64,000 nt of DNA from Cyclobacterium xiamenense (GTDB lineage: Bacteria; Bacteroidota; Bacteroidia; Cytophagales; Cyclobacteriaceae): contig NZ_WIOK01000021.1 in assembly GCF_009467825.1 (NCBI RefSeq), forward strand, positions 1 to 64,000, read 5' to 3'. Below the pieces are notes generated by a model. It worked only from the letters and a program-made list of their open reading frames with translations. It was not told the DNA's origin and did not search any database. Within the stretch, counting starts at the first letter, position 1. Each line of letters starts with the position of its first letter. Below are positions 1 through 64,000 of this stretch, one piece after another. The translations under genes and the position numbers were made by a program.

Positions 1-70
1 TAACTTGGCCATAGTTGCTTTTTTGTACAACTCCAAAATACCATTTTTGGAGAAAAAAAACAACTAAATT

Positions 71-100
71 AGAGGCTGCCCGACTTTTCGGACAGCCTCT
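71..100 (-). terminator. Rho-independent terminator of the peroxiredoxin gene
   Basis: On the minus strand, AGAGGCTG and CAGCCTCT form an 8-bp stem that continues inward with a CCGA/TCGG step around an AAAG loop. A run of eight T (plus-strand A at 53-60) follows about ten bases later. It lies directly downstream of the minus-strand gene ending at 107. Confidence 0.75.
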
Positions 101-106
101 TTCGTT

Positions 107-742
107 TCAAAGATTGGGTTGAGGTGTTGTCCGGAGATAGGGTTTTATTTCCTTGTGTCCTTTAGGAAATTTCGCCGGTATGTCTTCGTTCTTGATGGCG
201 GGAGCAATGACCACATCTTCGCCGTGTTTCCAATCTGCGGGCGTAGCCACGCTGTAATTGGCCGTAAGTTGTAGGGAGTCGATCACCCGAAGGAGTTCAT
301 CGAAGTTTCGTCCGGTGCTCGCAGGATAGGTGATAATCAATTTAATTTTTTTATCCGTTCCAATAATAAAAACCGAGCGAACCGTCAGTTTCTCGTTCGC
401 ATTCGGATGAATCATGTCGTACAGTTCAGACACCTTTCTGTCTTCGTCGGCAATAATCGGAAAATTCACGGTAGTATGCTGGGTTTCGTTGATATCTTTG
501 ATCCAGGCATGGTGGCTATCAATGCCATCCACACTTAGTGCCAACATTTTAACATTTCGTTTACCAAATTCCTCTTTTAGTTTTGCCGCAGCCCCTAGTT
601 CCGTTGTACATACCGGTGTGTAATCGGCAGGATGGGAAAAAAGGATTCCCCAGCTGTCGCCCAGATAGCTGTGAAAATTGATTTTACCCTCAGTCGAGTC
701 GGCAGTAAAATCTGGCGCAATATCTCCTAATCGTAATGACAT
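107..742 (-). CDS. 1-Cys peroxiredoxin (Prx6 family)
   Basis: A thiol peroxidase that reduces H2O2 and organic or lipid hydroperoxides in the cytoplasm. The 211-residue length fits the Prx6 class, which is longer than two-Cys AhpC because of a C-terminal dimerisation arm. The Prx6 active-site motif PVCTTE places the peroxidatic Cys at residue 45, with the preceding FSHPADYTP segment also typical. No signal peptide is present. The ATG at 742 is the natural start because the family's conserved N-terminus (LRLGDIAPDF) begins at residue 3. The gene is monocistronic: its own terminator lies at 71-100, and tRNA genes face away upstream. No exact Bacteroidota -7 element was found in front of it, so its promoter is unresolved. 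Confidence 0.93.
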   Translation of the reverse strand: MSLRLGDIAPDFTADSTEGKINFHSYLGDSWGILFSHPADYTPVCTTELGAAAKLKEEFGKRNVKMLALSVDGIDSHHAWIKDINETQHTTVNFPIIADEDRKVSELYDMIHPNANEKLTVRSVFIIGTDKKIKLIITYPASTGRNFDELLRVIDSLQLTANYSVATPADWKHGEDVVIAPAIKNEDIPAKFPKGHKEIKPYLRTTPQPNL

Positions 743-896
743 GGTTATTTAATTTTAAATTAATCTATAGGTTTAGTGGGGAAACGTTTTCTCGGGGGAA
801 AAAGTTTGGTAAACTGGTCCTTTTTAAGCGAATCCAATTTTAATTGCTTATTTTCAAAGGATTGGACGTACGCCACCGAATAATTTTTTGGTGGGT

Positions 897-927
897 TTTG
901 GTTTGTTCTTGAAAGAACCTATATTTG
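897..927 (+). promoter_or_regulatory. Bacteroidota-type promoter for the tRNA-Glu pair
   Basis: TTTG at 897-900, exactly 19 bases, then TATATTTG at 920-927. This is a perfect match to the primary sigma consensus TTTG-N19-TAnnTTTG described for Bacteroides. The predicted transcript would start near 933, about 30 bases before the first tRNA. Confidence 0.75.
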
Positions 928-965
928 CATCACCTTTCAGAAAAGAGCACATTCACTACTGAAAT

Positions 966-1037
966 GGTCCGTTCGTCTAGGGGTTAGGACGCATCCCTTT
1001 CACGGATGAAACACGGGTTCGATTCCCGTACGGACTA
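966..1037 (+). tRNA. tRNA-Glu (anticodon TTC), copy 1
   Basis: A 72-base cloverleaf. The acceptor stem GGTCCGT/ACGGACT includes a terminal G-T wobble. The D arm holds GGGGTTAGGA, the anticodon stem is CATCC/GGATG with loop CTTTCAC (anticodon TTC at 999-1001), and the T arm ACGGG-TTCGATT-CCCGT is canonical. CCA is not fully encoded (CAT follows). It is identical to the second copy 30 bases downstream and probably co-transcribed with it. Confidence 0.96.
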
Positions 1038-1067
1038 CATGTTGCTACTTCTTTTCTTTTTTGTAAC

Positions 1068-1139
1068 GGTCCGTTCGTCTAGGGGTTAGGACGCATCCCT
1101 TTCACGGATGAAACACGGGTTCGATTCCCGTACGGACTA
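1068..1139 (+). tRNA. tRNA-Glu (anticodon TTC), copy 2
   Basis: Identical over all 72 bases to the copy at 966-1037, with the same acceptor, anticodon and T stems. The 30-base spacer between the copies is not similar to the flanks, so this is a tandem gene duplication rather than a longer repeat. It is followed by a hairpin (1142-1185) and a terminator (1210-1243). Confidence 0.96.
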
Positions 1140-1141
1140 CA

Positions 1142-1185
1142 ACAAATAGGGTTTGCCTGTCTTCGTACAGGTGAGTTTTATTTGT
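1142..1185 (+). other. Two-step hairpin in the tRNA-Glu 3' trailer
   Basis: ACAAATA (1142-1148) can pair with TATTTGT (1179-1185). Inside it CCTGT (1156-1160) pairs with ACAGG (1167-1171) around a CTTCGT loop. It sits between the second tRNA and the terminator, so it may be a processing signal in the precursor. Function is inferred only. Confidence 0.4.
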
Positions 1186-1209
1186 GGTTGTTAGTGGTTA
1201 AAGTGAATA

Positions 1210-1243
1210 AAAAAACCTGGTCTCTTGATCAGGTTTTTTTTTT
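1210..1243 (+). terminator. Rho-independent terminator of the tRNA-Glu operon
   Basis: AACCTGGTC (1214-1222) and GATCAGGTT (1227-1235) form a 9-bp stem with one G-T pair around the tetraloop TCTT. A T run to 1243 follows immediately. Confidence 0.85.
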
Positions 1244-1294
1244 GCTGGTTATCGGTCTAGAGGGCATCGCACGTGCCGTGCAAAATTTTGATTG

Positions 1295-1326
1295 CAAAAA
1301 AAAGCCCGATCATCAGACCGGGCTTT
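1295..1326 (-). terminator. Rho-independent terminator of the giant secreted-protein gene
   Basis: On the minus strand the stem AAAGCCCG/CGGGCTTT (plus coordinates 1301-1308 and 1319-1326) is followed by a T run (plus-strand A from 1296). It lies 10 bases after the stop codon of the 2700-codon gene. Confidence 0.85.
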
Positions 1327-1335
1327 CGTTGCTTT

Positions 1336-4300
1336 TTACCGCGTAATAATCAATCGTAATTCCTTGGAATGCCCTTGTTTTGAAATCAGCCGAACCACAT
1401 ACACTCCTTGCTCCAGCCGGTTTACTGGCAGCGAGTATTCCGGCAATCTGTTGCTACCAGCATGCAAAAGCATCACTTGCTGACCGGTAAGCGTATAAAT
1501 TCCAATCCAATCCAATGGCATGTCCCCTTCCATGCGTACATAAGCTTCTGTATTCGCAGGATTGGGGTAAATGATCGCAGACGGGAAGTTACTATTGACG
1601 AGCTCGCCGTTATCCATCTCCTCCGCTGCATCCGGATGCACAACCAATCGCGCCCCACTTCCGGAAGTTCCGACTTTTGGTGAAAATCGTTCCAAAACAA
1701 CACCCGATACGTTTGCGTTATTTTTTGAAGCTATAAAATTGATTTCCATAACCCCATCCGTAACCTCAATATTTTCAAAAACCAGTTCTGTCGGTAAGTT
1801 TCCGCTTTCCACGTAAATATCGAAGTTGTCTTTTACAAGTTGTCCCTCTATGTGGATGTCAAAAACCCGGTTACCTGGCCCTGCAGCAGGGCCGGCTTTT
1901 CCATACCATAGCTCGTTGTGAAAGGTTCTTACACGGTACGTTCCGTTTTCTACCGGGATGGTATAGGAGAAGTTACTACCGTACCGTTCTGATTGGAAAA
2001 GCGGTATGCTACTACCCGACGTGCTAATAAAGCTACTGTTGCTGGTGTAATAATCCGGATAGTTTTTATCGCCCACGAAATCGTATCCCTGGTAATTGGT
2101 AGCAGCGACTGTTCCTGCATTCAAATACAGCGCCCAGGCAGGTAACTCGTCGGTGATTTCAATAGAAACCTGATCCGTACTACTGGCATTGGTTGCATCC
2201 GTCACTACCAGCTGTACTTCATATACACCTGGAGTCGCATATACATGTGTTGGACTCATTTCTTCGCTGCTTGCGCCATCACCAAAGGTCCAGGAATAAT
2301 TCAGATCTCCTTCCCCACTTGAATTGGAGCCGTCAAACGCGATCTCTGCCGGGGCCACCCCTTCCATTGCGCTCGACACAATCAATGCCTGAGGCCCGAC
2401 CGCAGCTTCGTCCGCAGACTCAATGCTAAACCCGGCAATGGAAGCATTATTCGACTGCGCAACAAGGCCGATGTTCAATTCCCCATCCCGAACGATAATT
2501 GTTTCAAATGTCAGTTCGGTAGGCTGGTTGTTGTACTCAGCAAATAAGTCAAGGTTACTTTTTACGGTTTCTCCCTCGATAAGTATGGAATAAACCCGCT
2601 GGCCGACTGCAGCGGCAGGCCCGTTTTTCCCAAACCACAATTCATTATGGTAGGTCTTCACCCGGTAAATTCCATTCGGAACAGGGATAGAATAGGAAAA
2701 GTTTTTCCCAAAACGTTCAGTCAGGAATAAAGTTGGACTTCCTGCGCTGCTATTGCTGTAGGTACCAGAAGACGAATAACTAACGCCGGAAACACTCTCC
2801 CCAAGAAACGTATTTCCAAGGTAGTCGATCGTGGCATTGGAACCCGAATTGACCTGCAAAGAAAACGCAGGCTGAATTTCCTCCGCGGTAACCTGAATGG
2901 GTATAGTTGCCGTATCTTGATTGCCCAAGGAATCGGTTACAGTCAATCGGGCAATGTACTCGCCTATTGCTGTATAACTATGAACCGGATCCGGTTCGGT
3001 AGCACTTTGACCGTCTCCGAACTCCCAGTAGTATTCAAGGGGTTCCAACCCTCCAGAATTGCTTCCGACAAACTCTACTGTTAACGGCGCCGCCCCTGTG
3101 TCCTTATTGGCAGTTGCCACGGCTTCGGGCAACAAGACAGCATCCTCCGTTACGATTGAAAATCCGGAAATGGACGCATTGTTTGCGGAGGCGACCATTC
3201 GAAGCGTTAAAACTCCATCTCTCACGGCAACGTTTTGATGGGTCAGGGTGAGTGGCTGGTTGGCATTCGCCACAAACAAGTCAAAATCGTCTGCAACAAC
3301 CTGTCCTTCAATGACGATGTCATACACGCGCTGCCCCGGAGCACCCGCCGGGCCACCTTTCCCAAACCACAATTCGTTGTGGTACGTTTTTACGGTATAC
3401 AGGCCATTCGGGAGAGGTATATCGTACCCAAAATTTGTCCCATACCTTTCCGTGAAGAAGATCTCATTACTTCCCGCACCACCAATGGTCGAGGTTTTAG
3501 AATTTGTAAAGGAAATAGCTGCACTGCTCTCCCCAAGAAAATCCAAGCCTTCGAAAACGGTTGATGCGTTGGTACCTCCATTTACATGCAATTCAAAAAA
3601 GTTTGGTGAAACCACCGTTACCTGTACCTCATCGTTTGCCTGATCTCCTTGCTCATTGTAGACGGTAAGCGAGACCTGGTAGGTTCCGGGGGTTTCGAAG
3701 ACATGTGTTGGGTTAGGTTCAGCAGAGAACGTTCCATCACCAAAATCCCAGAAATGGCTGAAATCAGAAGGCCTGCCAATGTCGTTGGAGAAAACCACTT
3801 CCAACGGTCCAGTTCCAGACAATGTGGACGCCGTAATCGATGCCAGGGGCACCGAACCCAATTCTCCTTGGTTAACGATGGATAAACCAGATATGGAGGC
3901 ATTATTTGCCGATGCGACTAACTCGAGCTGCAACAACCCATCGACCACTTCAATATTTTCAAAAACAAGTGCGACCGGTTGATTGCCACTTTCTACAAAA
4001 AGATCTAAATCGGGTTTTACCACTGTCCCTTCCAATACGACATCATAAACCCGCTTCCCAGGTCCAGCCACGCCACCTCCGGGTTGGCCAAACCAGGTTT
4101 CCGTATGATGGGTTGTTACGGTATAAATCCCATTCGGAACCGGTATCGCGTAAGCAATGTACGTAGAAAATCGTTCGGACCGATATAGCGTATCTACCGA
4201 GAGATTTGAATTGGTATAATGAGAGCCACCGTTGTGTATGTCGGTAAGTAACATGTCACCGACATACGTATTCCCTCCAAACTGGGTATCCTTTGAAGAA

Positions 4301-7300
4301 CCTGTGTTGTAATAAATCGACACTTGCTCAAAGTTACCGTCAGCTAGCAGCGGTATCGTGGTTTGTCCTTCTTTTCCCCAATTGATCACCAGCTGGGCCT
4401 CTCCTTCTATGGAATCGCCCTCGTAATCCAACACCAGCTCAAAGCGGTGTCCCGAGGTCCAAAGTTGATTTTCAGGAAGGGAACCTTCTACGATGTTGAA
4501 ATCGGCAGCGTTCGGACCAATTAATTCCACCGATCGAATCCATAGCCCGGTGTTTCCTGATTCAAGCGCCACCTCAACGGCTTTGGGTTGTCCTTTTTTA
4601 AACTGAACCAACGAGGGAACCATCAATTCGCTCTTGACTAGCGGTTCGCCGGAAGGTTGATCAAAGCCAAATACTTCCATGTTTTTTTGATTCCCGCCGC
4701 CTTTCTTTGGGGATCCGCCCAAGACGTACAATCCTTTTCCAGATACGATCCCTTGCGTACCATGTCGGGCAAAATTAAGCGGATTCAGCGTTTGCCAGGA
4801 CTGTATCAATGGATCATACATCTCCGTTGTATTCAATGCAACGGCACTTGTGTCCACTTCTCCCCCTGCCACAATTAACTTATCCAGGTAATTATTTACG
4901 ATCGCTCCTGCTCTTGGCGTGGGCAGATTCTGGCCGTCTGGCAAGGTACTCCAGGTCTGGGAATTGAAATCGTATACATCTACCTCAGGTATTACCGGAG
5001 CAAACGTACCTCCTATGCCCCCTGACTGCCGTCCCGACACGACATATAGTTTACTGCCGATAGTGACCGCAAAGAAGTGATCGCGCGCCCGCGGTGCATC
5101 CGGTAGAACGCTCCATGCTCCTGTCTTTGGATCGTACGAATCAAAGTAACTAACAAAACCTCCATCATGGCCATCGGTATTGCCACCGACGATGTAGAAT
5201 TTACCCCGGTATTCAACCACTCCCGCTGATCCGCGTCTTCTGTTCTCGGGAATGGCGGGCCCCTGAATCCATTCTTCAGCCGCCGGATCAAACATCCAAA
5301 TGTGCTCCGCTGGCAATTCATTGGGGTAACTGTTGGTTTGGAATGCACCAATGACCCAAATTAACCCCTCGTAGGTAACTGCCTGAAAATGGTTGAAACT
5401 ATGTGGATTAATATTGGGCAGTGAGCGCCATTCGTCCTTCGAATAATCGTATATATCGATGGTTTTGGCGCTTTCCCTTCCTCCCAATAAATAAAACTTA
5501 TCTCCTGCCTGTACAAAACTGTTTTCGTGCCTGCCTGTATAGGTGGTATCTTCATTGCTTACCTTCCACGTTTGGTCAATCAGGTCGGGGCTAATGGTCC
5601 ATGTAAAATTAAAAGACTCGGCATCGGAATGAATCGCATCTTCGTCGTCGATGATAATGGTGACCCTATAAGGACTGTTCGCCAATGCACCTTCCTCGAT
5701 TTTCCCATAGATGGTACCGTTGGTCGGCTCCAAATACACTCCCGGGGGCAATCCTTCCGCCGCATAGCTGAGGTTTCCATTCCCACCGGAGGCAGAAACA
5801 AACATGCTCCCATCCAATTCATGGCCTGCAAAGTTTATTTGGTCCTCTATGGCAGTAAATTCAATGGGAATTTGGATCGGCTTTCCGATAATCTCTATAC
5901 CGTTTACAAGCGGGTTTTCCTTTTGTTTGAGAAAGGAAATCGATAGCTCTCCGTCTACCACGGTTGTCGGATATTGGATCATTCCCCCAACAAGATGCCC
6001 AAAAGTCTCTACCAGATCGAGCGAAGACGCGACGGTTTCTCCCTCAATTTCAATAGTGAAATAGCGATTCAAGAGGCCAGACGTACCTGAAAAACCATTA
6101 CCCATGTATAGATTGACCAAATAATCTCCGTTCGGCAAAGGTATCTGGTAGTCCATGGTTGCTTCCGTCGCATACCGCTCCTTATTGAAAATTTGCACGT
6201 ACTGTTCGTCGGAGATATAGGCAGGAATGGACTCGTGTCGTTGATCTGCGGAAAACGAGTTGGTCGAGCTTCTTCCGCCCGATACAGAGAATGAGCCCGT
6301 CGTCTCCGGACCCGCGGTGCTATTCGCCAACCAGTTTGGGGCTCCGTTTTCACCGGGCAGTACATTTCCACCTGCATTGATTCGGAGCAGAATTTCAAAA
6401 TCTTGCTCTACGATCACGGCAAACGATTGCTCAATAAAATAGCCGTTCGCATCGGTGGCCCGAACAGAAACCATCGAGGTCACCTCGTCGTTTGGAATAA
6501 TCAGCCGAAGCTGATTTCCTTCTACCTGAGTGGCTACCAACGGATTGCTGTTTCCACTCACCGAGTACGTAAGGTTATTCACCCCATCGTCGTCGCCAAA
6601 ATATTCATCAAGATTGATCACTACATCCGGATCGCCCATCAGGCGATTTACGTCCCGCAAATTTCGAATGGTATAGGGGATTTCTCCGCTTACTTTAAAA
6701 AAGTTCCATACGGCAATGAAGCTCTTATTCGGATCATGGGAGGACCCGTAAATCCCGATGGCAAGCGGCTTTAGCCGATCCTGTATTGCATTCTTTACCG
6801 TACCTTTTGCTATCATGACTCCTAGAGAAACCGCAGGCTCGCTATTGTACATATACTTGGGCTCGATCGTACCGTCCACTGGGTTGATATCGAAAGACAA
6901 TTCAATCAAGGTATTGGCGTCGGCTCGCTGGTCTGCCGGAATCGGGAGAAAAAGTGAATCTGCGTCTACCACATCATCAATTTCCTGAACGGCAGCAATC
7001 CCGTCTTTGGTAAATACCAATTTTACAAAGCTACTCTGGGTACCATCCCCTAGTTGTATACCTACTTCTCCATTGCCTTCAAAATCGTATAGCTGACCGG
7101 GCGAAGAAAGCCCAATGAGACCGGAGGAAATCGTGTAGTTTCCCGTTTCGGTCCCCACATTGACACCGAATTGAAAACCCTTATCCTGATTGTTGGCGGT
7201 GCCGTTGGCGGTGCCGCCAGTCATCGAGACCTGTATGGCGCCGGCGGTCCCCCCGTAGATATCGGGTGGGCCAGGGCTTTCGTTACCCTTGTCCAGCCAT

Positions 7301-9438
7301 TCGAGCCAATTGGGGTTTTCGTCACCGTTATTCATCAGACCAGTTAGCCCCAGGCCCAGGTAGCCAAACTCATTTCCAGATGCGTCGGATTGATTGGTGA
7401 AAAGTTGATTCTCCAGGGGTAAATCCCTGGGGTATCCAATTTGAAACGGATCGTCCCTGTCCAAAATACCATCTCCATCGTCATCGAGGTCATTCAAATT
7501 GGATACAAAATCTTTGTCGTAGTCATCCGGTGCCGAAGCACCCGAACAGTAATCCGTACCATTGTCCAGCTCATCCTGATTTGTGTATCCATCATGATCG
7601 TAATCGGCATTCGGATCAAAGTCGGGATCATCTACAGGGATACAGAAGACGTCATCGGCCGGAGTCAACACCATGATACGGTTATCAAAGGTGGCTACCC
7701 ATATCGTACCCGGAAAAATTTCCCCATCGCCATTGGTTGCTATGCCCAACGCGTTTCCCCCGTTTAGGTTCCACTTGCTAAACTCCGCTTCCTTGAGTGA
7801 ACCGTCCTCGTTAAGGTGAATCAAATGCAGGGTGCCACCATTTTTACCCACAATCAAGGATCCTTTGATCGCACCACCAAAGTTGGTCCCTTTGTATTCG
7901 GCAATCCCGTTGGAGTTATTTGGAAAAATGGTAACGATGGACGCCTCGGGCCCATTGGGGTTTGCCAGGGTAGGCGCTATAAAATCGGCCTCTGCCGGGT
8001 TTGCCATACTAAGAGGTACTGGTGGCCAGTTAGCCGGCAAGCTATTTGCCGCATACGCGTCAAAGCCCGGTTGTCCCGGAGCGACGGGTTCCAAAATCTG
8101 CGTTCGGAATTTATCCGTAGGCGTAAATGTGGGCGTTACGTTTTGAAAACCGTTATCATCTCCTACAAACTTTGTATATAACCCTGCTCCCCCTGGTTCA
8201 AAAGGAAAGGACGCTCCTGGCTGGTACGGTTGCCCGGGATTGGCGCGAATGGGCGTGGGATGGCCGCCATAATAGCTTCCCGGTTGGTATGCATCCAAAT
8301 CGCTGGTTACCAATAGCAGATGATCCTGATTGTCGACAAACTCCCCGCTTGCGGAAGGATTAAGCGGGCTGGCCCCGGGTTCCCCAGGATCGTATGCATT
8401 GCTTACCAGGGTCGCATCCCCTTCGTGTAGGGGCAAACCACCCCAGTTGATGTTCGCACCGTTGTCGGTTACAAAAAGTTTTCTGTCCTCAGTAACCACC
8501 AGGTCGTAGGAATTTCTATAGCCGGGAGAATAGATCTGCACAGGACCATCTTCGGTGACCATGCCCATGTTTAGGCCATCGTTACCTCCAAAGGGATCGT
8601 TTACATCCACCCCATCGTAATTGGGGTCATTTGGATCGTAAATACCATTCACGTTCTCCCTACTGGGATCGTCGAGCGTGGGAATGTCGTATTTGAATAG
8701 TCTACCTGAATGTGCATCTATTTGGTTGGGAAGTGCCTCTATCGCATCCAAATCGATGCTTAGTATGGCAGCTGAAAGAGCAAACTCGGTGATGTAGGTA
8801 AAGTTTTTGGAAGGAGCTCCGGCATTGGTTAGACCACCGCTCGCTACCAGCAAGTAGGGCTTGCCATTGATAGTCGTGAATTCCAGCCCATTGGTGGAGT
8901 GATTTTCCTCCGAACGGGGCAGGCCACGCACCAGGTCGATCGCTTCCCAGGCCTCTCCGGTCCAGGTTAGCCGCGTAATAATGCCGGAATTTGTGTCCAG
9001 TAATTTGTCGCCACTCGGGCCTCCCCATTTCGGATCACTGGAGCTGACATAAAGGATGGGGTTTTCTGCTGTTCCCACGACGGTCAACCCGGTTATTTGC
9101 CGATTGCCTCGATTGTCAAAGGCCAAAAGTCCGTTGTCGTCGTAATTGGGAATGCTCTTCACACCCAGCAAAACTTCTTCGTCCACCACGTCATACTGGT
9201 TGGGACCTTCTTTTAAAATCGTGTAAATCTTGATTTCTCCTTTTAGCTGCGCCACATAAAGCCGCTCGTCCGGCCCAAATTGCAAGGAAGTTCCCAGGTC
9301 AATGTTCTGGAAACCATTAAAATTCAACGAAGCCTGATTGAAACTGATATTCTGGCTGCAAACATAATTCTGACTAGTAAAACCAATAAAAATTATGAAT
9401 AGCAAAAAAGGGATGGGATTTAATTTTACCTTCTCCAT
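1336..9438 (-). CDS. Giant secreted T9SS protein: propeller, Ca-repeats, Kelch, malectin and PKD domains
   Basis: A 2700-residue exported protein of unknown overall function, probably a surface or extracellular carbohydrate-binding protein. It has a Sec signal peptide (about residues 1-28). Residues 35-600 resemble the glucose/sorbosone-dehydrogenase propeller. Asp-rich thrombospondin-3-like calcium repeats lie at about 606-665, followed by a lectin-like region to about 940. A malectin domain starts near 1020, then an Ig/cadherin-like stretch, and six Kelch blades at about 1310-1590 (motifs such as YLLGG, YIVGG, YVLGG). The C-terminal third alternates four malectin domains (from about 1705, 1946, 2190 and 2433) with three PKD domains (FGDG motifs near 1863-2350). 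The end (about 2620-2700) is a type A T9SS sorting domain with IYPNPA and a terminal KELRLIITR. The gene is monocistronic with its own terminator. Domain identities are by eye, and an enzymatic role for the propeller is unproven. Confidence 0.88.
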   Translation of the reverse strand: MEKVKLNPIPFLLFIIFIGFTSQNYVCSQNISFNQASLNFNGFQNIDLGTSLQFGPDERLYVAQLKGEIKIYTILKEGPNQYDVVDEEVLLGVKSIPNYDDNGLLAFDNRGNRQITGLTVVGTAENPILYVSSSDPKWGGPSGDKLLDTNSGIITRLTWTGEAWEAIDLVRGLPRSEENHSTNGLEFTTINGKPYLLVASGGLTNAGAPSKNFTYITEFALSAAILSIDLDAIEALPNQIDAHSGRLFKYDIPTLDDPSRENVNGIYDPNDPNYDGVDVNDPFGGNDGLNMGMVTEDGPVQIYSPGYRNSYDLVVTEDRKLFVTDNGANINWGGLPLHEGDATLVSNAYDPGEPGASPLNPSASGEFVDNQDHLLLVTSDLDAYQPGSYYGGHPTPIRANPGQPYQPGASFPFEPGGAGLYTKFVGDDNGFQNVTPTFTPTDKFRTQILEPVAPGQPGFDAYAANSLPANWPPVPLSMANPAEADFIAPTLANPNGPEASIVTIFPNNSNGIAEYKGTNFGGAIKGSLIVGKNGGTLHLIHLNEDGSLKEAEFSKWNLNGGNALGIATNGDGEIFPGTIWVATFDNRIMVLTPADDVFCIPVDDPDFDPNADYDHDGYTNQDELDNGTDYCSGASAPDDYDKDFVSNLNDLDDDGDGILDRDDPFQIGYPRDLPLENQLFTNQSDASGNEFGYLGLGLTGLMNNGDENPNWLEWLDKGNESPGPPDIYGGTAGAIQVSMTGGTANGTANNQDKGFQFGVNVGTETGNYTISSGLIGLSSPGQLYDFEGNGEVGIQLGDGTQSSFVKLVFTKDGIAAVQEIDDVVDADSLFLPIPADQRADANTLIELSFDINPVDGTIEPKYMYNSEPAVSLGVMIAKGTVKNAIQDRLKPLAIGIYGSSHDPNKSFIAVWNFFKVSGEIPYTIRNLRDVNRLMGDPDVVINLDEYFGDDDGVNNLTYSVSGNSNPLVATQVEGNQLRLIIPNDEVTSMVSVRATDANGYFIEQSFAVIVEQDFEILLRINAGGNVLPGENGAPNWLANSTAGPETTGSFSVSGGRSSTNSFSADQRHESIPAYISDEQYVQIFNKERYATEATMDYQIPLPNGDYLVNLYMGNGFSGTSGLLNRYFTIEIEGETVASSLDLVETFGHLVGGMIQYPTTVVDGELSISFLKQKENPLVNGIEIIGKPIQIPIEFTAIEDQINFAGHELDGSMFVSASGGNGNLSYAAEGLPPGVYLEPTNGTIYGKIEEGALANSPYRVTIIIDDEDAIHSDAESFNFTWTISPDLIDQTWKVSNEDTTYTGRHENSFVQAGDKFYLLGGRESAKTIDIYDYSKDEWRSLPNINPHSFNHFQAVTYEGLIWVIGAFQTNSYPNELPAEHIWMFDPAAEEWIQGPAIPENRRRGSAGVVEYRGKFYIVGGNTDGHDGGFVSYFDSYDPKTGAWSVLPDAPRARDHFFAVTIGSKLYVVSGRQSGGIGGTFAPVIPEVDVYDFNSQTWSTLPDGQNLPTPRAGAIVNNYLDKLIVAGGEVDTSAVALNTTEMYDPLIQSWQTLNPLNFARHGTQGIVSGKGLYVLGGSPKKGGGNQKNMEVFGFDQPSGEPLVKSELMVPSLVQFKKGQPKAVEVALESGNTGLWIRSVELIGPNAADFNIVEGSLPENQLWTSGHRFELVLDYEGDSIEGEAQLVINWGKEGQTTIPLLADGNFEQVSIYYNTGSSKDTQFGGNTYVGDMLLTDIHNGGSHYTNSNLSVDTLYRSERFSTYIAYAIPVPNGIYTVTTHHTETWFGQPGGGVAGPGKRVYDVVLEGTVVKPDLDLFVESGNQPVALVFENIEVVDGLLQLELVASANNASISGLSIVNQGELGSVPLASITASTLSGTGPLEVVFSNDIGRPSDFSHFWDFGDGTFSAEPNPTHVFETPGTYQVSLTVYNEQGDQANDEVQVTVVSPNFFELHVNGGTNASTVFEGLDFLGESSAAISFTNSKTSTIGGAGSNEIFFTERYGTNFGYDIPLPNGLYTVKTYHNELWFGKGGPAGAPGQRVYDIVIEGQVVADDFDLFVANANQPLTLTHQNVAVRDGVLTLRMVASANNASISGFSIVTEDAVLLPEAVATANKDTGAAPLTVEFVGSNSGGLEPLEYYWEFGDGQSATEPDPVHSYTAIGEYIARLTVTDSLGNQDTATIPIQVTAEEIQPAFSLQVNSGSNATIDYLGNTFLGESVSGVSYSSSGTYSNSSAGSPTLFLTERFGKNFSYSIPVPNGIYRVKTYHNELWFGKNGPAAAVGQRVYSILIEGETVKSNLDLFAEYNNQPTELTFETIIVRDGELNIGLVAQSNNASIAGFSIESADEAAVGPQALIVSSAMEGVAPAEIAFDGSNSSGEGDLNYSWTFGDGASSEEMSPTHVYATPGVYEVQLVVTDATNASSTDQVSIEITDELPAWALYLNAGTVAATNYQGYDFVGDKNYPDYYTSNSSFISTSGSSIPLFQSERYGSNFSYTIPVENGTYRVRTFHNELWYGKAGPAAGPGNRVFDIHIEGQLVKDNFDIYVESGNLPTELVFENIEVTDGVMEINFIASKNNANVSGVVLERFSPKVGTSGSGARLVVHPDAAEEMDNGELVNSNFPSAIIYPNPANTEAYVRMEGDMPLDWIGIYTLTGQQVMLLHAGSNRLPEYSLPVNRLEQGVYVVRLISKQGHSKELRLIITR
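1730..4330 (-). repeat. In-gene tandem malectin-PKD repeats, period about 726-732 bp
   Basis: Four malectin modules separated by three PKD modules are encoded here. The DNA for the shared H(N/T)E-W-(F/Y)G motif recurs near 1901, 2631, 3363 and 4089, which gives spacings of about 730, 732 and 726 bases. The unit encodes about 243 residues. The copies diverge at the nucleotide level but keep segments such as ASANNASISG nearly unchanged, so duplication is likely old but the units remain constrained. Confidence 0.8.
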
Positions 9439-9661
9439 AATAAACGGAATATTAAATGGATAAACTGTTTTTCGTGCGAACTATAAAAATTTACTGCTGT
9501 TAGATCAATACAATAGTACGTATTAAATTTCATATTGTCAATGCTAAAAAACGTTTTAATTTATTTAAAATACATTTTTTATCATTCCAATATGTTTGTA
9601 AATCCTTTAGCTGAAGAAAAGGGTCAATAGTATATTTTAATGCCTATTTTTGCATCACCGC

Positions 9662-10894
9662 ATGAAACAGCAGAAAAATTATTTCCTTCTGGTCTTGATT
9701 TTAGGTGCACTGAGTACCATCAGTCCTTTTTCCGTAGACATGTATTTGCCTGCCTTTCCGGCCATCGCAGAAAATCTGAATACGAGCATTTCTCAGGTGC
9801 AACTTTCGCTTACCAGTTACCTGATCGGTATCGCCATCGGTCAGCTATTTTATGGTCCCTTGCTGGACAAATTTGGAAGGAAAAAGCCCCTGTATGCGGG
9901 ACTTTGGATTTACATCGCGGCCTCTGTTGGCTGCGCATTTACGCAATCTGTGGATGCCTTGATTGCCATGCGGTTTGTACAGGCTATTGGCGGATGTGTG
10001 GGGATGGTGGCTGCACAGGCGTTGGTTAGAGATTTGTTTCCGGTCAATAAAATTGCCCAGGCCCTAGCCCTGCTCACTTTGGTTATTGCGGTGTCTCCCA
10101 TGGTAGCACCTACTCTGGGAGGATACCTAACGGCACATTTCCACTGGCACTGGATGTTTATCTTGCTAGCAGCTATTTGTGCTGCCATTTTGTTTGCTTG
10201 CAAATGGCAGCTGCCGGATGGAGCGGATCCGGAACGGGATTTGTCGCTGCGACCTGGAAAGGTTGCCAAAAAGTACCGGGAAGTTCTGCGAAACAAGCAA
10301 TTCCTTACCTATATTCTGGTTGGAGGCATCGCGGGGGCGGCGCCCTTCGCCTACATTGCCGGGTCTTCGGACGTTTTTATCAACAATTACGGACTCACGC
10401 CCACGGAATACGGGTGGCTTTTCGCTTTTTTGGCCGTGGCCATGATTGGGGCTACCCAGCTAAACCACGTACTGCTAAACCGATACAGCAACCGAACCAT
10501 CGTCATCACAGCCCTTTGTTACCAACTCGTTGTCGGAATACTGATTATTGCCGGAGTTAGTACCGGCTTCTTTAACGTTTGGATGCTGATAGGAATGTTG
10601 TTTATATTCCTAACCGGGCATGGGTTGAGCGTGCCGAATGCGGCCGCCATCTCCCTGGCTCCTTTTGCAAAAAATGCCGGTAGTGCTTCTGCCATGATGG
10701 GCTTTATGCGCATGGCCATCGGCGGCATCGTTTCGGGGCTGGTCAGTGTTTTTCACAACGGTACCGCACTTCCTATGGTCCTATTAATGGCGGGCTGTAT
10801 CCTTCTGGCGGGTTTGGTTTTGATGTATCATTACCATACTACCGGTGAATTGCATACCTGGCGAAAAAAGGGCCCCGGGCTATCTCCCCGCTAG
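9662..10894 (+). CDS. Bcr/CflA-family multidrug efflux MFS transporter
   Basis: A proton-driven 12-TM inner-membrane exporter (DHA1 class) of about 410 residues. The opening segment LSTISPFSVDMYLPAFP is diagnostic for Bcr/CflA proteins. The loop 2-3 MFS motif appears as GPLLDKFGRKKPL, and VRDLFP follows helix 4. I choose the ATG at 9662 over an upstream TTG at 9650, because that TTG lies inside a likely -7 element (TATTTTTG, 9645-9652) and the family N-terminus begins at the ATG. If that element is used, the leader would be only a few bases long. The next gene starts 72 bases downstream with its own promoter. The substrate cannot be predicted. Confidence 0.92.
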   Translation: MKQQKNYFLLVLILGALSTISPFSVDMYLPAFPAIAENLNTSISQVQLSLTSYLIGIAIGQLFYGPLLDKFGRKKPLYAGLWIYIAASVGCAFTQSVDALIAMRFVQAIGGCVGMVAAQALVRDLFPVNKIAQALALLTLVIAVSPMVAPTLGGYLTAHFHWHWMFILLAAICAAILFACKWQLPDGADPERDLSLRPGKVAKKYREVLRNKQFLTYILVGGIAGAAPFAYIAGSSDVFINNYGLTPTEYGWLFAFLAVAMIGATQLNHVLLNRYSNRTIVITALCYQLVVGILIIAGVSTGFFNVWMLIGMLFIFLTGHGLSVPNAAAISLAPFAKNAGSASAMMGFMRMAIGGIVSGLVSVFHNGTALPMVLLMAGCILLAGLVLMYHYHTTGELHTWRKKGPGLSPR

Positions 10895-10903
10895 ACCGGA
10901 AAA

Positions 10904-10934
10904 TAGGTCATGCTGGAATATTTTTCTAACTTTG
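10904..10934 (+). promoter_or_regulatory. Probable promoter of the ABC-F gene
   Basis: TAACTTTG at 10927-10934 is an exact TAnnTTTG -7 element, about 33 bases before the ABC-F start codon. The -33 position (10904-10907, TAGG) is a poor match to TTTG. Confidence 0.5.
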
Positions 10935-10945
10935 CGCTTTCTTAA

Positions 10946-12583
<1,638 letters not shown>

Positions 12584-12593
12584 TTCATCCTAC

Positions 12594-13991
12594 TTGCTGG
12601 CCGCTGCAATCGTTTGTTACCTACTGGGAACCATGGCTTTGGGAGCCTGGTCTTCCCGTTTGGTAAAAACCTCCGGAGACTTTATGTTGGCAGGCAGGCG
12701 GCTTCCCCTTTTCTTAAGCGCTTCGGCACTATTCGCTACCTGGTTCGGTTCCGAAACGATTTTTGGTGCCTCTTCTGAATACCTGGAGCACGGCTTGTTA
12801 GGTGTCATGGAGGACCCGTTTGGTGGGGCCCTTTGCCTGCTTTTATTTGGTTTGTTCTTTGTCAAACCCATTTATGCCATGCAGGCCCGAACACTAGGAG
12901 ACGTCTTCTTGCAGTTATTTGGCAAACGGGTCGCTTTGTACGCCAGTATTTTTATGATTCCTGCCTATTTTGGATTCATTGCCGCCCAGTTGGTCGCCTT
13001 TGGCCTCATCCTGGGAGCGGTCTCCGATGTGTCGATCGAAACCGGGGTGGTGATTAGCGCTACGGTCGTGTTGTTTTACACTTTTCTAGGTGGCATGTGG
13101 GCCATATCCGTAACCGATTTTGTACAGACGATTGTGATAGTCGTGGGACTGCTTTGGCTAGCCCAAACCCTCAGTCAGGAGGCAGGAGGTGTTACTCGGG
13201 TCCTTAACCAGGCTCCTGCATCCAGCTTTACCTTCTTTCCGGAACAAACCTTCGGTGCCTGGATGGAGTATCTAGGTGCCTGGGCGATACTGGGTTTGGG
13301 CAGTATCCCCAGTCAGGACATTTACCAACGATCCATGGCAGCCAAGAGTAGCAAAATTGCGCAAAAATCACTGTTTTTGGCGGCTGGATTCTACCTGACC
13401 ATTGGACTGCTCCCTTTATTTATTGCCTTGAGTGCCAAAATCCTGTATCCCAATAGTACGCCAGAAAACGCACAAATGCTACTTCCCGAACTGGTAATGC
13501 ATCACAGCAGTTTGCCGCTGCAAATCGTTTTCTTTGGCGCATTGCTTTCTGCCATCATGAGCACTACCAGTTCCTCCATGCTTGCTCCCGCTGCCTTGCT
13601 CACCGAAAATATCATTAAACCATGGAGAAAAAGCACCTGGACTGAAAAGCAATTGTTGGTCGTTTTACGGGTTTGCCTGGCGGCAATTGCGGTCATTTCC
13701 GTTCTACTTGCTTTTTGGAAAACCAATATTTACTCCTTGATCGGTGAAGCCTCCATGTTGCTTTTGGTATCCTTGCTGGTTCCGCTGACGGCCGGCCTTT
13801 ATTGGAAGAAGGCCTCTCCCGCCGGTGCCAAAGGCTCCTTGTTTGGCGGAATGGTCGCTTATTTGTTGTTTTATTTTGACCTTGTTTACATGCCTGTACC
13901 ACACCACTTGGCGGCCTTGCTCTTCAGCGCCGCTGCGATGATCGCAGGCTCCGTTGCCTATCCCAAAGCTATCCATGAAAACATATCCTGA
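12594..13991 (+). CDS. Sodium:solute symporter (SSS family)
   Basis: A multi-pass inner-membrane Na+/solute cotransporter of about 465 residues with around 12-13 hydrophobic helices. The family N-terminal block is present: a first helix ending in LGAWSSR, then DFMLAGRRLP and the helix with TWFGSETIFGASS. The substrate is unknown; sugars, amino acids and carboxylates are all carried by this family. The start is unclear. The frame is open back to 12408 but overlaps the ABC-F gene there with no family resemblance. Near the expected N-terminus only a TTG (12594) or an ATT (12579, overlapping the ABC-F stop) is available, and the first ATG (12632) would cut the first helix. I use the TTG. The 3' end overlaps the methyltransferase gene by 17 bases, consistent with one operon. 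Confidence 0.85.
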   Translation: MLAAAIVCYLLGTMALGAWSSRLVKTSGDFMLAGRRLPLFLSASALFATWFGSETIFGASSEYLEHGLLGVMEDPFGGALCLLLFGLFFVKPIYAMQARTLGDVFLQLFGKRVALYASIFMIPAYFGFIAAQLVAFGLILGAVSDVSIETGVVISATVVLFYTFLGGMWAISVTDFVQTIVIVVGLLWLAQTLSQEAGGVTRVLNQAPASSFTFFPEQTFGAWMEYLGAWAILGLGSIPSQDIYQRSMAAKSSKIAQKSLFLAAGFYLTIGLLPLFIALSAKILYPNSTPENAQMLLPELVMHHSSLPLQIVFFGALLSAIMSTTSSSMLAPAALLTENIIKPWRKSTWTEKQLLVVLRVCLAAIAVISVLLAFWKTNIYSLIGEASMLLLVSLLVPLTAGLYWKKASPAGAKGSLFGGMVAYLLFYFDLVYMPVPHHLAALLFSAAAMIAGSVAYPKAIHENIS

Positions 13992-15156
13992 AATAATCTT
14001 AAAGAAAGGAAAAGAAATTTCCATTAAACGAAGGCATCACTGGATTTTTTCCGGTGCCGTTTACACCAAACCGGTTGATTTACGAGATGGTGAATTGGTA
14101 AAGGTTTTTGACGCGAACCATCGGGTCTTGGGTATGGGTTTCTATGCGCCTGGCTCCATTATGATCCGAATGATTGTCTTTGGCGACCAGGAAATAGACG
14201 AGGCATTTTGGCTGGAGAAGCTTAGCGCCGCCTACCAACTTCGCCAACAAATCTTCGCCGCCCAACGCGAATCGACCAATGCCTACCGATTGGTACACGG
14301 TGAAGGGGATCACCTGCCCGGGCTGATCATCGATAATTACAACGGGAACCTGGTTATTCAGGCACATCACCGGGGCATCCTTGGCGAATTGCCTACGATT
14401 GTCACTGCGCTGCAAACGCTTTTCGGAACGGACCTTCAATCCATTTACAACAAAAGTGCCGCTGCATTGCACGACAAAACCGGGGAGGCCGACTCCTGGC
14501 TCGTGGGAGAAAAACAGGAACCGCGAATCCTGGAAAGCGGGCTCCGCTTCGAAATCAACTTGGAGAAAGGGCAGAAAACCGGTTTTTTTCTGGACCAACG
14601 GGACAACCGGCGCTTGTTGCAAAACTACTGTACGGGCAGAAAAGTTCTCAACACCTTTTGCTACTCCGGTGGATTTTCGGTATACGCACTTGGGGCCGGT
14701 GCCAGCCAGGTTACCTCCGTGGATATCTCCGCAGAAGCAATCGCTCTCTGCCAAAAAAACCTGGAACTAAACGGGTTTGACACGGAAAAAAATCCATGCC
14801 TCACGGCAGATGTGCTGAAGTATTTGCAGGACATCGACGAATCGTACGACCTGGTAATTCTCGACCCACCGGCCTTTGCAAAAAACACGCGCTCCAGGCA
14901 CAATGCCGTACAGGCATACAAACGGCTAAACGCCATGGCGCTGAAAAAAATAGAACCCGGAGGGATATTGTTTACTTTTTCTTGTTCGCAGGTCATTGAC
15001 CGGGAACTCTTTACCCATACGGTGACGGCAGCGGCATTGGAGGCTGGGCGTCCTACCCAAATTATCCATCAGGTGTCCCAGGGAGCAGACCATCCGGTGA
15101 ATATCTTTCACCAGGAAACCTCGTACCTGAAGGGATTGGTTGTCTACGTTAGCTAA
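13975..15156 (+). CDS. rlmI: 23S rRNA m5C methyltransferase, RlmI-like
   Basis: A class I SAM-dependent methyltransferase of 393 residues. The order is the RlmI one: an N-terminal PUA domain (about 1-75, with HHWIFSGAV), a central EEHEE-like domain, then the Rossmann methyltransferase domain from about residue 200. Visible motifs are KTGFFLDQRDNR, the SAM-binding segment LNTFCYSGGFSVYA and motif IV DPPAFAK. E. coli RlmI methylates C1962 of 23S rRNA, and the same role is assumed here. The ATG at 13975 matches the family N-terminus better than an upstream TTG at 13954. The gene overlaps the symporter by 17 bases and is probably the last gene of the ABC-F/symporter/methyltransferase operon. Confidence 0.9.
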   Translation: MKTYPEIILKKGKEISIKRRHHWIFSGAVYTKPVDLRDGELVKVFDANHRVLGMGFYAPGSIMIRMIVFGDQEIDEAFWLEKLSAAYQLRQQIFAAQRESTNAYRLVHGEGDHLPGLIIDNYNGNLVIQAHHRGILGELPTIVTALQTLFGTDLQSIYNKSAAALHDKTGEADSWLVGEKQEPRILESGLRFEINLEKGQKTGFFLDQRDNRRLLQNYCTGRKVLNTFCYSGGFSVYALGAGASQVTSVDISAEAIALCQKNLELNGFDTEKNPCLTADVLKYLQDIDESYDLVILDPPAFAKNTRSRHNAVQAYKRLNAMALKKIEPGGILFTFSCSQVIDRELFTHTVTAAALEAGRPTQIIHQVSQGADHPVNIFHQETSYLKGLVVYVS

Positions 15157-15188
15157 AAAAAAGTGGCAGGAATTGCGGTCCTGCCACT
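15155..15188 (-). terminator. Rho-independent terminator of the GH109-like gene
   Basis: On the minus strand the perfect 10-bp stem AGTGGCAGGA/TCCTGCCACT (plus 15162-15171 and 15179-15188) is followed by a run of T (plus-strand A at 15155-15161). The T run overlaps the TAA stop of the converging rlmI-like gene. The same hairpin, without a T run on its 3' side, may also slow transcription from the plus side. Confidence 0.85.
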
Positions 15189-15199
15189 CCCTCGGTTCC

Positions 15200-16609
15200 T
15201 TATGCGTTCACACCGGTAGTACCTCCCCCTTTCAGGGTTAGCTCCACCGGCTGGTTGGTTTGCCAGGAACCGGCCGTAAAATCAGGAATATCGATCGAAT
15301 TGGATCGGTTGGCTACTGACCATTCGCTCAATGGGGTAATGGAGCTCCAAAGTGCGGCATCGTACACATCCTGGTCCAGTGGTAATCCATTTCTCAGGCA
15401 ATCGATCAATCGCCAATCCATCATAAAATCCATGCCACCGTGCCCGCCGATTTTCTTTGCCATTTCCCCGACCTTTTTTACAATTTCGGGAGTGTATTTT
15501 TCCTCCAGTTCCTTGACTTCTTCGTCTTTCATCCATCCATGCCCGGTAGCTACGCCCGGCACGGGCCACTTTCTGGCCATACCTTTGGTACCGCTTATCA
15601 GATGAATCCGGGAATACGGCCGGGGTGAACTCACATCGTGCTGGATCATGATGGATTTACCTTTTTTGGTTTTTACCAGGGTGGTGTTCATGTTTCCCCG
15701 GAACTGCTTCGTCGCAAATGAGGCATAGAAATCGTCCTCGGCAGCCAGTTCTTCTGCCCGGGCTTTCATGTGAAAATCCTGGCTAGACAAAGAGGTGAGG
15801 TAGTCCATTTGATCCCCCCTGTTGATATTCATGATCTGGCAGACCGGACCCAATCCGTGGGTTGGATAGATGTTTCCATTTCGGTAATTTTCTTTCAATC
15901 GCCACATGTCCTGATATCCGGTGTCCTTTTTGAAATTCAGCTCAAGCAAGTCGTGGATATAGGCCCCTTCTCCGTGGATAATGTCGCCAAAGAAGCCATC
16001 CCGAGCCATGTTTAAGGTCATCAGTTCGAAAAAATCGTAGCAGCAATTTTCCAATTGCATGCAGTGTTTTTTCGTGCGTTCGGAGGTTTCTACCAGTTGC
16101 CAGCATTCCTCCAGACTGATGGCGATGGGAACTTCTGAAGCGGCATGTTTGCCAGCTTCCATGGCATAAACGGCCATGGGGGTATGCCATTCCCAGGGCG
16201 TAGCGATGTATACCAGATCCAAATCATCCCGGTCCACCATTTCCTTCCAGGCATAGGTGCTGCCGCTGTAGGTAGCCGGCTTGTGAGTGGTACCCTCCAG
16301 GGTTTTCATCACCTTATCTACCATCTCTGGTCGCAAATCACACAAGGCGGTAATTTCCACCCCTTCTATTTTGCTTAATCGATTGACTGCACCCGGACCA
16401 CGCATACCCAGTCCGATCACCCCGATGCGCACCCGATCCAGCTTCGGAGCCGCATAACCGGACATATTGAAGCGTTGCGCATGCTGCCTTCTGCTTTGAA
16501 CAAGTACGTTCTCCTGTTCTTCCTGGGATAAACCGGTAAAACCCGTTCCCATCATTCCAATTCCGGCCAAGCCGGAGAGTTTTAAAAACTCCCTCCTTTT
16601 ATTACTCAT
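15200..16609 (-). CDS. Tat-exported Gfo/Idh/MocA-family protein, GH109-like (NAD-dependent glycosidase)
   Basis: GH109 enzymes remove alpha-N-acetylgalactosamine by an NAD-dependent oxidation-elimination-addition-reduction cycle. The 469-residue protein begins with a Tat signal (KRREFLK, residues 4-10, then a hydrophobic stretch), so it folds with its cofactor before export to the periplasm. A Rossmann NAD motif (IGVIGLGMRGPG) lies at about 62-73. Further on come the Gfo/Idh AGKHAASEVP segment and the GH109 hallmark YPTHGLGP followed by MNINRGD. The segment after that hallmark aligns by eye over its whole length with GH109. It lies 61 bases downstream of a NagX-like acyltransferase on the same strand, and both fit aminosugar polymer use. 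Substrate specificity is unproven. Confidence 0.85.
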   Translation of the reverse strand: MSNKRREFLKLSGLAGIGMMGTGFTGLSQEEQENVLVQSRRQHAQRFNMSGYAAPKLDRVRIGVIGLGMRGPGAVNRLSKIEGVEITALCDLRPEMVDKVMKTLEGTTHKPATYSGSTYAWKEMVDRDDLDLVYIATPWEWHTPMAVYAMEAGKHAASEVPIAISLEECWQLVETSERTKKHCMQLENCCYDFFELMTLNMARDGFFGDIIHGEGAYIHDLLELNFKKDTGYQDMWRLKENYRNGNIYPTHGLGPVCQIMNINRGDQMDYLTSLSSQDFHMKARAEELAAEDDFYASFATKQFRGNMNTTLVKTKKGKSIMIQHDVSSPRPYSRIHLISGTKGMARKWPVPGVATGHGWMKDEEVKELEEKYTPEIVKKVGEMAKKIGGHGGMDFMMDWRLIDCLRNGLPLDQDVYDAALWSSITPLSEWSVANRSNSIDIPDFTAGSWQTNQPVELTLKGGGTTGVNA

Positions 16610-16670
16610 AGTTTGCTTTTTTATTTGTTGGTTCTAAACTAAACGCCATCCCACAGGATAGCTCCTTGCA

Positions 16671-17777
16671 TTATATTTTAAAGAAAATCTTTTTTGAGTA
16701 GAGAAAATAACATAGGTACCACATACAGCCCAGCGATACGAAAGCCGTAAAAAGAGCCATTGCATGCTCCGGAAAGCCCAGCAATCCCAAAAACCCGTAG
16801 GTAAAGATGCCTACAAACCCGGTTAACCAGTCATGTCCCAGTACTTCGGCAAACAAGTAAATAAAAATTGGATTCATTCCGACAATTAAAAAGGCAAATG
16901 TCCATTTTTTCACCTTTTTTACGTCGATCAACCAAAAGCAAAAAGCAAGCACCAGCACCGCCCAGCCACCCGAGGCCATCACAAAAGCACTGGTGCTAAT
17001 ACGTTTAATGATTGGGGGAATTCCCGTCCAGTCCAGCCCGTAGCCTACCGCCAGGCCGATTACCCCTGCCACAAGTAGTGGCTTGATTTTTTCGCCATCC
17101 CTACGTTGGGACAAAAGTAACTTGCCGCACATCGCTCCCCAAAGGGTATGCGCTGCGGTAGGTAGGCAGTTGATCGCTACCCAACCACCCCCGTTGATCT
17201 TGCCCATCAGGATTTCATCGAAAAATGAGCCGAAATTATCCCCTTTGACAAAGGGAGCAGAGTGGTCGTACATCCGGTACAATAGCTCCGTCAGTAGCAA
17301 TAAACCAATGGATACAAGGAATTGCCATTTTGCTGGGTAATTAATAAACAGGTAGGTCAGCAAAATGGTGAAGGACAACTGGGTTAGTACATTCCACAAT
17401 TCAAACACGAGCGCGTCTGCGTAGACGCAATGCAAGCCGGTCCCAAACAGAAATAAAAGCAGGCAGCGTCGCAGGACATGCCGGGTTAGGTCAGCTGAAT
17501 TGGATCCCTTTTCCAACCTGTTTTTAAGCGAAAAAGGCATCGCCACCCCGACGATAAACATGAAAAAAGGCTGAATGAGATCCCAAAACCGAAGGCCATT
17601 CCAGGGGTGGTGGGTAAATTGCTGAAAAACAGCAAAACCAAATGAGTCTTCGGAAACCGCACCCAAAAGAGCCCGATAGACCAACGCAGATTCGGCAACC
17701 AGCAAAAACATGGTAATTCCCCGGTAGGCATCCAACGAAACCAATCTTCTACCAGGAAGGGCTGGGTTTGGGTTCAT
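16671..17777 (-). CDS. NagX-like / DUF5009 membrane acyltransferase (copy 1)
   Basis: An integral membrane protein of 368 residues with about ten hydrophobic helices. It belongs to the group that includes bacterial NagX and lysosomal heparan-alpha-glucosaminide N-acetyltransferase. The signature opening RLVSLDAYRGITMFLLV is followed by WDLIQPFFMFIVGVAMPFSL. NagX is tied to N-acetylglucosamine use, and a transmembrane acetyl-transfer role is inferred from the family only. A perfect consensus promoter lies upstream (17831-17861). The GH109-like gene follows after 61 bases and may share the transcript. A paralogue is at 45418-46521. Confidence 0.82.
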   Translation of the reverse strand: MNPNPALPGRRLVSLDAYRGITMFLLVAESALVYRALLGAVSEDSFGFAVFQQFTHHPWNGLRFWDLIQPFFMFIVGVAMPFSLKNRLEKGSNSADLTRHVLRRCLLLFLFGTGLHCVYADALVFELWNVLTQLSFTILLTYLFINYPAKWQFLVSIGLLLLTELLYRMYDHSAPFVKGDNFGSFFDEILMGKINGGGWVAINCLPTAAHTLWGAMCGKLLLSQRRDGEKIKPLLVAGVIGLAVGYGLDWTGIPPIIKRISTSAFVMASGGWAVLVLAFCFWLIDVKKVKKWTFAFLIVGMNPIFIYLFAEVLGHDWLTGFVGIFTYGFLGLLGFPEHAMALFTAFVSLGCMWYLCYFLYSKKIFFKI

Positions 17778-17830
17778 AAACGAGACGGCATAAAGACAAT
17801 TTTGAAAACCCCCACTGCGAAGGCGATATC

Positions 17831-17861
17831 CAAATATAGCTTTTCAGGGAACAGCTTCAAA
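17831..17861 (-). promoter_or_regulatory. Perfect Bacteroidota promoter of the NagX-like gene
   Basis: On the minus strand TTTG (plus 17858-17861), exactly 19 bases, then TATATTTG (plus 17831-17838). This is a full match to TTTG-N19-TAnnTTTG. The predicted start, near 17825, leaves a leader of about 48 bases before the ATG at 17777. Confidence 0.75.
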
Positions 17862-18011
17862 CAATCGATAACGAAAAAAGGATGAATGGTTTTATGCTTG
17901 TTTTACTGAATTTTAAAATTATTTATTACATTTAGGCCTAACAGCAAACGGTCAAATCTGCCGGTGTGCCTGCTTGAACTCCATTTATAATCGCTTAACC
18001 TACCCTTTTTT

Positions 18012-19145
18012 ATGCGTCCCTATCTCTCGCTGGTTACTTCTTTCTTAGTACTACTCATTTGCCATTCCTGTGGGCGTCCAGATACGGAAACCGCAACATC
18101 GACGCAGGAGAGTTTTTCGGCTGATTCGGTAGAGGCCTTGCTTTTAAAAGACCACCAACCGGTTTCCCTGTATAAAGGAAACGAAAATCCCGTAACCAGA
18201 GCAGCTTTTCCAGTGATTGACATGCATTCTCATCCTTACGCGAAATCCGAAGCAGCGCTCGACGAATGGGTAAAGACCATGGACAAAGTAGGCATAGAAA
18301 AAACGGTGATTCAATCTTACCAAACAGGAGATGCCTTTGATTCGCTAGTACAGGTATACGGCAAATATCCGGACCGTTTCATTCTGTTTTGCGGATTCGA
18401 TTACACCGGTTACGAGCAGGATGATTTTGGTCCTGCGGCGGTAAAAGAACTGGAGCGGTGTTTTTCGATGGGTGCAAAAGGAGTGGGCGAATTGGGAGAT
18501 AAAGGGAAAGGGCTGTTTTACTCCCGGCCGACAAAAGCATTTGGCATGCACATCAACGATCCAAAAATGAAGCCATTGATCCAGAAATGCGGGGAATTGG
18601 GCATGCCAATCAGCATTCATGTTGCGGAACCCATCTGGATGTACCAGCCGATGGATGCGAGTAACGATGGCCTAATGAATGCCTTTAAATGGCGGCTTGA
18701 CCAACAGGAAGGAATTGTGGACCACCAGGGCATGATCGACATACTGAAAGATGCTGTGGCTCAAAATCCGGAAACCACCTTCATCGCTTGTCATTATGCA
18801 AATACGAGTTATGATTTGAGCATACTGGCGAAACTATTCGACGTCTATCCCAACCTATATGCCGACAATAGTGCCCGGTATGCTGAAACGGCCACGATTC
18901 CGCGAACCGTCAATCGATTTTATTCGCAGTATGCGGACCGCTTGGTGTACGGTACCGATATGGGAATGGATGTGGGCATGTATCAAACAACCCTTCGCAT
19001 TCTGGAGACTGCCGACGAGCATTTTTACGACAGAAACATTTCCTCCTACCATTGGCCCATGCATGGATATGACCTTTCCGGGGAGGTGTTGGAAAAGGTA
19101 TACCGTTCCAATGCCCAAAAACTTCTAAAATTACCCGCAGAATGA
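18012..19145 (+). CDS. Amidohydrolase-family lipoprotein (metal-dependent TIM-barrel hydrolase)
   Basis: A 377-residue exported hydrolase of the amidohydrolase_2 type. The N-terminus is a lipoprotein signal with Cys20 as the likely lipidated residue, although the lipobox (ICHSC) is imperfect. Metal and catalytic positions fit the family: HxH at residues 72 and 74 (DMHSH), His203 (HVAEP), His261 (CHYAN) and Asp316 (YGTDMG). Family members decarboxylate or hydrolyse cyclic or lactone-like substrates, and the substrate here is unknown. The gene converges on the SGNH hydrolase with a single base between the stop codons. Its upstream region, shared with the NagX-like gene, holds only a near-match -7 (TACATTTA, 17927-17934). 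Confidence 0.85.
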   Translation: MRPYLSLVTSFLVLLICHSCGRPDTETATSTQESFSADSVEALLLKDHQPVSLYKGNENPVTRAAFPVIDMHSHPYAKSEAALDEWVKTMDKVGIEKTVIQSYQTGDAFDSLVQVYGKYPDRFILFCGFDYTGYEQDDFGPAAVKELERCFSMGAKGVGELGDKGKGLFYSRPTKAFGMHINDPKMKPLIQKCGELGMPISIHVAEPIWMYQPMDASNDGLMNAFKWRLDQQEGIVDHQGMIDILKDAVAQNPETTFIACHYANTSYDLSILAKLFDVYPNLYADNSARYAETATIPRTVNRFYSQYADRLVYGTDMGMDVGMYQTTLRILETADEHFYDRNISSYHWPMHGYDLSGEVLEKVYRSNAQKLLKLPAE

Positions 19146-19146
19146 G

Positions 19147-20253
19147 TTATTGTTCCCGAAAAATCGATTCCACGGCGCGGGCATATCCTGCGGCATACCG
19201 ACTCATCCCCAAATCAGAGGGATGGGTGCCATCTACGGTATCATCCATGGAAAGTCCGATTGCCTCTTTGTCCAGGTAATAGAGATCCTCCGTACCTGAA
19301 TTTATCAGCTCTTCGTAAACTTCCCGCGACCATTTATTTCTTATTTCGTAAGTGTTCTTGCGTTCTTTGTTGACCAGCTCATCCGTGTATCCGGCATGTT
19401 CTACTAACAATACCGGGGTGCCCGGACGCTTTTCTTTCAAGTACACGACCGCATTCCGGATTCGCTGCTTTACTTCGGATTCGGAAAAAGTTTCTCTAAC
19501 CAGATTCGGCAGGCAATCCAAGACGTAAAGGCTGCTTTCTTGTGTGGCCATTAGCTGAATCAATGGAGTTTCCAGCTGTCCGTTTCCTGAAAAACCCAGG
19601 TTAATCAGCGGAAGGTTAAGGTGTCGTTCCAATAGGGCCGTCCAGGCCATTCCTGGTCTCGATGCACAAGCCCCCTGGGCAATCGACGTGCCGTATACCA
19701 AAATGGGGAGCTCATCCAACGATTTTGGAAGGAATTCAATGGAAGCATCGGAGGGAACACCTACCTCCAGGTAGACAACCTCATTGTATAGGGGTAGGTA
19801 CAAATCAAATTCCCTGGGAATGGAGTCACCCGTTTTAATCGGAAAGCTATACCGAATGGTATCAGCAAAGGAATAATCTCCCTTGACCCAAACCCAAGCA
19901 CCGGATTCGTCTCTGGTATAAACATCCAATCCGCTTACGCCCGTTGCTGGCATGTGCGGCATGGCTACATTTCCGGATACGGTGTACCTAACCTGAATGG
20001 TGCTTGCTCCAGTACGAAACCTAAGCTTTAAACCAGCGGCATGTTTGGATAAATTCCAAACGGGCGGTCGCACCTGTTCCTTCAAGCTGGACGGCAAACG
20101 GGTAAAACTGGCATCTGCGCCAATCTTTCCATGGACACTATTTGTTGGTAACGATTCCATCGGATTGGTCCAGGTCCATTGTTCTTGCCCGAAGAGGGTA
20201 ACCTGGAAATTACCCAGCAGTAGAATCGTCGCGATTAGGGTCCATTTTTTCAT
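19147..20253 (-). CDS. Secreted SGNH/GDSL-family esterase with N-terminal beta domain
   Basis: A probable periplasmic or extracellular carbohydrate esterase of 368 residues. The Sec signal peptide covers about residues 1-22. Residues 25-165 form a beta-rich N-terminal domain of the kind that precedes SGNH domains in Bacteroidota. Catalytic blocks are present: GTS with nucleophile Ser190 (block I, in YGTSIAQGA), GFSGNG (block II/III, supplying the Gly and Asn of the oxyanion hole) and DGTHPSD with Asp341 and His344 (block V). Such enzymes often remove acetyl groups from polysaccharides, which would fit the nearby sulfatase, GH109 and NagX-like genes, but the substrate is not shown. No terminator is evident between it and the converging amidohydrolase gene. 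Confidence 0.88.
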   Translation of the reverse strand: MKKWTLIATILLLGNFQVTLFGQEQWTWTNPMESLPTNSVHGKIGADASFTRLPSSLKEQVRPPVWNLSKHAAGLKLRFRTGASTIQVRYTVSGNVAMPHMPATGVSGLDVYTRDESGAWVWVKGDYSFADTIRYSFPIKTGDSIPREFDLYLPLYNEVVYLEVGVPSDASIEFLPKSLDELPILVYGTSIAQGACASRPGMAWTALLERHLNLPLINLGFSGNGQLETPLIQLMATQESSLYVLDCLPNLVRETFSESEVKQRIRNAVVYLKEKRPGTPVLLVEHAGYTDELVNKERKNTYEIRNKWSREVYEELINSGTEDLYYLDKEAIGLSMDDTVDGTHPSDLGMSRYAAGYARAVESIFREQ

Positions 20254-20326
20254 AAAACCGAGTGTTTTCTGGTATAGTCTTCCAGCGGATTTATTGTATA
20301 ACTTTGGGCTACGGCTCCGGGAAAAC

Positions 20327-21178
20327 TTAAATGTGAAGAATCTCTAACTCCGTACCGTAAATTCGTTTGGCTACGCCGGAAAAAGAGCTCCAATACGAGC
20401 CATAGATTTTTTTGGTACCGGCAAGCAGGTACAATTCCAAAACGGCATCCATAATTCCCTCCCTGGAATTTCTTCCAAAGGTTTTTGGATACGTGACGAC
20501 GGTATCGGGATATTTCTCTTGGAAATACGTTGATAGCGCTGGATCATCCGTCGCCAGAAACACACCAAAATCATCTTCTTCGGCATTTAGGTGTTCCTCA
20601 ATCTTGTTTTCAAAGAGATATACCGGACTTTTTGCGATTGCAATATCGTGGTCCGACCGTCGGATGTGTATACCAATCATGGTTTCCTTGAATTGCTTCC
20701 TCGCAGTCTTAATTCTAGAAGCAACTTCGGTACTTGGCACAAATGATCCGAAACCTTTTGGATAATCAATACACTGATTTCCAGTGATTACCAATATGTT
20801 GTGCTTGTTGGTACAAACTTCTGTTAAATGCTCCACTCCTTTTTTGACATCCTCGTCAAACAGCAGGCAATCTACGCCGAGCAATGTCGACAAGAAGGAA
20901 TTGTAACGTTTGGTAAGCCACCTGACAACGCTATACTCATTATGTAATAAGGTTTTACTTTTCGTAAACAAGTGATGCCTAAATTTCGCAGGCATTAAAT
21001 CAAAACTGGCACTCGGTTGGAAAATTTCCTGAAAGCTACTATTTAAACCGGAATCAGGTACCCAAACCACCTTTAACTCTGCGTTAATCAGTGTTTTAAA
21101 ATAGATAAACGACGAAATAGCTCTCATCCTGTTTCCCAATCCGGAGGTTGGTTTTAGTACGATACGTTTTTTTTTCAT
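20327..21178 (-). CDS. Fucosyltransferase-superfamily GT-B glycosyltransferase (NodZ/GT11/GT23-like)
   Basis: A cytoplasmic 283-residue protein with no signal peptide. It has two hallmarks of GDP-fucose-using GT-B enzymes: an N-terminal GLGNRMRAI (residues 13-21) and the HIRRSD motif at 171-176, whose arginine contacts the nucleotide-sugar phosphate in the family. A FLATDDP segment and a C-terminal WSSFSGVA segment complete the usual peptide order. The exact GT family cannot be set by eye. It is not in a glycan-assembly cluster, and its start codon is 51 bases from the divergent sulfatase start. The third-position and A/T content look somewhat higher than in its neighbours, which could mean separate acquisition (weak impression). 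Confidence 0.7.
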   Translation of the reverse strand: MKKKRIVLKPTSGLGNRMRAISSFIYFKTLINAELKVVWVPDSGLNSSFQEIFQPSASFDLMPAKFRHHLFTKSKTLLHNEYSVVRWLTKRYNSFLSTLLGVDCLLFDEDVKKGVEHLTEVCTNKHNILVITGNQCIDYPKGFGSFVPSTEVASRIKTARKQFKETMIGIHIRRSDHDIAIAKSPVYLFENKIEEHLNAEEDDFGVFLATDDPALSTYFQEKYPDTVVTYPKTFGRNSREGIMDAVLELYLLAGTKKIYGSYWSSFSGVAKRIYGTELEILHI

Positions 21179-21229
21179 CGGATTTTATTTGCTAAGTTAA
21201 CGGGATTATTGATAAACAAGGTACCTTCT

Positions 21230-22609
21230 ATGAATAGGTTTATAAAAATAACTGCCATTTTCGTTATAATATCCGGTCTTTTGCCCATCGAATTATTCGC
21301 TCAGTCCAAACCAAATGTACTGGTCATTCTCACCGATGATCAAGGCTACATGGACTTGGGTACCTACGGATCGAAAGACCTGGTCACACCAAACATTGAT
21401 CGTTTAGCGGAAAAAGGCATTCGGTTTACGCAATTTTACGCCGGGGCGCCAGTTTGTTCCCCTTCCAGAGCAGCGATGTTGACAGGAAAGTACAATTTTA
21501 ATGCCGGACTTTTTGGCAACGTGGCTCCCCCTCACCAGGACCCCGATGGCAAATCGGGTTTGCCGAGCAGCGAAATCACCATGGCCGAAGTGTTTCGGTC
21601 AAATGGCTACCGAACAGCGCTGATAGGAAAATGGCATTTGGGCCATACGGAAGAGAAACTCCCCAACGGGCAGGGGTTTGACTATTTCTTTGGACATCAG
21701 CGAGGCTGCATTGATAACTTTTCTCACTTCTTCTATTGGAGTGGTCCAAACCTACACGACTTGTACCAAAATAACCAGGAGGTCCACCGGCCTGGTGAAT
21801 TTTTTGGTGACCTGATGGTCGACGAGGCAAAAACCTTTATGGACCAGGACTCAGATCAGCCGTTTTTCATGTACTGGGCAATCAATATGCCGCACTATCC
21901 CTATCAGGGAGAACCCAAGTGGCTCGATCATTATGCCGACCTGGAAAGTCCGAGAAAAGAATACGCTGCCTTCGTCTCTACTATTGACGAACTGGTAGGA
22001 GAAGTTTATGCGCATCTGGAGGCCATTGGCGAGCTAGAAAATACCATCATCGTCTATCAATCCGATCACGGACACAGCGTAGAAGAGCGTGCCTTTTTTG
22101 GCGGAGGAAACTCCGGTCCTTTTAGTGGGGCAAAATTCAGTATGTTGGAAGGGGGTATTCGGGTTCCTGCCATCATCAGCTATCCAAAAATATTGCCCCA
22201 GAACGCGCTTCGGCATCACTGGGCAAACAGTGTGGACTGGATGCCCACACTTGCGGAAATCGCTGGAGTCAGACTTCCGGGAGATCATCCAATTGATGGA
22301 AAAAACCTCCTTCCTCTCTTGATGGACGGGCAAATTCCAAGTCCGCACGAAACCATGTATTGGGCCACCGGCAGGCCAGAAAATGAAAACCACCCCTGGG
22401 CGGTTCGCAAAGGTCCCTGGAAATTGTTGGGCAATCCCACCGATCCCACAGGAAAGTTACGTTTCGGAGATAGCGACAAACTCTATTTAGTAAACCTTGA
22501 AACCGATTCAACCGAGGTCAAAAACCTGGCTTCCATGCATCCCGAAAAAACAATCGAATTACATTCCCTGTACAAAGCGTGGATCGAAGCGATAAAAACA
22601 AAAAAATAA
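21230..22609 (+). CDS. Secreted type I sulfatase (arylsulfatase/glycosaminoglycan sulfatase-like)
   Basis: A formylglycine-dependent sulfatase of 459 residues that removes sulfate esters, most likely from a sulfated polysaccharide. The ATG at 21230 begins a Sec signal peptide ending at AQS (about residue 25); an upstream TTG at 21209 is less likely. The catalytic motif CSPSR lies at residues 76-80 with Cys76 converted to formylglycine by a maturase not found in this window. Metal ligands include the TDDQG motif near residue 35 and SDHGHS. GKWHLG and NMPHYPYQG carry further active-site residues. No terminator was found after the stop. It is an isolated sulfatase rather than part of a SusCD locus. 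Confidence 0.92.
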   Translation: MNRFIKITAIFVIISGLLPIELFAQSKPNVLVILTDDQGYMDLGTYGSKDLVTPNIDRLAEKGIRFTQFYAGAPVCSPSRAAMLTGKYNFNAGLFGNVAPPHQDPDGKSGLPSSEITMAEVFRSNGYRTALIGKWHLGHTEEKLPNGQGFDYFFGHQRGCIDNFSHFFYWSGPNLHDLYQNNQEVHRPGEFFGDLMVDEAKTFMDQDSDQPFFMYWAINMPHYPYQGEPKWLDHYADLESPRKEYAAFVSTIDELVGEVYAHLEAIGELENTIIVYQSDHGHSVEERAFFGGGNSGPFSGAKFSMLEGGIRVPAIISYPKILPQNALRHHWANSVDWMPTLAEIAGVRLPGDHPIDGKNLLPLLMDGQIPSPHETMYWATGRPENENHPWAVRKGPWKLLGNPTDPTGKLRFGDSDKLYLVNLETDSTEVKNLASMHPEKTIELHSLYKAWIEAIKTKK

Positions 22610-22905
22610 TCCTGGTTTAGAAAAAAAACAAAAAAAATTGTTTGTGGATTCTGACACATATTTTCCAAAGAACGAACAAGCCCGCATTGGATTGTTCAAT
22701 TTAAAATGGATCGATTGATAGTTTTGAAAAGTTTTGGGAAAAGTTAATCTGGCACCTAAAAAAAACCTGATGCGACCCTTACTTTTTGCATATTTTTATC
22801 ATAAGTACCAAAATTTATTGTTGCTTCATTTGTTTTTTTATTTATTAAATTTCGAAATATTAGCAATCAAACTATGTTTAGTCTAGTTTATTTTGAAATC
22901 TTCTT

Positions 22906-24741
22906 ATGTGTGGTATTGTTGCCTATATTGGTTCACGGGAGGCGTATCCAATTATTTTAAAAGGCCTCCAACGGTTGGAATACCGGGGCTACGACAGTGC
23001 GGGAGTTGCCTTGCTCGACAAAGAACTCAAGATTTACAAGAAAAAAGGAAAGGTCTCCGAATTGGAATCTTCCCTTATCGGGCAGCACTTACCTGCCAAA
23101 TCGGGGATTGGCCATACGCGCTGGGCCACCCACGGAGAGCCTTCCGATAGGAACGCACACCCACATTGTTCGCCATCGGGGAAACTGGCCATGGTTCATA
23201 ATGGCATCATCGAAAACTTCGCTCCCATCAAAAAAGAGCTGCAAAAGAAAGGATACGTATTCAAGAGCGATACCGATACGGAGGTATTGTTGGTTTTTAT
23301 TGAAGATATTTTCATCAACGATGCAGAAAGCCTGGAAGCAGCGGTTCGAATTGCACTGAAGCGAATTATAGGCGCCTATGTGATCATTCTCTTGGATGAG
23401 TCGCAGCCCGATACGCTGATTGCGGCGCGAAAGGGAAGCCCATTGGTCATTGGTATTGGTCCAAACGAACACTTCCTGGCATCAGATGCTTCGCCCATCA
23501 TTGAATACACAAAGGAAGTGGTATACATCAATGATTACGAAATGGCCATTGTAAAGCCGGATGAACTGGTGTTGAAAAATCCGGGCAATGAACGCATCAC
23601 CCCATTCATCACCAAACTTGACATGGATTTGGCTGCTATTGAAAAAGGGGGCTACAAACATTTCATGCTAAAGGAGATTTTCGAGCAGCCCACTGCCGTG
23701 TTTGATTGCCTCCGTGGCCGGCTGGATGCAAAAGCGGGTACCATTAGAATGGGCGGTATTGACAGGCAGTTAGATTTGCTCAAGAAAGCCAAAAGAATCA
23801 TCCTGGTTGGCTGTGGCACTTCCTGGCACGCGGGCCTTCTGGCAGAATACGTTTTCGAGGAACTCTGTCGGGTGCCGGTGGAAGTGGAATATGCATCGGA
23901 ATTTAGGTATAGAAATCCGGTCATTCACCCGGGAGATGTGATCATCGCCATTTCCCAAAGCGGCGAAACCGCAGACACACTCGTAGCGCTAGAAAATGCT
24001 AAAAACCAGGGAGCATTTATCTTTGGCGTGGTCAATGTGGTGGGTTCCAGCATTGCGCGTCTTTCTCAGGCCGGTGCGTATACCCATGCAGGCCCGGAAA
24101 TCGGTGTGGCCTCTACCAAAGCCTTTACCGCCCAACTTACCGTTCTCTACTTAATTGCTATCAAATTGGGCTACGCTAAAGGTACCCTATCCAGAGACCG
24201 GTACCTGCACCTGATCAATGAATTGGCCTTAATCCCGGACAAAATCACTGAGGTGCTGAAAACCGCACCGGAGGTGGCCTGTCTAGCCGGAAAATACAAA
24301 AATGCACGGGATTTTTTATTTCTAGGAAGAGGGTATAATTTCCCAATCGCACTGGAAGGAGCTTTGAAACTCAAGGAAATCAGCTATATCCATGCAGAAG
24401 GCTACCCGGCAGCCGAAATGAAACACGGTCCCATAGCCCTGGTAGAAGAGTCGCTTCCAGTAGTATTCGTCGCAACCAAAGATGCCTACCACGAAAAACT
24501 CGCCAGCAATGCGCAGGAGATAAAAGCAAGAAAAGGAAACGTACTGGCGATTATTACGGAGAGGGATACCCTTTTTGAAGAGATAGCGGACGATACCATC
24601 GCTGTACCCGCTTCGGATGAGCTCCTCGCTCCCCTTCTGAGCGTCGTTCCGCTGCAGTTATTGGCTTACTACACGGGATTAGCAAAAGGCCTGGACGTAG
24701 ACAAACCACGCAATCTGGCCAAATCCGTGACCGTAGAATAA
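22906..24741 (+). CDS. glmS: Glutamine--fructose-6-phosphate aminotransferase
   Basis: It makes glucosamine-6-phosphate from fructose-6-phosphate and glutamine, the first step toward UDP-GlcNAc for peptidoglycan and outer-membrane glycans. At 611 residues it has the standard length. Cys2 is the N-terminal nucleophile of the class II glutaminase domain (MCGIVAYIGSR), with RGYDSAGVA and GHTRWATHGEP. Two SIS domains follow, with GCGTSWHAG, SQSGETADT and the C-terminal DKPRNLAKSVTVE. The ATG at 22906 is fixed because Cys must follow Met. The 296-base upstream region is A/T-rich, with no exact TAnnTTTG (a seven-base TATTTTG lies near the start) and no glmS ribozyme-like element seen. A DUF4954 gene follows after 15 bases. 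Confidence 0.97.
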   Translation: MCGIVAYIGSREAYPIILKGLQRLEYRGYDSAGVALLDKELKIYKKKGKVSELESSLIGQHLPAKSGIGHTRWATHGEPSDRNAHPHCSPSGKLAMVHNGIIENFAPIKKELQKKGYVFKSDTDTEVLLVFIEDIFINDAESLEAAVRIALKRIIGAYVIILLDESQPDTLIAARKGSPLVIGIGPNEHFLASDASPIIEYTKEVVYINDYEMAIVKPDELVLKNPGNERITPFITKLDMDLAAIEKGGYKHFMLKEIFEQPTAVFDCLRGRLDAKAGTIRMGGIDRQLDLLKKAKRIILVGCGTSWHAGLLAEYVFEELCRVPVEVEYASEFRYRNPVIHPGDVIIAISQSGETADTLVALENAKNQGAFIFGVVNVVGSSIARLSQAGAYTHAGPEIGVASTKAFTAQLTVLYLIAIKLGYAKGTLSRDRYLHLINELALIPDKITEVLKTAPEVACLAGKYKNARDFLFLGRGYNFPIALEGALKLKEISYIHAEGYPAAEMKHGPIALVEESLPVVFVATKDAYHEKLASNAQEIKARKGNVLAIITERDTLFEEIADDTIAVPASDELLAPLLSVVPLQLLAYYTGLAKGLDVDKPRNLAKSVTVE

Positions 24742-24756
24742 TAAAATCCCTCACTT

Positions 24757-26964
24757 ATGAATCGAATTACCCGGCATCCCTTGTCTACATTGGGATATCA
24801 ATTTATCGAAGATCGGTATTTACCGAAAGGAAAAGACGAGTATTACCTTCGAAACAAGCAAAACCGAACCAAAACCAATTACCGCAAACTCAACGCCCGC
24901 GAAATTGAACTACTGGTGCGCAACCAAAACCAATCCGATAATTGGAATAATCTGTTGGTTTCGGATGCGTTCAATCCGGAACTCGTAAAGAATTGCAAGT
25001 TTTTCGGATTGGTACGCATTGGCAAATTAGAACCCTACTTTCTGGAATACCACAACCTACGGATGCCCGTAGGGATTTATAACAGCCATATCATTAGCTG
25101 TGACATCGGGGATAATGTGGTCATCGACAACGTGCATTACCTTTCGCACTACATTTTGGGCAACGAGGTGGTGTTGGTAAATGTCAACGAAATGGCGACA
25201 ACCAGCCATGCAAAATTTGGGAACGGAATCGTGAAGGAGGGAGAACCCGAGTCCCTACGCATCTGGCTGGAGGTTTGCAATGAAAACGGAGGCCGGAAGA
25301 TTGCTCCCTTTAGCGGTATGTTGCCAGGGGATGCCTGGCTTTGGTCCCGACATCGGGCCGATGAAGCATTTCAAAAGCAATTGCTTGCTTTTACCCAAAA
25401 AGCCTTTGACCACAGGCGCGGGTATTACGGAAAGGTGGGGGATCGGTGCATCATCAAAAACTGTTTGATTTTGAAAGACGTCTGGATCGGATCAGACGCT
25501 TACATCAAAGGCGCGAATAAGTTGAAGAATGTAAGCATTCATTCCAGCCCGGAGGCCGTTACCCAAATTGGTGAAGGATGCGAGTTGGTGAATGGGATAA
25601 TCAGTGAAGGATGTACGGTTTTTTATGGCGTGAAAGCGGTTCGGTTTGTTATGGCCTCCCATTCGCAGTTAAAGTATGGTGCCCGACTGATCAATAGTTA
25701 CCTGGGGTCCAATGCCACCATTTCCTGCTGCGAGGTATTGAATTCACTCATTTTTCCTGCCCACGAACAACACCATAACAATTCGTTTTTATGTGCAGCC
25801 CTGGTACAAGGGCAAAGCAACATGGCGGCCGGTGCCACCGTCGGATCCAACCACAATTCCAGGAGTGCCGACGGAGAAATCGTCGCAGGCAGGGGTTTTT
25901 GGCCCGGACTCTGCGTGAGTTTGAAGCACAACTCCCGGTTTGCTACCTTTAACCTAATAACCAAAGGAGATTACCCGGCGGAAATGGATATCCCCCTCCC
26001 CTTTTCCCTGATCAGCAATGACGTTCACTGCAACGAACTGGTCATCCGGCCAGCCTACTGGTTTCATTATAACCTGTATGCGCTTGCCAGAAACGCCTGG
26101 AAATACAACGACCGGGACAAGCGTACCCAACGGATACAAACACTGGAATACGACTACCTCGGACCAGACAGCATGACAGAGGTTTTCCGGGCAATCGGCC
26201 TGCTTGAACGACTGTCCGGTTTGGCATGGTATAAGGCGTATTTTCCGGAAGCGCATCCCGAAGAAGAAGTGCTGCGAAAAAAAGGGCTGGAATTGCTATT
26301 GGACGAAAACTCTGTACTCGAAGAGCTACATGTGCGGGCAGACGCATGGGAAAACAGCAAACGTGCGGTCCGCCTCGTGAATACCCGAAAAGCCTACCAA
26401 ACGTACAGGCAATTAATCGCTTACTACCCCATTAAATGCCTGATGGAAAGTAGTACGGCCAACCCGCCCGTAAGTTTTTCAAGCGTTCAACCGTTTCTAC
26501 CAAAACCAAGCCAGACCTTCAATTGGATCAACATGGGAGGCCAATTGATCCTGGAAGCCGACGTGAACCAGCTCATCGAGCAGGTAAAAAACGGGGAAAT
26601 TTCCGGCTGGAAGCAGGTGCACGACAGGTACGAGAGTCTGGGGAAACGCTACGAAAAAACCAAGACCCGGCATGCCTTTTTCCTTGCCTTGCAAGATCAT
26701 AAAGCAGCTTCAACTCTTCTGGACAGTCCGTTGCTAAAACAACTACTGGAAAATGCAAAAGTCTTCCGTGCATGGCTATCAGAACAGGTTTACCTTTCCC
26801 GAAAAAAAGACTACGAAAACCCCTTTCGAAACATGGTCTATCAGAACCCTGCCGAAAGGGACGTGGTGCTGGGATCCCTTGACGAAAATGGCTTCATACG
26901 AAAAGATCGGGAAGAATGTGAGGAGTTTCACCGGAAAATAGATACCTGGCTGTCCGTACTTTAA
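24757..26964 (+). CDS. DUF4954 left-handed beta-helix protein, in operon with glmS
   Basis: A cytoplasmic 735-residue protein with no signal peptide. Residues about 60-430 contain many imperfect hexapeptide steps (for example IGDNVVIDNV, IGSDAYIKGA, LGSNATISCC), indicating a left-handed parallel beta-helix like those of acyltransferases and GlmU. The rest is mainly helical. It matches what I know of DUF4954, a family without an established reaction. The gene begins 15 bases after glmS and is surely co-transcribed, so a role in hexosamine or UDP-sugar metabolism is a reasonable inference. No classic nucleotidyltransferase P-loop was seen. After its TAA the frame remains open for 83 more codons (see 26965-27216). 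Confidence 0.8.
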   Translation: MNRITRHPLSTLGYQFIEDRYLPKGKDEYYLRNKQNRTKTNYRKLNAREIELLVRNQNQSDNWNNLLVSDAFNPELVKNCKFFGLVRIGKLEPYFLEYHNLRMPVGIYNSHIISCDIGDNVVIDNVHYLSHYILGNEVVLVNVNEMATTSHAKFGNGIVKEGEPESLRIWLEVCNENGGRKIAPFSGMLPGDAWLWSRHRADEAFQKQLLAFTQKAFDHRRGYYGKVGDRCIIKNCLILKDVWIGSDAYIKGANKLKNVSIHSSPEAVTQIGEGCELVNGIISEGCTVFYGVKAVRFVMASHSQLKYGARLINSYLGSNATISCCEVLNSLIFPAHEQHHNNSFLCAALVQGQSNMAAGATVGSNHNSRSADGEIVAGRGFWPGLCVSLKHNSRFATFNLITKGDYPAEMDIPLPFSLISNDVHCNELVIRPAYWFHYNLYALARNAWKYNDRDKRTQRIQTLEYDYLGPDSMTEVFRAIGLLERLSGLAWYKAYFPEAHPEEEVLRKKGLELLLDENSVLEELHVRADAWENSKRAVRLVNTRKAYQTYRQLIAYYPIKCLMESSTANPPVSFSSVQPFLPKPSQTFNWINMGGQLILEADVNQLIEQVKNGEISGWKQVHDRYESLGKRYEKTKTRHAFFLALQDHKAASTLLDSPLLKQLLENAKVFRAWLSEQVYLSRKKDYENPFRNMVYQNPAERDVVLGSLDENGFIRKDREECEEFHRKIDTWLSVL

Positions 26965-27293
26965 ATTAAACCTACTAACCCGCTTGCAGGAAAGGAAGGC
27001 GTTCGCCAGGAACAGCTTTGGCTATCGGAAATTCCAAACGGATCGTTACTTTGTTTCGCCGGTAGCAAGGCATTTCAGAAAATCCTGAATGAAACATGCT
27101 TGCTAAAACCAGGTGCTCGCACCGTTCTAGTGACAACAAAAGCTTTGGAGACCGGGACAAGCCGCATGAAAATGTTGGTTGGAAAAACAGCGCGTTTTGG
27201 ACGATCTATTTCTTAGGGCTGGTGGTTTTTTATTTGAATTATTTGTGCTAAATTATCCTGTCATGGTGTTGATAACGACTAAGATAAAAACAC
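26965..27293. other. Gene-poor stretch with an 83-codon stop-free frame
   Basis: This 329-base gap separates the DUF4954 gene from the next operon. Directly after the DUF4954 TAA the same frame stays open to TAG at 27214-27216. The deduced peptide is protein-like (it includes LWLSEIPNGS and LKPGARTVLVTTKALETG), but has no ATG until its last dozen codons. No exact promoter or hairpin-plus-T-run terminator was found. It may be a gene remnant or simple chance. Confidence 0.3.
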
Positions 27294-29273
27294 ATGCCCA
27301 AAAAATCTCCATTAGCGACATTGATTCTATTCCTCGGTTCGGTCCTGTTTTTCAGTCAACTGCATGCACAACCCTGCCCTGAAGTCATGTTGCAACCGAC
27401 TGAAGCATCCAACTACCTGGAAATCCGGGCTTCCGATTCAGAGAATATACGAATTCCCATACCTGAAGTACGGGTATTCCCGGGAGGAAAAGAACGGATA
27501 TACTTATTGCTTCCGGATATTGTTACTTCCCTTGCCACGCCGATCATCCAATGGAACGAGCTGGTATTAAAAAAACCGCTGAACTCAACGGCAAACTGGC
27601 AGGGATCCCTGGATAGGGCTGCCTTCTTCGACACCAGCTGCCTTCCCCGCTTGGAAGCTGGAAATTTTGGAGATGCACGTTCGGAAGATAATTTTCTGTA
27701 CGTTACCGAAAACAACCGGGTCACAGTGAAAGGTACGGTTTCTTTTGCCGAGATGGACGGTAGACAACTGCTGCTACATTTGGATGTGGCCGGACAGGAG
27801 ATACCGAGTCCGCTGATCAACGATCTGGACGGAGAACTCTATGTCAAAAACGACTCCCTCACCATCACTTCCGGAGAAATCAGCTATTTCCCCAACGAGT
27901 TTCGCCTGGTAGGCGCTGGCTTTGCGGAAGGAAAAAGCCTGAACCAACGTTTTGAATTTGAAGTCAGCGGCTACACCGGGTTACCAGGGGTTTTTGTGGT
28001 AAACGAGGGAACCGAAGGGCAAGATGCGTTTTTCATCTATCGGATTGCAGGGGAACCGGACAAAGAAATTACGGTGAAGAAATACGCCCCCGGAGCTGGA
28101 ATGCTGGCCTCCGATTCCTTTTTTGAACCGATTCCCTTTCAGATTGATGCGCTGGATTTTGACGAATTGGCCCTACTTGGTACCTACCATAGTACGGCAG
28201 TCCTGATTGACCCAAAACCGGTAGCCATTGAATTACCGCTGCAAAACCAAGCCTTTAAAGGGATTTCGCCAGACATTCGTCAAGTCAAAAGTTTCTCTGA
28301 ACCGCTCCTCCTGTCGCCGGAAACCTGGGAAAATGACGTTACACTGTTCGTTGAAAATTTGCCGGTATGGAACCTACAATGGAACGAACTAACAGACCCG
28401 GAAGAAGGAATAAAAAAAATCACCCTGCAACGGCGTACGGAAGAAGAAAACCGCGAGGAACCTGAAATCAGACAGCGACTGAGTTACCAGCAGGTGGAGC
28501 GAATTAACGAGGGCTTCATGGAGATTTTCGAAACTTTTGACGAAACCAAGGATACCCTGTCGCTAAAAACATCGATTTTAGCGCTTTTTGACGAGAACAA
28601 ACTTGCCACAACTGCTACCGAAGCGGACTCGTTTGAGGATTTTCTGGTAACTACTGTTAGCGCCTTCCGGGAGGCAGAAAAATACGCCCTGTATACCAGT
28701 TCCGGAGAATCCGTACCTGCGTTGGACGCAAATGCGATCGCTTTATTGCCCGTCGCCTTGCAGGTCGACCAGGAAACCGGCTTGCCGCTATCCAGGTCCT
28801 TTTCCTACAAAACGACACGCATACAAATTGATTACGAATCAGACAGCATTCTGCTTACCCTAACCAACGAACGCCAGGGAACACAACGGCTAACCGTACC
28901 CAATGCGGCCCTGCTTGACATTTATCAGTTTTTTGGAATTCTGACGCAACTGCCACTTGCCAGTAAGTACCAGGCAAATCTTGGCTTTTTTGACCTAATG
29001 CCGGTCGAAAAATCCCATTTCGGTGTACCTGGCTCTGAACGAGTCCTGGCAACGCCAACCTACGTTCATACCCGCATACGGGTGGTGGACGAATTGACTT
29101 ATCAGGGGACGCCCGCCTTTAAATTGGATGTGCAGTTCAACGGTCTCTCCAACCCTTTCTTTGCCGAAAGCTATGAGGAGGATTTCACCGGCACCTATTA
29201 TGTCACCCAATCCTTTCCGCATACCATTATCAAAGCCACCTTCAATCAGGGATTAACCCTTCAATCCGAATAA
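27294..29273 (+). CDS. Exported protein of unknown function (659 residues)
   Basis: I do not recognise this gene. It has a clear Sec signal peptide (about residues 1-24, cleaved before QPCPE). The mature part is rich in beta-strand-like segments and acidic residues. Its C-terminal third (about 500-640) has a pattern reminiscent of DUF3108-like periplasmic proteins: NLGFFDL, then VVDELTYQGTPAFKLDV and GTYYV, though this is weak. No catalytic motif, TM helix or sorting domain is visible. The next gene starts 6 bases after its stop, so the two are co-transcribed and the products probably work together outside the cytoplasm. Confidence 0.75.
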   Translation: MPKKSPLATLILFLGSVLFFSQLHAQPCPEVMLQPTEASNYLEIRASDSENIRIPIPEVRVFPGGKERIYLLLPDIVTSLATPIIQWNELVLKKPLNSTANWQGSLDRAAFFDTSCLPRLEAGNFGDARSEDNFLYVTENNRVTVKGTVSFAEMDGRQLLLHLDVAGQEIPSPLINDLDGELYVKNDSLTITSGEISYFPNEFRLVGAGFAEGKSLNQRFEFEVSGYTGLPGVFVVNEGTEGQDAFFIYRIAGEPDKEITVKKYAPGAGMLASDSFFEPIPFQIDALDFDELALLGTYHSTAVLIDPKPVAIELPLQNQAFKGISPDIRQVKSFSEPLLLSPETWENDVTLFVENLPVWNLQWNELTDPEEGIKKITLQRRTEEENREEPEIRQRLSYQQVERINEGFMEIFETFDETKDTLSLKTSILALFDENKLATTATEADSFEDFLVTTVSAFREAEKYALYTSSGESVPALDANAIALLPVALQVDQETGLPLSRSFSYKTTRIQIDYESDSILLTLTNERQGTQRLTVPNAALLDIYQFFGILTQLPLASKYQANLGFFDLMPVEKSHFGVPGSERVLATPTYVHTRIRVVDELTYQGTPAFKLDVQFNGLSNPFFAESYEEDFTGTYYVTQSFPHTIIKATFNQGLTLQSE

Positions 29274-29279
29274 CCCACC

Positions 29280-30962
29280 ATGTACCGAAGCCCATTTAGA
29301 AAAAGCAGCTTTAACAACCCGCTCATTTCTTCCTTTTTAGTTGCCTTGAGCCTTATCGTTTATGCGGCCTGTCAGCCAGCGGTTATTGAGCCAGACGAAA
29401 ACGAGCTTTCACAAGCGATGCAAAACGGCTACCTGGCCCATGAGGGGTACACGCGCAGCCTTTCCTTCGTTAACGACTGGCTTGCCCATGCAGATCCCGA
29501 AACGGGATTAATACCTAGAAACCTTCGCGAAAGTGCAGATATCTGGAATGCCCAGGATGCGGCAGCAGACAATTACCCCTTTATGGTTATGACGGCATCC
29601 ATTTTGGATAAATCGTTGTACGAAGGTCGCCTTGCAGCGATACTGGAAACCGAAAAACGGCTTACCAACCGGCTGGATCGCCTTCCCGACACCTATTCCT
29701 TTTCAAAAAAAGGATTTGACCGGGCAGAGGTAAACAAAGATGCCATCATTTTTGGCGCCTCGGAATACGTTAAAGATGGATTACTTCCCTTGACCGAATA
29801 CATCGGACAAACCCCCTGGTCCGATCGCATGCGGGATATCCTGGACGATATCTGGAAAAATGCCTCTTACGAAACGCCTTACGGTAGAATCCCCTCACTG
29901 AATGTGGAGGTAAACGGGGAACTGCTGCAAGTACTTTCCAGGGTTTACTGGATGAGCGGGGACAAAAAATACCTGGAATGGGCCCTGCGGCTGGGAGATT
30001 ATTACCTGCTGGACGAACACCATCCCACAGATGACTTCGAAATACTTCGCCTTCGCGACCATGGCTGTGAAATTGTATCCGGACTCTGCGAACTATACCT
30101 CACTACCGCCCATACCGATGAAGGCAAAAAGAACGCCTATCAACCAGCAATTTACCGAATGCTGGATCGGATTTTGGAAGTAGGTACCAACGAACACGGG
30201 CTTTTCTACAATCAGATCAATCCCCAAACGGGGGAGATTCTGGACGAAGGGATCGCCGACACTTGGGGATATACGTTTAATGCCTACTACAGTGTATACC
30301 TGCTCGATCAATACGAGCCCTACCGGCAGGCGGTAATCCGGGCCTTGGAAAACCTCGACCAATATGCCTACTACGACTGGGAACGGGGTAGTTCGGACGG
30401 CTACGCAGATGCGATCGAAAGTGCGTTGAATTTGTACAACCGCGAACCACTGCCGGAAACCAAGGCATGGATCGATAGTCAAACCCAGCACATGTGGTCA
30501 CTTCAGGATTCCGCATACCGACCGGACACCGAGTCGTACCGGGGAAATGGCATCATCGAGGGTTGGCACGGAGATGGTAATTTTGCGCGAACAACCCTAA
30601 TGTATTGCTTGTGGAAAACGCAAGGGGTAACAGCCAAGCCCTGGCAGCCCGAGCTTTACCTGGGAGCAGTCGCCAGGGACTCGGGAGTTTTGGTTTCCCT
30701 GCTTAGCGAGGAAATCTGGGAAGGAAAAATTACATTTGACCGAGCCAGACATCGGCATATTTTTCAATTGCCCTTAGATTATCCCCGCATCAACCAACTT
30801 CCAGAATGGTTTGTGGTGGCCCCCGATAAAAAATACCGTGTTACTTTTCCCACAGGAAATACTTCCAGCACCTACCTCGGCGAAGAACTACTGGAAGGAT
30901 TGGCATTAAAATTAGAAAAAAACCAGCAAATATCTCTGATCATTCAGCCCTTAGAACACTAA
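29280..30962 (+). CDS. Lipoprotein with predicted (alpha/alpha)6-barrel fold, unknown substrate
   Basis: A 560-residue exported protein. The N-terminal hydrophobic stretch ends at AAC, giving a plausible lipobox near residue 32. The body has regular helical repeats with aromatic and acidic motifs typical of six-hairpin glycosidase-like barrels (WNAQDAAADNYPFMV, YAYYDWERGSSDGYADAIES, NGIIEGWHGDGNFART). A short beta region closes the protein. No specific glycoside hydrolase or lyase family could be assigned. Six bases separate it from the upstream unknown exported protein, indicating one operon. Its 3' end overlaps the converging GT2 gene by 4 bases. Confidence 0.78.
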   Translation: MYRSPFRKSSFNNPLISSFLVALSLIVYAACQPAVIEPDENELSQAMQNGYLAHEGYTRSLSFVNDWLAHADPETGLIPRNLRESADIWNAQDAAADNYPFMVMTASILDKSLYEGRLAAILETEKRLTNRLDRLPDTYSFSKKGFDRAEVNKDAIIFGASEYVKDGLLPLTEYIGQTPWSDRMRDILDDIWKNASYETPYGRIPSLNVEVNGELLQVLSRVYWMSGDKKYLEWALRLGDYYLLDEHHPTDDFEILRLRDHGCEIVSGLCELYLTTAHTDEGKKNAYQPAIYRMLDRILEVGTNEHGLFYNQINPQTGEILDEGIADTWGYTFNAYYSVYLLDQYEPYRQAVIRALENLDQYAYYDWERGSSDGYADAIESALNLYNREPLPETKAWIDSQTQHMWSLQDSAYRPDTESYRGNGIIEGWHGDGNFARTTLMYCLWKTQGVTAKPWQPELYLGAVARDSGVLVSLLSEEIWEGKITFDRARHRHIFQLPLDYPRINQLPEWFVVAPDKKYRVTFPTGNTSSTYLGEELLEGLALKLEKNQQISLIIQPLEH

Positions 30963-32203
30963 AGACCATCTCTTTCCCTATACCAGAACAGCAGATCCAC
31001 TATACGCGCCCCTCCAAACTTCCCCTGGATCCGCTCCCTCAATTGTTCAGCAGCCTTGGCAACAGGGAGGTTTGGGTATACCCGATCACGTAGATAATGG
31101 GTCAGCTTGAGTACCAGAAACCCGTCGAACCACTGCCAGAATTTCTTTAAAAAAGAAGCTTTCGAAGTGGACTGCTTTTTTATTGCCAACACCCGATCGG
31201 TAAAGCCCACCGTCCGTAATACTTCACGAACTGGTTCGGGAAGGTTCCACTCCTCCGGATCTGCTTCATAAAGCAAGGGAATCTGCCTAAAAAATGCTTT
31301 CAAACAGCCGTAGCAATCGGGATGATAGCTTGTTTTCGATGCTATGCCTGCCATCAAATAATCCATCTGTGCTTTGCCGGTACCAAAGGGAACCCGGTCG
31401 GATGCGCGGCAGGACGGATACACCCGGGCGTCCAGGTAGGCAAACGTAGCGACCGGTAATAGCTTGTGCATGAAATAAAAGTCTTCACCTGCTTTCCGGG
31501 TATTCATCCCGCCCGAGCGGGCATAAGTAGCCGCGCGCACCGCCATGCAGGAACCGACGGTATGCCGGGCAAAGGGATAGCCCGCCCAGATCAATCCTTG
31601 AATGTAGCACCGAAGGTGAAGCTCGTACTCCATGATGCCAGCAGCCAGTTTGGGATTGGATTCGTCCGCATACCTATGTTCGAATTGAAAGTGCGCCAAC
31701 TCCAGCGCAGGGTTTTCAAAAGCCTTTTCGGCGGCCAAAAAATAGTCCTCAGAAACTTCGCAGTCGGCATCCAGGCAAAGGATGGGGCCGTTTTTGTCAA
31801 GCTTTCCCCATCGGTGAAGTGCTTCGTCCATTCCAAGTTTCCTGGCAAGACCGGCACCTGCTTTTTTTTGGTGCAGGGATTCCTCGCGAATGATTTTTAC
31901 GGAAAGAAAATGCCCGGGATGCCTGTGCTTCCACTCCTCAATTTGCCGGACGCATTCTTCGTTGGTTTCCAGGTCGATGCTCGCTGCACCTTCCGGAGCA
32001 TTTACGACGCAAACCACTTCTACCATTCCACCAGGTGCCTGGCAATTGCCCAGTGAGTCCAACGTGCGTTGGATCGCCGGCTCCTTGTACGCTGGAATGA
32101 CCAGTACCAATCCCAGTTCGGGCGAGGGCATGTCGTTAAAATAGGGTGCATTTACCGAAAAACGGCCGGTATAGGTGGCGATGGTGGATTGTAGCGAGGG
32201 CAT
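30959..32203 (-). CDS. Family 2 glycosyltransferase
   Basis: A probable cytoplasmic or membrane-associated GT-A glycosyltransferase of 414 residues. VLVIPAYKEP opens the nucleotide-sugar domain and the DxD motif is at Asp145-Ala-Asp147 (LDADCEV). A later TRKAGEDFYFMHKL segment fits the acceptor-side ED motif. No multi-helix synthase domain is present, so it is not a processive polymer synthase. I use the ATG at 32203, since the frame is open to a TTG at 32248 but that extension covers the likely promoter (TATTTTTC, 32227-32234). Donor and acceptor are unknown. It converges on, and overlaps by 4 bases, the exported (alpha/alpha)6 protein. Confidence 0.85.
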   Translation of the reverse strand: MPSLQSTIATYTGRFSVNAPYFNDMPSPELGLVLVIPAYKEPAIQRTLDSLGNCQAPGGMVEVVCVVNAPEGAASIDLETNEECVRQIEEWKHRHPGHFLSVKIIREESLHQKKAGAGLARKLGMDEALHRWGKLDKNGPILCLDADCEVSEDYFLAAEKAFENPALELAHFQFEHRYADESNPKLAAGIMEYELHLRCYIQGLIWAGYPFARHTVGSCMAVRAATYARSGGMNTRKAGEDFYFMHKLLPVATFAYLDARVYPSCRASDRVPFGTGKAQMDYLMAGIASKTSYHPDCYGCLKAFFRQIPLLYEADPEEWNLPEPVREVLRTVGFTDRVLAIKKQSTSKASFLKKFWQWFDGFLVLKLTHYLRDRVYPNLPVAKAAEQLRERIQGKFGGARIVDLLFWYRERDGL

Positions 32204-32298
32204 GGCGGGTTGTTCGTAATCGACCCGAAAAATACGAAAAAGCAGCAACAGGTCCCGAGGGAATTTCCGGTGGAGTCAGTAAATTGAAAAAGTTCTTG

Positions 32299-32306
32299 TA
32301 TTTTTG
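32299..32306 (+). promoter_or_regulatory. -7 element of the miaE-like gene
   Basis: TATTTTTG is an exact TAnnTTTG element 27 bases before the start codon at 32334. The expected -33 position (32276-32279, TCAG) does not match TTTG. Confidence 0.5.
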
Positions 32307-32333
32307 ACTGATGGCAACACTTGAAATACGTCC

Positions 32334-32921
32334 ATGAAATATTCCATTGAGTTAAAAGTAGCTTCTTCACAAGCCTGGCTGGATGCGGTCATGGCTGATT
32401 TTGATGCCTTTTTGCAAGACCATGCCGACTGCGAGCGAAAAGCCGCTGCCATGGCGACTTCCCTGATTGCCAAATATCCCGACCGCGTAAAAATCATCCC
32501 AGACATGATCGAAACGGCAATCGAAGAATTGGAACATTTTCATCAGGTATTCGCTATGATGCAGCGAAAGGGGATTCCGTTGAATAAGGAAATGAAAGAA
32601 GATCCCTACATCAAGCGACTAACACCACTCAGTCATGGGGGAACCCAGGAAAGCAGGTTTCTCTCCCGCATGCTACTGGGCTCCATCGTGGAATGCAGGG
32701 GATGCGAACGATTTCGTATGGTCTCGGAGGCGCAAAGCGACGAGGAACTGAAAAGATTTTACAAAACCCTCTGGACCTCGGAGGCAAAGCACGGGAACAT
32801 TTTTGTAGCCCTCGCCTTAGAATACTTCGACGAAAAAACGGTTTACGACCGCCTGCACGAGATGATGGAGTTTGAAGGAAAGGTCGTACAATCGCTGCCC
32901 ATTGCTCCAGCCCTGCACTAA
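32334..32921 (+). CDS. miaE: tRNA-(ms2io6A37) hydroxylase, MiaE-like
   Basis: A di-iron monooxygenase with a ferritin-like four-helix fold, 195 residues. MiaE hydroxylates the isopentenyl group of 2-methylthio-N6-isopentenyladenosine at position 37 of tRNA. Iron ligands are visible in the expected order: Glu34 (DHADCERKAA), Glu65 and His68 (EELEH), then Glu in VECRGCERF and an ExxH in SEAKHG. It is cytoplasmic and monocistronic, between the divergent GT2 gene and a converging dehydrogenase gene (8-base gap). The miaA and miaB partners are not in the window. Confidence 0.92.
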   Translation: MKYSIELKVASSQAWLDAVMADFDAFLQDHADCERKAAAMATSLIAKYPDRVKIIPDMIETAIEELEHFHQVFAMMQRKGIPLNKEMKEDPYIKRLTPLSHGGTQESRFLSRMLLGSIVECRGCERFRMVSEAQSDEELKRFYKTLWTSEAKHGNIFVALALEYFDEKTVYDRLHEMMEFEGKVVQSLPIAPALH

Positions 32922-32929
32922 TCCGCGTC

Positions 32930-33952
32930 TTAGGATTGGTTTTTGCGTTCCGGAGGTATTGATTCTTTCTTTTCATCCAATTTTCGCTGGACGATATCCG
33001 CAGGGTATTTCTGCGTTAGCTCTCTGATTTCGTAAGAAAACTCGCTATAAAGGTCTTTCCAGATCGCTACCTCCTCTTCGGTATAGGTATAGAAGCCACG
33101 TCCGTTTGCAATGCCTTTTCCTCCCGCATCCACGATGTCATTGATAACCTTTCCTGGAGCAGCATCATTGTTTAGGGTGGGAAAAAGGTCCTTCATTACC
33201 TTCCTGTAAGAGGCAATTCCGGTAAAATCCATCCAGCGGAACACCCCCATCATGGGAAGAAAATATCCGGCAACATTTCTACAGGCACGATCCACGTCTT
33301 CCACAGATGCATAGTCCTCCTCCACCAAATGCATGGCTTCCCGGTACATCGCATACATGAGCCGATTGGCAATAAATCCCGGAAGGTCTTTTTTCACCAA
33401 TACAGTTTCCTTTTGCCACAATTCTCCCAGATCGTACAGAAACTGGGCCTTTTCCAAATCGCTTTCCGCTCCGCAGATTACTTCCAGGAACCGGGTGGTG
33501 TAGGCCGGCTCCATCCAATGCAAGCCAAAAAACCGGTCCGGATGACTAACAAACTGTTGCAATTCGGAAATGGGAATGGCCGAGGTATTGGTGGTAATCA
33601 ACGTTTCTTCCGACACGATTCCATCCAGGATTTGAAAAACCTCTCCTTTCAGGGTTTTGTCTTCTTTGATGGATTCGATGACCAGGCTGCAGTGTTTTAA
33701 GTCGGATAGATCAGCAGAAGCAGAAAAGTACTTCAAATAATCCGATGCTTCTCCCTGAATCAGTCCTTTTTCGAGGGCCAGTTTGAAGTGGTCTTTTACT
33801 CGTTTGGCACCATCATCCAGCGCTCCGGGAACCAATTCAACACCTGTCACCGGGTGCCCGGCCATTAGCATACACGCGGCTATGCTGCTTCCCATAAGTC
33901 CAAGACCAATAATCCCAACGGGAAATTCTTTCGGATCAAAATCAGTTGACAT
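32930..33952 (-). CDS. 3-hydroxyacyl-CoA dehydrogenase-family NAD oxidoreductase
   Basis: A cytoplasmic 340-residue enzyme. The N-terminal Rossmann motif GIIGLGLMGSSIA lies near residues 13-25. The family catalytic region has TNTSAIPISEL and the histidine in FGLHWMEPA. The C-terminal helical domain carries KDLPGFIANRLMYAMYREA. It has a single NAD and C-terminal module and no enoyl-CoA hydratase fusion. Substrate could be a beta-hydroxyacyl-CoA or, as in L-gulonate 3-dehydrogenase of the same family, a sugar acid. The neighbouring sugar-oxidation cluster makes the second possible but unproven. A terminator (33972-33999) separates it from that cluster, so it has its own transcript. Confidence 0.82.
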   Translation of the reverse strand: MSTDFDPKEFPVGIIGLGLMGSSIAACMLMAGHPVTGVELVPGALDDGAKRVKDHFKLALEKGLIQGEASDYLKYFSASADLSDLKHCSLVIESIKEDKTLKGEVFQILDGIVSEETLITTNTSAIPISELQQFVSHPDRFFGLHWMEPAYTTRFLEVICGAESDLEKAQFLYDLGELWQKETVLVKKDLPGFIANRLMYAMYREAMHLVEEDYASVEDVDRACRNVAGYFLPMMGVFRWMDFTGIASYRKVMKDLFPTLNNDAAPGKVINDIVDAGGKGIANGRGFYTYTEEEVAIWKDLYSEFSYEIRELTQKYPADIVQRKLDEKKESIPPERKNQS

Positions 33953-33971
33953 GCGTTCGTAGTGAAAGGTG

Positions 33972-33999
33972 AAAAAAAGAAGGTGATACCGCCTTCTTT
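33972..33999 (-). terminator. Rho-independent terminator of the 34-42 kb sugar-oxidation cluster
   Basis: On the minus strand AAAGAAGG and CCTTCTTT (plus 33992-33999 and 33976-33983) form an 8-bp stem with an 8-base loop, followed by a T run (plus-strand A at 33972-33978). It lies 7 bases after the stop of the last Gfo/Idh/MocA gene. Confidence 0.85.
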
Positions 34000-34005
34000 A
34001 TAGAT

Positions 34006-35082
34006 TTACAAGTGAACCACTTTTCCCGTTCTCACCGATTCGTCACAGGCAAAGGCAATGCGCAAGCTATTGACGGCATCTTCCATGTGATCGTTCAGGT
34101 CGGTATCCTGGTGAATGGCTTCCAGAAAGTACTCCTGCTCCCGTTGGCATAGTGCATTGTGATCGGGTTCGTCCCGGAGATCAATCCATTCATCTTCATG
34201 GGCAAAGGCTTCGTTGGCATCCAGTTCGGAACGATGGTACAGCAAGGATTCCGTTTTGGTATGTGCTTCAATGCTATCGGATTTACCGGATCCTCCGGCT
34301 TCTCGTGCCACGATGGAAACGGATCCGTTTGGACCAAACACGTCTTTCACAAAAAAAGCGGTTTCGCTGACCATGGGTCCCCAACCGGCCTCGTACCAGC
34401 CCACCGAGCCATCTTCAAAGCGAATCTGCAGGTTGCCGTAATTGTAGTTTCCCTCCGGGATTTCTTCCGTTAACCGGGCACCGATGGCATACACCTGCAC
34501 CGGCTTAGACCGGGTCATCTGACACATCACGTCGATGTAATGCACGCCGCAGTCCACAATGGGACTCAAGCTTTTCATTAAGTTTCGGTGAAGGGTCCAC
34601 ATTTTTCCCTCACTTTGTTGATTCAGGTTCATGCGCATCACCAGCGGCTTACCCAATTCCTGGCTCACCGAAATGAATTTCATCCAGGAAGGGTGGTGCC
34701 GAAGGATATAGCCCACGACCAATTTCTTGTGGTTCTTTTTGGCGGCGTTCACCACCCGCCGGGCACCCTCCACGGTATCCGCCAGTGGCTTTTCGACAAA
34801 AACATGACAGCCTCGTTCAAAAGCCTCGACCGCAAAGGTCTCGTGGGTATCCGGATAGGTGGAGATACTGACTGCATCGGGTTTCGTGGCATCCATTGCC
34901 GCATAATAATCATCAAAAAGCGGATAGCCCCCACCCAATTTCTCATTCAGCACCTCCTTTGTTTTCCCTCCGGAAACCAGGCCTACTATTTCAAATCCAT
35001 CCAGTTGGTGGTAAGCCAACGCATGGGAAGCACCCATATTGCCGCAACCCACTACTAAAATCTTTATTGGTTTTTGGGTCAT
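34006..35082 (-). CDS. Cytoplasmic Gfo/Idh/MocA-family oxidoreductase
   Basis: An NAD(P)-dependent sugar or inositol dehydrogenase-type protein of 358 residues. The Rossmann motif VVGCGNMGASHA is at about 10-21, VEKPLAD carries the family EKP lysine, and CGVHYIDVM the conserved histidine region. No signal peptide, so it should act on imported sugar or keto-sugar. It is the last gene of the minus-strand cluster: 100 bases after the DUF1080 gene and directly before the terminator. The 100-base gap could hold a second start site, but no consensus promoter was found there. The precise substrate is unknown. Confidence 0.88.
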   Translation of the reverse strand: MTQKPIKILVVGCGNMGASHALAYHQLDGFEIVGLVSGGKTKEVLNEKLGGGYPLFDDYYAAMDATKPDAVSISTYPDTHETFAVEAFERGCHVFVEKPLADTVEGARRVVNAAKKNHKKLVVGYILRHHPSWMKFISVSQELGKPLVMRMNLNQQSEGKMWTLHRNLMKSLSPIVDCGVHYIDVMCQMTRSKPVQVYAIGARLTEEIPEGNYNYGNLQIRFEDGSVGWYEAGWGPMVSETAFFVKDVFGPNGSVSIVAREAGGSGKSDSIEAHTKTESLLYHRSELDANEAFAHEDEWIDLRDEPDHNALCQREQEYFLEAIHQDTDLNDHMEDAVNSLRIAFACDESVRTGKVVHL

Positions 35083-35182
35083 GATTTGTTTGTTTTATGA
35101 CTAGTTTCGTTTCCCTGTATAATCTCGTTTGTATAACCGATTCTAAGTTAAAAAAATATTCCCTGAAGCAAGGACCTTTGCG

Positions 35183-36007
35183 CTATTTCTTTGACAAAGG
35201 GTATACCGCAATTTCCTTGAACGCAATGGAAGCCCCCTCAGACTGTACCTGAATCCGCCCAAATTCCGGAAGCACCTCCTTTGCAAAATTTACGAGGGTA
35301 CCATTTAGGTAAACGGCCACTTGCCCTTCCCAGGCCTGTATTTCCAGTTCGTTCCATGCGCCTACCCTTCTTTCAACATCCTCCTTACCTCGAAAACCAA
35401 GGGTATCGGACCACTGGGGGGATCTGCCAAACCAGTTGATCCGCCCACCATGTACGCGTTCGTATTTTCCCTCCGGAGCAAAATACATGGCATTGCCCGG
35501 ATCTTTGCGCACCACCGGCGCGCTGAGTCCAAAAGCAGTGGAACCGTCTCCTACCACGATAAAATCGCCGGTACCTCCTTCGATAATCTGTACTTCTATT
35601 CCGTGCATCCAAATCCCGTTATAGCCGCCATCCTGGCCTTGCGAGTGAATCAGGATCCCACTATCCCGTGCCTTCGCCTTTCGATCCCCGTAGGTAGGAC
35701 CTGACCAGCGAAAAGTAGCTTTCAAAATAAAATTATCGTACGGGTTTTTCGTCGTGATGCACCCCCACTCCTCTCCGCTGATATGCAACAACCCATCATC
35801 CACCCGAAATACCTGCAATGGATCCTGATCCCTTCCCCTACCTTGAATGAAGGTGTACCAGGCGTCCAGATTTTCTCCCGCAAACAAGGGAATACCCGTC
35901 CCTCGCTCCCAATCGGTTGGGCTGGGGAGGGGTTGACCAAAACTGGCAACGACAGCAAACAAGGAAATAACTGCGAGTACGGATGAAAAATACGTTGGTT
36001 TATTCAT
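35183..36007 (-). CDS. Secreted DUF1080 (3-keto-disaccharide hydrolase) protein, copy 1
   Basis: A 274-residue exported protein with a Sec signal peptide (about residues 1-25). The rest is one DUF1080 domain of concanavalin/LamG-like beta-jelly-roll type, with the opening GTGIPLFAGENLDAWYTF and the central DSGILIHSQGQ and GIEVQIIEGGTGD segments. Members of this family act on 3-keto-glycosides or on the enone products made from them. It lies 8 bases after the cytochrome c/propeller gene, so it is in the same transcript. It differs clearly from the second DUF1080 protein in this cluster (40049-40810), so the two may handle different intermediates. Confidence 0.88.
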   Translation of the reverse strand: MNKPTYFSSVLAVISLFAVVASFGQPLPSPTDWERGTGIPLFAGENLDAWYTFIQGRGRDQDPLQVFRVDDGLLHISGEEWGCITTKNPYDNFILKATFRWSGPTYGDRKAKARDSGILIHSQGQDGGYNGIWMHGIEVQIIEGGTGDFIVVGDGSTAFGLSAPVVRKDPGNAMYFAPEGKYERVHGGRINWFGRSPQWSDTLGFRGKEDVERRVGAWNELEIQAWEGQVAVYLNGTLVNFAKEVLPEFGRIQVQSEGASIAFKEIAVYPLSKK

Positions 36008-36015
36008 AGCTGGGT

Positions 36016-39000
36016 CTAATTTTTTCTGGCACGGGTATACATGCCGTCTGGTAAGGATTGCAAATAAAGCATCAAATCACTTAATTCCTGAATATCCATG
36101 GCATTTTCCAAACCGGCCGGCATTAAGGATTGGGAGACAGGGGATAAATTTTCCACGTCTTCTACGAGAACAAACCGCGATACATTGGGGCCCAATGCTA
36201 TTTCGTACCTTCCTGCTTCGAAGGTTTGGATAATCCCCGTCAGGTTTTGACTTCCGGTGCGAAGGGAAACCGTTTCGTACTCCCGTGCAAAACTGGCAGA
36301 GGGGTAAACGATGGCTTCCAGAATATCGTGCCGGGAACGAATTTCTCCAATGTTCGTCAAATCCGGACCAAAAGTACCTCCCTCACCGGCGACCGCGTGA
36401 CAGCTGCTGCAGGTTCCTTTACCATAAAAAACCGCCCTTCCCCTGGAAACATCTCCGGACAGCAAGTCGCTTTCCAGTGATTCCAGGGCAATCAGACGAT
36501 ATTCCTGGGTGCGCTGCACACTGTCCACAATCGCCGATTCGTTTTCGGCAAAAATCGTTTTTACCCTATCAAGAGAGAGCCTGTCCCACTCTTCCTTACG
36601 CTGCAACAAGCTTTGCTCCAATGCATTCAACGGCGCTACCTGCTCCACCCCATGGAATAGCTCCAGCACCACCGGCACATTTTCCGAAGACACCTCCGGG
36701 AAAATATGCTCCAAAATCCAGTCCAGGCGGTTTTGGTCAAGTTCAAGGTCTTTCAAAATCCGGCCAACAAGGGCGTGGTGCTGCCGAACTTCTTTTAGCA
36801 AAAGCTGCTGGGCAATCCAGTGAAATTCGGTGTCTTTAACTTTATCTCCCTGTGCCACCAGCGCCTGATAGGCCATCAGCCGAAGGGAAACGGCGGTTGC
36901 ATCGTTCTGGGAAAGTGCTTTTAATTCTTCGGATAACTTCGTACTGTTGATTTGGGAGATCACGCGCAGGGTTGCCTCCTGGATGGAGCGATCCCCTTCC
37001 TTCAGATACAGGCGGAGGCTAGTGCCTAGTGCAGCCGAAGGGTCTTTGGGTGGAAAGGAAGCAAGTAGAGATAGTAGCCATTCTCCCCGCGGATTGCCCT
37101 GGTTCTCCCTCATCTTTTCAGAAAGGTACGCCTGCACAGGTTCCTGATCGATAAATACGGGCCAAAGATCCCGTATCCTATCCAGGTCCGGAACGGGTTG
37201 GGCAGTTTGTGAGTCCATAAACGAAATAAAGGCCTGGTGCCATTCCGGATGGTTTTTCAGAACCCAGGCCCCAGTTCGCTGCGCGGTGGTATCCGATGCG
37301 ACCAAATAGGAAGCGATTGTTTCTTCTGCCAGCAAGCCGTTGTTTTTTTGATCCAGCGCGATGACTACCGCTTTGTTGAAGCCGGATGCGGCCAATTCCT
37401 CCAGAAGCAAGGACTCGTTTTTCATTTCAATTAGTGCATAAATAACAGCATGTTCGAAGTACCGATCCTCCGGGTACCGTTCTAAGGCCTGTAGAAGCGG
37501 TTGCGTAGCCATGGGATCCTCGATTTGGCCCAGTGCTACGGCCACCTGCCTGGCAAGTGGAAGGGAGCTAGCCTCTGCAAGTACACGAATCAGTTTATCC
37601 CTTGCGGTATTCACTTCTGCCATTCCCAACACCCGGGCGCTAGCGGTCCTTACCAGGTCACTCGGGTCGTCCAGCCCTGCGTGCATCGTATTCCAGGCTC
37701 TCGGGTTTTGGGTACGGAACAAAAGAAACACGGCATTCGCACGGACCGTTTCGTCCGGATGCGCTTGCATCAGGCTTTGTAAAAAGGGGATAGCGAGCAA
37801 CGGTTGATGGAGCAGGTAATTCCCTGCTTTCTCAACCACTGCGGGTCGGGGATCTTCCAGCAGCTTTACCAACTGAGCCACCGACAATTGGGCCCAGGGA
37901 ATGTCGTTTCCCCAGGGATCTGCAACTTCTCCGGAGCGATCTTTTTTTCGAATACGGAAGATCCCTCCCGGCACATCCGGTTTGGCGGTGCGGCTTAACG
38001 GGCAGCCCGAAATAAACCAGCCACCGGTATTGACCAACAGCAAGTTTCCATTGGGCTCCTGCAACACATCGGTCGGATGAAAGTCGGGCAGTCGGCTCTG
38101 AAAAAACGGCTGCGCTTCTACCCGAAAAGAGGCGCCTTCGGGTATCAGTTTGCTTTGGATGATTCTACCGGTATTGAATTCGGCGTGAAACAAATTGCCT
38201 TCAACATCCTCGGCCCAGCCCGATCCGTTATGCCGCATCAATCCGGAGGGAGAAACCCTGGCCATCCGGTGCATGACCGGCATCAATTCGCCCGTGCGGA
38301 CCAGTTGATCCTCTGAAATAACAGGATGGGGTTTGGGATATACCCCATTTTCTACCCAATGCATCAGCGCATCCCGGTATCCCCCCTGCGGATCGGTAAA
38401 ATAGGTCATGGTTCCCAATACTTCCCCGGAAGGCGTAAAAGCCAATTCAATCGCATTGTCGAAACCACCACCAGCAAATGACTGCAACTGGGTACCATTT
38501 GGCAGGCAACGCCATATACGCGCACCCTTCCCCTCAAAATGTACAAATTCCTTACTTAAAATATCAAATCCACGGCGGGCGTCCGCCAGGTATAACCAGC
38601 CGTCGGGCCCCATGAAAGGTCCACTCAGTATGGCCGCATTGTGATTCAATGTCCATCCGGAAAGCAGGACCTCCTCTTCATCCGCCACTCCATCCCCGTC
38701 GGTATCGGTAAACTTCACCAAATTCGGAGCATTGGTAACGATCAAGCTACCGTCCAGAAAAACGCCGCCCATGGGAAATGAAAGCGAATCGGCATAGACG
38801 GTTTTGTGCTCAAACAGCCCATCTTTGTCGTTGTCCGACAAAAGGAGGATGCGGAAGTCCGGATTTTCTTCGATACCAGAAGTGCTTTCCGTTTGTCCGC
38901 TGGATTCCATGACAAAAAGCCTACCCTGATCGTCGAAAACAGCAAACATGGGATAGTCCACCAAGCCAGGCAAGGTGGCTTCTTCAAGTACATAGCCATC

Positions 39001-39132
39001 GGGTAACACCCAGTCCTGCTGCCCACTACTGGAGGGGTCCCCACCGAAAAAACTGGCCCAAACCAAAAAAACCACCAGGGCCAAAACCAGCCAGGGCCAG
39101 GCGGGAATCCATTTTTTCCAGATAGTCCGCAT
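36016..39132 (-). CDS. Membrane-anchored propeller/HEAT/cytochrome c dehydrogenase-like protein
   Basis: A 1038-residue protein of the membrane-bound-dehydrogenase plus heme-binding-domain family common in Planctomycetes, Verrucomicrobia and Bacteroidota. One N-terminal TM helix (about 12-30) anchors it facing the periplasm. Residues 40-400 form a sugar-dehydrogenase-like propeller (LFVMESSG, DTDGDGVADEEE, NGSGWAEDVEGNLFHAEFNTG). Residues about 415-850 are HEAT-like helical repeats. A class I cytochrome c domain covers about 890-1030, with heme motif CSSCH near residue 907 and a likely axial Met near 1002 (SLMPAG). Short gaps (8 bases each side) place it in the DUF1080/PhyH operon. Enzymatic activity has not been shown for this architecture; electron transfer is inferred from the heme site. 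Confidence 0.87.
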   Translation of the reverse strand: MRTIWKKWIPAWPWLVLALVVFLVWASFFGGDPSSSGQQDWVLPDGYVLEEATLPGLVDYPMFAVFDDQGRLFVMESSGQTESTSGIEENPDFRILLLSDNDKDGLFEHKTVYADSLSFPMGGVFLDGSLIVTNAPNLVKFTDTDGDGVADEEEVLLSGWTLNHNAAILSGPFMGPDGWLYLADARRGFDILSKEFVHFEGKGARIWRCLPNGTQLQSFAGGGFDNAIELAFTPSGEVLGTMTYFTDPQGGYRDALMHWVENGVYPKPHPVISEDQLVRTGELMPVMHRMARVSPSGLMRHNGSGWAEDVEGNLFHAEFNTGRIIQSKLIPEGASFRVEAQPFFQSRLPDFHPTDVLQEPNGNLLLVNTGGWFISGCPLSRTAKPDVPGGIFRIRKKDRSGEVADPWGNDIPWAQLSVAQLVKLLEDPRPAVVEKAGNYLLHQPLLAIPFLQSLMQAHPDETVRANAVFLLFRTQNPRAWNTMHAGLDDPSDLVRTASARVLGMAEVNTARDKLIRVLAEASSLPLARQVAVALGQIEDPMATQPLLQALERYPEDRYFEHAVIYALIEMKNESLLLEELAASGFNKAVVIALDQKNNGLLAEETIASYLVASDTTAQRTGAWVLKNHPEWHQAFISFMDSQTAQPVPDLDRIRDLWPVFIDQEPVQAYLSEKMRENQGNPRGEWLLSLLASFPPKDPSAALGTSLRLYLKEGDRSIQEATLRVISQINSTKLSEELKALSQNDATAVSLRLMAYQALVAQGDKVKDTEFHWIAQQLLLKEVRQHHALVGRILKDLELDQNRLDWILEHIFPEVSSENVPVVLELFHGVEQVAPLNALEQSLLQRKEEWDRLSLDRVKTIFAENESAIVDSVQRTQEYRLIALESLESDLLSGDVSRGRAVFYGKGTCSSCHAVAGEGGTFGPDLTNIGEIRSRHDILEAIVYPSASFAREYETVSLRTGSQNLTGIIQTFEAGRYEIALGPNVSRFVLVEDVENLSPVSQSLMPAGLENAMDIQELSDLMLYLQSLPDGMYTRARKN

Positions 39133-39140
39133 CAGCGCTT

Positions 39141-40034
39141 TCAGGAGTTTTGATCATTAGCGCCCCGCTCTAACAAAAGCGGGAAAAACTGACCGGTCAA
39201 TTTTTCTCCTGGCTCAAAAACAGGTACCCCGGCAAGCAATTCGTGTTCGGTATTGGAACGGGTTCCGTCGGCGAATACGTTCAAAACAAATGCTCTTCGG
39301 GACCTTTCGGATTTGTTTTCGTAAGAACCGTGCACCATAAGGGGATGGTGGAACGTACCGTAACCTTTTTCCATTTCGATGGGGACGGGACGAAATTCCT
39401 TTTTCTGTGCATCGGTCAGGTAATCCATCAATCCCTCCATGTCACCAGCCAATTCCGGCTTATCCAACAAGCCCCATCGATGACTTCCAGGCACGTAATA
39501 GACGCATCCGTTTTCGGTATCCGCGTCGTCTAACCCCACCCAGCAGGTGAGGTGTTGCATGGGTACGGAGCGTGTCCAGTACGCGTAATCCTGATGCCAG
39601 GCCACTACACCACCGTGTTTGGCAGGTTTGCAAAACAACTGGTCGTGCCAAAATCGCACTGACCGATCCCCCAAAAGCTGACTTGCCGCCATCACAAAGG
39701 CCGGATTCCACAAAACATCGTGAAAACCACTGGTAATGCGCCAATGGCCCAGGGAATGAAACAAGACGGTGTTGGGATCCGCCGATTCGTTGGACTTGAA
39801 CTCGTAAAACAATTCGTTACCGGGATGGCTGGGATCGGTTAATTCTTCCAATTCTTTGGTTAACACATCCACCTGCCAGGGATCCAACAATTTGACATGA
39901 GATAAGTAGCCGTTCTCCTTGAAGAAAGCCACTTGCTCTTCCGAAAGGCGGTACTTTTCCCAATCTTTTTCTGTTTGGGGCCATTCAAATAGATCGGTGA
40001 TCAACTTGTGAATCCGGGATAAATCGTTCGACAT
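39141..40034 (-). CDS. Phytanoyl-CoA dioxygenase (PhyH)-family Fe(II)/2-oxoglutarate oxygenase
   Basis: A cytoplasmic 297-residue oxygenase with no signal peptide. The iron-binding HxD is in VVAWHQDYAYW, and the distal histidine and 2-oxoglutarate-binding arginine are in MVHGSYENKSERSRRAF. GCVYYVPGSHRWG is a strong family marker. PhyH proteins hydroxylate unactivated carbons in varied small molecules. Within this cluster of sugar oxidoreductases and DUF1080 proteins its substrate is probably sugar-derived or a polyol/ether, but this is inference. It is located between the cytochrome c protein gene (8 bases downstream) and the second DUF1080 gene (14 bases upstream). Confidence 0.87.
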   Translation of the reverse strand: MSNDLSRIHKLITDLFEWPQTEKDWEKYRLSEEQVAFFKENGYLSHVKLLDPWQVDVLTKELEELTDPSHPGNELFYEFKSNESADPNTVLFHSLGHWRITSGFHDVLWNPAFVMAASQLLGDRSVRFWHDQLFCKPAKHGGVVAWHQDYAYWTRSVPMQHLTCWVGLDDADTENGCVYYVPGSHRWGLLDKPELAGDMEGLMDYLTDAQKKEFRPVPIEMEKGYGTFHHPLMVHGSYENKSERSRRAFVLNVFADGTRSNTEHELLAGVPVFEPGEKLTGQFFPLLLERGANDQNS

Positions 40035-40048
40035 GGGTAACGCGTAAA

Positions 40049-40810
40049 TTAGGGATTGGGTAATAAAGGTGCTATTTGATCCGGGGACGTAACGCCGGGA
40101 GGAAGTGGGGTCACCGTCAGGTTGCGAAAATGAATCGGTGCTCCTTCTGACTCCAGGCAGATATATCCTTTCTTCTGGGTTGACTGACGGATGCCGTTGA
40201 CGAATTTTCCATTAACGGAAAGCTTGATCACGCCATCCACGCATACCACCACGTAGGTATTCCATTGGCCTTTTCCCAGGCAACGGTTTTCGATGGATTT
40301 ACTGCGGGTGCCGCGTGGATTGTCGGGAACGGTCTCCACACCACCCACGCCAAAGAGCTCTCCGTGTACGTAGGCAATGGGCGGCAACTCCCCATCCGGA
40401 CGTTTATTTTGGTTGACCCAATCCAATTCCAGCATTTGTACTTCCACTCCATCGGGCAACCGGTTTTCGCCAGGTACTGCACCGGACCAGACAAAGCTGC
40501 CGGAATTTCCACCGGCTTCCATGTGTTTCCACTCCACATACATGACGAAATTTTCGTATTGCTGCTCGGAACGGATCACGCCGATCGGTAAACCTTCGCA
40601 TACCAACTCCTCCCCCTCAAAGCGCCAGGTAGCCGGGCCCGTATTGACATCCCTCCAACGAATGGATTTTTCTTGTGTCGCCTTTCCCTGAATCAATGCA
40701 TTGAGGTCTTGCTCCTTTCCAAATTCAAATAGAAAATCCTGCGCCGGAAGCGTGTATGAAATAAATAAAAGGGCAAATAAAAGTAAGGGGGTTTGTTGTT
40801 TCGTATTCAT
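40049..40810 (-). CDS. Secreted DUF1080 (3-keto-disaccharide hydrolase) protein, copy 2
   Basis: A 253-residue exported protein, with signal peptide about residues 1-23 (cleaved after LPAQ). The DUF1080 jelly-roll follows, with [15 protein letters not shown] and [11 protein letters not shown] matching the family's NSGI and EVQ blocks. It has a variant C-terminus with [15 protein letters not shown]. It lies between PhyH (14 bases) and the Tat-exported oxidoreductase (27 bases) in one operon. Together with that oxidoreductase it could process 3-keto-glycosides in the periplasm. Confidence 0.87.
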
Positions 40811-40837
40811 AAAATTGAGTTAGAAAATCGTCAAATG

Positions 40838-42136
40838 CTACACCACTTTGGTAATACCCGGTACGGCGATGGGCGGAACGTCTACCACCAGGTCCCATCG
40901 GTAATCGTCAGCGGCGGGGCCCAATTTATGCTCGCTATTCATTGCCTGTTCCCAGGTGATGGTTTGTCCGCTATAGCCGACCATTCTTCCCAAAATGGCC
41001 AGCATGGTACTATTTGCCATCAACTCTCCCTCATTCATGGGTTGGCCGGCCCTGATGGAGGCAAAAAGTTCTTCGTGTTGGGTCTCGTAGGGGTTGTTGG
41101 ATTCGCCTTTGTAATCCCAACGCTCGGATCCCATCGTGGCATGAATTCGTTTACCTACATCCACGGAAGCAAACCCTTCTGTACCAGCTATGTCTACCTT
41201 ATTGGTATTGGAACAGCCTTTCTGTTGCCGACTAAAATGAACGCCTTTGATGTTGTTTTCGTATTCGTATTCGATGGCAAAGTGGTCGTAGATATTGCCC
41301 CACTGTGATTCTGTGCGGGATTGCCGGCCGCCGGTACCCGTGGCTTGGATCGGCAAACGGTCGCCGAGTGCCCAGGACATCATGTCCAGGCTGTGAACCA
41401 TCATCTCCACGATGTAATCTCCCGACAGCCAGTCGTAATAGTACCAGTTCCGCAATTGGTACTCCATCTCCGTCCAATTATCCTGCCGGGGTTTGTACCA
41501 CAAGCCCCCGCCATTCCGTGCGGTAAAAACCGAGGTCACTTCGCCGATTTCCCCATCCAAAATTCGATTGAACAGGGCGCGTTTGGGAAAATCATACCGA
41601 AAGGTAAATCCGGATACCACCGACAAGCCTTTCTCTTTGGCTTTCCTGGCCGAAGCCAAAACGCTGCGTACACCTGGAGCATCGACTGCTACGGGTTTTT
41701 CGCAAAATACGTGCTTACCAGCGTCTACGGCTGCTTTGAAATGCGCCGGACGGAAGGCAGGTGGCGTCGTAAGGATTACCACATCCACCCCTGCATCCAA
41801 TACTTTCTGGTAGGCATCAAATCCCACAAACTTCTGTGCATTCCCGACTTTGACTTGTTCGGGATTTATCTTTTTCAGCGATTGATAGGACTCTTCCAGG
41901 TAGTCGGAGAAAATATCCGCCATGCAGGTAAGTTCGGCGTCTTTATCCGCCTTCAGCGCTTGGGCAGCAGCTCCGGTGCCCCTTCCTCCACAACCGATAA
42001 GTCCCACTTTCAATGGTTCCCTACGGGCAGCATACCCTTGCCGAATAGAAAAACCCATGGGAAGCACGGCGCTGCCAATGACTGCCGTGCCCGTGGATTT
42101 AAGAAATGTTCGTCGGTGATTGTTTTTATTCTCCAT
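40838..42136 (-). CDS. Tat-exported Gfo/Idh/MocA-family oxidoreductase, first gene of the cluster
   Basis: A 432-residue periplasmic NAD(P)-dependent oxidoreductase. A Tat signal is clear: HRRTFLK with the twin arginines at residues 8-9, then a hydrophobic stretch to about 33. The Rossmann motif VGLIGCGGRGTGAA follows at about 43-56, with VFCEKPVAVD containing the family catalytic-region lysine. It is the promoter-proximal gene of the minus-strand cluster (42136 to 34006), divergent from an FAD/FeS oxidase gene with a 188-base shared upstream region. Unlike the GH109-like protein at 15200 it lacks the YPTHGLGP motif, so it is not called a glycosidase. Confidence 0.88.
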   Translation of the reverse strand: MENKNNHRRTFLKSTGTAVIGSAVLPMGFSIRQGYAARREPLKVGLIGCGGRGTGAAAQALKADKDAELTCMADIFSDYLEESYQSLKKINPEQVKVGNAQKFVGFDAYQKVLDAGVDVVILTTPPAFRPAHFKAAVDAGKHVFCEKPVAVDAPGVRSVLASARKAKEKGLSVVSGFTFRYDFPKRALFNRILDGEIGEVTSVFTARNGGGLWYKPRQDNWTEMEYQLRNWYYYDWLSGDYIVEMMVHSLDMMSWALGDRLPIQATGTGGRQSRTESQWGNIYDHFAIEYEYENNIKGVHFSRQQKGCSNTNKVDIAGTEGFASVDVGKRIHATMGSERWDYKGESNNPYETQHEELFASIRAGQPMNEGELMANSTMLAILGRMVGYSGQTITWEQAMNSEHKLGPAADDYRWDLVVDVPPIAVPGITKVV

Positions 42137-42294
42137 AATTCACTACCTCTGTTATGTTGGCCTGTTGGCCCATATATTTTCAAAATCAAGCGTAAAATAC
42201 GATATGTCTTTTCAAGTTCAAACAATTTTTCTACCAAAAGCCCGGGGAAAAGAGATAAAAATATTTGCGCTTGTTATCAAACGACAAAAAATAA

Positions 42295-42302
42295 TATCTT
42301 TG
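42295..42302 (+). promoter_or_regulatory. -7 element of the first FAD/FeS oxidase gene
   Basis: TATCTTTG matches TAnnTTTG exactly, 22 bases before the ATG at 42325. A TTG at 42271-42273 lies 21 bases upstream, near the expected -33 position. Confidence 0.5.
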
Positions 42303-42324
42303 AACAAATTGACAATAAGCCTTC

Positions 42325-45210
42325 ATGCAAACTAATTCGCCGGCTATCGCCACTTCACTTTCGGATCTGATCGAAGCGCTCAAAGGAGAGGTATTGACAG
42401 ACTCTTTTTCGCTGGGCATGTATGCCACAGATGCCAGTATTTACCAAATTTTTCCATTAGCGGTTGTTCTACCCAAAGACGAAAGCGATGTGAAAAAAGC
42501 CCTGGAATGGGCCAATAGCAATCAGGTCACCATTTTGCCCCGTGGCGGCGGCACCAGCCTCGCCGGCCAGACAGTCGGCAATTCGCTCGTGCTCGATTTT
42601 TCCAAATACATGGACCAGACCCTGGAAATCAACACCGAGGAACGATGGGTACGGGTGCAGCCTGGCAAGGTTCGGGATGTTCTAAACGACGAGTTGGCAC
42701 CTCTTGGGCTCCATTTTGCCGTAGATCCAGCCACCTCCAGCCGGGCAAATGTTGGAGGAATGGTCGGTAATAATTCTTCGGGAACCAAGAGTATTCTCTA
42801 CGGAAAAACGGTGGACCATGTACTGGAAGCAAAAGTACTGCTGGCAGACGGAACCGGTATGCATCTAAAAAATACAGATGCGGAAACCTATAGGCAAATA
42901 GCCCTAAAAGGCAGCCGGGAAGGGGAAATCTACCGACGATTTAAGGAAATCATCGACAAGAACAGCGCCTTGATCGAACAAAAATTTCCAAAAGTCATGC
43001 GGCGGGTTGGAGGCTACAACCTGGACGAATTCATACATACCGAGGATTGGAACCTGGCAAAATTGATCACGGGAAGCGAAGGTACGCTGGCCACCACCCT
43101 GGAACTAAAACTCAACCTCGAACCGCTGCCTTCTTTTAAATCGGTTTGCGTACTCCATTTTGCAGAGTTGTTGGATGCCGTTGGGGCGGTAACGAGCATT
43201 TTGCCGTACCAACCCTCAGCTGTAGAGATCTTGGATAAAATCGTGGTGGACCTAAGTCGCGAAAACCTCACCACCAAGCGGCATTGCCATTTTATCCAGG
43301 GAGATCCAGCTGCCATCCTGATCGTAGAATTTTACGGAGAAACCTTGTCGGACGTAATGGACCGACCCACCCAAATGATCAAGGAGTTGCAGGAAAAGGG
43401 CCTGGGATATGCCTTCCCGTTGTTTCCTCAGGGGCCAGAATACGAAGACGTATGGGTGGTGCGAAAAAAAGGACTCGGCCTGATGCTGGGAATTAAAGGC
43501 AAGAAAAAGCCCCTACCCTTTATAGAGGATGCCGGAATCCCTACGCAGCACCTGCGGGAATACATTGATCGTACCCTACAGATCTGTAAAAAACACCAGA
43601 CGGAAGTAGCCATGTATGCCCACGTAAGCGTGGGGGTTATCCATGTACGACCCATACTGGACCTGCGGGACCAAGCGGATATCGAGCGCCTGGAAGCCAT
43701 CGCGGAGGACACCTTCCAGTTGGTCATGGAGTACGGAGGGTCCTGGAGTGGGGAGCACGGAGACGGCCTCGTTCGAAGCCCGTTTAACGAGCGCTTTTTT
43801 GGCGCGGAACTGTACCAGGCCATGATTCAGGTCAAACGCCTCTTTGACCCGGAAAACCGCATGAACCCTGGGAAGATCGTAGAAGCGGAGCCCATGTCAC
43901 GAAACCTTCGGTATGGGAATCGGTACCAGGATCAGGCGGTAGAGCCTGTCTTTCATTACCGATCCGAGCAGAGCTTTCAGGAATCGGTCCACATGTGCAC
44001 CGGAGTAGGCGAATGCCGCAAATTACTCGGTGGCACCATGTGCCCCAGTTTCAAGGCTACCCGGGACGAAGAGCATACCACGCGTGGTCGGGCCAATGCC
44101 CTGCGAATGGCCATGTCGGGCCAATTGGACGAAAAAGGGCTGCGCAGTGAACGCCTGCAGGAGACCCTGAGTTTGTGTCTGAGTTGCAAGGCCTGCAAAT
44201 CCGAATGCCCCAGCAACGTGGACATGGCCAAAATGAAAAGCGATGTGATGCAATGGTATTACGACGCCAATGGCGCCAGCCTGCGGGACAAAATGATCCG
44301 GGATGCAGCCGGCATGGCCAGGCGCTTTTCCGGCAAACTGGCCAAACCGATCAATTTCCTGCAATCTTCTCGCTTGTTTCGGAAAAGCCTGGAAAAAATC
44401 GCCGGATTCGATAGCCGGCGAACGCTCCCTGCCTATGCCTCGGAATCATTTTCCAACTGGTTTGAGAAAAACGGCGGAAAGCAGAAAAAAACGGGGAAAA
44501 AAGTGGCCCTTTTTGCCGATACTTACCTGAACTACCACGAACCCTCCATTGGCAAGGCAGCGGTAAAATTACTCAACGATTGCGGATACGAAGTCGTGCT
44601 GGCCAACGTGGGCTGCTGCCAGCGACCCAAGATATCCCATGGTTTCTTGAGAGACGCAAAAACAGAAGGAAAACCAACCGTGGAAAAGCTACTCGCATTT
44701 ATCGATCAGGGCCTTCCTGTGCTGGTGTGCGAACCGAGTTGTGCCTCCGCATTGAACGATGACTTTCCGGATTTATTCGATGAAAAAGAAGTAGCTGACA
44801 AACTAACCAAAAACGTACTCATGATTGATGTTTTCCTTGCCAGGGAAATGGAACGGGGAAATCTGAATGTTCGCTTTCGCAGCAAGGGAAAAGGGCTGCA
44901 GATTCACGGTCATTGCCACCAAAAAGCGCTGTATGGGACCCAAGCAATGAAAAAAACCCTGGGAGAACCGGCATCCTGCACCGAAATTCCTTCCGGATGC
45001 TGCGGCATGGCGGGCTCCTTTGGCTACGAGAAAGAACATTACGCCCTGTCTCAAAAAATCGGAGCCGAAGTTTTGTTTCCTGCCATCCAAAACGCCCCGG
45101 AGGGAAGCGAACTAGTCGCTTCCGGCTTTAGCTGCAGGCACCAGATTGATCACTTTACCGGAAAGCAGGCAAAACACTGGGTGGAGTGCGTGGAAGTGAT
45201 TCCCGAATAG
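42325..45210 (+). CDS. FAD-linked oxidase fused to FeS/CCG domains (YdiJ-type D-2-hydroxyacid dehydrogenase), copy 1
   Basis: A 961-residue respiratory-type dehydrogenase, probably peripheral to the inner membrane on the cytoplasmic side. Residues about 45-270 form the FAD-binding PCMH domain (LPRGGGTSLAGQ, GGMVGNNSSGTKS), followed by the FAD-oxidase C domain with the GSWSGEHGDGLVRSP segment. Two cysteine clusters near residues 557 (CTGVGECRK) and 618 (CLSCKACKSECP) bind 4Fe-4S centres. The C-terminal GlcF-like part has HGHCHQKAL and the CCG motif SGCCGMAGSFGYEKEH. Members oxidise D-lactate, D-2-hydroxyglutarate or related acids to quinone. It is divergent from the sugar-oxidation cluster. 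A paralogue is at 56633-59581. Confidence 0.9.
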   Translation: MQTNSPAIATSLSDLIEALKGEVLTDSFSLGMYATDASIYQIFPLAVVLPKDESDVKKALEWANSNQVTILPRGGGTSLAGQTVGNSLVLDFSKYMDQTLEINTEERWVRVQPGKVRDVLNDELAPLGLHFAVDPATSSRANVGGMVGNNSSGTKSILYGKTVDHVLEAKVLLADGTGMHLKNTDAETYRQIALKGSREGEIYRRFKEIIDKNSALIEQKFPKVMRRVGGYNLDEFIHTEDWNLAKLITGSEGTLATTLELKLNLEPLPSFKSVCVLHFAELLDAVGAVTSILPYQPSAVEILDKIVVDLSRENLTTKRHCHFIQGDPAAILIVEFYGETLSDVMDRPTQMIKELQEKGLGYAFPLFPQGPEYEDVWVVRKKGLGLMLGIKGKKKPLPFIEDAGIPTQHLREYIDRTLQICKKHQTEVAMYAHVSVGVIHVRPILDLRDQADIERLEAIAEDTFQLVMEYGGSWSGEHGDGLVRSPFNERFFGAELYQAMIQVKRLFDPENRMNPGKIVEAEPMSRNLRYGNRYQDQAVEPVFHYRSEQSFQESVHMCTGVGECRKLLGGTMCPSFKATRDEEHTTRGRANALRMAMSGQLDEKGLRSERLQETLSLCLSCKACKSECPSNVDMAKMKSDVMQWYYDANGASLRDKMIRDAAGMARRFSGKLAKPINFLQSSRLFRKSLEKIAGFDSRRTLPAYASESFSNWFEKNGGKQKKTGKKVALFADTYLNYHEPSIGKAAVKLLNDCGYEVVLANVGCCQRPKISHGFLRDAKTEGKPTVEKLLAFIDQGLPVLVCEPSCASALNDDFPDLFDEKEVADKLTKNVLMIDVFLAREMERGNLNVRFRSKGKGLQIHGHCHQKALYGTQAMKKTLGEPASCTEIPSGCCGMAGSFGYEKEHYALSQKIGAEVLFPAIQNAPEGSELVASGFSCRHQIDHFTGKQAKHWVECVEVIPE

Positions 45211-45417
45211 GCGTTTGGCGCTGGACATTCCCTTTCCTACACCCAGGCGTAGCAATACCCGATTGGTAGCAGGAAGTGGGTTCGGCGGGACTCCATCCGC
45301 CTACCGCTACCCTGCCCGATAAAAAATCTACGCGAGGAAATGGCCGAAACCAGACGGTTTATTTTATTTTTACCAGAATTACCCATTAAAAAATACACCA
45401 AATAATCCAACCTATAC

Positions 45418-46521
45418 ATGAATACAATCCCCCAGCACGCACCCCGAATCCTCTCCATCGATGCCTTGAGGGGATTTGATATGTTACTCATCGTATTTGC
45501 CGATCGCTTTTTTGCCTCCCTGCATCGGGGCGCAGATACCGCATTTACCGGGTTTTTGGCCCGGCAATTTGAACACCCGGAATGGTTTGGTTCCACCTTT
45601 TACGATATCATCATGCCCTTGTTCCTGTTTGTAGTCGGGGCGGTCATTCCTTTCTCCCTGTCCCAGCGCATGCAAGAGCAAAGCAGCAAAGGACAGCTGT
45701 ACCGTAAATTGCTCAAGCGCTTCGTTATTCTTTTTATCCTGGGTTGGATCGTGCAAGGCAACCTGCTGGCCCTGGATGCGGGGCAGTTTAAGGTCTTTAG
45801 CAATACGCTACAGGCCATCGCTGTGGGCTATGTAATTTCTTGCCTGGCCTTTATTCACCTAAGCCGAAATGGCCGCTACCTGTTATTTGTTGGCTGCCTG
45901 GTTGCCTATGCACTGCTGCTCACACTTCCGCAGGTACCGGGCCTAGGCAGAAGCACACTGCTTCCCGACCAGAATTTTGCCCTTTATGTGGACCGCTTGG
46001 TGTTTGGACGCTTTGACGATGGACTGCAATACACCTGGTTGTTGTCCGGTTTGGGCTTTGCTGCTACGACCCTTTCCGGTTTGTTTGCCGGCGAATGGAT
46101 TAAATCCGAGATGCCGCGAGAAAAAGTAGCTCGCTACCTGTTCGTAGCCGGATTGATTGCTCTGAGTCTGGGACTGCTTTGGGGCATCTGGCATCCCATC
46201 GTAAAAAAGATCTGGACCAGCTCCTTTGTACTTGCCTCCTCGGGTGTTTGTTACCTGCTCCTGGCAGGCTTCTATTGGATTATCGACGTCAAGGGCAAAA
46301 CAAGCTGGACCTTCCCGCTAAAAGTGATTGGCATGAATGCCATCACTGCCTATGTGCTTTCCCATGTCATTGATTTTCCGGCCATCGCCGATGATCTATT
46401 ATTCGGTCTGGAACAATACGGCGAAAGCTGGTACCCGGTGTGGACCAGTATCGGCGGTTTTGCGATTTTGTATACCTTGCTTTGGTACATGTATGTCAAC
46501 AAAACCTTTGTCAAAGTATAA
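45418..46521 (+). CDS. NagX-like / DUF5009 membrane acyltransferase (copy 2)
   Basis: A 367-residue polytopic membrane protein, clearly related to the protein at 16671-17777. It shares the opening motif (ILSIDALRGFDMLLIVF), FYDIIMPLFLFVVGAVIPFSL and the late GLLWGIWHPIVKKIWTSSFVLA segment. It has about ten hydrophobic helices. Function is inferred as for copy 1: transfer of an acyl group linked to aminosugar or glycan use. The alginate-lyase-superfamily gene starts 30 bases downstream and is likely co-transcribed. The preceding 207-base gap is A/T-rich near the start codon but contains no exact consensus promoter. Confidence 0.82.
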   Translation: MNTIPQHAPRILSIDALRGFDMLLIVFADRFFASLHRGADTAFTGFLARQFEHPEWFGSTFYDIIMPLFLFVVGAVIPFSLSQRMQEQSSKGQLYRKLLKRFVILFILGWIVQGNLLALDAGQFKVFSNTLQAIAVGYVISCLAFIHLSRNGRYLLFVGCLVAYALLLTLPQVPGLGRSTLLPDQNFALYVDRLVFGRFDDGLQYTWLLSGLGFAATTLSGLFAGEWIKSEMPREKVARYLFVAGLIALSLGLLWGIWHPIVKKIWTSSFVLASSGVCYLLLAGFYWIIDVKGKTSWTFPLKVIGMNAITAYVLSHVIDFPAIADDLLFGLEQYGESWYPVWTSIGGFAILYTLLWYMYVNKTFVKV

Positions 46522-46550
46522 GCGCTACAGCTTTCAATAAATGACTTCCC

Positions 46551-47780
46551 ATGCGTTTACCTTTGCTATATCTCCGAACTGCAATCGTACTTATTGGGCC
46601 ATTTTGGCTGCTATTGCGCACCGAAACCGTCTTTTCCCAGACCGAAACGACGGCCACCGGGGTATTGGTTTCTCCGGTGGAACTGGCCGAAATCAAAGCC
46701 AAAGCCGATCAGGGACTGGAACCCTATCGGCAAAACCTGCAAGAATTCCTTTCCTTTATTGATAGCCTGATGGCGACTTCTTCGGAATGGCAAGACCTTT
46801 CAGGGGAAGTGATCGTTTACGAGCGAAGTTCGTCCAGTCCCATTCAGCTGAGTTCGATCGGGGCGAAACTGGTGTACGGTACCGCACTCGCCTGGCACCT
46901 CACGGGAGGAGAGAAATATGCCCAAAAATCCCGCTCCCTGATTTTGGACCTTACCGATACCTATGGGTACCGAAATGACGCCGAACCCAGGTTTCACTGG
47001 GGCGCACAGGGCATTCTGAATTTGGCTCGGGGGGGTACACCTTATATGTACGCAGCGGACCTGCTGGAACCCTGGTCGGGATGGAGCAGAGAGGACAAGC
47101 TAAGCTATCAGCGCTGGTTACGGGATGTCATGTACCCCAAGGTGGCTTGGGCAAGTCGCTGGAGAAAAAACAACTGGGGGGTAGCCGGTTCGTTTTCGGC
47201 TGCACTTATCGCCTGGTACCTGATGGAGCATCCGCATTGGAAGCTGGAGGAAATAAGCCCCAAGCCGCGAACGTTAAGTCCTGGCGAGGCCTTTGACGCG
47301 CACAATCGGTACCAAATCGGGCGATTGCTCACCACGGACGAATGGAAAATGGATGGAAAAGTAGCGCTGTGGGGAATTCTGCCGAATGGAGCCATTCCAG
47401 AAGAAATCCGGCGTGGGGACGATCCGATCGATGGCGACCACCTGGCCACTGATGGAAGCGGTACCCACTATACCATGACATTTATCGAACACCTTACGGC
47501 ACATGCCGCCTTTCTTCATCGACAGGGCGACAATCGCTTATTCGACCACGTAGCGGCAGATGGCTCCGGTTCGCTCCTGCAGGCCTACTTGTTTGTCATC
47601 GATAATCCGATAAGATCGCACTGTTTCACCCCAAATCGAATCAACGCCCTGTATCTGGCCTACGATTATTACCGGCACCCGGCCATGTTAAACGCGCTTG
47701 ATACCTGTGGCCCCGGCAATATCTCCGGACAGCGCCTGGCTCTCTTTGCAAAGCTCACCCGGCCCGTGGTGCACAAGTAA
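46551..47780 (+). CDS. Secreted alginate lyase-superfamily protein (copy 1)
   Basis: A 409-residue exported protein with a signal-like N-terminus (hydrophobic to about residue 28, then FSQ). The mature part has the (alpha/alpha) toroid pattern of alginate_lyase-type polysaccharide lyases. An active-site NNWG motif lies near residue 206, and a late DGSGTHYTMTFIEHLTAHAAFL segment corresponds to the second catalytic block with His and Tyr. The family cleaves uronic-acid polymers by beta-elimination, but exact polymer and PL family are not assigned. It follows the NagX-like gene by 30 bases. Confidence 0.82.
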   Translation: MRLPLLYLRTAIVLIGPFWLLLRTETVFSQTETTATGVLVSPVELAEIKAKADQGLEPYRQNLQEFLSFIDSLMATSSEWQDLSGEVIVYERSSSSPIQLSSIGAKLVYGTALAWHLTGGEKYAQKSRSLILDLTDTYGYRNDAEPRFHWGAQGILNLARGGTPYMYAADLLEPWSGWSREDKLSYQRWLRDVMYPKVAWASRWRKNNWGVAGSFSAALIAWYLMEHPHWKLEEISPKPRTLSPGEAFDAHNRYQIGRLLTTDEWKMDGKVALWGILPNGAIPEEIRRGDDPIDGDHLATDGSGTHYTMTFIEHLTAHAAFLHRQGDNRLFDHVAADGSGSLLQAYLFVIDNPIRSHCFTPNRINALYLAYDYYRHPAMLNALDTCGPGNISGQRLALFAKLTRPVVHK

Positions 47781-47860
47781 AACCTGGATCCGGATAGCAG
47801 AAAGTAGATAAATCCAATGTACTTTTACTAATGGTTCGTATCGTTTAGCTCCACATCCCC

Positions 47861-48886
47861 ATGAAAAACCAGCGGAAAATCGATCGTTGCCTGAATTGTG
47901 GCCGAAGTCTGCCAGACTTTGAAAACTATTGCCCCGACTGCGGTCAGGAAAACAAGGACCAAAAGGTACCGGTAGGGGTGTTTTTGGAAGAACTGATTAC
48001 AAGTCTCTTTAGTTTTGACGGAAAATTCATTCGCACACTTGGGGTTTTTCTTTTCAAGCCGGGTACGTTGACCCGTTCATTCAACTCCGGCCAACGAAAA
48101 AAATACACCCACCCGATTCGTCTGTACCTGATCTTTTCCCTTTTTTACTTCTTCATTATCGGTTTTATCATCCCAAAGGACATGGTGGATCGTATTCTCA
48201 CCTCTCGGGAGATTTCGGCATCCGAAGAAATCCAGCAGGAAATTGAAGATAAAATTTCCGAATCGGAACGGGAAGAATTGACGAAGCTCCAACAAGCCGT
48301 AATAAAGGAAATTCCAAACACAAACCCGGATCATTCAGACAGTGTAGCCAACACGCTTTCCTGGAAAGAACTTCGGTTTTTATCCATTGACCCGGAGGTA
48401 AGCGTAGAAACCTTTTCGGACACCCTGGAAAAAAGCGCCTACGCCTTTGATTTGGGATTCAGTGCCGAAAAACGGCGGGCTTTCATCGCCAATTCCAACC
48501 TGTTTGTTTCCCAATCGGTAAAAAACCTACCATTGATGATGCTGGTTCTTCTGCCAATCTTTGCACTTTTTGTACATGTTTTGTACAGCAAGCGGCAGCA
48601 TTTTTACATCGAAAACCTAATTTTGGGATTTCACCTGCATGCCTTTGCCTATGCGTTATACGGATTGGTCATTCTTATTAATCATACTTTCAGTATTCAA
48701 AACAATTGGCTTGCGGAAATCGCCTTTGTCCTGGTAACGACGTATGCCTACGTCGCGATCCTACGTCTATTCAAACAACACTGGTTTCGAACCCTAATCA
48801 AATTTTGGGTGTTGGGGATCGGTTATTTCTTGGTACTGCTTGCCGGAATGGGCCTTGAGCTGTATCTTTCCTTACTTTTGCTCTGA
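47861..48886 (+). CDS. DUF3667-family membrane protein with zinc ribbon
   Basis: A 341-residue inner-membrane protein of unknown function. The N-terminal zinc ribbon has four cysteines (10, 13, 24, 27) in a CxxC-CxxC pair. The DUF3667 core (FDGKFIRTLGVFLFKPGTLTRSF, then RKKYTHPIRLYLIFSLFYFF) follows. A soluble acidic, helical insertion lies between the first helix and a group of about four C-terminal helices. It appears monocistronic and converges on the lyase gene at 48895 (8-base gap). Confidence 0.85.
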   Translation: MKNQRKIDRCLNCGRSLPDFENYCPDCGQENKDQKVPVGVFLEELITSLFSFDGKFIRTLGVFLFKPGTLTRSFNSGQRKKYTHPIRLYLIFSLFYFFIIGFIIPKDMVDRILTSREISASEEIQQEIEDKISESEREELTKLQQAVIKEIPNTNPDHSDSVANTLSWKELRFLSIDPEVSVETFSDTLEKSAYAFDLGFSAEKRRAFIANSNLFVSQSVKNLPLMMLVLLPIFALFVHVLYSKRQHFYIENLILGFHLHAFAYALYGLVILINHTFSIQNNWLAEIAFVLVTTYAYVAILRLFKQHWFRTLIKFWVLGIGYFLVLLAGMGLELYLSLLLL

Positions 48887-48894
48887 TGCAGCCA

Positions 48895-49947
48895 TTATTC
48901 CTGCTTGTACGTGGATAACAGCGCACAAAGGGGGTAGTTGCAGGCACCGACACGGTATTTGGGATCAAAGAATCCGGCCATTGCCATGGTTTCGTAGGAT
49001 TTTTTCGGGTCATATGCCACGCCAGGTTGGTATTTTTCTATTCCGGCAGCCGCCCGCTCCCGATCTAATTTCACCTTGGTATTATTCCACTGCCGGTAAA
49101 CTTCCTTCCCTTTGGCATAGGGGATGACGTAGTCCAGCGAACGGGCAACGGAAGCTCCCGATGGAGTTTCAAAATGAAAAAAAGCTCTTCCTGTCCCTGG
49201 GGTTTCTTTTTCAAGGGAAATGAAAAATTGTAAAAGTGGCTTTAAGCCACTTACATGGTAACTAAGTGCGTCCCGCTGGCGAATATCTACGCTTGTCCCG
49301 TCCGAAAAAAGGGCCTTTTCCAGGTAATGACGGGTCCGGGCCTCCGCCCAGGCAAGCAGCGTTTCGTCTTCGACCAGGATTCCAATGGTACCTACCAGAT
49401 TGATACGCTTGGTTTCCCAGTTGTTTAACGGCACCCGATCGTTACCGATTTCGGCATCAGCGATCGTTTTCAGCCATTTCTCCAAAACAACTTTTTCTTG
49501 TGGGTTTAGGTGAGGTTTTAGAAAAAAATAGGAATAGACAACGGGGAGCAATTTGTTTTCATTAATGGGGTTGCCAGTGGCCGTAAGGGTTTTAGCCCAG
49601 CTAAGGCTGAAATCCCGCATTTTCTCGAAACTATGTTCGTCCGCAAACAGGGCATAATGCCAGTAAAAAAGCGCCATTTTGTCCATGTCTTCCAAATGCA
49701 GTAAGGTCTCCACTCGGGCGGGGTTATTGTCCAGCAGTCCCTCGTAGCGAATCTCGGCAGTTGGGTTGGGATTATCCAGCCGGATTGCCGACCATTCCTG
49801 TTCCAACTGATGTCGAAGCCCTGCTAACTCCCCGGCTTGTGCCAATTCTCGGATGGCTGCCGGATGGACAAGGGTACTAAATTCGGTGGAAATACCGCTA
49901 AGGGGAAACCAGCCAGGTGTAAATAAAAAAAGCAAAATCAAGGTCAT
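48895..49947 (-). CDS. Exported alginate lyase-superfamily protein (copy 2), downstream of AraC regulator
   Basis: A 350-residue protein with a short signal sequence (residues 1-20). The helical toroid core has the NNWETKR motif near residue 172 and SDGTSVDIRQRDALSYHVSG, corresponding to the catalytic Asn and Tyr/His blocks of alginate_lyase-type enzymes. It is more divergent from copy 1 than a recent duplicate would be. It starts 29 bases after the AraC-regulator stop codon, so the two are likely co-transcribed, which ties its expression to the sugar signal sensed by that regulator. Confidence 0.78.
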   Translation of the reverse strand: MTLILLFLFTPGWFPLSGISTEFSTLVHPAAIRELAQAGELAGLRHQLEQEWSAIRLDNPNPTAEIRYEGLLDNNPARVETLLHLEDMDKMALFYWHYALFADEHSFEKMRDFSLSWAKTLTATGNPINENKLLPVVYSYFFLKPHLNPQEKVVLEKWLKTIADAEIGNDRVPLNNWETKRINLVGTIGILVEDETLLAWAEARTRHYLEKALFSDGTSVDIRQRDALSYHVSGLKPLLQFFISLEKETPGTGRAFFHFETPSGASVARSLDYVIPYAKGKEVYRQWNNTKVKLDRERAAAGIEKYQPGVAYDPKKSYETMAMAGFFDPKYRVGACNYPLCALLSTYKQE

Positions 49948-49976
49948 GGTATGAATATACAGGTTTCGGAAACAAT

Positions 49977-50852
49977 TTATCCATAGCGTTGCAGAAAATC
50001 TTTCTTGTAGCTCATCGGGGTCATCTTCATCTTTTCCTTAAATTGTTTGTTGAAATTGGACAGCGTATGAAAGCCACATTCGTAGCTGATCTCACTGATA
50101 TTGATGTTTTCCCGCTGCAGCAATTTGCAGGCATGCCCGATACGAACCTCCGACAAAAAGTCGGAAAAGGACTTGTTCATTCGGGATTTAAAATACCTGG
50201 AAAACGAACTGCTACTCATATTGATTAGCCCAGCTACCTCTTCCAGTTTTACCGGGCGTTGAAAATGATCCATGACAAAAGCATATACGGTACTCATTCG
50301 GTCCTTTTCTGATTCTTTGTTGGTGTTCATGTATCCTGCCCGTACGATAGGCTGCACCTCAGTAGAGCGGGCTATGCGTAGCAAAATCTCCAACAGCCCA
50401 ATAATCCGGTCCAATCCGTCCTTTTGTACCAGAGAAGCAAGCAAGGGTCTGAGTTCCTCATTGGTCGCTCCTAAAATTTCCAGGCCCATGCCCGCTTTTT
50501 CGAGGAGTACACGTAATTCTCCAAATTCTTCCTTCTGCATCAGTTCCTTCCCAATAAAATTTTCCGGAAAGTAAACGACGATTCCTTCGGTCAGCAGGTC
50601 GCTTCCTTTCTCAAAATATTCCTGGTCATTCCGCCAGAGATGCGGCAGGTTTGGACCGGTAAACACCAGATCGTTTTCTTTAAAAACCCGCATGTCATCT
50701 CCGACAAAGCGTGTACCTCGCCCCTGTCTGACCCAAAATAACTGGTATTCCGGATGAAAGTGCCAGTTTTTGTCAAAATTGGCTGCTACCAGCTCCCTGA
50801 CCACAAAGGCGTTTTGTTCCGGAATGCGGGATTTTTGAAACGGCTTTTTCAA
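49977..50852 (-). CDS. AraC-family transcriptional regulator with cupin sensor domain
   Basis: A 291-residue DNA-binding regulator. The N-terminal cupin domain (about residues 20-130) has the HFHPEYQLFW metal/sugar-binding motif, GTRFVGDD and PHLWRND. Two C-terminal helix-turn-helix motifs follow (VKLEEVAGLINMSSSSFSRYFK and ISEISYECGFHTLSNFNKQFK). It is divergently transcribed from the ThuA/cupredoxin operon with a 155-base shared region that holds two direct repeats (50903-50938), the probable operator. The downstream lyase gene is likely in the same transcript. The inducer is unknown but is probably a sugar or an oxidised sugar. Confidence 0.92.
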   Translation of the reverse strand: MKKPFQKSRIPEQNAFVVRELVAANFDKNWHFHPEYQLFWVRQGRGTRFVGDDMRVFKENDLVFTGPNLPHLWRNDQEYFEKGSDLLTEGIVVYFPENFIGKELMQKEEFGELRVLLEKAGMGLEILGATNEELRPLLASLVQKDGLDRIIGLLEILLRIARSTEVQPIVRAGYMNTNKESEKDRMSTVYAFVMDHFQRPVKLEEVAGLINMSSSSFSRYFKSRMNKSFSDFLSEVRIGHACKLLQRENINISEISYECGFHTLSNFNKQFKEKMKMTPMSYKKDFLQRYG

Positions 50853-50902
50853 TGAGTAATAAATTTATGCGCGTATTTTGGCTAAACTACAATAAAAATG
50901 AC

Positions 50903-50938
50903 AAAAAACAGTAGGAATTAGGTAAAAAACAGTAAGAA
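50903..50938. promoter_or_regulatory. Direct repeats, probable AraC operator
   Basis: Two copies of AAAAAACAGTARGAA at 50903-50917 and 50924-50938 match at 14 of 15 bases. They are 21 bases apart, two helical turns, on one face of the helix, as for AraC-type half-site pairs. They lie between the divergent AraC gene and the ThuA-fusion gene. Confidence 0.6.
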
Positions 50939-51007
50939 ATACACTTATAAATTCCCCATATTCGTACTGTGAAAATACCAAACAATAGCACCCAAACACG
51001 AATTACC

Positions 51008-54000
51008 ATGAAACATTGTGGGTTAATCGCCATTGCCATCCTTTTCTGGATGGGCTGCGGTAACAAATCAACGGAAATTAGCCTTTCCGATGGCCCGAGA
51101 CGGGCAGAGATCCTTTTCCTTGGGCACGAAAGCACCCATCACAATTCCGAAAAGTTAATGCCGATGCTCGCCAGGCATTTGTTTCAAAAGGGCATCAACC
51201 TGACCTACACGGCCGATCCCGAAGACCTCAACGCAGAAAATCTCCGCCTGTACGATGGGCTGATGATCTACGCCAATCACGACGAAATCACCGCCGATCA
51301 GGAAAAAGCGTTAAAAAACTATGTGGAAGGCGGCAAGGCCCTCATTCCTATTCACAGCGCTTCCTTTTGTTTCCGGAATTCGGATTGGTTTGTCGAAACC
51401 GTTGGGGGACAGTTTTCGTCCCACGGTACCGGGGACTTTACCGCTACGATTGTCGATGGCACGCACCCGATAATGGAGGGAATCGAAGAATTTGAAACGT
51501 GGGACGAAACGTATGTTCATGCCCAACTGAACGAAGACATGACCGTGCTTATGGAGCGTGTGGATGGAGAGCACCGGGAACCGTACACCTGGGTACGTGA
51601 ACAGGGAAAGGGAAGGATATTCTACACTGCCTATGGCCACGACGAACGTACCTGGAGCCAGCCGCAATTTCAGGAGTTGGTGGCAAATGGGGTCCTATGG
51701 GCTATCGGCGATAACGTTGCGGCCCAGGTTGCGGCCTACGACATTCCGCAACCCGTGTTTGAAGATGCGGAAATTCCAAACTACGAAAACAGAGACCCTG
51801 CCCCCCGCTACCAGCTACCCCTATCCCCCGAGGAATCCATGAAGTTGGTACAGGTTCCGGTGGGCTTTGAATTGCAACTATTCGCTTCCGAGCCGGATAT
51901 CATCAATCCCATGGCCATGTGCTGGGATGAAAAGGGCCGGCTGTATGTGATTGAAACCACCGACTACCCCAACGAGGTTCGAAAAGAGGGTGGCAACGAC
52001 AAAATCAAAATGCTGGAAGATACGGACGGAGACGGCAAAGCCGATAAGGTTACCATTTTTGCCGATGGGTTAAACATTCCAACCAGCCTTGTCGCGGTAA
52101 ATGGTGGTATTTTGATTTCCATGGCACCCGATTTCGTCTTTTTAAAAGATACAGACGGGGACGGCAAAGCGGATGTAAAAGAAACCCTGATCACTGGCTG
52201 GGGCAAAAGCGACACCCATGCGGGCCCATCCAATCTCCGGTATGGATTTGATAATAAATTATGGGGTGTATTGGGCTATTCCGGATTCCGCGGAGAAATT
52301 GATGGCACTTCCTTTTCCTTTGGACAGGGTGTGTACCGTTTTGACCCTGATGGTACCGATTTTGAGTTTCTTGGAAATACCAGCAACAATACCTGGGGGT
52401 TGGGCTTCAGTGAGGAATTCAACGTGTTTATCTCCACCGCAAACGGGCAACACAGTGCCTACCTGGCCATGCCGCGCGAATACGTACGCAGACCGGTTCA
52501 CGGGGGTTCTGTCAACGCCGTCCATGGTATCGACAGTCATTACGACATGCCCCACCTAACGCCCTTTCTACGACAGGTGGATTGGCACGGTGGGTACACG
52601 GCCGCTGCAGGCCATCATTTGTATACCGCGCGAAACTTCCCCAAATCCTATTGGAACCGAGTGGCCTTTGTAGCGGAACCTACCGGAAGGGTGCTCCACA
52701 ATGCCATCATTGAAAAAGAGGGTTCCGGATTTCGGGAAAAAAACGGCTTTAATATATTGGCTAGTTCGGACGAATGGTTTTCACCGGTCCATGCAGAAGT
52801 GGGGCCGGATGGCGCCCTTTGGATTGCCGATTGGTACAATTTTATCATTCAGCATAATCCCACACCCAAGGGATTTGAAAATGGAGAAGGGAATGCCTAC
52901 ATCAATCCGCTGCGTGACGCCAAACACGGGAGAATCTACCGGATGGTGTACAAGGGCTCGGATTCGTACGAGGTGATGAACATCGATTCCGACCGGAATG
53001 CGGACCTGATAGCCGGACTGAAAAGTAATAACATGTTCTGGCGCATGACGGCCCAGCGCCTAATCGTTGAAAACCAGAAAACGGATTTGATACCAGAACT
53101 TTTGAAACTGGTCGACGATCCTTCCGTTGACGAAATCGGTCTGAATAGTCCGGCGGTGCATGCCCTGTGGGCACTGCATGGGATTGGTGCGCTGGATGGC
53201 TCCAACCAATCGGTAAACGAGGTAGTAGCCAGGGCTTTGAAACACCCGGCAGCTGGCGTCCGAAAAAACGCCTTACAGGTATTACCGCGCAATTCGGCTA
53301 GTTTGGAAGCGGTACTCGCCACCGATGTACTGAAGGACCCGGATTTGAACACCCGTAAAACCGCATTTTTGGCCCTGGCCGATATGCCCAGTTCAGAAAC
53401 GGCTTCAAACCTACTGCTGACCTCGGCTGACGCGGCCGACAATGGAGCGGACCCTTACCTGCCACAGGCGATTTTCGCCTCGGTGCTTTCGCACCCGCAG
53501 TCCTTTGAAAATCTTTCGGCAAGCTTGCTGGACCCCAACAAGCCGGATTCCCTGCTTTCCCTGAGCGAGCGGGTGTCCAAAAGCCTGGTGTCGGAACAAT
53601 ACAGCCTGGACCGACGGGCAGGCATCCCCTACCCTCCGGAAGTTGTGGGAAAAGAGCTACACCTGCAAGCGACGCTTAGTAAAGCAGATGAACCCCTGGA
53701 AGGAATTATCGTGGCTCAGGGAAACAGCACCAATGGTTACAGCCTGTATATTCAAAACAACCGCATAAATTGGCTGGTCCGCCAAGATGGGAAAAGCTAT
53801 CAGGCAAGTAGCGGGACCGGTCTCCCCGCTCAACAATTCGTGCTCAACGCCAGCCTCCTGCAGGATGGAGCGATGGTCCTGAGCATCGATGACCGTCAAG
53901 TGGGCACGGCAAAGGCAGCCGGACTATTCGATCAGGAACTGGAACCAAATCGTGTTCGTATCGGCCATGATAACATGGGCTCCGATCAGGTAGGTACCTA

Positions 54001-54508
54001 TCCGGACCGCTTTTATTTCCGGGGAAGGATGAACAGCCGGGCATCTCATCTAAACCTAAAAATTCCTGCCGAAAAGACAGGTACAAGCGGGTCGATGGCT
54101 TCTTCAGAAAGCTCAACCCAGGGATCCGCAGGTGCGGTGACCATAAAAATGGGAGTAATCCAGCACGAAATGAAATTTGATAAGCCCAGTTTTACCGTGA
54201 AGGCCGGACAGCAGGTGACCATTGATTTCACCAACGACGACTTCATGCAACACAACCTGCTGGTTGGAAAGGCAGGCAGCCTGGAGACCATCGGAAAAGC
54301 AGCCGACGAACTGGCGCGCGATCCCAATGGCGTTACGATGAATTTTGTTCCCAAAATTCCGGAAGTACTCGCTTCCACCCCTTTGGTAAACCCGGAAACC
54401 AGCGAAAGTCTGGTATTCACGGCTCCCAATGAACCCGGTGAATATCCGTATCTCTGTACGGTTCCTGGACACTGGCGAATCATGAATGGCATCATGATCG
54501 TAGAATAA
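51008..54508 (+). CDS. ThuA / propeller / HEAT / LamG-like / cupredoxin fusion lipoprotein
   Basis: A 1166-residue exported protein with five domains. The lipoprotein signal ends in FWMGCG near residue 17, and I prefer the ATG at 51008 to an upstream GTG at 50969. Residues about 30-230 are a ThuA domain (LFLGHESTHHN, IHSASFCFRN). The sugar-dehydrogenase-like propeller covers about 278-650, with DTDGDGKADK calcium-type segments and NAVHGIDSHYDMPHL. HEAT-like repeats follow (660-865), then a jelly-roll like the DUF1080/LamG fold (880-1017). The end is a plastocyanin/azurin domain with all four type-1 copper ligands: His1082 (MQHNLL), Cys1150 (LCTVPG), His1155 and Met1159. It replaces the cytochrome c of the related protein at 36016. 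ThuA is linked to 3-keto-disaccharide use in rhizobia. An epimerase gene follows after 24 bases. Confidence 0.88.
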   Translation: MKHCGLIAIAILFWMGCGNKSTEISLSDGPRRAEILFLGHESTHHNSEKLMPMLARHLFQKGINLTYTADPEDLNAENLRLYDGLMIYANHDEITADQEKALKNYVEGGKALIPIHSASFCFRNSDWFVETVGGQFSSHGTGDFTATIVDGTHPIMEGIEEFETWDETYVHAQLNEDMTVLMERVDGEHREPYTWVREQGKGRIFYTAYGHDERTWSQPQFQELVANGVLWAIGDNVAAQVAAYDIPQPVFEDAEIPNYENRDPAPRYQLPLSPEESMKLVQVPVGFELQLFASEPDIINPMAMCWDEKGRLYVIETTDYPNEVRKEGGNDKIKMLEDTDGDGKADKVTIFADGLNIPTSLVAVNGGILISMAPDFVFLKDTDGDGKADVKETLITGWGKSDTHAGPSNLRYGFDNKLWGVLGYSGFRGEIDGTSFSFGQGVYRFDPDGTDFEFLGNTSNNTWGLGFSEEFNVFISTANGQHSAYLAMPREYVRRPVHGGSVNAVHGIDSHYDMPHLTPFLRQVDWHGGYTAAAGHHLYTARNFPKSYWNRVAFVAEPTGRVLHNAIIEKEGSGFREKNGFNILASSDEWFSPVHAEVGPDGALWIADWYNFIIQHNPTPKGFENGEGNAYINPLRDAKHGRIYRMVYKGSDSYEVMNIDSDRNADLIAGLKSNNMFWRMTAQRLIVENQKTDLIPELLKLVDDPSVDEIGLNSPAVHALWALHGIGALDGSNQSVNEVVARALKHPAAGVRKNALQVLPRNSASLEAVLATDVLKDPDLNTRKTAFLALADMPSSETASNLLLTSADAADNGADPYLPQAIFASVLSHPQSFENLSASLLDPNKPDSLLSLSERVSKSLVSEQYSLDRRAGIPYPPEVVGKELHLQATLSKADEPLEGIIVAQGNSTNGYSLYIQNNRINWLVRQDGKSYQASSGTGLPAQQFVLNASLLQDGAMVLSIDDRQVGTAKAAGLFDQELEPNRVRIGHDNMGSDQVGTYPDRFYFRGRMNSRASHLNLKIPAEKTGTSGSMASSESSTQGSAGAVTIKMGVIQHEMKFDKPSFTVKAGQQVTIDFTNDDFMQHNLLVGKAGSLETIGKAADELARDPNGVTMNFVPKIPEVLASTPLVNPETSESLVFTAPNEPGEYPYLCTVPGHWRIMNGIMIVE

Positions 54509-54532
54509 GGATTTTTCATTAATCGAAACACA

Positions 54533-55393
54533 ATGGCGTTAGATATTAAACTGGGAGTCAGTACCTGGCTGTGGACGTCTCCGTTCCAGACAGAGACGAT
54601 CTCCCTTTTTCCAAAAATCAAACAAATGGGCTACGATGCGGTGGAGATTCCCGTGGAAGACCCTTCAGTAATCGATGGCAAAACGGTAAAGCAGGCACTG
54701 GAAGACAACGGATTGCATCCCATTGTATGCGGCGCCTTTGGCCCAAGCAGAGATTTGACCCACGAGGATCCTTCCTACCACCAAACGAGTCTGGATTACA
54801 TCCAACAATGCCTGGATTTGAGCGTGGAAGTAGGTGCCGAATTTGTTGCAGGACCCATGTATTCCTCCGTTGGAAAGGCCCGCTTGGTCTCTCCCGAACA
54901 AAAAAAGGTGGAATGGGACAGGGCGGTATCCAATCTCTACAAGGTGTGCGTGATGGCAGAAAAAGCCGGTCAGAAAATAGCATTGGAGGCCCTTAACCGG
55001 TTTGAAACCGATTTGATCAATACCACGGAAGAACTCATGCGGCTGATTGGCGACATCAACCACCCGGCTGCACGGGTGCTGCTGGACGGTTTTCACATGA
55101 ACATCGAGGAGCCAAATATCGAAAAGGCCATTTTGCAGGCTGGCGATAAGCTGCTTCACGTGCAAGTATCGGAGAACTACCGGGGAACCCCCGGCACCGG
55201 TCAAACCCGCTGGGAAGATTACAAACGAGGACTGGAGAAAGTAAACTACAAGGGGACCATTACGATCGAAAGTTTTACTCCGGAGATCAAAGAATTAGCC
55301 GGCGCGGTTTGCATCTGGAAGCCGCTGGCAAGCAGCCAGGATGCCTTTGCCTCTGATGGATTCCGTTTCCTGAGGGAATGGGCCAGCTCCTAA
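54533..55393 (+). CDS. Sugar phosphate isomerase/epimerase-like TIM barrel (D-psicose/tagatose 3-epimerase-like)
   Basis: A cytoplasmic 286-residue TIM-barrel enzyme. Metal ligands of the ketose 3-epimerase group are visible: Glu in LEALNRFE, Asp in LLDGFHMNIEE, His in LLHVQVSENYRGTPGTG and the final Glu in TIESFTP. LGVSTWLWT opens the barrel. Known relatives interconvert ketohexoses at C3. In 3-keto-sugar pathways related barrels catalyse epimerisation or beta-elimination, so the role here may be on a 3-keto intermediate. It lies 24 bases after the ThuA-fusion gene and 36 bases before a Gfo/Idh/MocA gene in one operon. No signal peptide was seen. Confidence 0.88.
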   Translation: MALDIKLGVSTWLWTSPFQTETISLFPKIKQMGYDAVEIPVEDPSVIDGKTVKQALEDNGLHPIVCGAFGPSRDLTHEDPSYHQTSLDYIQQCLDLSVEVGAEFVAGPMYSSVGKARLVSPEQKKVEWDRAVSNLYKVCVMAEKAGQKIALEALNRFETDLINTTEELMRLIGDINHPAARVLLDGFHMNIEEPNIEKAILQAGDKLLHVQVSENYRGTPGTGQTRWEDYKRGLEKVNYKGTITIESFTPEIKELAGAVCIWKPLASSQDAFASDGFRFLREWASS

Positions 55394-55429
55394 AATATTC
55401 CAATTGCATCACCATAAATTTTACCTATT

Positions 55430-56545
55430 ATGACCCATAAAAAACTCAATATCGCCATCATCGGGCTTGGATTTGGCGCAGAATTTATCCCCATCTACCG
55501 GAAACACCCCGGGGCCAATATGTATGCCATCTGTCAGCGAAACGAAGCAAAACTCAACGAAATCGGCGATGCATTCGGTATCGAAAAACGGTATACCGAT
55601 TACGATGAATTGCTAAAGGATCCGGACATTGATGCCGTCCATATCAACACGCCCATTCAGGCACACGCCGAGCAATCCCTCAAAGCATTGCGGGCCGGAA
55701 AGCACGTAGCCTGCACCGTGCCCATGGCTACCACAGTCGAAGAATGTCGGCAAATTGTAGAGGAAACGGAGAAATCCGGCCTGACCTACATGATGATGGA
55801 GACGGTTATCTATAGCCGGGAATTTCTTTTTGTCAAGGAAATGTACGAAAAAGGCGAAATGGGCAAGTTGCAATTTCTTCGTGCCAGTCATCAGCAGGAA
55901 ATGGCCGGGTGGCCTGGGTACTGGGAAGGCTTACCCCCCATGCATTACGCCACGCACTGCGTAGGTCCCGTTTTGGCGCTGGCTAAAGGGCAAGCAGAAT
56001 ACGTATCCTGCTTTGGTTCGGGTAGAATTGACGAAAACCTAATCGAAAAATACGGCTCGCCCTTCGCCATCGAAACCTGCCATATCAAACTGAAAGATTC
56101 CGATCTGTCCGCTGAGGTTACCCGCTCACTGTTCAACACAGCCCGGCAATACCGGGAAAGCTTTGACGCGTACGGTTCGGAGAAATCCTTCGAATGGACG
56201 CTGATTGAACACGAGGATCCCGTCGTTCATACCGGTGAAAAGCCAGAACGAGTGAAAGTACCGGACTATGCCCACTTACTACCGGAAGAAATTTCCTCCT
56301 TCACGACCGCGGGCGTATACGACTCGGACGATAACCAACACCTATCCTTTATTCAAGGTGCAGGGCATGGTGGTTCGCACCCGCATTTGGTTCACGAATT
56401 TGTCACCGCATTGCAGGAAGGACGGGCGCCTTATCCCGATGCCCGCCAATCGGCAAACATCACGTGCGTGGGGATTTTGGCGCACGAATCCGCCATGAAA
56501 GGCGGCGCCATCATCCCGCTCCCTGCATTTACGCTCAACAGTTAG
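55430..56545 (+). CDS. Cytoplasmic Gfo/Idh/MocA oxidoreductase, ThuB-like context
   Basis: A 371-residue NAD(P)-dependent oxidoreductase without a signal peptide. The Rossmann motif IAIIGLGFGAEFIP is at about 8-21. The segment AGKHVACTVPMATT stands where relatives have the EKP motif, so the usual catalytic-region lysine is replaced (Thr-Val-Pro). In ThuAB systems the Gfo/Idh partner oxidises disaccharides to 3-keto forms; the ThuA-domain gene two positions upstream makes this a reasonable guess. It is the last gene before the terminator at 56582-56612. Confidence 0.87.
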   Translation: MTHKKLNIAIIGLGFGAEFIPIYRKHPGANMYAICQRNEAKLNEIGDAFGIEKRYTDYDELLKDPDIDAVHINTPIQAHAEQSLKALRAGKHVACTVPMATTVEECRQIVEETEKSGLTYMMMETVIYSREFLFVKEMYEKGEMGKLQFLRASHQQEMAGWPGYWEGLPPMHYATHCVGPVLALAKGQAEYVSCFGSGRIDENLIEKYGSPFAIETCHIKLKDSDLSAEVTRSLFNTARQYRESFDAYGSEKSFEWTLIEHEDPVVHTGEKPERVKVPDYAHLLPEEISSFTTAGVYDSDDNQHLSFIQGAGHGGSHPHLVHEFVTALQEGRAPYPDARQSANITCVGILAHESAMKGGAIIPLPAFTLNS

Positions 56546-56581
56546 GTGGAGAAAAGCTATTTCCTTTCCTAACCAACCCTC

Positions 56582-56612
56582 AACCCGGAATACTTGAATT
56601 CCGGGTTTTTTT
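56582..56612 (+). terminator. Rho-independent terminator of the ThuA-fusion operon
   Basis: A perfect 10-bp stem AACCCGGAAT/ATTCCGGGTT (56582-56591 and 56598-56607) with a 6-base loop, followed by seven T that begin inside the stem end. It lies 36 bases after the Gfo/Idh/MocA stop and 20 bases before the converging FAD/FeS gene. Confidence 0.88.
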
Positions 56613-56632
56613 GTGCATAAAGGCGCAGCTCA

Positions 56633-59581
56633 CTACAAGCCGGCCGCTGCGTATAAAATCTCAACAGGGTGCCGTGCTTTTTTGCCCGTACCATCGGAAA
56701 TCTGATGCCGGCAACTTGTACCGGGCGCAGCGATCAATGCGTCTGCTTCCGCAGCGCGGACAGCAGGAAACAATACCATCTCGCCAATCTGCATGCTCAG
56801 CGAGTAATGCTCTTTTTCATAGCCAAAAGATCCTGCCATCCCACAACAACCGGAAGGAATCACCTGAACCCGGTAGTTTTCAGGTAGTTCAAGCAGCTTC
56901 TTGGTATAATTCACCGAAGAAAGGGCCTTTTGATGGCAATGCCCGTGCAGGTGGACGATTTTGGCTTCCGAGGTAAAGGCATCGGGACCGATATTTCCAG
57001 CAATAATTTCTTTCGCTAAAAACTCATCGATCATTTCGCAATGAAATTTAAGCGATTTGGCTTTTTCCCGAAGGCTTTTGTTCACCAGACGAGGGTATTC
57101 GTCCCTAAAGCTCAGAATGGCCGATGGTTCCAAACCAATCAAGGGGCTGTCTGCATTTACCAGGTCAGCGAACAAGGCAACGTTTGCTTCGGCCATTTTT
57201 TGTGCATAATCCAACAGGCCTTTGGAGATGGCCCCTCTCCCACTTTCCGCATGATCTACCATCTTCACCTCATAGCCCAGGTGGCGCAATAACGTGATGG
57301 CTTTGATGCCGATCTCGGTGTCGTTGTGATTGGTAAATTCGTCGAAGAAAAAATACAGCGATTTGATGATGGGTCTGCCTGAAAGCGTTCGGTACTCCTT
57401 TTTGTACCAACTTTTAAGGGACTGCTTGCTGATTGTCGGTAAGGTTCGTTGCGGGGCTACGCCCAAAAACTTTTTCAATCCACCTCCAAATGCAGCGTTT
57501 GTAAGAAAAAAATTCGATATACCCGGAACCATACTTCCCAGACCGTTTAGTTTGTTGATATACGCAAATGCCCTGGACCGTAACGGCACCCCATTGGTCT
57601 TTTGGTATTGGTACTGAAATTCTGCTTTCATCGTGGACATGTCCACGTTGGAGGGGCATTCGGAGGTACAGCCTTTGCAGGAAAGGCAAAGATCCATCAC
57701 CTCTTTGATTTCCGGATGATCGAAAGGATTTTCCTTTCGGCTATTGGTCAGAAATTCCCGCAAGGTATTGGCCCGTCCGCGGGTGGTATCTTTTTCGTAG
57801 CGGGTGGCCTGATAACTGGGACACATGGTACCTCCACCGGAATTTGGCAGTTTGCGGCAATCCCCCGATCCATTGCATTTTTCGGCCATGCGCAAAATGC
57901 CTCCTACATTGCTAAAGTCAAATTTTGTCGGAAACTCCGGGGTTACCATTTCCGGTTCGTAGCGAAGGGAAGTATTCATCGGCGGTGCATCCACAATCTT
58001 TCCAGGGTTGAATATTCCGTTGGGGTCCCAGGTAGCTTTCAATCGCTTAAATAGATCGTAGTTTTCCTGACCGACCATCATGGGAATAAAGGCAGCCCTC
58101 ACCCGGCCGTCACCGTGTTCCCCGCTCAGGGATCCCTTGTATTTTTTTACCAGCTTGGCACTGGCTTCGCTAATCCGGTAAAATTCCTCCACATCCCTGG
58201 CCTTTTTCAGATCCAGGATGGGGCGCAAGTGGATTTCGCCGGCGCCAGCGTGGGCATAATAAACCGGTTCCTGCCCAAATTCCTTGATTATTTCGGCGAA
58301 CTCGTCAATATAGTCTGCCAGATCTTCTATCGCCACAGCGGTATCTTCGATGCAGGCTACGGCTTTTTTGTCACCGGGAATGTTGGCAAGCAGCCCCAAG
58401 CCCGCACTGCGCAACTGCCAGGCACTGTTGGTCCGATCCGGGCCAATGACGGGAAAAGAATAGCCTAAACCGGCGTTTTTTAAGGCGTCCACAAAAACCA
58501 ATCCTTGTGTTTTGGCCTCTTCGATGGTTTTTCCCCGAAATTCCACCATGAGAATGGCTTTGGGGTCTCCCTCGACAAAATCCCGGTTTCGACTTTGTTC
58601 GACATTTTCCTTGGTACAGTCCAGGATGATTTTATCCATCAACTCTACTGCGGTGGGTGCATGCTTCATGGCCACCTGCGCTGCCTTCATGCTGTCGTGG
58701 ATGCTATCAAAATGCGCTGCCACTACGATATCAAAGGGATCAGGTAGTGGATCCAGGTGGATTTTTATCTCCGTGGTGATGGCCAGTGTACCCTCCGACC
58801 CGCAAAGCAATTTACAAAAATCGAATGGATTTTGGGATTCCGAAAACAGCTGGGATTCCAGCAAATAATCAAGGGCATATCCCGTATTTCGGCGGTGTAT
58901 GGCCGCCTTGGGGAAATGCTCCCGAATGTTTTGTTGTACTTCCGGCTTGCTAAGCTCTTCCCGTATGTGGCGGTAGAGTGCTCCTTCCAGGTTATCTTGC
59001 TTGCATTTTAATTCGAAATCCGCAGGGCTCATGGATTTAAAAACCGCCTCCGTCCCATCGCTCAACAGGACCTTAAGTTCGAGCACGTGTTCCCGGGTAC
59101 TTCCGTAGACGATGGAGGTGGTTCCGCAACTGTTATTCCCCACCATTCCACCGATCATGGCCCGGGTAGCCGTACTGGTAATGGGACTAAAAAAATACCC
59201 GTGTTCTTTGAGGTAGTTGTTCAATTCATTACGGACGACTCCAGGTTGTACACGAACCCATCCCTCCTGCTTGTTAAACTCGACGGTTTTATTCATGTAT
59301 TTGGAGACGTCCACCACAATGCCCTCACCCACGCATTGACCAGCCAGAGAGGTACCGGCGGTACGCGGAATCAGGGAGGTACCGTTTTCTGTCGCAAAAC
59401 GGATCAGTTTTTTCAGATCACTGCATGTTTTTGGCAAAGCTACTGCCAGCGGCAAGGATCGGTAGACCGAGGCATCCGTGGCATACAAGGTTTTCATCAA
59501 GCTGTCAAAATGCAGTTCCCCATCCAGCTCCTTGCCCAATTGGCGCAGAAGCGGGGCAAATTCCGTTGTCGTTTTACTCAT
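56633..59581 (-). CDS. FAD-linked oxidase fused to FeS/CCG domains (YdiJ-type), copy 2
   Basis: A 982-residue paralogue of the protein at 42325-45210 with the same order: PCMH FAD domain (PRTAGTSLAGQ, GGMVGNNSCGTTS), FAD-oxidase C domain (GSLSGEHGDGRVRA), a 4Fe-4S domain (CNGSGDCRK; CLSCKGCTSECPSNVDM), and a GlcF-like end with HGHCHQKAL and SGCCGMAGSFGYEKEH. The two copies probably use different D-2-hydroxyacids. It converges on the ThuA-fusion operon terminator. An exact -7 element (TATTTTTG, plus 59586-59593) lies only 5 bases before its ATG, which would leave almost no leader. A later in-frame Met at residue 29 is too far in to be the true start, because the conserved N-terminal segment precedes it. 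Confidence 0.9.
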   Translation of the reverse strand: MSKTTTEFAPLLRQLGKELDGELHFDSLMKTLYATDASVYRSLPLAVALPKTCSDLKKLIRFATENGTSLIPRTAGTSLAGQCVGEGIVVDVSKYMNKTVEFNKQEGWVRVQPGVVRNELNNYLKEHGYFFSPITSTATRAMIGGMVGNNSCGTTSIVYGSTREHVLELKVLLSDGTEAVFKSMSPADFELKCKQDNLEGALYRHIREELSKPEVQQNIREHFPKAAIHRRNTGYALDYLLESQLFSESQNPFDFCKLLCGSEGTLAITTEIKIHLDPLPDPFDIVVAAHFDSIHDSMKAAQVAMKHAPTAVELMDKIILDCTKENVEQSRNRDFVEGDPKAILMVEFRGKTIEEAKTQGLVFVDALKNAGLGYSFPVIGPDRTNSAWQLRSAGLGLLANIPGDKKAVACIEDTAVAIEDLADYIDEFAEIIKEFGQEPVYYAHAGAGEIHLRPILDLKKARDVEEFYRISEASAKLVKKYKGSLSGEHGDGRVRAAFIPMMVGQENYDLFKRLKATWDPNGIFNPGKIVDAPPMNTSLRYEPEMVTPEFPTKFDFSNVGGILRMAEKCNGSGDCRKLPNSGGGTMCPSYQATRYEKDTTRGRANTLREFLTNSRKENPFDHPEIKEVMDLCLSCKGCTSECPSNVDMSTMKAEFQYQYQKTNGVPLRSRAFAYINKLNGLGSMVPGISNFFLTNAAFGGGLKKFLGVAPQRTLPTISKQSLKSWYKKEYRTLSGRPIIKSLYFFFDEFTNHNDTEIGIKAITLLRHLGYEVKMVDHAESGRGAISKGLLDYAQKMAEANVALFADLVNADSPLIGLEPSAILSFRDEYPRLVNKSLREKAKSLKFHCEMIDEFLAKEIIAGNIGPDAFTSEAKIVHLHGHCHQKALSSVNYTKKLLELPENYRVQVIPSGCCGMAGSFGYEKEHYSLSMQIGEMVLFPAVRAAEADALIAAPGTSCRHQISDGTGKKARHPVEILYAAAGL

Positions 59582-59585
59582 GGCC

Positions 59586-59593
59586 CAAAAATA
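59586..59593 (-). promoter_or_regulatory. Candidate -7 element, second FAD/FeS oxidase gene
   Basis: TATTTTTG on the minus strand matches TAnnTTTG, 5 bases before the start codon. No TTTG at the -33 position. It would imply a leaderless transcript and may be fortuitous. Confidence 0.3.
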
Positions 59594-59717
59594 GGACAGT
59601 TAACAATAGGAATGAACAGCTACCCGGGATTTTTATTTCGCGAGTGATGAGGCCAGAACCAATTATGGTGGTTATTTTTAAGAAACGAAGCCAACGACGA
59701 ATTACACCCCATTTCAG

Positions 59718-60689
59718 ATGCTGCTACAAGCACCATTGACCCAAGATCATATCGACTACCTGCGAAAAAGAGGATTTCTGCATCCGGATGAATCGGTGCG
59801 CTCCAGCGGAAAAGCTGGGGAAGGAAACATGAACGTCACCCTGGCGGTTGCGACCGACAAGCGAACCATTATTCTAAAGCAATCCAGACCCTATGTGGCC
59901 AAATACCCCCAAGTACCGGCCCCTCCGGAGCGAACAGGCATCGAATATCAGTATTACCAATGTCTGGCAAGCCAGACAGATTTAGCCGGCTATTCTCCAC
60001 GAATCATCGCATTTGATCCGGATTCCTGGCTTCTCGCCATGGAGTTTGTGGAGCAGGGAGCAGATTACCTGGAAATCTACCAACAGCCCGATCAACTCAC
60101 CGAAGCCCTGGCCGAAGATTTGCTGAATTACCTTAAAGCACTACACCAACTCGAAGTAAAGGCTTTTCCGGAAAACCGGGCCATGCGCGCATTAAATCAC
60201 CAACACATTTTTGTACTTCCCTTTCAGGAGGAAAATGGTTTCGATTTGGATGGCATTCAACCCGGCTTGCAGCCATTATCCCGGATGATAAAAACAGACC
60301 CGGCGTTGATCGCAAAAGTAACCCAATTGGGCGAGCGGTACCTTTCCCCAGGAAGACAATTGATACACGGCGACTTTTATCCGGGAAGCTGGCTTTCCAG
60401 CCCTGGGGGATTGAAAATCATTGATACCGAATTTGCCTTTTTGGGAGATCCCGAGTTTGACCTGGCGGTAATGCTGGCTCATTTGCACCTTGCCCGAGTA
60501 CCGGAAGACCGTCTCAAGAGTCTTCGGGAGTCGTATCCCTTGGATGAAGCCCGGCTGGCTGCTTTTACCGGAATAGAAATTCTCCGCAGACTCTTTGGAC
60601 TGGCACAATTGCCGCTGGACTTATCCCTGGAAGAAAAAGAAATATTCGCCCATCATGCCATCCAACTGATCCTTCATGACGCATTTTAA
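59718..60689 (+). CDS. APH/methylthioribose kinase-like small-molecule kinase
   Basis: A cytoplasmic 323-residue kinase of the aminoglycoside-phosphotransferase fold. The catalytic loop is LIHGDFYPGSWL (HGD with catalytic Asp, and the distal position) and the metal-binding DxE is in IIDTEFAFLGDPEFDLAV. N-terminal LKQSRPYVAKYPQ resembles the lysine-containing strand of methylthioribose kinase more than that of antibiotic kinases. The true substrate could be a ribose-like sugar. The ADP-ribosylglycohydrolase gene overlaps its 3' end by 14 bases, so the two are translationally coupled and may act on the same metabolite. Confidence 0.85.
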   Translation: MLLQAPLTQDHIDYLRKRGFLHPDESVRSSGKAGEGNMNVTLAVATDKRTIILKQSRPYVAKYPQVPAPPERTGIEYQYYQCLASQTDLAGYSPRIIAFDPDSWLLAMEFVEQGADYLEIYQQPDQLTEALAEDLLNYLKALHQLEVKAFPENRAMRALNHQHIFVLPFQEENGFDLDGIQPGLQPLSRMIKTDPALIAKVTQLGERYLSPGRQLIHGDFYPGSWLSSPGGLKIIDTEFAFLGDPEFDLAVMLAHLHLARVPEDRLKSLRESYPLDEARLAAFTGIEILRRLFGLAQLPLDLSLEEKEIFAHHAIQLILHDAF

Positions 60690-61956
60690 TCGGTTACTAT
60701 TCTTTCTCTTGATCTTATCAATGCAGGCCTGCTCTTCGGATCCCACAGAACATCAAACGGATCAATCTGAAGACTCCCCCTTGCCCTTACCCCTCAGTGA
60801 AGAGGAACTGGCAAATAAAGTAAAAGGAATGCTGGTGGGTAGCGCCATTGGTGACGCCATGGGCGCCCCCACAGAGATGTGGGACAGGGAGTCCATCGAT
60901 CGGACCTATGGCTGGGTAGACGATCTGGATTCCATGGTACGGGAAGTCTCCCCGGAAGGAACCTGGAAAGTCAATCTACCCGCCGGAGGGACCACCGACG
61001 ATACCCGTTGGAAAAAGCTCGTATTCGAATACCTGGAGACGCAACCTACACGGGAACTGGACCCCACGGCGTTTTCACGACACATCGTCCGGGAGTACGA
61101 AGCCTATTTTTCGGATTTTCAAACACTTAGGCCGGAACAAACCGAAGCCCTGGAATACGCCAACCTGCGGGTTTTATGGCTGCAGGAGTGGTACAAGGTA
61201 TCTAAACCGATCCTGAACGAAGACCTGATGGGCTACCAGCAAGCACTGGGCAAATTTTATGGGGGAGAAATGGTCTGTGCCGGCCTGTTGTATGCGCCTG
61301 CGATCGGCCTTCGCTATCCAGGCCAGCCAGAGATGGCCTATGAACAGGCCTATCGGTTGAGTTTGTACGATATTGGCTATGCCAAGGATATCAGTGCCTT
61401 ATCGGCGGCCATGACGGCAGCGGCCATGACTGCCAATGGCGACAAAACAAAATTATTGGACGTGCTTCGATCCGTAGATCCGGAATCGTTTTTTAAAAGC
61501 CGACTGGTAGGTCGAAGTAGCTACCGGATCCTGGAGATTGCACGAGAAATTGCCGAAACCGTACATGCGGCTTCCGCGCCGGAAAAAAACCTACCGGGTG
61601 AAGCATCCGCCAAAAACAGTGCCATGCAACAAGCCTTTGTCCTACTGGACAAGCACCTGCAAGACATGCCCTTCCATGCCGGAGAAATTCACTTGCAGGT
61701 ACTAACCGCCATGTTGGTTGCGGATTTTGACTTTCGGGACAGCCTCACCTTCCTGGTCAATTATGGGCGGGACAACGATACCACGGCGGCGATTCTGGGA
61801 GGAATTTTGGGGGCTTTTCATGGGTACGAAAACCTTCCGGATGCGATGAAAACGCGGGTGGTTGACGTGAACAAAAACCTACTCGATATCGACCTGCATG
61901 CCTTGGCCGAAACCCAAACCAACCATATCCTTTCCCTATATGCCGCACCAAAATAG
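60676..61956 (+). CDS. ADP-ribosylglycohydrolase-family lipoprotein
   Basis: A 426-residue exported member of the ADP-ribosylglycohydrolase superfamily. The lipoprotein signal ends at MQAC (Cys near residue 19). The helical core begins with GMLVGSAIGDAMGAPTE. Metal-binding acids appear as GGTTDDT (N-terminal pair) and NYGRDNDTTAAILGGILGA (C-terminal pair), as in di-magnesium members. The family includes enzymes that remove ADP-ribose from proteins, DNA or dinitrogenase reductase, and others that hydrolyse related nucleosides or glycosides. A secreted lipidated form is unusual, so it probably cleaves an external ribosyl or glycosyl compound. It overlaps the upstream kinase gene by 14 bases. 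Confidence 0.85.
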   Translation: MTHFNRLLFFLLILSMQACSSDPTEHQTDQSEDSPLPLPLSEEELANKVKGMLVGSAIGDAMGAPTEMWDRESIDRTYGWVDDLDSMVREVSPEGTWKVNLPAGGTTDDTRWKKLVFEYLETQPTRELDPTAFSRHIVREYEAYFSDFQTLRPEQTEALEYANLRVLWLQEWYKVSKPILNEDLMGYQQALGKFYGGEMVCAGLLYAPAIGLRYPGQPEMAYEQAYRLSLYDIGYAKDISALSAAMTAAAMTANGDKTKLLDVLRSVDPESFFKSRLVGRSSYRILEIAREIAETVHAASAPEKNLPGEASAKNSAMQQAFVLLDKHLQDMPFHAGEIHLQVLTAMLVADFDFRDSLTFLVNYGRDNDTTAAILGGILGAFHGYENLPDAMKTRVVDVNKNLLDIDLHALAETQTNHILSLYAAPK

Positions 61957-62335
61957 GCTTTCGCATAGAATTTTCCGAATTGTGCCCCCGGGACTACAAG
62001 CGCCATACGCCGGACTGGCATCTCAGAAAGAAAAACCGTTCCTGGCTGAGAACCTGGCGGGCGTTCAGGGAGAAGCAGACTGCTTTTGCTAACGCTCATT
62101 ACCACGGAAAATCAAGAACGCGTAACGTGGCACTATGGACGAATCCTAACCGGCATTGGCCCTGGCGAATCGCATGAACTAACAAAAAGTATGGCAAAAA
62201 ATTTGAGGCTATAGCCGTGGAATTGTTCCACATTACTTTTTAAAATTTTCTTATTTTTTAAATTATTTAGTAATATATTTTGTTATTATCATATAAGAAA
62301 TACCAATCATTCTAAAAAGGACAAAAATCATTAGT
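61957..62335. other. 379-base intergenic region before the desaturase
   Basis: No convincing gene. Short frames near 61980-62177 have no recognisable protein character. The 3' half is A/T-rich, as expected for a promoter zone, but no exact TAnnTTTG with TTTG-N19 was found. It contains the adjacent palindromes at 62207-62231. Confidence 0.6.
62207..62231. promoter_or_regulatory. Two abutting palindromes, candidate operator upstream of the desaturase
   Basis: GGCTATAGCC (62207-62216) is a perfect 10-base palindrome and is followed directly by the inverted repeat GTGGAA-TTG-TTCCAC (62217-62231). Both lie about 105 bases before the desaturase start. They could form a regulator site or, on the plus strand, a weak terminator-like hairpin. 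Confidence 0.4.
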
Positions 62336-63421
62336 ATGCCCTTACCTCTTAAATTCGTCGATAAAACCAATTCAGGCTTTTTTACAACCGTAAAAGAACG
62401 CGTAAACGATTATTTCCAGTCCAATGGACTGACAAAACAAGCAAATGGGGCCATGGTGCTGAAAACCATCATCTACCTGGTCTCTTTTGTGTTGCTATAC
62501 CTGGCCATTTTACTGGAAGTATTTCCTTCCTGGGTATCCCTTTTGCTCGCTATCGCCCTTGGCATGAACATGGCTTTTATTGGCTTTAATATTTGTCACG
62601 ATGCACTTCACGGTTCTTATTCATCCAAGCCATGGGTCAATAATACACTTGGTTTTATTTTTAATATCATCGGTGCCAACGTGTATATTTGGAAAATCAC
62701 TCACAATAAAATCCACCATACCTACACCAATATTGTAGGGCACGACGGCGACCTGGAGATAGCGCCCGGGGTTGTACGGGTTTCAGAAAAGGAAAAACAT
62801 CACCCGATCCATCGCTATCAACACATCTATGCTTTTTTCTTGTATTCGCTAGCCTCCGTGTCCTGGTTTTTTAAGAAAGACTACAAAAAGTTTTTCCAGA
62901 AGAAAATTGGCCAACATGAGAGCAACCATCCGAGAATAGAGTACGTCAAGCTGTTTTCGTACAAACTGATGTACTATAGCCTTTTCATCATCCTACCCTT
63001 GCTGGTAATGAGCATTACCTGGTGGCAATTTCTAATTGGCTTTTTGGCACTTAATCTGGCTATGGGGTTGGTTATCGGCCTGGTATTTCAACTAGCGCAT
63101 CTAGTGGAACAAACCTCTCTACCAGATCCTGAAAAAAATAAAAATATAGAAGAAGCCTGGGCCGAGCATCAGCTGAAAACCACTGCTAACTTTGCAAGAA
63201 ATAGTCGGTTGACCACCTTTTTATGTGGTGGTCTGAACCTACAAGTGGAGCATCACCTTTTTCCAAAAATCTGCCATATCCATTACCCGCAAATCTCGGG
63301 AATCGTTAAAAAGACTTCTTTGGAATTTGGATTGCCCTACCACGAAAATACAAGCTTCGCATCAGCCCTCAAATCGCATTACAACTTTCTGAAAAAAGCG
63401 GGAAAAAAACAGCTGGCTTAG
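62336..63421 (+). CDS. Membrane fatty acid desaturase (front-end/linoleoyl-CoA type)
   Basis: A 361-residue integral membrane di-iron desaturase. All three histidine boxes are present: HDALH (residues 88-92), HNKIHH (123-128) and QVEHH (303-307). The Q in the last box, in place of H, marks front-end (Delta-5/6-type) or sphingolipid desaturases. About four TM helices are interspersed. No fused cytochrome b5 domain is present, so it needs a separate electron donor such as ferredoxin. Such enzymes adjust membrane fluidity or make polyunsaturated acids. The substrate chain and position are not determinable. It is monocistronic, preceded by the 379-base regulatory gap. Confidence 0.92.
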   Translation: MPLPLKFVDKTNSGFFTTVKERVNDYFQSNGLTKQANGAMVLKTIIYLVSFVLLYLAILLEVFPSWVSLLLAIALGMNMAFIGFNICHDALHGSYSSKPWVNNTLGFIFNIIGANVYIWKITHNKIHHTYTNIVGHDGDLEIAPGVVRVSEKEKHHPIHRYQHIYAFFLYSLASVSWFFKKDYKKFFQKKIGQHESNHPRIEYVKLFSYKLMYYSLFIILPLLVMSITWWQFLIGFLALNLAMGLVIGLVFQLAHLVEQTSLPDPEKNKNIEEAWAEHQLKTTANFARNSRLTTFLCGGLNLQVEHHLFPKICHIHYPQISGIVKKTSLEFGLPYHENTSFASALKSHYNFLKKAGKKQLA

Positions 63422-63570
63422 ATAGATTCGGGTTATATACAGCAGTAATACATAATGGAGTGCATGCCACTTCCCTAAGGTGGGGTCAATCATTTTCACT
63501 ACACCATTTGCCAGTCTCCCGTAGCCTACTTATATTCGGAGGAAGTAAGTATACCATCGGATAGACCCAA

Positions 63571-64000
63571 ATGGAAAGCAACCTGATAGCCGCTGTCTTT
63601 TTACCTATTGCCTTAGCTTTTATTATGCTGGGTATGGGACTAAGCTTATCTACTAGCGATTTTAAAAACATTTTCACCTATCCCAGAGCCATGGTTCTGG
63701 GTCTGTTTTGCCAGTTGGTACTATTGCCCGTACTGGGGTTTTCTTTGGTCTTGAGTTTCGGATTGGAAGGAACGATGGCCGTAGGAATTATGATAATCGC
63801 TTGCTGCCCAGGCGGCCCTACTTCGAATCTAATTACTCACCTGAGTAAAGGCGATACCGCTTTGTCCATTAGCCTGACAGCTATGAGTTCCATCATTACC
63901 GTTTTTACCATTCCCTTATTAGTCAATCTTTCCATTGCATATTTTGGCGAAGCTGGCAGCGTATCTCTTCCATTTATACCTTCCGTGCTCCGAATTACGG
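63571..64000 (+). CDS. Bile acid:sodium symporter (BASS)-family transporter, N-terminal part
   Basis: Only the first 143 codons lie in the window, and the frame stays open to the end at 64000. The encoded segment has at least four hydrophobic helices. The BASS signature region (ACCPGGPTSNLITHLSKGDTALSISLTAMSSI) is clear and corresponds to the sodium-binding crossover helix. Bacterial relatives import bile acids or organic anions such as pantoate or 2-oxo acids. The ATG at 63571 begins directly at the first helix. It lies 149 bases after the desaturase with no exact consensus promoter noted. Confidence 0.85.
   Translation, partial: MESNLIAAVFLPIALAFIMLGMGLSLSTSDFKNIFTYPRAMVLGLFCQLVLLPVLGFSLVLSFGLEGTMAVGIMIIACCPGGPTSNLITHLSKGDTALSISLTAMSSIITVFTIPLLVNLSIAYFGEAGSVSLPFIPSVLRIT

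Follow-up and report, generated by a model that had tools for sequence, protein, structure and literature searches.

A ThuA, DUF7133 propeller and cupredoxin fusion in Cyclobacterium xiamenense, a candidate sugar dehydrogenase with its own copper carrier

In this study, we describe a single gene of Cyclobacterium xiamenense that joins a ThuA domain, a dehydrogenase-like propeller, a HEAT-type solenoid, a jelly roll and an auracyanin-type cupredoxin in one chain. Our best reading of the sequence, to which we give a probability of about 50%, is that it encodes a respiratory glycoside dehydrogenase, probably acting at C3, with a tethered copper carrier and a keto product that goes to ThuA, TIM-barrel and Gfo/Idh/MocA enzymes. 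We found no description of this fusion in the open-licence literature among the matches listed. The window, meaning the whole stretch of DNA that was analyzed, is 64,000 nucleotides long and contains the following features.

51008..54508, + strand: five-domain fusion gene, 1166 aa (Pfam, NCBIfam, predicted structure)
51008..51058, + strand: predicted signal peptide with lipobox-like Cys17 (sequence)
51125..51703, + strand: ThuA domain, residues 40-232 (Pfam PF06283, 2.1e-41; own-genome search, same place; Foldseek 4jqs/4pxy)
51824..52954, + strand: DUF7133/TIGR02604 dehydrogenase-like beta-propeller, residues 273-649 (Pfam, NCBIfam)
52997..53590, + strand: helical HEAT-type solenoid, residues ~664-861 (HEAT_2 below cut-off, helices in model)
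53591..54067, + strand: laminin-G-like/CBM40-like jelly roll, residues ~862-1020 (model, Foldseek)
54134..54505, + strand: auracyanin-type cupredoxin domain, residues 1043-1166 (Copper-bind, 5.1e-9; auracyanin A, 1.6e-20; Foldseek 2aan)
54251..54253, + strand: predicted copper ligand His1082 (38/38 homologues; 75/77 cupredoxin ORFs at named loci)
54455..54457, + strand: predicted copper ligand Cys1150 (38/38 homologues; 76/77 cupredoxin ORFs at named loci)
54470..54472, + strand: predicted copper ligand His1155 (38/38 homologues; 76/77 cupredoxin ORFs at named loci)
54482..54484, + strand: predicted axial copper ligand Met1159 (38/38 homologues; 76/77 cupredoxin ORFs at named loci)
49977..50852, - strand: divergent AraC-family regulator with cupin domain (conserved neighbor)
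54533..55393, + strand: xylose-isomerase-like TIM barrel, ketose 3-epimerase-like (conserved neighbor)
55430..56545, + strand: Gfo/Idh/MocA oxidoreductase (conserved neighbor)
56582..56607, + strand: terminator-like hairpin 3' of the fusion-TIM-Gfo unit (10 pairs and a T run), one of nine such sites in the region against a mean of 9.0 in shuffled sequence
36016..39132, - strand: comparator paralogue, DUF7133-HEAT-cytochrome c, with no ThuA match (Pfam, NCBIfam)

Domain architecture

The reading frame is open over 50969-54508 on the + strand, and translation from the ATG at 51008 gives 1166 residues with a lipoprotein-like start, followed by ThuA, propeller, solenoid, jelly roll and cupredoxin in that order. 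Cys17 was kept in 34/38 aligned homologues, which were picked for having a fused cupredoxin. The earlier note had proposed these five domains in one chain, and Pfam, NCBIfam, the predicted structure and Foldseek bore this out, with the profile searches covering only part of the layout: ThuA (142.9 bits vs. a cut-off of 33.4), DUF7133 (residues 273-649; E 1.5e-120; 403.5 vs. 27 bits), TIGR02604 (286-650; 250.9 vs. 122.2 bits) and Copper-bind (1045-1166; E 5.1e-9; 36.9 vs. 21.2 bits) exceeded their cut-offs, whereas HEAT_2 (739-809; 24.3 vs. 27.7 bits) did not and the jelly roll had no Pfam match. The AlphaFold model of the fusion (pLDDT 86.6, pTM 0.81) agreed with the five-domain layout, with an alpha/beta fold in the ThuA region, a propeller rich in strands, helices at ~664-861, a strand-rich domain at ~862-1020, a low-confidence linker at 1023-1041 and a final strand-rich domain at 1044-1166. 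Foldseek matches supported the same layout and, for the jelly roll, were laminin-G/CBM40 sandwiches; homologue L088 shows a Laminin_G_3 match below cut-off. We set aside Foldseek rows for large chains such as clostridial neurotoxins and laccases, as whole-chain rows had rmsd >20 and the shorter ones among them (rmsd ~8) were taken to follow the jelly roll only. The ThuA domain shares its fold and Pfam family with ThuA (trehalose utilisation) and the ThuA-like Bacteroidales structures 4jqs, 4pxy and 4e5v, which are of single-domain size, while in the fusion it is the first domain of a longer chain.

His1082, Cys1150, His1155 and Met1159 were confirmed at the positions previously proposed as copper ligands, with C-x4-H-x3-M spacing, and all four were invariant in the 38 aligned homologues. 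The full set was present in 75/77 cupredoxin ORFs at named loci, and both misses were fragments of one broken gene. Lack of a cupredoxin profile match, named in the earlier note as evidence against its reading, was not what we found, given the Copper-bind score above. Against auracyanin A (2aan), Foldseek gave a TM score of 0.89 by target, rmsd 1.6 and 38% identity, and a chance cupredoxin is ruled out by the Copper-bind, auracyanin A and Foldseek matches together with the conserved ligands. The domain scored 31.4 bits for the azurin equivalog TIGR02695, under the cut-off of 105.1, and is therefore azurin-like but not azurin. By fold and His-Cys-His-Met ligand set, we assign it as a predicted type-1 copper, auracyanin-like cupredoxin. 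Auracyanin A and Roseiflexus auracyanin share this fold, 36-38% identity and an identical ligand set. However, auracyanins are free carriers, that of Roseiflexus linking alternative complex III to the photosynthetic reaction center according to the excerpted text of PMC8552683, whereas the cupredoxin described here is the tail of a dehydrogenase-like protein.

Gene neighborhood

The fusion belongs to a conserved unit with the divergent AraC gene, the ketose-epimerase-like TIM barrel and the Gfo/Idh/MocA oxidoreductase. Relatives of the TIM-barrel and Gfo genes were both present at 64/80 named loci, and at 62/68 among loci of at least 12 kb. Identity of the Gfo protein was 86.7-92.7% in the ten nearest relatives (L078-L087) and 48-93% over named loci. 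The TIM barrel was closest to D-tagatose/D-psicose 3-epimerases and is at most a putative eliminase, a point against our preferred reading. As judged from sequence, one conserved unit thus appears to hold the gene set of a keto-glycoside pathway, namely dehydrogenase, TIM enzyme and Gfo. A 3-keto glycan pathway is reportedly the subject of a 2024 Nature paper. The operon logic resembles that of the Agrobacterium tumefaciens GlycDH-OGE-HYD-Gfo operon, in which, according to the excerpted text, a dehydrogenase, TIM enzymes and Gfo carry out oxidation, elimination, hydration and reduction (PMC10628242); that operon has two isomerase-like enzymes, while the fusion locus has one TIM protein and the fused ThuA. 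The earlier note had tied ThuA to 3-keto-sugar metabolism, a link that agrees with the conservation of the TIM-barrel and Gfo genes alongside the fusion and that we still infer.

Modularity among relatives

Twenty ORFs of the same genome exceeded the Pfam DUF7133 cut-off, of which 17 had CxxCH in the C-terminal half; the other three were the fusion, with copper, and two with neither in that half. The earlier note had read the cytochrome c domain of the paralogue at 36016-39132 as a sign of modular swapping of the redox partner. The domain itself is there, after DUF7133 and HEAT (TIGR02603, 86.8 vs. 68.15 bits), but this paralogue barely exceeds the TIGR02604 cut-off (122.8 vs. 122.2) and its propeller matches that of the fusion only over 60-186 (E 2.6e-20). 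It is too distant to be a direct swap partner and, by itself, provides no evidence for a swap.

The comparison should instead be made among members of the GDSL-like-DUF7133 group, whose bodies end in either cytochrome c or cupredoxin, the GDSL-like domain falling under the Pfam cut-off in the heme forms scanned. Together with conflicting domain identities among relatives and the propeller tree, these bodies uphold the swapping proposal and support the view that, among relatives, the copper domain and the usual heme domain can take each other's place. In the tree, which like the others is unrooted, a single clade of all copper carriers was rejected (p-AU 5e-5), ruling out a single origin of the copper form; within the GDSL-like group alone, which was defined once a first tree had been inspected and contains long branches, the case for two copper groups was weak (p-AU 0.034). 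None of the 80 named loci showed a ThuA-DUF7133 body with CxxCH, so a swap for the ThuA family itself would follow from the wider tree. Fused ThuA was absent from the heme forms listed, but confinement of ThuA to copper forms is ruled out by ThuA-like ORFs near heme forms L252, L240, L054, L057 and L243.

The cupredoxin was fused at 70/80 named loci and a separate ORF at 3/80, so that the redox domain was kept in cis or trans at 73/80; four of the other seven loci were cut by contig ends, and the named body L158 had no cupredoxin at its locus. When family loci, a set overlapping with the named loci, were included, splits occurred at four distinct places (L092, the same as L181; L096, the same as L151; L097; and L147). 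ThuA was found in front, behind or in an adjoining gene, and the jelly roll varied.

With PVC-type heme-binding CxxCH proteins (TIGR02604 plus TIGR02603), the fusion has in common the propeller family, the HEAT solenoid and a C-terminal one-electron carrier. It exceeds the NCBI cut-off for that name, as did all three copper forms scanned (the window fusion, L217 and L213), yet it differs in its cupredoxin carrier, its front ThuA, the jelly roll before the carrier and the lack of CxxCH anywhere in the chain, and it had no match to the heme domain TIGR02603 up to E 1. The automatic family name "heme-binding CxxCH protein" thus also covers proteins without the heme motif.

Proposed function and alternatives

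In our preferred reading, the fusion would be a lipoprotein anchored in the cell envelope, probably by a lipid at its N-terminus, whose DUF7133 propeller would oxidize one ring hydroxyl, most likely that at C3, of a glycoside or sugar. Electrons would pass to the protein's own tethered, presumably copper-loaded auracyanin-type domain, which would fill the role of the cytochrome c domain on most DUF7133 proteins of this genome, and from there to the membrane respiratory chain, probably to a cytochrome-oxidase-type enzyme. In this genome, COX2 and COX1 lie downstream of an operon for alternative complex III, which comprises ActD, NrfD, and multiheme and Fe-S subunits. ThuA, in the same chain, would process the keto product, and the TIM-barrel and Gfo enzymes, which may well be cytoplasmic, would rearrange and reduce it.

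The fold alone is no proof of a dehydrogenase, given that the propeller also matches non-dehydrogenases: luciferin-regenerating enzyme 5d9b (3.4e-7) came slightly ahead of glucose dehydrogenase 7cdy (4.1e-7), and virginiamycin B lyase was a further match. Matches to 7cdy, PQQ pyranose dehydrogenase 6jt5 (1.9e-6) and AA12 6i1t (1.1e-5), albeit at 11-12% identity, would suit a PQQ-dependent sGDH/AA12-type enzyme oxidizing C1 to a lactone with the cupredoxin as acceptor. In a weak profile alignment (probability 70%, E 3.9e-5) with a 459-aa protein of the same genome, whose best solved relative is 6jt5, the DTHAGPSN motif stands opposite the SHAV histidine of that protein, and Asp402 and His404 (D-x-H) are invariant in 38/38 homologues. 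However, Asn460, also in 38/38, occupies in weak alignment what we take to be the position of sGDH Arg228; pqqC was not found in this genome, by a search that had no match in any control genome either; and the neighboring genes encode a TIM-barrel and a Gfo enzyme, not enzymes acting on lactones. We therefore consider this possibility unlikely.

We are equally doubtful that the protein effectively acts as a glycosidase, in which propeller and ThuA would cleave a glycosidic bond through an oxidation that is either transient or stored, the redox domain only occasionally resetting the cofactor. Lac161_ORF7 shares TIGR02604, HEAT and a redox domain with the fusion; as described in the excerpted text of PMC5342196, it carries cytochrome c, with neither ThuA nor jelly roll among the domains named, is reported as a beta-galactosidase, and released glucose from lactose without added electron acceptor, i.e., as a hydrolase (kcat 13.2 per s, Km 1.8 mM). 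Furthermore, one paralogue in the C. xiamenense genome has a fused 3-keto-disaccharide-hydrolase domain, and two such hydrolase proteins adjoin another. This is, however, a single report on a heme protein from another phylum, and retention of the redox domain at 73/80 loci argues for steady electron flow. Cupredoxin folds also occur in non-redox roles, and the domain could serve to store or sense copper or play a structural part, transferring no electrons to the propeller, which we regard as very improbable given the full azurin-type ligand set (38/38 homologues, 75/77 ORFs), its place where related bodies carry cytochrome c, and its nearest solved protein, the electron carrier auracyanin A.

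DUF7133/TIGR02604 proteins are numerous, as the 20 ORFs in one genome indicate, and our literature search yielded a single paper on the biochemistry of a family member (PMC5342196). That the copper partner occurs both fused and split suggests transfer of single electrons from the body to a carrier of high potential, making the function directly testable. A bolder proposal, which we advance tentatively as possible rather than probable, is an oxidative glycosidase with a respiratory plug: the jelly roll would hold the glycan, the propeller oxidize it, ThuA cleave or rearrange the keto-glycoside, and the copper or heme tail deliver electrons to a cytochrome-oxidase-type enzyme, with tail, ThuA and sugar-binding part shuffled across Bacteroidota as a plug-in kit (in front, at the back, as a separate gene or lost). 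If so, breakage of the glycosidic bond would feed respiration directly. Overall, our results point to a single kit, with copper and heme carriers substituting for one another on enzyme bodies of one type, and this exchange suggests how Cyclobacterium-like bacteria may couple sugar oxidation to respiration.

Domain organization and predicted copper site

The ORF at 51008-54508 (+) encodes a 1166-aa protein, hereafter the fusion, for which the earlier note had proposed five domains, and Pfam, NCBIfam, phmmer, AlphaFold and Foldseek show the ORF to be real and the domains present. Pfam placed four of them:

residues 40-232, ThuA
residues 273-649, DUF7133 (propeller)
residues 739-809, HEAT_2, below cut-off
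residues 1045-1166, Copper-bind (cupredoxin)

The TIGR02604 score was twice the cut-off (NCBIfam), and auracyanin A was matched at 1.6e-20 (phmmer). In an AlphaFold model with 38 homologues as input (pLDDT 86.6, pTM 0.81), propeller and cupredoxin were separated by a run of helices, a strand-rich domain and a low-confidence linker at residues 1023-1041. Foldseek matched this model to ThuA-like proteins, to laminin-G/CBM40 sandwiches and, at its cupredoxin end, to auracyanin A (TM 0.89 by target length, rmsd 1.6, 38% identity). Propeller matches included luciferin-regenerating enzyme (3.4e-7), glucose dehydrogenase 7cdy (4.1e-7), PQQ pyranose dehydrogenase, virginiamycin B lyase and AA12.

The four copper ligands were also found at the residues named earlier: His1082, Cys1150, His1155 and Met1159 were kept in 38/38 aligned homologues, which were picked for having a fused cupredoxin, and the His-Cys-His-Met set was present in 75 of the 77 cupredoxin ORFs at the 80 loci of the best relatives, the other two being pieces of one broken gene (L168). 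NCBI names TIGR02604 "PVC-type heme-binding CxxCH protein", which is a naming trap for the fusion, as no CxxCH motif was found over its whole chain.

Relatives and gene neighborhood

A scan of genome contigs gave at least 577 relatives, the best 80 of which are the named loci (L numbers). The closest among these were from Cyclobacterium plantarum and C. lianum (83%). As labelled, all belonged to Bacteroidota except L172 and L182 (Gemmatimonadetes bins), L178 (Paraglaciecola algarum) and L137, one MAG carrying the label Williamsia. Cupredoxin model matches, free carriers included, occurred in 73/148 genomes of the organism's own family and 58/198 drawn from the phylum. The neighbors of the fusion were:

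upstream, divergent: AraC regulator
downstream, gaps of 24 and 36 bases: xylose-isomerase-like TIM barrel, then Gfo/Idh/MocA oxidoreductase
after the Gfo/Idh/MocA gene: terminator-like hairpin of 10 pairs, a kind that shuffles of the region yield at least as often

The fusion-TIM-Gfo unit was found again in family genomes. With loci cut by contig ends scored as misses, TIM and Gfo relatives occurred together at 64/80 named loci (62/68 among loci of at least 12 kb), and an AraC relative at 47/80. The TIM protein was closest to D-tagatose/D-psicose 3-epimerases, with a more distant match to 3-keto-D-glucoside 4-epimerase 6wn6 (1.6e-19). The top PDB match of the Gfo protein was DgpA, while its matches to levoglucosan dehydrogenase and BT_2158/BT_2159 glycoside 3-dehydrogenase models fell far below cut-offs.

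Elsewhere in the window, a cluster at 35183-40810 comprised two 3-keto-disaccharide-hydrolase-domain proteins, a PhyH protein and a DUF7133-cytochrome c paralogue, two FAD/Fe-S dehydrogenases (42325-45210 and 56633-59581) were YdiJ-like (D-2-hydroxyglutarate dehydrogenase) far below its cut-off, and 1336-9438 (-) was a 2700-aa ORF.

Fused, split and reordered forms

At the named loci, the cupredoxin lay in the same ORF as the propeller body at 70 and in a separate ORF at 3 (L147, L151, L181); four bodies ran off the contig end, L148 and L168 had no intact body ORF, and L158 had no cupredoxin. The family set overlaps the named set (L092 = L181, L096 = L151), leaving four distinct split places, L092, L096, L097 and L147, all with the separate cupredoxin ORF at most about 120 bases from a body's stop. 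L147 (18-11010, Sphingobacteriaceae MAG) had one such ORF behind a tandem array of three ThuA-DUF7133 bodies, and the body at L158, from the same MAG, had no cupredoxin nearby; several bodies may share one carrier there. The broken bodies at L168 (6968-10485; Maribacter litopenaei, record titled complete genome) and L148 (Ferruginibacter MAG) comprised several ORFs, reflecting either decay or sequence errors.

Domain order also varied. ThuA was C-terminal (propeller-cupredoxin-ThuA) in L217 5789-9130 by Pfam and in L290, L293, L294 and L295 by our own models. A GDSL-like front was joined to a cupredoxin tail in L100, L213, L214, L215, L219, L291 and L297, the last with ThuA as the next gene (47.5 bits vs 33.4), and in L220 with ThuA behind in the same chain. 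It was joined to a cytochrome c tail in own-genome proteins of C9 and C24 and in L238-L241. Homology of these fronts between heme and copper forms rests on a weak match (25.8-32.3 bits in heme forms, under the Pfam cut-off of 32.9), layout and tree. In the jelly-roll place, L091 and L095 had a GH2-N-like domain (below cut-off), and L216 lacked a jelly-roll match. ThuA-like ORFs lay near some heme forms (L252, L240, L054, L057, L243). Proteins of 368-386 aa at L225 4262-5407, L226 4683-5843 and L228 4496-5602 had the cupredoxin at the front, the remainder in L226 being weakly DUF6797-like, below cut-off.

Probable exchange of the redox tail

The own genome gave 25 DUF7133 matches, two being second pieces of an ORF and three below cut-off, leaving 20 ORFs. 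CxxCH occurred in the C-terminal half of 17, well before the end in L063 and L062. The other three were the fusion, with copper, and ORFs of 713 and 796 aa with neither in that half, the latter with CxxCH at residue 248. The cupredoxin model matched the fusion, a free 174-aa protein and a weakly DUF7133-like 716-aa protein whose tail is also of this kind. This second fusion, with its auracyanin-type tail (L073 1785-3935, C24), adjoins an ORF resembling a 3-keto-disaccharide-hydrolase-type protein and two sulfatase-like ORFs, as judged by eye. A 1147-aa protein (L233 4140-7583, C73) with ThuA, one CxxCH and a weak glucose/sorbosone PQQ dehydrogenase match, far below cut-off, may combine ThuA, a propeller and a redox unit by a second route.

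From the paralogue at 36016-39132 (-), the earlier note had suggested swapping of the redox unit on a shared body. Propellers from 166 ORFs, reduced to 82 rows by removing those above 80% identity, gave a quick tree needing three copper/heme changes. Three were again needed in a careful tree of 61 rows, from which carrier-less and split-carrier rows and L148 were taken out, with ThuA rows thinned and some others added. A single clade of all 27 copper rows was rejected on this tree (p-AU 5e-5), with a program warning of long branches among heme rows. A hand-chosen set of 25 rows, made up of the GDSL-like group, the heme relatives closest to it and two outgroup rows, weakly favored two copper groups (p-AU 0.034). 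Identities conflicted in the same sense: the window cupredoxin was 51% identical to that of GDSL form L213 and 42% to that of L217, the propeller 36% and 54%, respectively, while the L213 propeller was 48-49% identical to heme forms L069 and L241. Given the changes on these unrooted trees and the conflicting identities, the redox tail most likely moved between bodies. No ThuA-DUF7133 body at the 80 named loci carried CxxCH.

Proposed function

Asp402 and His404 of the propeller occurred in 38/38 aligned homologues, and their motif aligned weakly with a histidine of an own-genome PQQ-dehydrogenase-like protein. That a one-electron carrier is retained, either in cis or in trans, suggests single electrons leaving the body for a high-potential acceptor. 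Alternative complex III genes form an operon in the own genome, with COX2 and COX1 next after it (Pfam ActD, NrfD, COX2, COX1), and in the available text on Roseiflexus, auracyanin carries electrons from alternative complex III to the reaction centre (PMC8552683), so that electron transfer from a copper tail to an oxidase is plausible. In its operon logic the fusion-TIM-Gfo unit resembles the GlycDH operon of A. tumefaciens, whose steps are described or proposed, in the available text, as oxidation, elimination, hydration and reduction (PMC10628242).

Non-dehydrogenase propellers among the Foldseek matches count against a dehydrogenase. So does the heme relative Lac161_ORF7, described in the available text as releasing glucose from lactose (PMC5342196), an activity more in keeping with an oxidative glycosidase. 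Considering the one-electron carrier, the auracyanin precedent and the GlycDH-like operon logic, we favor a respiratory glycoside dehydrogenase. The earlier observation is confirmed and its interpretation partly supported. The fusion would oxidize a glycoside, likely at C3, the ThuA, TIM and Gfo proteins would process the keto product, and electrons would pass one by one through the copper tail to the oxidase.
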